Shown in pieces: positions 1 to 16,011 of a stretch of 16,011 bases of DNA. Source of the stretch: an uncultured Holophagaceae bacterium (GTDB taxonomy: Bacteria; Acidobacteriota; Holophagae; Holophagales; Holophagaceae); the NCBI GenBank assembly GCA_903876615.1, contig CAIRAS010000111.1:1-16011 (forward strand), written 5' to 3'. The notes beneath the pieces are model-generated. The model did not search any database and had not been told where the DNA came from. It saw nothing but the letters and a program-made list of their open reading frames with translations. The stretch's first letter is position 1; each line of letters starts with the position of its first letter. The position numbers and the translations under genes are program-made.

Positions 1-230
1 AAAGCAATAAGAAACAGGGATTAAGGGGATGAAGGGGATAGCCACCCCGATGGCGAGAAGGGTTCCCTTCGCCTGATGTTCTTGCGCTGCGGCGCAGGCG
101 CAGGTGCTCCGCAGGTACGGTCCATGTCGTGGCGCCTGGGTGACGATCTGTTTCTGGTGCTTAGCCAGGTTTCGGAGCCGGGACTTGGCGAAAACCAGAG
201 TCGCCTTCCCCGGTAAAGCGCGAGGAACCC
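1..230. other. Intergenic stretch, no recognisable gene
   Basis: I see no gene I can name here on either strand. A weak 46-codon reading frame (76-216, plus) ends in SRLPR but has no Shine-Dalgarno sequence and resembles nothing I know. An imperfect inverted repeat GAAGGG-TT-CCCTTC sits at 57-70, extended by GGC/GCC (52-54, 71-73). The stretch lies beyond the terminator of the leftward hemerythrin operon and may be the leader or remnant of something outside the window. Confidence 0.4.
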
Positions 231-264
231 AAAAAAAGGGGCCCGCCTGGATCAGGCGGGCCCC
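231..264 (-). terminator. Rho-independent terminator of the Rieske-hemerythrin operon
   Basis: A perfect 12-bp stem (238-249 with 253-264) encloses a 3-nt loop. On the minus strand it is followed directly by seven T residues (237-231). It lies 26 nt beyond the hemerythrin stop codon, the expected place for the end of the leftward transcript. Confidence 0.92.
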
Positions 265-290
265 TCTGATGTCGTTTGAGCGTGTGCAGT

Positions 291-683
291 TCAGTGGTGG
301 CTGGAAGACTCCGGCGCACCAGGGCGGTAGGCGGCGGCCTCCTGGTGGGCCCGCCAGGCCTCCAGGAACCCCTGGATGGGCTCCGTCATGTCGAGGCCGA
401 GGGCCTCGTCCGACATCAGCTCCCAGATCCGCCGCACCAGCCTGCGGTGCTCCCCCCGGTGCCAGGAGAGGCCCGAGTCGCGGAGCCGCTCCAACCGGGT
501 CTCCTCGGCGCGGAAATGCTTCACCAGGTAGATGGCGAACCGGTCCAGGAACCGGCGGTTTGCGAGCGGGTCCCGCGGGAGCAGGCCGCGCCAGGCCTCA
601 GCGGTCTGGCTCAGTTGCTCCACGTCAGACACAGGGGTCCAGGGCCGCTCGCCTGGGGCTTCGGGTCTTTTCAGATTGCCCAT
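291..683 (-). CDS. Hemerythrin-like domain protein with incomplete ligand set
   Basis: A 130-residue cytoplasmic protein with no signal peptide or membrane segment. H56, E60, H75 and H79 keep the exact spacing of four hemerythrin iron ligands (H-x3-E, then H-x3-H), and H113 is a possible fifth. The first histidine of the family is missing, since there is no His before 56, and the final H-x4-D pair has no Asp. It may therefore bind iron differently, bind one iron, or not carry O2 at all. The C-terminus is a short His/Ser tail. The start follows an AAGGAG Shine-Dalgarno sequence. It is the last gene of the leftward operon, 40 nt after the Rieske gene and followed by a strong terminator. Family membership is fairly clear; function is not. 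Confidence 0.8.
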   Translation of the reverse strand: MGNLKRPEAPGERPWTPVSDVEQLSQTAEAWRGLLPRDPLANRRFLDRFAIYLVKHFRAEETRLERLRDSGLSWHRGEHRRLVRRIWELMSDEALGLDMTEPIQGFLEAWRAHQEAAAYRPGAPESSSHH

Positions 684-723
684 GACTGCTCCTTATCTTG
701 TGAAAACCGCCGCGGCGGCTGGT

Positions 724-1218
724 TTAGGTCAGGCGCGTGGAGGCCGGCACGGTCTGCGCGGTGTTCACCACGAGAACGCCCCCGGGGCTGGCCTCGGCCA
801 CGGAGAAGTGCACCAGGGGCAGCGTGGCGGGTCCCACCACATTGCCGCCGCCCAGGTTGTACTGGCTGCCATGGCAGGGGCAGAGGATCAGGCTGCCGTT
901 GGGCAGGCCCACGGTGCAGCCCAGGTGGGTGCAGACGGCCGTCATGGCGTAGATGCCCGTGGCGTCTCGGATGAGAAAGAAATTCCCCAGGTTGCGGTAG
1001 TCCCGGACGGTGCCCTCCGGGGTGGCCAGCAGGAGGACCTTGGTATCCGTGGTGCTCAAGGGCCCCCCCACTACGGCGGGGGCCGCAGGGGCCGGGACTG
1101 CGTCACCCCCACCGCCACAGGCCATGGCCAAGCCGGCGGTCAGGGAACTCAGGCAGAAGAGCCGGCGGTCCATCTCGAGGTCCGTTTGCGAACCTGCGGG
1201 GGCTTCGCGTGGGGACAT
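724..1218 (-). CDS. Rieske [2Fe-2S] protein, exported lipoprotein-like
   Basis: A 164-residue protein with a C-terminal Rieske domain (about 55-155). Box 1 is CTHLGC (C96, H98, C101) and box 2 is CPCHGS (C113, C115, H116), so both Cys/His cluster ligand pairs and the disulfide cysteines are present, as in high-potential Rieske proteins. The N-terminus has a twin-arginine pair (R18-R19), a hydrophobic run and Ala-Cys (C34) before a Gly-rich linker. That fits Tat export and possibly a lipid anchor, though the lipobox is weak. The start at 1218 is chosen because AAGGAGGAG precedes it; an upstream in-frame ATG at 1275 has no such signal, and M16 is an alternative. No cytochrome b of a bc1/b6f complex is adjacent, so it is probably a stand-alone electron carrier. 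It shares an operon with the hemerythrin gene. Its leader carries copy A of a motif repeated in the window. Confidence 0.93.
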   Translation of the reverse strand: MSPREAPAGSQTDLEMDRRLFCLSSLTAGLAMACGGGGDAVPAPAAPAVVGGPLSTTDTKVLLLATPEGTVRDYRNLGNFFLIRDATGIYAMTAVCTHLGCTVGLPNGSLILCPCHGSQYNLGGGNVVGPATLPLVHFSVAEASPGGVLVVNTAQTVPASTRLT

Positions 1219-1231
1219 GGCTCCTCCTTCG

Positions 1232-1330
1232 GCAGGCAACGCCCGGGACACCGCGGCCCGGGCATGGCCAACCATCCCCCCTGAAGGTCACCCCAACCAG
1301 ATCCGGTTGCGCGAATGCCACCCCTCCGGG
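1232..1330 (-). promoter_or_regulatory. Repeated leader motif, copy A (Rieske gene)
   Basis: Reading leftward, CGGAGGG (1328-1322), 13 nt, then AACCGGATCT (1308-1299), ending 80 nt before the Rieske start. The same two blocks at identical spacing precede the genes starting at 5519 and 8368. The match to copy B runs three bases further (GGT). A 7-bp hairpin (GCCCGGG/CCCGGGC, 1241-1263) lies just before the Shine-Dalgarno sequence. The second block seen in B and C (GGCGAC) is not clear here. It may be a structured RNA leader or a protein-binding site; the class is unknown to me. Confidence 0.6.
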
Positions 1331-1349
1331 TCGGCACTGGACAGGGGTC

Positions 1350-3533
1350 TCAGAGCCGCGAGGAGTTGCCGCCTGCGGCCAGCAGCTTAAGGATCTCCGC
1401 GACCTCGGCTGCGGACTGCGGCCGGTCCTCGGGCCGTTTCGCCATCAGGCGCCGCACGAGGGCACCCAGGTCCAGGGGCAGCTCCGGGGCGATCTCCAGC
1501 AGGGACGGCGGCGCTGCCGCCAGGTGCAGGTTGAGCAGGTCCTCGATCCGGGGGTCGTCGAAGGGGGGCAGCCCCGAACAGAGCTCGAAGAGCATGATCC
1601 CCAGGGCATAGAGGTCGGCGCGGGCGTCCACCCGGTCGCCACGGATCTGCTCCGGGGCCATGTAGCGCGGAGAGCCGACCAGGTTCCCCACGCCGATGGT
1701 GCTCACGCCCGCGACGGGCGCGGCCAGGCCGAAGTCCATGATCTTGGCGTCGCCCCGCACATCGAAGAGGACGTTCGCGGGCTTGATGTCCCGGTGGACC
1801 ACGCCGACCCCATGGGCCGCCTCCAGCCCCTCGGCCACCTGCCGCGTGATCCGGAGCACCAGCGGCAGCGGCAGGCGGCCCCGGCCATCCAGGAGGCTGC
1901 GCAGCGTGACGCCCTTCAGGAACTCCATGGTCACGAAGGGGATGCCGTCAGCCTCCCCGAAGTCATGGGTCCGGAGGACGTAGCGGTGGGTGATCCGGCG
2001 GGCCAGGCGGATCTCCTGCTTGAGCAGATCCAGGAACTCCGGATTGGAGGCATACTCCGCGCGGACCACCTTCAGGGCCACATCCTCGTCCAGGTGGAGA
2101 TCCCGGACCTTCAGCACCACGCCCATGCCGCCGCTGCCGAGAATGGCCTCCACGCGATAGCGGCCGGCGAAGGTCTCCCCGACCTGGAGGATCGAAGGCA
2201 GTGCTTCCTTACCCGCAGGGCCGGAGATCATCTGGACTGCGTGCGTGATCCCATCCAGGTAGGGATCCCTCCCGGCGGAAGTGAGCGAGGGATGAAAGCT
2301 CATCGGCAGGACCGCAGGCACCGGCTCTTCCGGGCCCCGGCGGGCCAGGTCCAGCAGGGCGAGCAGGTCATCCTTGGCCCGCAGCTCAGCCAGCATGGTC
2401 TTGAACGTCCGGGTCAGGATGCCGACCTCGTCGCCCGTGGGGGCGATGTCCAGCGCCACCGCCGGCTCCCCCTTCGCCAGCGCCTCCGAGGCCGTGGCCA
2501 GTGCCTTCAGCGGAGCCGTGACCTTTCGCGCAGAACGTAGGCTGAGGCCCAGCGCCCCCAACAGGCCCAGGATGCCCACGACCAGGATCGCTTTCTGCAG
2601 GTTTCGGAAGGGCGCAAGCAGCGGGTCCACGGGCATCAGGAGCACCTCCGCCATCTCCAGGTCCAGGGCGTTCACCCCCCGGAGCGGTGAGACCATCCCC
2701 AGATACTTCGTGTCACCCACCTGCACCGGCAGCACATTCGAGCGCAGACCGTCGAGCACCTGGGCCCGCACCGCGAGCACGGCAGGATCCCGCGCCAGCA
2801 GGCGGTCCAGCGCCCCGGCGCTGGGCAGGGTGGCCCCCAGGGTCCGGAACTGGCTGAGGATCGCCAGGTGGGCCGAGGGATCGCCCTTCTGGGGGCCCGC
2901 GATGGCCAGACGGCGCAGGTCCGCGGAAGCGCGGTCATCGATCCGGGAGCCGACCAGCATCGCCCCGAGGGGCTTGCCGCCCGGAGACTTCAGCGTGCGC
3001 GCCACGGCGTGGTAGATCCCGGGCCGCTCCCCCCAGTCCACCCGCAGGAAGCCCCGGTAGAGCGGGCCAGGAAACCCCTGGGCGCGGGCCTCCTCCGGAG
3101 CCAGGGCCATCTGGAGAATGCCCACCTCCGGCAACGCCGCCCGGGCCCCCTTGGCGCTGCTGGCGAGCACCGCGCCCTCCCGCCCCACCACGACGGCAAG
3201 CTCGGCCCCCAGCCGGGGGAGGTTCTCCACCAGGGTGTCGGCGAGGCTGGACGAGGCCCCGGCCTCGGCGGCATGCTCGATCAGGGCCACGTTGCCTGAG
3301 TACTGCGTGAAGACTTCGAGACCGGCATCCATGGACCGGCCCTGCTGCTCGAAGGCGCGGTCGAGGACGTAGCCCCCGGCGGTGAGGCTGGCGCTGGCCG
3401 TGGACCGCGCGCCCCGCTCGGCCTCGCTGTAGGCGACCCAAAGGATGACCGACATGAGAGCCAGGATGGCGGCAGCCTGCCGGATGAAGAAGGTCCATGC
3501 CAGCGTCTGGTACCACTTCACGGTTGGCGTCAT
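1350..3533 (-). CDS. Membrane sensor Ser/Thr protein kinase (sensor-HAMP-kinase)
   Basis: A 727-residue protein. TM1 is at about 18-35, an extracytoplasmic Cache-like sensor region at 36-312, TM2 at 314-334, HAMP at 330-385, a linker, and a full Hanks-type kinase domain at 459-717. Kinase motifs are the glycine loop GSGGMG (466-471), K488, HRDIKPAN (580-587), DFG (600-602) and APE (626-628), so it should be active. The layout is that of a chemoreceptor or histidine kinase, with the kinase at the C-terminus inside the cell. The start at 3533 follows GAGG; the frame is open further upstream, but that part runs antisense to the divergent cupredoxin gene and looks non-coding. The Rieske gene follows in the same direction 131 nt on. 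The cupredoxin gene is 55 nt away and divergent, suggesting linked function or shared control. The ligand and substrates cannot be read from the sequence. Confidence 0.95.
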   Translation of the reverse strand: MTPTVKWYQTLAWTFFIRQAAAILALMSVILWVAYSEAERGARSTASASLTAGGYVLDRAFEQQGRSMDAGLEVFTQYSGNVALIEHAAEAGASSSLADTLVENLPRLGAELAVVVGREGAVLASSAKGARAALPEVGILQMALAPEEARAQGFPGPLYRGFLRVDWGERPGIYHAVARTLKSPGGKPLGAMLVGSRIDDRASADLRRLAIAGPQKGDPSAHLAILSQFRTLGATLPSAGALDRLLARDPAVLAVRAQVLDGLRSNVLPVQVGDTKYLGMVSPLRGVNALDLEMAEVLLMPVDPLLAPFRNLQKAILVVGILGLLGALGLSLRSARKVTAPLKALATASEALAKGEPAVALDIAPTGDEVGILTRTFKTMLAELRAKDDLLALLDLARRGPEEPVPAVLPMSFHPSLTSAGRDPYLDGITHAVQMISGPAGKEALPSILQVGETFAGRYRVEAILGSGGMGVVLKVRDLHLDEDVALKVVRAEYASNPEFLDLLKQEIRLARRITHRYVLRTHDFGEADGIPFVTMEFLKGVTLRSLLDGRGRLPLPLVLRITRQVAEGLEAAHGVGVVHRDIKPANVLFDVRGDAKIMDFGLAAPVAGVSTIGVGNLVGSPRYMAPEQIRGDRVDARADLYALGIMLFELCSGLPPFDDPRIEDLLNLHLAAAPPSLLEIAPELPLDLGALVRRLMAKRPEDRPQSAAEVAEILKLLAAGGNSSRL

Positions 3534-3588
3534 GGGCATCCTCGGATTGATCGGTATACTTGCTTCGAATCTACCCTGGATGCAAAGC
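3534..3588. promoter_or_regulatory. Short divergent promoter region, kinase/cupredoxin
   Basis: Only 55 nt separate the two divergent starts, and the stretch is clearly more AT-rich than its surroundings. The palindrome GTATAC (3554-3559) could serve as a -10 core in either direction (TATACT rightward, TATACC leftward). No convincing -35 is visible, and the promoters may reach into the coding regions. Confidence 0.35.
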
Positions 3589-4263
3589 ATGTTTCGACAC
3601 TTTTCACTGATCCTACCCATGCTCGCGCTGATGGCGCCGCTGGGCGCTGGCAGTGTCCAGGGCCCGGTGCGGATCCACGACCGGGACGGCCGGGTGCGCG
3701 CTTCCCTGCGGGACTGCGTGGCCATCCTGGAGCCCATCGACGCGCCCGTACCGACGGCGGGGCCGTCGAAGCCCGTCACCATCCGCACCCTGGGCAAGCA
3801 GTTCCTGCCCCGGGTCACCCTCGCCACGCCAGGAACCGAGATCACCTTCCCCAACCTGGACCACATCCTCCACAACATGTTCAGCGTGACCCCCGGCAAC
3901 CGCTTCGACACCGGCCACTACCGGCCTGGAGAGGCCCCCCGGGTGAAGGTGGCGATGCCCGGACTCGTGAAGCTCTACTGCAACGTCCACCACCAGATGA
4001 ACGCCTTCGTGTGGGTGGTGACCACGCCGTTCGCCCAGGTGCTGGATGGCAAGGCGGGCGTGTCCTTCGACCAGGTGCCCGCCGGCACCTACCGCCTGCG
4101 CCTCTGGCACCCCGAGTCCGGCGAGCGCACCTGGATGGTCAAGGTCGGGGCCGGAACCACCGAAGGCGCCTGGGACCTGGAGGCGAGCCAGCCCGTGGTC
4201 GAGCCCCACAAGAACAAGTTCGGCCGGGACTACGCCCCCCTGGCGGATGACCGCGAGTACTAG
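3589..4263 (+). CDS. Periplasmic cupredoxin-like protein (methylamine utilization protein-like)
   Basis: A 224-residue exported protein with a signal peptide at about 1-21. A cupredoxin core (about 65-145) keeps a type-1 copper ligand set: H95 in the motif HNMF, then C131-x2-H134-x2-M137. The short Cys-His-Met spacing is that of amicyanin. The C-terminal part (about 146-195) reads as a carboxypeptidase-regulatory-like beta-sandwich (VPAGTYRLRLWHP). Proteins of this two-domain form are often named 'methylamine utilization protein'; no methylamine dehydrogenase genes are near, so that pathway is unlikely. The start could also be M at 3580; neither has a strong Shine-Dalgarno sequence. It is divergent from the sensor kinase and convergent with the outer-membrane barrel gene, sharing the CTAG at both stop codons. 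The role is probably periplasmic electron transfer or copper/redox sensing, which is inference. Confidence 0.82.
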   Translation: MFRHFSLILPMLALMAPLGAGSVQGPVRIHDRDGRVRASLRDCVAILEPIDAPVPTAGPSKPVTIRTLGKQFLPRVTLATPGTEITFPNLDHILHNMFSVTPGNRFDTGHYRPGEAPRVKVAMPGLVKLYCNVHHQMNAFVWVVTTPFAQVLDGKAGVSFDQVPAGTYRLRLWHPESGERTWMVKVGAGTTEGAWDLEASQPVVEPHKNKFGRDYAPLADDREY

Positions 4264-5318
4264 AACCGCCGGACCAGGGTCAGCAGCTTGCGGGTGACCT
4301 GGTAGCTGTCGCCCTCCGACCGCTGGTCGAGGTAGACCAGCGAGACGCTCCACTGCCCCTGGAGGGGCACGGCCAGCTCCACCCGGTGGCCCTGGGCCCG
4401 GCGATAGAACCACCACTCGTCGCCGTTGACGGGATAGAGGGTGCCCGTGGAGGAGAGCCGCTGCCAGATGTAGGAGAGCTGGGGCCAGTAAGGTCGCTCC
4501 CGGCTGCCGAGGATCGCCTGCACCTCCTCGCTGGACTCCCCGCTCTCCCGGTTCTTGGAGCCGAACCACTTGGCTTCGAGGGGCACCACCGTGTGCCAGC
4601 GGACCCCGGCCCCGAGGGCATCGATTGCCAGCCGCTGGCGTTCCGTCGGGCTGTGCCCGGGCAACCGCCGCAGCCGCTCGATGCCCGGATCCCAGGCCAG
4701 ATCCCAGCGCCCCGCGTGGGCGGTCCAGGACCAGGGCCCGGTGTCCAGCTTCAGGACCGCCTGGCCCGCGGCCAGGTCCATCCGCCCGCCGAGCACGTTC
4801 CGGACTCGGCCGGCGGCCACCCGCAGGCCGGCCTCCTGGACCAGCCCGTTCGCGCTGCGGAAGCCCGCCATGCCCCCCGCGCCCACGAAGCGCAGGTCCC
4901 GGTCCCACAGGGCCTGGGAAACCAGCAGGCCACTTTCCTGCAGGCCCAGGCTCAGGCTGCTGAAGGCGCCCGGGCTGACCCAGGAGACCTCGCCCCGGAG
5001 CACATCCGCCTGGGTCCCGTTGGAGTCCTGCTGGTCCCAGCGGGCCGCGTTGAACTGGTTGCCATCAGTGCCCACCGCCGAGCGCGTGCCGGCCACGAAC
5101 CGCACGGAGTCCAGCTCCCAGGTCCAGCGGAGCCGCAGCTGGGCCGCGGCGCGGCGAAAGCTGTCCCCGGTATCCACCGGGTCGGAGAACCGATCGGCGC
5201 GGAGCGTCAGCTCCCAGGCGGGCGTCCAGGGCACTACCCGCTCCGGAGGAAAAGGCGCGGCCTCCTGGCCGATGGCAGACGCGGCAAGCAGGGGGAAAAT
5301 CCAGTGACAGAACGACAT
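4260..5318 (-). CDS. Predicted outer-membrane beta-barrel protein
   Basis: A 352-residue protein with a signal peptide ending near AIG-Q (about 1-19). After that comes a series of alternating, aromatic-rich amphipathic strands with many Trp/Tyr girdle residues, and a terminal Phe (LVRRF), the usual signal for the Bam machinery. It has no N-terminal TonB box or plug that I can see. I do not recognise the exact family; alginate-export-like or other 14-18-strand barrels are candidates. The start at 5318 is chosen for the signal peptide and a GGAG just upstream; longer in-frame starts would place unrelated sequence before the signal peptide. It is convergent with the cupredoxin gene, and its upstream region is shared with the divergent TIGR03118-type gene. 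It may work with the cupredoxin as a periplasm/outer-membrane pair. Confidence 0.8.
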   Translation of the reverse strand: MSFCHWIFPLLAASAIGQEAAPFPPERVVPWTPAWELTLRADRFSDPVDTGDSFRRAAAQLRLRWTWELDSVRFVAGTRSAVGTDGNQFNAARWDQQDSNGTQADVLRGEVSWVSPGAFSSLSLGLQESGLLVSQALWDRDLRFVGAGGMAGFRSANGLVQEAGLRVAAGRVRNVLGGRMDLAAGQAVLKLDTGPWSWTAHAGRWDLAWDPGIERLRRLPGHSPTERQRLAIDALGAGVRWHTVVPLEAKWFGSKNRESGESSEEVQAILGSRERPYWPQLSYIWQRLSSTGTLYPVNGDEWWFYRRAQGHRVELAVPLQGQWSVSLVYLDQRSEGDSYQVTRKLLTLVRRF

Positions 5319-5390
5319 CAGGCTCCGGGCAGGGAAACGCTTGTGGATGGTAGCCGAGTGGGGCGCCGAGGCGAAAGCGGGACCGGACCC

Positions 5391-5476
5391 CACCGGAGGG
5401 TAAGTCTTCTGAAAACCGGATCTGGTGAGGGTTTCCCAGAGGGCGACTCTGGCACTACCGGGAGCGATCCCGGGGC
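5391..5476 (+). promoter_or_regulatory. Repeated leader motif, copy B (TIGR03118-type gene), with hairpins
   Basis: CGGAGGG (5394-5400), 13 nt, AACCGGATCT (5414-5423), then after 18 nt GGCGACTCT (5442-5450). Possible pairing: CACCGGA (5391-5397) with TCTGGTG (5421-5427, one G-U). Two small hairpins follow: CCAGAG/CTCTGG (5436-5452) and CCGGGA-GCGA-TCCCGG (5458-5473), the latter with a GNRA tetraloop. The first two blocks recur before the Rieske gene, and all three recur before the cytochrome c gene. The element ends about 43 nt before the start codon. It resembles a riboswitch or other structured leader, but I cannot name a class. Confidence 0.65.
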
Positions 5477-5518
5477 CCAACCCAGGATTTTGCTCGCCCC
5501 GTCGAGCTGGAGGATTCC

Positions 5519-6694
5519 ATGACCCATCCCACGAATCGCATGACCACGCCCGGAGCCGCTCAGGGGCCGCGGTCCCTCACCACCGCCCGGGCCGGCGTCG
5601 CCGGTCTGCTGCTCTCCCTGGTTGCCTGCGGAGGAAGTGGATCCTCCAGCGGCAACCCGACCCCCGCGCCGACTCTGCCGCCCACCGCCTTCCAGATCAC
5701 CGGCCTGGTGTCCGACCAGGCTTCCGCTGGGGCGGCCACCACAGATGCCAACCTGGTGAACGCCTGGGGGCTCGCCTACGGCCCCAGCACTGACTTCTGG
5801 GTGGCCAACCAGGGCTCCGCCACCTCGACCGTGTATGACGGGCTGGGCAATAAGCCCGCGGTTCCCGTCGTCGTCTCCGTCCCCATGCTCCCGGCCCACG
5901 TCATGGCTGGCCCCACGGGCATGGTGTTCAACGGCGCCGCCGCCTTCGCTGGCGACGAGTTCATCGTGGCCTCGCTGGAAGGCTGCATCTGCGGCTGGAG
6001 CGCCGGCACCACCATGACCCGGCGGGTGGACAACTCACCCTCCGCCGCCATCTACACAGGCCTGGCGCAGGGCGCCGTGGGGACCACCACCTACCTGTTC
6101 GCCGCAAACCTGGCTTCGGGCACGGTTGATGTGTTCGATGCCACCTACGCACCGATCAGCCTGGGGACCGCCGCCTTCGTGGATCCCACCCTGCCCGCCG
6201 GGTTCTCCCCCTACAACGTCCAGGTGCTGGCGGGCAACCTCTACGTGACCTACGCCCAGCATGCCCCCGCCGCCCTGCGGGAGACGCCAGGCGCTGGCCT
6301 CGGCTACGTCAGCGTCTTCAGCCTCGATGGAACTTTCGTCCGGCGCATCGCCTCCGGCGGCGCCCTGAATGCACCCTGGGGCCTGGCCATCGCGCCCGCA
6401 GGCTTCGGTGCCTTCGGCGGGGCCCTGCTTGTGGGCAACTTCGGCGACGGCCACATCACCGCCTTCGACGCCACCACGGGCGCCCAGCTGGGCCAGCTCT
6501 CCGATGCCAACAACGCGCCCCTGGCCATCCCCGGACTCTGGGCCCTGAGCTTCGGCAACGACGCATCGGCCGGGAGCTCCCGCCAGCTCTACGTCACGGC
6601 CGGTCCGCAGGCAGAGTCCCACGGATTGTTTGCCACCATCAGCTACGGCGCTCCCTACACGGGTGGCGGCGTAACCGTCGGCTCGGGCTACTGA
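5519..6694 (+). CDS. TIGR03118-type exported lipoprotein, beta-propeller-like
   Basis: A 391-residue protein. An extended N-terminus leads into a hydrophobic run and a good lipobox LVAC (C37), followed by a Gly/Ser linker and a Pro-rich linker, so it is a predicted lipoprotein. The body (about 55-391) has repeated units such as NLVNAWGLAYGP, APWGLAIAPAGFGAFGGALLVGNFGDG and DATTGAQLGQL, the signature of the TIGR03118 family and reminiscent of NHL-type beta-propellers. The biochemical role of this family is not established. The start at 5519 has GGAGGA at the right distance; M8 is an alternative. Its leader contains copy B of the repeated motif, so it is probably co-regulated with the Rieske and cytochrome c genes. 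Confidence 0.9.
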   Translation: MTHPTNRMTTPGAAQGPRSLTTARAGVAGLLLSLVACGGSGSSSGNPTPAPTLPPTAFQITGLVSDQASAGAATTDANLVNAWGLAYGPSTDFWVANQGSATSTVYDGLGNKPAVPVVVSVPMLPAHVMAGPTGMVFNGAAAFAGDEFIVASLEGCICGWSAGTTMTRRVDNSPSAAIYTGLAQGAVGTTTYLFAANLASGTVDVFDATYAPISLGTAAFVDPTLPAGFSPYNVQVLAGNLYVTYAQHAPAALRETPGAGLGYVSVFSLDGTFVRRIASGGALNAPWGLAIAPAGFGAFGGALLVGNFGDGHITAFDATTGAQLGQLSDANNAPLAIPGLWALSFGNDASAGSSRQLYVTAGPQAESHGLFATISYGAPYTGGGVTVGSGY

Positions 6695-6705
6695 AGAAGG
6701 TTGTC

Positions 6706-6734
6706 TTGACATGATTACGGTAGGGCTCAATTCT
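6706..6734 (+). promoter_or_regulatory. Candidate promoter of the MocR-type regulator gene
   Basis: A consensus -35 TTGACA (6706-6711) is followed after 17 nt by a weak -10 AATTCT (6729-6734), 24 nt before the TTG start codon. The -35 is clear; the -10 is poor, so an activator may be needed. Confidence 0.4.
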
Positions 6735-6757
6735 GATCCCCACACTGGAGACTCCAC

Positions 6758-8236
6758 TTGGCCAACTGGGACCTCGCCATCGCGCTTGACCGCACCCGGC
6801 CCGAGCCCCTGTATCTGCAGCTGGTGAAGGCCCTGGAGGAGGGCATCCGCAGCGGGCGCTTCCAGCCCGGCGATGCCCTCCCCGGGACCCGCGCGATGGT
6901 GGAGCTCCTGGGCGTCAACCGCAACACCGCCCTGACCGCCTACAAGGAACTGGAAGCCGAAGGCTGGATCGAAGTGGCCCCGGACCGGGGCACCTTCGTT
7001 TCCCGGAAGCGCCCCTTCGTCCTCAATGCCCCCGTCGGCATCTCCGCCCAGGACTCGGCCTCGTGGAAGCGGCCCACGCCTCCCAGCGAGCCCTTCTTCC
7101 AGCCCGGCGCCCCGGCCCTGTCGTCCTTCCAGCTCATCCCGGATGCCACTGACCTGCGGCTCGCGCCGACCGAGGCCATCCACCGGGCCTATGGCCGGAT
7201 CCTGAAGCTCCATCCGGAGCGCCTGCTGCAGCCCGGCTGGGATCCTCGGGGCCTCCTGGATCTCCGCAACTCGCTCAGCAAGATGCTCCGGGATATGCGC
7301 GGGCTGTCGGTCGAGGCCGGCAACCTGCTCCTCACCCGGGGCCTGATGAGCACGCTCAACCTGGTCTCCCGCGTGCTCTTCGCGCCGGGGGACGCCGTGG
7401 CCGTCGAGGATCCCGGCTGGTTCCGGGTGGCCGAGGCCTTCCGGTCCGCCGGGGCCCGGCTCTTTCCGGTCCCCGTGGATGCCTACGGCCTGGACGTGGA
7501 GGCCTTCGAGGCCCTGCTCATCCAGGAGCCCATCCGCCTCCTCTACGTCACCGCCAGTCCGCAGCACCCGACCCAGGTGGTGCTGGACCCCGCCCGGCGC
7601 AAGCGGCTGCTCGAGCTGTCCCGGGTCCATGGGTTCCGCATCCTGGAGGGCGATCCCATCCTGGGCTTCCACCGGGAGAAGAACCCCAGCCTGCCGCTGG
7701 CCAGCGAGGATCCCCACGGCCGGGTGCTCTACTTCGGCAGCTTCGAGCAGATCCTCGCCCCGGGGCTGCAGGTGGGCTTCCTGGCCGGCGAGTCGAGCCT
7801 CATCAAGGCCCTGGCCCAGCAGCGGCAGCTCGTGGACTGGCCCGGCAACCTGGTGCAGGAAGCCACCATCGAGGAGACCCTGCGGGACGGCGAGATCGTG
7901 CGGCACCTCCGGCGCATCCGCAAGCTCACGGACGAGCGTCGGGACACCATGGTGGACCGTCTGCTGCTGCACCTCCATCCCGCCCTCACGGTGAAGAACC
8001 CCCGGGAAGGTCTCTCCCTCTGGGTCCGCGTGGCCGACGAGGTGCCTCTCGAGGCCTGGACCCAGCGCTGCCTCGCCCGCGGCGTGGTCTTCTATCCCGG
8101 CTCCCTCTATGACTTCCACCGCAAGCAGCGGCCCCACATCTGCCTGGGCTTCGCCGCCCACACGGTCGAGGAGCAGAACGAGGCCTGCACGCGCATGGCC
8201 CTCGCACTGAAGGACACCGGCAGCCGCCACCTCTGA
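6758..8236 (+). CDS. MocR-type (GntR/aminotransferase-fold) regulator without the PLP lysine
   Basis: A 492-residue protein. An N-terminal GntR winged helix (about 15-82, with PLYLQLVKALEEGI, LPGTR and DRGTFV) is joined by a linker to a fold-type I aminotransferase domain (about 150-485, with VEDPGW, VTASPQHPTQ and a GD at 298-299). That order defines MocR/PdxR/GabR-type transcription factors. Where the family has GTFSK, with the lysine that forms the Schiff base with PLP, this protein reads GSFEQ (Q331 in place of Lys). The effector domain should therefore not bind PLP covalently. The gene starts with TTG at 6758, preceded by GGAG at 7 nt, since no better ATG fits the winged helix. No pyridoxal synthesis or GABA genes are near, so its target is unknown; the flanking TIGR03118 or cytochrome c genes are possible. 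Confidence 0.93.
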   Translation: MANWDLAIALDRTRPEPLYLQLVKALEEGIRSGRFQPGDALPGTRAMVELLGVNRNTALTAYKELEAEGWIEVAPDRGTFVSRKRPFVLNAPVGISAQDSASWKRPTPPSEPFFQPGAPALSSFQLIPDATDLRLAPTEAIHRAYGRILKLHPERLLQPGWDPRGLLDLRNSLSKMLRDMRGLSVEAGNLLLTRGLMSTLNLVSRVLFAPGDAVAVEDPGWFRVAEAFRSAGARLFPVPVDAYGLDVEAFEALLIQEPIRLLYVTASPQHPTQVVLDPARRKRLLELSRVHGFRILEGDPILGFHREKNPSLPLASEDPHGRVLYFGSFEQILAPGLQVGFLAGESSLIKALAQQRQLVDWPGNLVQEATIEETLRDGEIVRHLRRIRKLTDERRDTMVDRLLLHLHPALTVKNPREGLSLWVRVADEVPLEAWTQRCLARGVVFYPGSLYDFHRKQRPHICLGFAAHTVEEQNEACTRMALALKDTGSRHL

Positions 8237-8251
8237 GCCACCTGGGCGGCC

Positions 8252-8348
8252 CGAGCGGAGGGTATGCCATCTGCCAACCGGATCTATCGCCGTCGGCTCA
8301 GCAGGCGACCCTATCCCTGCGGAGTCCCGCAACCAAGCGGGCGCTCCC
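8252..8348 (+). promoter_or_regulatory. Repeated leader motif, copy C (cytochrome c gene), with hairpin
   Basis: CGGAGGG (8256-8262), 13 nt, AACCGGATCT (8276-8285), then after 18 nt GGCGACCCT (8304-8312), the same order and spacing as copy B. A hairpin follows: GGAG-T-CCCGC pairs with GCGGG-CG-CTCC (8321-8347) around an AACCAA loop. The Shine-Dalgarno sequence begins 9 nt later, so the fold could affect translation. The block begins 20 nt after the stop of the MocR-type gene. Confidence 0.65.
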
Positions 8349-9228
8349 TGAACCTGGAGGCGTGCCCATGCCACTCATCACCTGCCTGCACGATGCCGCC
8401 CGCCTTCCCCGCTGGGCCGCCCTCGGAGTGCTCGCCCTGGGGTCCGCCTGGCTGCCCCTGGCGGGACAGGCCCCGGAGGTGAAGGGCCGCTCCGTCCCCG
8501 AGCTGAAGACCTTCTTCCAGCAGCACTGCACCCGCTGCCATGGCCTGGACGGCTCCGCCCAGGGCCCCGACGGTCAGCGGCTGGGCGGCCTGGATTTCAC
8601 GAAGGTGGCCCTGGAATCGCGCACCCTGAGCGGACCAGCCACGGACCGGGAGATCCGCTCCATGAGCCGGACCATCCGGCGGGGCATCCTGTTCGGCTAC
8701 ACCATGCCCGCCTGGGGCCAGCAGCTCACGCTGGAAGACGCGACCCTGCTGGTTCGGGAGGTCCTCCTGAAGGCGGAAAGGGGCGTCACCATCGAGCCCG
8801 CCCCGTGAGCGGCCCAGGATGGCCGTCCTGAGGCCATGCCCGAGGTAGGCCAGCAGGAAGAGGACGCTGGCGGGGCCATGCACCCAGGCCCAGGCGAGGC
8901 GCCACCCCGGGACTACGGCCACCTGCAGCAGGTAGCCGGAGGCCACCATGGGGAGGATCAAGAGGCCCAGGCTCAGCCCCGTGGGGCGGCGCTCGGCGCC
9001 CGCCCGCAGCTTCGCGGCGAGGTGCCCCCGCACGGCCATGCCGAGGGCAAACAGGAGCAAGGGCGCCGCGAGCACATGGAGGTGCTGCGCCAGGCCCTGC
9101 AGCGGATGGGGCTCCGGGCCGAACTCGCCCGCCACCCGGCCGAAATACCGCAGCCACCCGGTGGCCAGGCCGCTGAGGGCCGTCAGGAGGGCGCCCAGGT
9201 GCAGGCTCCACCGCTCCAGGGCGGTCAC
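8311..9228 (-). CDS. Four-helix cytochrome b-like membrane protein (3' end uncertain)
   Basis: The first about 140 residues are a convincing integral membrane protein with helices near 9-27, 50-66, 85-104 and 114-132. Histidines H10, H49, H51, H69, H117 and H131 lie in or beside them, as in four-helix bis-heme cytochrome b proteins (DUF4405-like is my best guess). The GTG start at 9228 overlaps the stop of the FMN-binding protein gene (GTGA), so the two are translationally coupled. After residue 140 (position 8809) the frame meets no stop until 8311 and runs antisense through the whole cytochrome c gene. That tail, rich in Gly, Gln and Pro, looks like a shadow rather than protein. A one-base shift near 8810 would end it at 8786. 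I trust 8809-9228 and not the tail. It probably passes electrons between the quinone pool and the periplasmic flavoprotein. Confidence 0.65.
   Translation of the reverse strand: MTALERWSLHLGALLTALSGLATGWLRYFGRVAGEFGPEPHPLQGLAQHLHVLAAPLLLFALGMAVRGHLAAKLRAGAERRPTGLSLGLLILPMVASGYLLQVAVVPGWRLAWAWVHGPASVLFLLAYLGHGLRTAILGRSRGGLDGDAPFRLQEDLPNQQGRVFQRELLAPGGHGVAEQDAPPDGPAHGADLPVRGWSAQGARFQGHLREIQAAQPLTVGALGGAVQAMAAGAVLLEEGLQLGDGAALHLRGLSRQGQPGGPQGEHSEGGPAGKAGGIVQAGDEWHGHASRFRERPLGCGTPQG
8368..8808 (+). CDS. Monoheme c-type cytochrome, periplasmic
   Basis: A 146-residue protein with a signal peptide ending at about residue 35 (LAGQA). The mature part is a small class I cytochrome c domain: heme site CTRCH (C54, C57, H58) and probable axial Met M113 in YTMPAWG. 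One heme only. The ATG at 8368 is 7 nt from GGAGG; the in-frame GTG at 8362 is too close to it. It is a soluble periplasmic electron carrier of cbb3/SoxX-like size, with partner unknown. Its leader holds copy C of the repeated motif, suggesting joint control with the Rieske and TIGR03118-type lipoproteins. The convergent cytochrome b-like reading frame lies antisense across it. Confidence 0.92.
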   Translation: MPLITCLHDAARLPRWAALGVLALGSAWLPLAGQAPEVKGRSVPELKTFFQQHCTRCHGLDGSAQGPDGQRLGGLDFTKVALESRTLSGPATDREIRSMSRTIRRGILFGYTMPAWGQQLTLEDATLLVREVLLKAERGVTIEPAP

Positions 9229-9761
9229 TTGGCAGCCCCGTGGAGCACCTGGTGCAGCGCCAGCATCCGCCGGGCCGCGTCGGTGAGGGCGTGGGCCGTT
9301 AGGGTGCTGCCCGACAGCGGGCGGATGGCCCCCTTGAGGGAGAGCTGGGCATCCAGCGGCTTCCCGTCGAACTGGCGCACCCAGGCCTCCTTGGCGAGGT
9401 ATTCCTGGGGTTCCCGGAAGGCGAGGACCTCCACCCGCTGGATCCGGCCGGCCGCGCTGATCACCACGAGGACCGTCTCCGGCAGGGTCCGGACCCGGTG
9501 GGTGTCGAGGTAGGCCACGCCCAGCAGCTGTCCGCCCCCGCGGGCCTCGTAGGAGACCTGCCACAGCCCCGCCGGGGCGGTCCCCGCCAGCGCCTGCACC
9601 TGCTGCGCCTGCGGCTCCGTGAGCCAGTGCTCCTTCCGGGTCCACTCCGCGCCCGGGAAGGCGAGCGCGAGGGCCTGCGGGGTGGTGGGCAGCGCCGCCC
9701 CCAGCCCGGTGCCTGCGAGCAGCAGGACCGCTGCTGGCCTGAGGATGCGCTGAAGGTTCAT
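9225..9761 (-). CDS. Exported FMN-binding domain protein (covalent flavoprotein)
   Basis: A 178-residue protein with a signal peptide (about 1-23, GAA-LP) and an FMN-binding domain (about 70-172) of the NqrC/RnfG/PplA type. The motif S150-G151-S152-T153-L-T near the C-terminus corresponds to the S-G-A-T site where ApbE links FMN to the threonine, so T153 is the predicted attachment residue. GAGGTGACC before the ATG gives a good Shine-Dalgarno sequence, and the start is 7 nt from the porin stop. Its TGA overlaps the GTG start of the membrane protein gene. With apbE two genes upstream in the same operon, it is very probably flavinylated in the periplasm and relays electrons with the membrane cytochrome. 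It is not an Rnf or Nqr subunit, since none of the other subunits is present. Confidence 0.9.
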   Translation of the reverse strand: MNLQRILRPAAVLLLAGTGLGAALPTTPQALALAFPGAEWTRKEHWLTEPQAQQVQALAGTAPAGLWQVSYEARGGGQLLGVAYLDTHRVRTLPETVLVVISAAGRIQRVEVLAFREPQEYLAKEAWVRQFDGKPLDAQLSLKGAIRPLSGSTLTAHALTDAARRMLALHQVLHGAAK

Positions 9762-9768
9762 GGTCACC

Positions 9769-11031
9769 TCAGAAGTAGAAGCCGAGGGCGAGGTTCGTCT
9801 GGTTCTGGCCGGTCCGCGCCTGGTTTTCAAGGCGCTGGAAATCGCCCTTCAGGGCCACGTTGGGAATGGGCTTCCAGTTCAGTCCCACGGTGAGGACGCT
9901 CTGGTCGAAGGCCCCGGTGGGGAGCACACCCTGCACCACCTCGGCCTGGGTGTTCAGGCGCTCCCAGCGGACAAAGGGGATGAGCGCCTGCCGGCCGGAG
10001 AGCAGGTCGTAGCCAGCCTCCAGGTAGCCGCCCCACTGGCGCGTGCCGCTCGCCCGGGCGGGGTCCGCAGCGCCCAGCTGGGCGAGATAGGGAGCGCTGA
10101 GGGTGGTGCGGGTGTAGAGGCCGCGCAGCTGCAGGCCGCGGTTCCGGTATTCCGCGTGGAGGTCCCAGAGGGTCGTGGTCAGGGCCTCGCCCATACCGCT
10201 CTGGTTGCTGTTGCCCGTGTAGAAACTCAGGCCCGCGGTGGTGCCCACCAGGGGGGACCAGTCCAGGCGGCCGGTCCAGGCTAGGCTCTGGGCCTTGGCC
10301 TCCTTGCCGAACTGGCGGCCGCCCTGGATGCCTGCGGCGCTGAACTTCTCCGCGTTCATACCGTTCACCAGGTAGACCCGGTAGCTGAAGCTGCCGGGCA
10401 GGTCGCCGTGGAGGCCCACGCCGTTCTCGTGCCAGGTGGTGGGGATCAGGGTCTGCTCCACGAGGGGGCGCCGGGAGCCCAGGAAGGCCGGGGGCTCGTG
10501 CCCCTCATTGATGAACCCCACCGGCAGGAGCAGCTGCCCGGCCCGCACGTTGAAGGCCCTGGTGATCAGGAAGTCCAGGTAGGCGAACTCGACCTTGGCC
10601 TCGCCCTCGGGGGAGGCGTCGCTGTAGCCGCCGTGCTCAAACTCCACCTCGGTGTTCAGCACGATCCGGTCCGAGAACTTGTAGCCCGTGTAGAGCACCA
10701 GCCGCAGGGCATCCAGGCTCTTCTCGCCCGCGCCCCGGGTCCCGTCCTGCAGGCGCCCCTCCTTGGCCTGGTAGAGGAACTCGCCGTAGCCGCCGATGCT
10801 CAGGCCGCCCTTGCTCTCGTAGACCTTGGACGCCGCCTGGGCCATGCCGAAGGAGCCCTTCTCCGGCGCCGCGGGCTGGACCGAGCCCGTCCGCTGGGCC
10901 TCCAGCTCCCGCGTGAGGGTCTCGAGCTTGCGGTTGAACTCCTCCCGGAGCCGGGTGATCTCCGGGCTCTCCTGGGCCGCCAGGGACAGGCCCAGGAGGG
11001 CCGCGAGGAAAGGGCTGGCGAGGCGGGTCAT
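9769..11031 (-). CDS. Outer-membrane porin, phosphate-selective porin O/P-like
   Basis: A 420-residue protein with a signal peptide of about 1-19 (LSLAAQ). A charged coiled-coil segment (about 20-48) follows, then a beta-barrel from about residue 72 (GGLSIGGYGEFLY) to the terminal Phe (LALGFYF). Motifs such as RAGQLLLPVGFINE and TWHENGVGLHG match the OprO/OprP-type porin family. The coiled coil may form a periplasmic stalk, as in trimeric barrels that bind peptidoglycan. The ATG follows AGGAG, and its ATGA overlaps the apbE stop. Its place between apbE and the flavoprotein suggests it serves the same redox module, perhaps admitting an electron acceptor. The substrate cannot be told from the sequence. 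Confidence 0.88.
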   Translation of the reverse strand: MTRLASPFLAALLGLSLAAQESPEITRLREEFNRKLETLTRELEAQRTGSVQPAAPEKGSFGMAQAASKVYESKGGLSIGGYGEFLYQAKEGRLQDGTRGAGEKSLDALRLVLYTGYKFSDRIVLNTEVEFEHGGYSDASPEGEAKVEFAYLDFLITRAFNVRAGQLLLPVGFINEGHEPPAFLGSRRPLVEQTLIPTTWHENGVGLHGDLPGSFSYRVYLVNGMNAEKFSAAGIQGGRQFGKEAKAQSLAWTGRLDWSPLVGTTAGLSFYTGNSNQSGMGEALTTTLWDLHAEYRNRGLQLRGLYTRTTLSAPYLAQLGAADPARASGTRQWGGYLEAGYDLLSGRQALIPFVRWERLNTQAEVVQGVLPTGAFDQSVLTVGLNWKPIPNVALKGDFQRLENQARTGQNQTNLALGFYF

Positions 11032-11969
11032 CGGGACTCCTGGGGCGGCAGCATGGGGTGGAGGGCGCGGAAGGCTGGGGTCATCCGGAGCCTCCCGTCG
11101 CGGAGAAGGAAGACTGCTGCGAGGCCCTGCCGGCGGGCCCAGACGAGCCCGGCCTCAGGGCCCATGACGTAGAGGGCCGTGGACAGCACGTCGGCCGTGA
11201 GGCCATCCGCGGCCACCACGGCGGTGCTGCCCCAGGCGGGACAGGGCTCGCCCGTTGCCGGGTCGAGAATGTGGCGCCCACGCTCGGCGGTGCCGCTGCT
11301 GGACAGCGAGGCGTTCTGCAGCCGGAAGCTCAGGCTGGGGCGCTGGCGGTGGTTCGGGTCCGCCACGCTCACCACCACGGCAGGCCCCCAGACCAGCAGC
11401 TGGCCGCCGAAATCAAGGCGCCCGGCCGGAGCCTTGGCCACGGCGCGCATGCGGTCCAGCGCGTAGCCCTTGAGGAAGCCGCCCTCCTCCAGCGCCGCAG
11501 CCGGGTGGGTCAGGCGCGCTTGGCCCCGGGCCTCATCCAGCTCCAGCAGGGGCGCACCGGAGGCCGCCCGGGCCTGCGCCAGCTGCTCGGGCGAGGGGGT
11601 CCGGCCCCCCACCCGCGTGCCCCAGGCCTGGATCAGGGCCCCGAGCACCGGGTCGAAGGCACCCCCGGTGCGGACCTGCCAGGCCTTGACCACCCCCAGC
11701 AGCTGCAGCCACTCCGGCGCCAGGGCCACTGGGGCGCCCCCGGCGGCGTTGAAGCGGCTCCACTCCGAGCGGGCGTCCCAGGTCGAGCAGGCGGCTTCCA
11801 GGCGCGCGACCTCCCGCAGGGCGGCTTCTTCCGCGGCGCGGGGAGTGGGGCCACCCAGCTGCAGGCGCAGCTCCGTGCCCATGGCCAGGACGAGCCGGTC
11901 GGGGACCTCACCTGCGGCAAGGAACGGAGTGACCAGGCAGAGCAGGGAAACCAGGAATCGGATCAACAT
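11028..11969 (-). CDS. apbE: FAD:protein FMN transferase
   Basis: A 313-residue ApbE family enzyme, which moves FMN from FAD to a Thr/Ser in FMN-binding domains. Family features: MGT (30-32), E69-x-S71-x2-N74, GAFDP (103-107), K167-G168 in GGFLKGYALD, SSSG (223-226) with HILDPATGEP, and the metal-site segment TADVLSTALYVMG (D260, T264). A hydrophobic N-terminus (about 1-19, FLAAG) directs it to the periplasm. The start is uncertain: ATG at 11969 gives a clean signal peptide but no good Shine-Dalgarno sequence; a TTG at 12005 would add 12 residues. It is the first gene of a four-gene operon whose third gene supplies the obvious substrate. The start codon abuts one of two TGAGA/TCTCA palindromes, so repression there would block the whole operon. 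Confidence 0.93.
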   Translation of the reverse strand: MLIRFLVSLLCLVTPFLAAGEVPDRLVLAMGTELRLQLGGPTPRAAEEAALREVARLEAACSTWDARSEWSRFNAAGGAPVALAPEWLQLLGVVKAWQVRTGGAFDPVLGALIQAWGTRVGGRTPSPEQLAQARAASGAPLLELDEARGQARLTHPAAALEEGGFLKGYALDRMRAVAKAPAGRLDFGGQLLVWGPAVVVSVADPNHRQRPSLSFRLQNASLSSSGTAERGRHILDPATGEPCPAWGSTAVVAADGLTADVLSTALYVMGPEAGLVWARRQGLAAVFLLRDGRLRMTPAFRALHPMLPPQESR

Positions 11970-11984
11970 GAGAATAAGTCTCAA
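11968..11984. promoter_or_regulatory. Fur-like inverted repeat at the apbE start
   Basis: TGAGAAT-A-AGTCTCA (11969-11983) is a 7-1-7 inverted repeat with one mismatch per half-site pair. It is one base from the Fur-like consensus TGAGAATnATTCTCA. It overlaps the first base of the proposed apbE start codon, where a bound repressor would block transcription or initiation. Regulator identity is inference. Confidence 0.45.
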
Positions 11985-12013
11985 TTTGGTCCGTCCGGAA
12001 ATCAACCCTAGTT

Positions 12014-12030
12014 TTGAGACATTGTCTCAA
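12014..12030. promoter_or_regulatory. Perfect 17-bp palindrome upstream of apbE
   Basis: TTGAGACATTGTCTCAA is a perfect palindrome (8-1-8) centred 46 bp from the similar site at 11968-11984; both have TGAGA and TCTCA half-sites at the same spacing. It lies in an AT-rich island between the bacteriohemerythrin stop and apbE. A one-base loop and no T-tract argue against a terminator, so I read it as a dimeric-regulator operator, possibly of the Fur family. Confidence 0.55.
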
Positions 12031-12042
12031 TATTGATTTGGA

Positions 12043-12468
12043 TCACAAGGCGGGTTTCTCTCGGGCGAACTGGACGTAGCCCATGTCCGCCTCGTTGATG
12101 TGGTGGGCCAGCCAGTCCGCGGCGAAGTTCGCCATGTGCGCAGCGAAGTCGGCCATGTGCAGGGGGATGGTCAGGTCCTCGTCCACCTTCTGCTGGAGGA
12201 GCTCCACCTTGGCGACCAACTCTGCGTGGTCCTGCTGATGGAAGGCCAGCAAGGGATAGCCGATCTCCCGCATGAAGGCCTCCTCCGTGTCGAAGTGCTC
12301 CTTCGTGTACCGGGCGAGGAAGACCAGGCTCTCCCGGGCCTCGTCCTCCTGAGTGCCCGCCTTGAAGGCATCCTCCATGCGGTTGATGGCCTCGAAGAGG
12401 CGCTGGTGCTGGGCATCGATCAGCTCGATACCGGTCGCGTATTCGTCTTTCCATTGGGCCAAAGGCAT
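12043..12468 (-). CDS. Bacteriohemerythrin
   Basis: A 141-residue single-domain hemerythrin with the full di-iron ligand set: H21, H58, E62, H77, H81, H123 and D128 (the last two in HINEAD). Length and motifs match soluble bacterial O2-binding hemerythrins, which store or deliver O2 or sense O2/NO in the cytoplasm. The ATG at 12468 is 5 nt from GGAGG; the in-frame GTG at 12474 overlaps that Shine-Dalgarno sequence. It lies 73 nt upstream of apbE on the same strand, separated by two palindromes, so it could be a separate unit or the head of the operon. It is divergent from the metallo-hydrolase gene across 130 nt. Confidence 0.95.
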   Translation of the reverse strand: MPLAQWKDEYATGIELIDAQHQRLFEAINRMEDAFKAGTQEDEARESLVFLARYTKEHFDTEEAFMREIGYPLLAFHQQDHAELVAKVELLQQKVDEDLTIPLHMADFAAHMANFAADWLAHHINEADMGYVQFAREKPAL

Positions 12469-12598
12469 GCGCACCTCCAGGGGGCCGACCGGTTCTTTTC
12501 GGAGCCCTGTCGAAAAAATTGACGATCAGCCGCCTGGCCCCGCACCTGCTCCAGCCCAGACGTCGCCCAAACGGGTCATCCTGGGGCAGGAGGGGACC

Positions 12599-13252
12599 AT
12601 GCGCTTCATCCTCGAGCAGCTGAGACTGGGCGGTGACCGCAACTTCGGCTACCTGGTGGGCGACCGCGCGGCTGGTGAGGGCCTGCTGGTGGATCCGTCC
12701 TACGATCCCGCTGCGGCCGTCGCCCGCGCCGCGGCTCAGGGCCTGCGGATCACCGCGATTCTGAATACCCACGGGCACCAGGACCACGCCAACGGCAACG
12801 CCGAGGCCAAGGCCCTCACCGGGGCGCCGGTGCTCGGAGGACCCGGCCACCCGGGCCCCCTGGACCGCACCCTGGCGGACGGCGACCGCCTACCCTTCGG
12901 GGCCTACCACCTGAAGGTCTGGCGAGTGCCCGGCCACTGCCCGGACCACCTCGCCTTCCTGGTGGAGGAGGAAGGCGCCGCCCTCACGGGGGACCTGCTC
13001 TTCGTGGGCAAGGTCGGCGGCACCGGCAGCGACGCCGATGCCCGCACGGAGTGGGATAGCCTCCAGCGCCTGCTGCGGGAGTGGCCCCCGGAGACCACCG
13101 TCTGGCCCGGTCATGACTACGGCGCCCGGGCCAGCTCCACCATGGCCCTGGAGCGGCGCGGCAACCCCTTCCTCCTGTGTCCGGAGGTCGAGGCCTTCCT
13201 CCAGCTCAAGGCCGACTGGCCCGCCTTCAAGGCCCGGCACGGCCTCCGCTGA
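12599..13252 (+). CDS. Metallo-beta-lactamase-fold hydrolase, glyoxalase II-like
   Basis: A 217-residue cytoplasmic protein. The metal site is complete: THGHQDH (H58, H60, D62, H63), H113 in VPGHCPDH, D132 in LTGDLLF and H172 in WPGHDYG. The segment LFVGKVGGTGSD is typical of the glyoxalase II branch, which includes hydroxyacylglutathione hydrolases and persulfide dioxygenases. Two metals are likely bound. Which thioester or persulfide it uses is not clear; the length is shorter than classical GloB (about 250), lacking part of the glutathione-binding C-terminal domain. The ATG at 12599 follows AGGAGG; a longer in-frame extension overlaps the divergent hemerythrin gene and is not credible. Confidence 0.9.
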   Translation: MRFILEQLRLGGDRNFGYLVGDRAAGEGLLVDPSYDPAAAVARAAAQGLRITAILNTHGHQDHANGNAEAKALTGAPVLGGPGHPGPLDRTLADGDRLPFGAYHLKVWRVPGHCPDHLAFLVEEEGAALTGDLLFVGKVGGTGSDADARTEWDSLQRLLREWPPETTVWPGHDYGARASSTMALERRGNPFLLCPEVEAFLQLKADWPAFKARHGLR

Positions 13253-13253
13253 A

Positions 13254-13267
13254 GTGACCGAGGTCAC
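13254..13267. promoter_or_regulatory. CRP/FNR-type palindrome upstream of pepD
   Basis: GTGACC-GA-GGTCAC is a perfect palindrome that contains GTGA-N6-TCAC, the core of CRP-type sites. It starts 2 nt after the stop of the hydrolase gene and 72 nt before the pepD start, a suitable place for an activator or repressor. Chance occurrence in GC-rich DNA is possible. Confidence 0.35.
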
Positions 13268-13338
13268 GCCTCGCCGCCAGGGACCCCCGTACCCTGGAGG
13301 GTCCGCCGGGCCTGTGTCCCGGCGCGCATGGAGGTCCC

Positions 13339-14787
13339 GTGAACGCGCTGCTCGATACCCTCGAACCCAAGGCCATCTGGTCCTATTTCCTGGAACTCTC
13401 CAAGATCCCCCGCGGATCCAAGCAGGAGGCGGAAGCCGCCGCGTGGGTGGCCGACCAGGCCAAGGCTCTGGGCTGCGAGGTCGAGCGCGATGCCGTCGGC
13501 AACGTCATCATCCGCAAGCGGGCCACCCCCGGAAAGGAAGGCAGCCCCACGGTCTGCCTCCAGGCCCACGTGGACATGGTCTGCGAGAAGAATGAAGGCA
13601 CCGTCCACGACTTCACCAAGGATCCCCTCCAAGTCTTCCAGGACGGTGACCTGCTGCGGGCCCGGGGCACGACCCTCGGCGCCGACAACGGCATCGGCGT
13701 CGCCGCCGCCCTGGCGGTCCTGGCCAGCAAGGACATGGCCCACGGCCCCATCGAGGTGCTCATCACCATCGACGAGGAGACGGGCCTCACCGGCGCCAAT
13801 GGCCTGCAGCCGGGCCGCCTCAACGCCAAGTTCCTCATCAACCTCGACAGTGAGGAAGAGGGCTATCTGACCATCGGCTGCGCCGGCGGCGTGGACACCA
13901 TCGTCACCCGCAAGCTCGCCCACGCCGCGCCCGCCGCCGGTGCCAAGGCCTACCGCCTCAAGGTCTTCGGCCTCAAGGGCGGCCACTCCGGCATTGACAT
14001 CAACGCCGGCCGGGGCAATGGCATCCGCATCCTCGCCCAGGTCCTTGGCGCCCTCCGCCCCGAGTTCGGGCTGGGCCTGGCCGCGATCAAGGGCGGCAAC
14101 AAGCGCAACGCCATCCCCCGCGAGGCCTCGGCCCAGATCTTCCTGGATCCTGCCCAGGAGACGGCCTTCCGCGCCGCCCTGGCCAGCCACCAGGCCCACT
14201 GGAGCGCCGCTCTCGGCGCCTTCGATCCCGGCCTGCAGCTGGCCCTGGAGCCCGGTGAGGCGACCCAGGTCATGGCCGCCGCGGACGCCGATGCCCTCCT
14301 CAAGCTGCTGCTGGCCCTGCCCCACGGCGTCGAGGCCATGAGCCCCGACATCAAGGGCCTGGTCCAGACCTCCACCAACATGGGCGTCATCGACACCCGT
14401 GCGGACGAAGTCGAGGTGAACCTGCTCACCCGCAGCTCCATCGACGCCTCCAAGATCGCCCTCACCGAGCGCATCGCCGCCACCTGCGCCCTGGGCAGCT
14501 TCGAGGCCCACACCACCGGCGGCTACCCCGGCTGGAAGCCCGAGCCCAACGCCTCCCTGGTGCAGATCGTCAGCAAGACCAACGAGCGGCTCTTCGGCAA
14601 GCCCCTGGTCATCATGGCCATCCACGCGGGCCTGGAGTGCGGCCTCATCGGCGAGAAGTACACCACCATGGAAATGGTCTCCATCGGCCCCAACATGTGG
14701 GACGTACACACCCCCGACGAGCACGTGAGCATCTCCTCCGTCGCCAACTTCTGGAAGCTGCTCACCGGCGTCCTGGAGTCCGTGTAG
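13339..14787 (+). CDS. pepD: Aminoacyl-histidine dipeptidase (beta-Ala-His dipeptidase), M20 family
   Basis: A 482-residue cytoplasmic di-zinc peptidase, close to the usual 480-490 residues of PepD. Metal and catalytic residues: H77-x-D79 (LQAHVDMVCEK), D116 (GADNG), E146-E147 (IDEETGL), D170 (INLDSEEEG) and H429 (IHAGLECG). The lid/dimerisation domain lies between (about 185-390, with GGHSGIDIN). It hydrolyses Xaa-His and other dipeptides, feeding amino acids into metabolism. The start is GTG at 13339 with GGAGG 5 nt upstream. It stands alone, 86 nt after the hydrolase gene, with a CRP-type palindrome between them. The many antisense frames across it only reflect high GC. Confidence 0.97.
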   Translation: MNALLDTLEPKAIWSYFLELSKIPRGSKQEAEAAAWVADQAKALGCEVERDAVGNVIIRKRATPGKEGSPTVCLQAHVDMVCEKNEGTVHDFTKDPLQVFQDGDLLRARGTTLGADNGIGVAAALAVLASKDMAHGPIEVLITIDEETGLTGANGLQPGRLNAKFLINLDSEEEGYLTIGCAGGVDTIVTRKLAHAAPAAGAKAYRLKVFGLKGGHSGIDINAGRGNGIRILAQVLGALRPEFGLGLAAIKGGNKRNAIPREASAQIFLDPAQETAFRAALASHQAHWSAALGAFDPGLQLALEPGEATQVMAAADADALLKLLLALPHGVEAMSPDIKGLVQTSTNMGVIDTRADEVEVNLLTRSSIDASKIALTERIAATCALGSFEAHTTGGYPGWKPEPNASLVQIVSKTNERLFGKPLVIMAIHAGLECGLIGEKYTTMEMVSIGPNMWDVHTPDEHVSISSVANFWKLLTGVLESV

Positions 14788-14805
14788 CCGCGTCATTCCC
14801 GGCCC

Positions 14806-14834
14806 TTGGCGCAAGCCCGGGGCCGTGATAACCT
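14806..14834 (+). promoter_or_regulatory. Candidate promoter of the tRNA-Ser gene
   Basis: TTGGCG (14806-14811), 17 nt, TAACCT (14829-14834). Spacing is ideal and the expected start of transcription is about 24 nt before the tRNA. Both hexamers deviate from consensus. Confidence 0.4.
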
Positions 14835-14864
14835 TGTCGATTGCCGCGTTGGCGCGGCAGCCAT

Positions 14865-14955
14865 GGAGAGTTGTCCGAGTGGTTTAAGGAGCACGCCTGG
14901 AAAGTGTGTGTAGGTCAAAAGCTTACCGAGGGTTCGAATCCCTCACTCTCCGCCA
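14865..14955 (+). tRNA. tRNA-Ser (anticodon GGA)
   Basis: A 91-nt class II tRNA. Acceptor stem GGAGAGT (14865-14871) pairs with ACTCTCC (14945-14951), followed by discriminator G and encoded CCA (14953-14955). The anticodon stem CACGC/GTGTG holds loop CTGGAAA with anticodon GGA (14899-14901), reading UCC/UCU. There is a long variable arm (about 14909-14926) and a T-loop TTCGAAT. The long variable arm is the serine hallmark. Confidence 0.96.
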
Positions 14956-14959
14956 ACTG

Positions 14960-14985
14960 AAGCCGCCTCCGGGCGGCTTCTTTTG
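14960..14985 (+). terminator. Terminator after tRNA-Ser
   Basis: AAGCCGCC (14960-14967) pairs with GGCGGCTT (14972-14979) around TCCG, followed by CTTTTG. The stem starts 4 nt after the CCA end, as expected for a single tRNA transcript. Confidence 0.85.
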
Positions 14986-14986
14986 T

Positions 14987-15007
14987 TGGCGGAGCGTGAG
15001 GGATTCG
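14987..15007 (-). repeat. Inverted copy of the tRNA-Ser 3' end
   Basis: These 21 nt are the reverse complement of the last 21 nt of the tRNA (14935-14955, T-loop through CCA) with a single mismatch. The similarity stops sharply on both sides. The terminator stem lies exactly between the two arms. It could be the end of a lost inverted tRNA gene, a scar of integration at the tRNA 3' end, or a target-derived duplication. Confidence 0.7.
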
Positions 15008-15290
15008 CAGTCACAGCCGGCGGAACAGGTCAGAGCTGAAGGCGCCTGGACCGTGCGAGTGCGGGCCCCGCCGCCCCCGGATCGCCCGGAGGGCCGTGGG
15101 CGATGGGTCCTAGGCATCACCCCTCGCCCGGGGGGGGATCTCAACACCTGGACATTCCATCAATGCCGGTTCTGTCACACTCTGCCCATCCCAACGGAGT
15201 TCCGACCGGGGCGCCATTGAAACCCCTCGAGCGAAAGTGCTGTCGGACATCAGCCTGAGTTTGCCAAGTGATAAGTCGCAGGAGCATCGA
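15008..15290. other. Intergenic stretch between tRNA-Ser and small lipoprotein gene
   Basis: No gene is recognisable on either strand; reading frames that cross it start inside the tRNA. It holds a 7-bp hairpin, ATCGCCC/GGGCGAT (15081-15104), and a TTGAAA (15217-15222) that could be a -35 for the lipoprotein gene, without a clear -10. Base composition shifts from very GC-rich to more mixed after about 15130. Confidence 0.4.
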
Positions 15291-15467
15291 ATGAAGAGAC
15301 TAGGCGCCGTTCTTCTGCTGGTTGGTCTTGTGGCCTGCGGTACTCCTACCGCTACCCCCCGACGCGATGACGGCAGGACCCAGCCCATCAGCCCCGTCAT
15401 TACGGGCAACCAGCCGCAGCCTGGGGCGGCGATGCGCCCGCAGTTCCCTGTGCCGATCAAGCGTTAG
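15291..15467 (+). CDS. Small lipoprotein, 58 residues
   Basis: Starts MKRLGAVLLLVGLVAC: two basic residues, a hydrophobic run and a perfect lipobox L-V-A-C (C16). The mature part of about 43 residues is Pro/Thr/Arg-rich, low in complexity, without a domain. AGGAG lies 7 nt before the ATG. The size resembles small entericidin-like or antitoxin-type lipoproteins, but no sequence tie is visible, so the function is unknown. An in-frame upstream ATG at 15237 would bury the signal peptide and is rejected. It lies between the tRNA-Ser scar and a truncated amidohydrolase. Confidence 0.7.
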   Translation: MKRLGAVLLLVGLVACGTPTATPRRDDGRTQPISPVITGNQPQPGAAMRPQFPVPIKR

Positions 15468-15468
15468 T

Positions 15469-15494
15469 GTCAGCGCCCCACGGCCGTCGCTGAC
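15469..15494 (+). terminator. Possible hairpin after the small lipoprotein gene
   Basis: GTCAGCG (15469-15475) pairs with CGCTGAC (15488-15494) around a 12-nt loop, starting 2 nt after the stop codon. There is no T-tract, so it may be only a 3'-end stabilising hairpin rather than an intrinsic terminator. Confidence 0.35.
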
Positions 15495-15555
15495 GCCAAG
15501 CCAGCGGGGATTCTGGCTCGACCTCGTCCCGCGCTCAATACTCGGCGCCAGTCCT

Positions 15556-16011
15556 AAGGGGGAACTCATCGACATGGGCGGGCCTAACTGGAACTTCGAG
15601 GTGCGCGACCTGGCTGCGAAGACGGCACTGGCGCCCCATGTGTCGGTGGCGGGCCCCCTGCTCACGCCGGGGCCGCTGAAGGGTCGCACCGGCGGCCCCC
15701 ACTTCCTCACCACGGGCAACGACCCGGCGGTGATCGCCGGTACCACGGAGGAGGCGGCCCGAACCGAGGTGCGCCGTCAGGCGGCGTTGCACACGGACCT
15801 CTTCAAGCTGTGGGTAGCCGAGGGGCCCACCACGGCCGCGCAGAAGGCCGCCTATGACGAGGCGAAGAGGCTGGGGCTGAGGGTGGCGGTTCACTCCACC
15901 TCCCTGGCCGGGGCCACCGAGGCCGTGAAGGCGGGAGCGGACATCCTGGTGCACAGCGTGCTCGACCAGCCCATTCCCGACGCCCTCATGGCCGAGATGA
16001 AGCGGCGGGGC
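15556..16011 (+). pseudogene. Amidohydrolase (imidazolonepropionase-like), 5' part missing, runs off window
   Basis: From about 15560 the frame (first ATG at 15574) reads as the middle of a TIM-barrel amidohydrolase: LIDMGGPNWNFEVRD, VAGPLLTP, a segment FKLWVAEG where the family has its metal-bridging Lys region, then VAVHSTS and ILVHSV with two predicted metal-ligand histidines. The N-terminal beta-sandwich and the first metal motif (H-x-H, normally about 60-80 residues before this point) are not found upstream in any frame; that space is taken by the small lipoprotein gene and its hairpin. The 3' end lies outside the window. I therefore read it as a 5'-truncated remnant. A shortened working gene from 15574 is possible but unlikely to be an active hydrolase. 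Full-length relatives are usually exported. Confidence 0.5.

Follow-up and report, generated by a model that had tools for sequence, protein, structure and literature searches.

A direct-repeat element in promoters of mostly exported electron carriers of Holophagaceae and Geothrix, and the MocR-type regulator, lacking the PLP lysine, that probably reads it

A set of exported electron carriers appears to be switched on by a MocR-type transcription factor in Holophaga-type bacteria. In the 16,011-nucleotide stretch of DNA that was analysed (the window; contig CAIRAS010000111.1 of an uncultured Holophagaceae bacterium, positions 1 to 16,011 of the forward strand), a block of sequence that recurs in promoters of genes for mostly exported electron carriers and lipoproteins is probably the operator of the MocR-type protein encoded at 6758-8236. 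The repeats within the block, their spacing, a -10 signal downstream of them, the proximity of the element to the regulator gene and the co-occurrence of the two across genomes were all computed.

The block, CGGAGGG-N13-AACCGGATCT, has three exact matches in the window, at 1299-1328 on the reverse strand (copy A) and at 5394-5423 and 8256-8285 on the forward strand (copies B and C), and no further match was found there even when up to three mismatches were allowed. Shuffled sequence is expected to hold 0.07 matches and none of 200 shuffles reached three; the three blocks are not due to chance. A sequence-only reading of the window had described three blocks with a 13-nt spacer at these positions, lying 80, 95 and 82 nt before start codons, and both the pattern and the distances were recovered. 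Its count of three identical bases within the spacer also stands, with their positions corrected to 4 (G), 8 (T) and 9 (C) in all three copies. Copy A has the end of a kinase gene on one side and, on the other, the start of the gene for an exported Rieske-domain lipoprotein (724-1218, reverse strand), identified by domain search, with export and lipoprotein character read from its N-terminus. Copy B precedes the gene for a TIGR03118-family lipoprotein (5519-6694, forward strand; 341 bits, cut-off 79.95) in a divergent intergenic region, as had been noticed, which spans 5319-5518 if the upstream gene starts at 5318. Copy C begins 20 bp past the stop codon of the MocR gene and precedes the gene for an exported c-type cytochrome (8368-8808, forward strand; PF13442). 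Export-type N-termini were judged by eye rather than with a predictor. Beside the regulon, the stretch 9225-12005 encodes an FMN-binding-domain protein, a reading frame with no Pfam match (9769-11031) and ApbE, and has no element of its own in the window.

Among relatives, the element consists of two direct repeats, ACCGGA(G/T)GGg and AACCGGATCTGg, with a period of 23 bp. Its logo was built from 95 copies among the loci fetched (at most two mismatches, enough flank, duplicates removed), leaving out 33 non-Holophagae loci, 29 mismatch loci of a single genome (L058-L086, of which two real sites re-entered as L121 and L122) and four loci whose flanks were judged by eye not to fit (L102, L109, L161 and L164). 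Selection of the copies fixed the core positions and left the remaining positions of the logo free. In element coordinates, positions -2 to 8 read ACCGGA(G/T)GGgT, the middle is T-rich at positions 13-16 and positions 20 to 31 read AACCGGATCTGg; the further conserved positions are a second patch at 47-59 and an A at 63. The two boxes agree better in their first half (CCGGA) than in their second half. Within the second patch, A at 52/53 and T at 56/57 score 68 and 63 versus a mean of 17.9 (sd 4.6) elsewhere, in a test set of 58 copies at no more than 75% identity, drawn from 15 families of downstream genes plus a single copy that has no called gene; neither the -10 signal nor A63 had been used in picking copies. 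We infer that this A..T patch fits a -10 box about 19 bp after box 2 and that transcription starts near position 63, which would put box 1 near -65 to -55 and box 2 near -43 to -32. No conserved -35 other than box 2 was found in the logo. In one clade (G056-G060; loci L205 and L207-L210), box 2 mostly ends in CCTTT instead of TCTGG, and the middle often resembles an inverted box, giving a forward-reverse-forward arrangement.

The same anatomy can be laid over each copy in the window. In copy B, on the forward strand, box 1 (ACCGGAGGGTA, 5392-5402, putatively -65 to -55) and box 2 (AACCGGATCTGG, 5414-5425, putatively -43 to -32) are followed by the -10-like box GACTCT (5445-5450), recognised like those of the other copies by the fixed-distance A..T signal, and by a predicted transcription start at the A at 5457, chosen for the enrichment of A at element position 63. 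Pattern matching places box 1 of copy A at 1320-1330 and box 2 at 1297-1308, with GATGGT as the -10-like box at 1271-1276, all on the reverse strand. Copy C, the weakest of the three (34.6 bits), has box 1 at 8254-8264, a box 2 ending in TCTAT instead of TCTGG at 8276-8287 (both pattern matches) and the -10-like box GACCCT at 8307-8312, on the forward strand.

The predicted start leaves the block ahead of the transcript, at about -65 to -32, where it would be an operator and not leader RNA. A cis-regulatory RNA in the 5' leader, which the sequence-only reading had proposed along with the word 'leader', would accord with a block 46-166 nt before the called start codons and with the folding of some leaders downstream of the predicted start. 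That distance varies, however, whereas the distance to the -10 box is constant, and the -10 box lies downstream of the block, which thus precedes the predicted (unmapped) start. Two of the checks that had been suggested for an RNA went against it: no Rfam family matched over the block at the gathering score, the scan of the window returning only a tRNA (14865-14952), and no compensatory pair was found in 62 sequences, whose consensus fold contains a single predicted helix, CCGG/CCGG, with 0 of 4 pairs compensatory. Since hairpins occur only in the leaders downstream of the predicted start, the RNA reading, to which next to no probability is given, was dropped for the block. As for those leaders, that of the TIGR03118 gene (5457-5518) and those of 11 relatives show a stem-loop at the predicted start and another immediately ahead of the ribosome-binding site, with compensatory changes in 3 of 10 predicted pairs (alignment A3, which holds 12 of the 18 TIGR03118 copies); several CHRD leaders likewise open with a stem-loop.

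The exact pattern occurs in 56 stretches of GTDB contigs. Twenty-three of these were assigned to Holophagae-type records (20 by title, and three titled only Acidobacteria that recur in the family genomes G019 and G054), and all 23 have positive flank scores, a result that is partly circular because some of them went into the matrix. The remaining 33, two more of them titled Acidobacteria, have flank scores of -0.3 or less; with flanks that do not match, they look like chance occurrences. A match with at most one mismatch is present in 38 of 77 genomes of the family of Geothrix fermentans, and the reversed control gave none. Three of the 38 (G024, G036 and G063) look false by their flanks, and their only such matches (L102, L109 and L164, respectively) were excluded before the regulator search. 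A profile of the element, made from sequence only and searched across the family with stricter filters, gave matches of at least 30 bits in 36 of the 77 Holophagaceae and Geothrix genomes among the matches listed, so the further copies in related Holophagae for which the sequence-only reading had proposed a search do exist. A chance or mobile repeat was also considered as an explanation of the element and rejected, and no link to phage was seen: of 27 viral-contig stretches found with a relaxed pattern, 26 could be scored and the best reached 22.5 bits.

The element appears to serve mostly exported electron carriers and lipoproteins. The gene next to it, for 93 copies with a called gene, encodes a Rieske protein (21), a TIGR03118 protein (18), cytochrome c (13), a DUF5666 protein (8), a PKD-repeat protein (7), a CHRD protein (6), the MocR protein itself (6), a multicopper-oxidase-like protein (4), a 190-aa protein (3), a DUF5777 protein (2), a plastocyanin-like protein (1), a DUF2231 protein (1) or one of three others; domains were searched in one or two members of each group, and some of the rarest are uncertain gene calls. 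From the position of the element, the MocR gene may be autoregulated in some genomes.

The gene at 6758-8236 on the forward strand, between copies B and C, encodes a protein with an N-terminal GntR winged helix-turn-helix domain (PF00392, 59.2 bits, cut-off 27) and a class I aminotransferase-like domain, some 350 aa long, at its C-terminus (PF00155, 77.5 bits), and the structures nearest to its fold model by Foldseek are GabR, aminotransferases and PdxR. By this architecture, which Pfam, NCBIfam, fold model and alignment all bear on, the product is a MocR-type transcription factor. A candidate separate promoter of the gene, the sigma-70-like TTGACA-N17-AATTCT, was read by eye at 6706-6734 (forward strand), and comparable TTGACG stretches, also read by eye, follow the element ahead of the MocR genes of relatives.

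An orthologue of the MocR protein was found in 41 of the 77 family genomes, at 658-1077 bits versus no more than 372 for paralogues among the matches listed, and is 96-97% identical to the window protein in its nearest relatives among the genomes searched (G040-G042). In a sample of the phylum, 23 of 396 genomes have an orthologue, all 23 within the same family. The element, at 30 bits or more among the matches listed, is present in 35 of the 41 orthologue-bearing genomes versus 1 of the 36 others (Fisher p 2e-14). On an rpoB tree of the 51 genomes with enough rpoB, 10 independent contrasts in the regulator were counted on well-supported branches, of which the element agrees with nine, opposes none and shows no difference in one (p 0.004). 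The six orthologue-bearing genomes below 30 bits (G055-G060) have the most divergent orthologues, and weaker matches of 19-26 bits lie within 625 bp of their MocR genes among the matches listed. The single genome with a convincing element and no orthologue detected, G045, may be incomplete because its rpoB was not found either; its strong element (2151-2217 of L356) precedes a gene for a protein with an export-like start. Elements lie on at least two contigs in 23 of the 35 genomes, many of them drafts, so loss of one cluster does not easily explain all of the co-occurrence. Part of it nevertheless reflects gain or loss of the whole gene set, since genomes without the regulator lack both TIGR03118 genes and close Rieske homologues: TIGR03118 was found in none of 29 regulator-less genomes, in a search whose control genomes were silent, versus 17 of 19 regulator-bearing genomes tested in a positive-control run made afterwards, and the best Rieske homologue in regulator-less genomes has at most 44% identity.

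Element and regulator gene also lie close together. Among the matches listed, the nearest element at any score down to 19 bits is within 150 bp of the MocR gene in 26 of 41 genomes, within 1.6 kb in 39 and within 5 kb in all 41; the corresponding counts are 25, 36 and 39 at 21 bits or more and 17, 31 and 34 at 30 bits or more, one cut-off being applied to orthologues and paralogues alike at the latter two scores. None of the 73 MocR paralogues listed for genomes with an orthologue has an element within 5 kb at any cut among the matches listed. At the 11 lowest-scoring orthologue loci, three of which are close relatives of one another, a weight matrix scan located the element upstream of MocR on the opposite strand in every case, which is the classical divergon arrangement of MocR genes.

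It is unlikely that some other regulator, encoded elsewhere, uses the block as its operator and that the MocR gene is just one more member of the regulon. Such a regulator would account for the genomes in which the MocR gene lies downstream of the element as a target would, and for targets that were lost along with the MocR gene; it would leave unaccounted for the proximity of MocR and element, including the 11 loci at which the element stands between MocR and one divergent gene, and MocR factors are known to use direct repeats two turns apart as operators. Eighteen reading frames of the window were scanned, 10 of them without a Pfam match, and Pfam detected no transcription factor besides MocR. 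Nor did Pfam recognise a sigma gene in the window, which counts against an ECF-type sigma promoter in which box 1 would serve as the -35 and box 2, at a spacing of 17 bp, as the -10. GGAGGG-N17-GGATCT does have the spacing of a promoter, and distances throughout the block are rigid, but the two boxes repeat each other as -35 and -10 elements do not, and the strong A..T box and the A at 52-63 would be left unexplained; such a promoter is highly improbable.

A somewhat larger, still small, probability is given to a system with the same MocR protein and operator in which the main effect is repression of the targets, or of its own gene, until a signal releases it. Some MocR factors do repress: EnuR is called a repressor (PMC8739950), and GabR and PdxR repress their own genes (PMC5320631). 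The boxes here, however, lie upstream of the -10 box, not over it, and there is no conserved -35 besides box 2. What we infer from the computed features is that MocR binds, that it activates and does not repress, where transcription starts and how the dimer is arranged; activation is read from box position only. The sequence-only reading had also entertained operators of one regulator, which it left unnamed, for exported electron carriers; that part of it is supported by the direct repeats, the fixed -10 box, the targets and the MocR gene.

In the preferred activator arrangement, each block would form the operator part of a promoter under regulation. MocR would occupy the two direct repeats, 23 bp or about two helical turns apart with centres near -60 and -38, as a head-to-tail dimer. 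Box 2 would replace the missing -35, and bound MocR would recruit RNA polymerase to a weak -10 box, its A and T four positions apart, that follows box 2 at a distance of about 19 bp, so that transcription would start about 34 nt downstream of the block. Regulated in this way would be the Rieske, c-type cytochrome, TIGR03118, CHRD, DUF5666, cupredoxin-like and multicopper-oxidase-like genes, and in some genomes the MocR gene itself or its divergent neighbour.

The cofactor site of this regulator was compared in 42 sequences (the window protein and 41 orthologues) and 20 paralogues picked from those listed. Alignment with solved aminotransferases and PdxR identifies residue 331 as the position of the lysine that forms the Schiff base with PLP; it is Gln in 41 of the 42 and Pro in one, never Lys, and in the paralogues it is Lys in 17 and Arg in three. 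Residue 338, the position of the phosphate-binding arginine in this fold, is Gln in all 42 and is Arg in 19 paralogues and His in one. Asp299, corresponding to the aspartate facing the pyridine nitrogen (Asp279 of GabR), is kept in 42 of 42. Residue 462, an Arg in 19 of 20 paralogues, is Cys in 33 members of the group and Ser in nine; two cysteines, Cys438 and Cys477, never vary in the group, and Cys438 is found in seven of the 20 paralogues as well. At 43 positions, a few of which fall in paralogue gaps, at least 95% of the group share a residue that occurs in no more than one of the 20 paralogues. Judged by this conservation, the cofactor site is a rebuilt pocket and not a decaying one. Because the PLP lysine and the phosphate arginine are gone while a different pocket is kept without variation, covalently bound PLP is probably not the signal, and this variant is unlikely to sense PLP as MocR factors usually do. 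We suggest only tentatively that a MocR factor whose aminotransferase-like domain retains its fold and strict conservation may have given up PLP, may sense another ligand or a redox state, and may switch on exported electron carriers of the Holophagaceae through one direct-repeat operator. Three MocR paralogues of this bacterial family (L230, L231 and L235) have Arg in place of the lysine, which may therefore have been lost more than once.

Several features of the system resemble those of known MocR factors. The MocR of S. meliloti has two 11-bp direct repeats with a 13-bp spacer in its target promoters, nearly the same geometry as here, and the start of mocB was mapped 46 bp before the gene (PMC10107442). 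The box sequences differ (AAAGYGGYTCT there, ACCGGATCTGG here), and so do the targets, which in S. meliloti are the rhizopine-inducible moc genes (PMC10107442). The window protein scores 226 bits against the NCBIfam model for MocR of the S. meliloti type (cut-off 650) and, unlike S. meliloti MocR, lacks the PLP lysine. GabR of B. subtilis and PdxR of B. clausii have the same fold and domain order by Foldseek, at about 20-24% identity, and share with the system described here the divergent arrangement and direct-repeat operators, mixed in the case of PdxR (PMC5320631), but both are PLP-binding proteins that regulate genes for GABA or vitamin B6; against the PdxR equivalog NF052282 the window protein scores 289.5, below the curated cut-off of 320. 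MpaR of Pseudomonas aeruginosa, a cyanide-responsive MocR-type activator of the terminal oxidase subunit gene ccoN4, is encoded beside its target, but requires the PLP lysine (reporter activity is undetectable with K314A) that the window protein lacks, and its palindromic site, ATCTGAT, and its targets differ from those described here (PMC10790758).

Cytochromes, oxidases and oxidoreductases are frequent targets of MocR factors according to the survey of Suvorova and Rodionov (2016; PMC5320631), which also reports direct repeats two or three turns apart and divergent genes for such factors; the survey treats them as PLP-dependent, and a word search of its main text gave no mention of Acidobacteria. 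In keeping with MocR factors, whose operators are direct and/or inverted repeats spaced by at least one helical turn and whose genes often regulate themselves, the element is a 23-bp direct repeat, assigned to the protein by proximity, and the MocR gene adjoins or diverges from targets and, judging by element position, may be autoregulated. As far as these sequences tell, the operator is of a type already known for MocR factors and the novelty of the regulator is the missing lysine. In the MocR classification of PMC6677901, Lys312 (GabR numbering) is conserved across all clusters, and searches of open-access papers showed no MocR protein without the lysine.

One search of open-access papers for work on promoters, regulons and transcription factors of Geothrix likewise returned none. 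For the exported redox proteins of Holophagaceae and Geothrix, the present analysis provides a putative regulator, a putative operator and a list of putative targets. These bacteria would also harbour a MocR lineage without lysine-bound PLP, the feature thought to define sensing by such factors, in which the absence appears conserved rather than decayed. Because lysine-bound PLP is missing from a protein that is otherwise conserved, PLP-free signalling by a MocR factor may be directly testable with one protein and about 40 bp of DNA.
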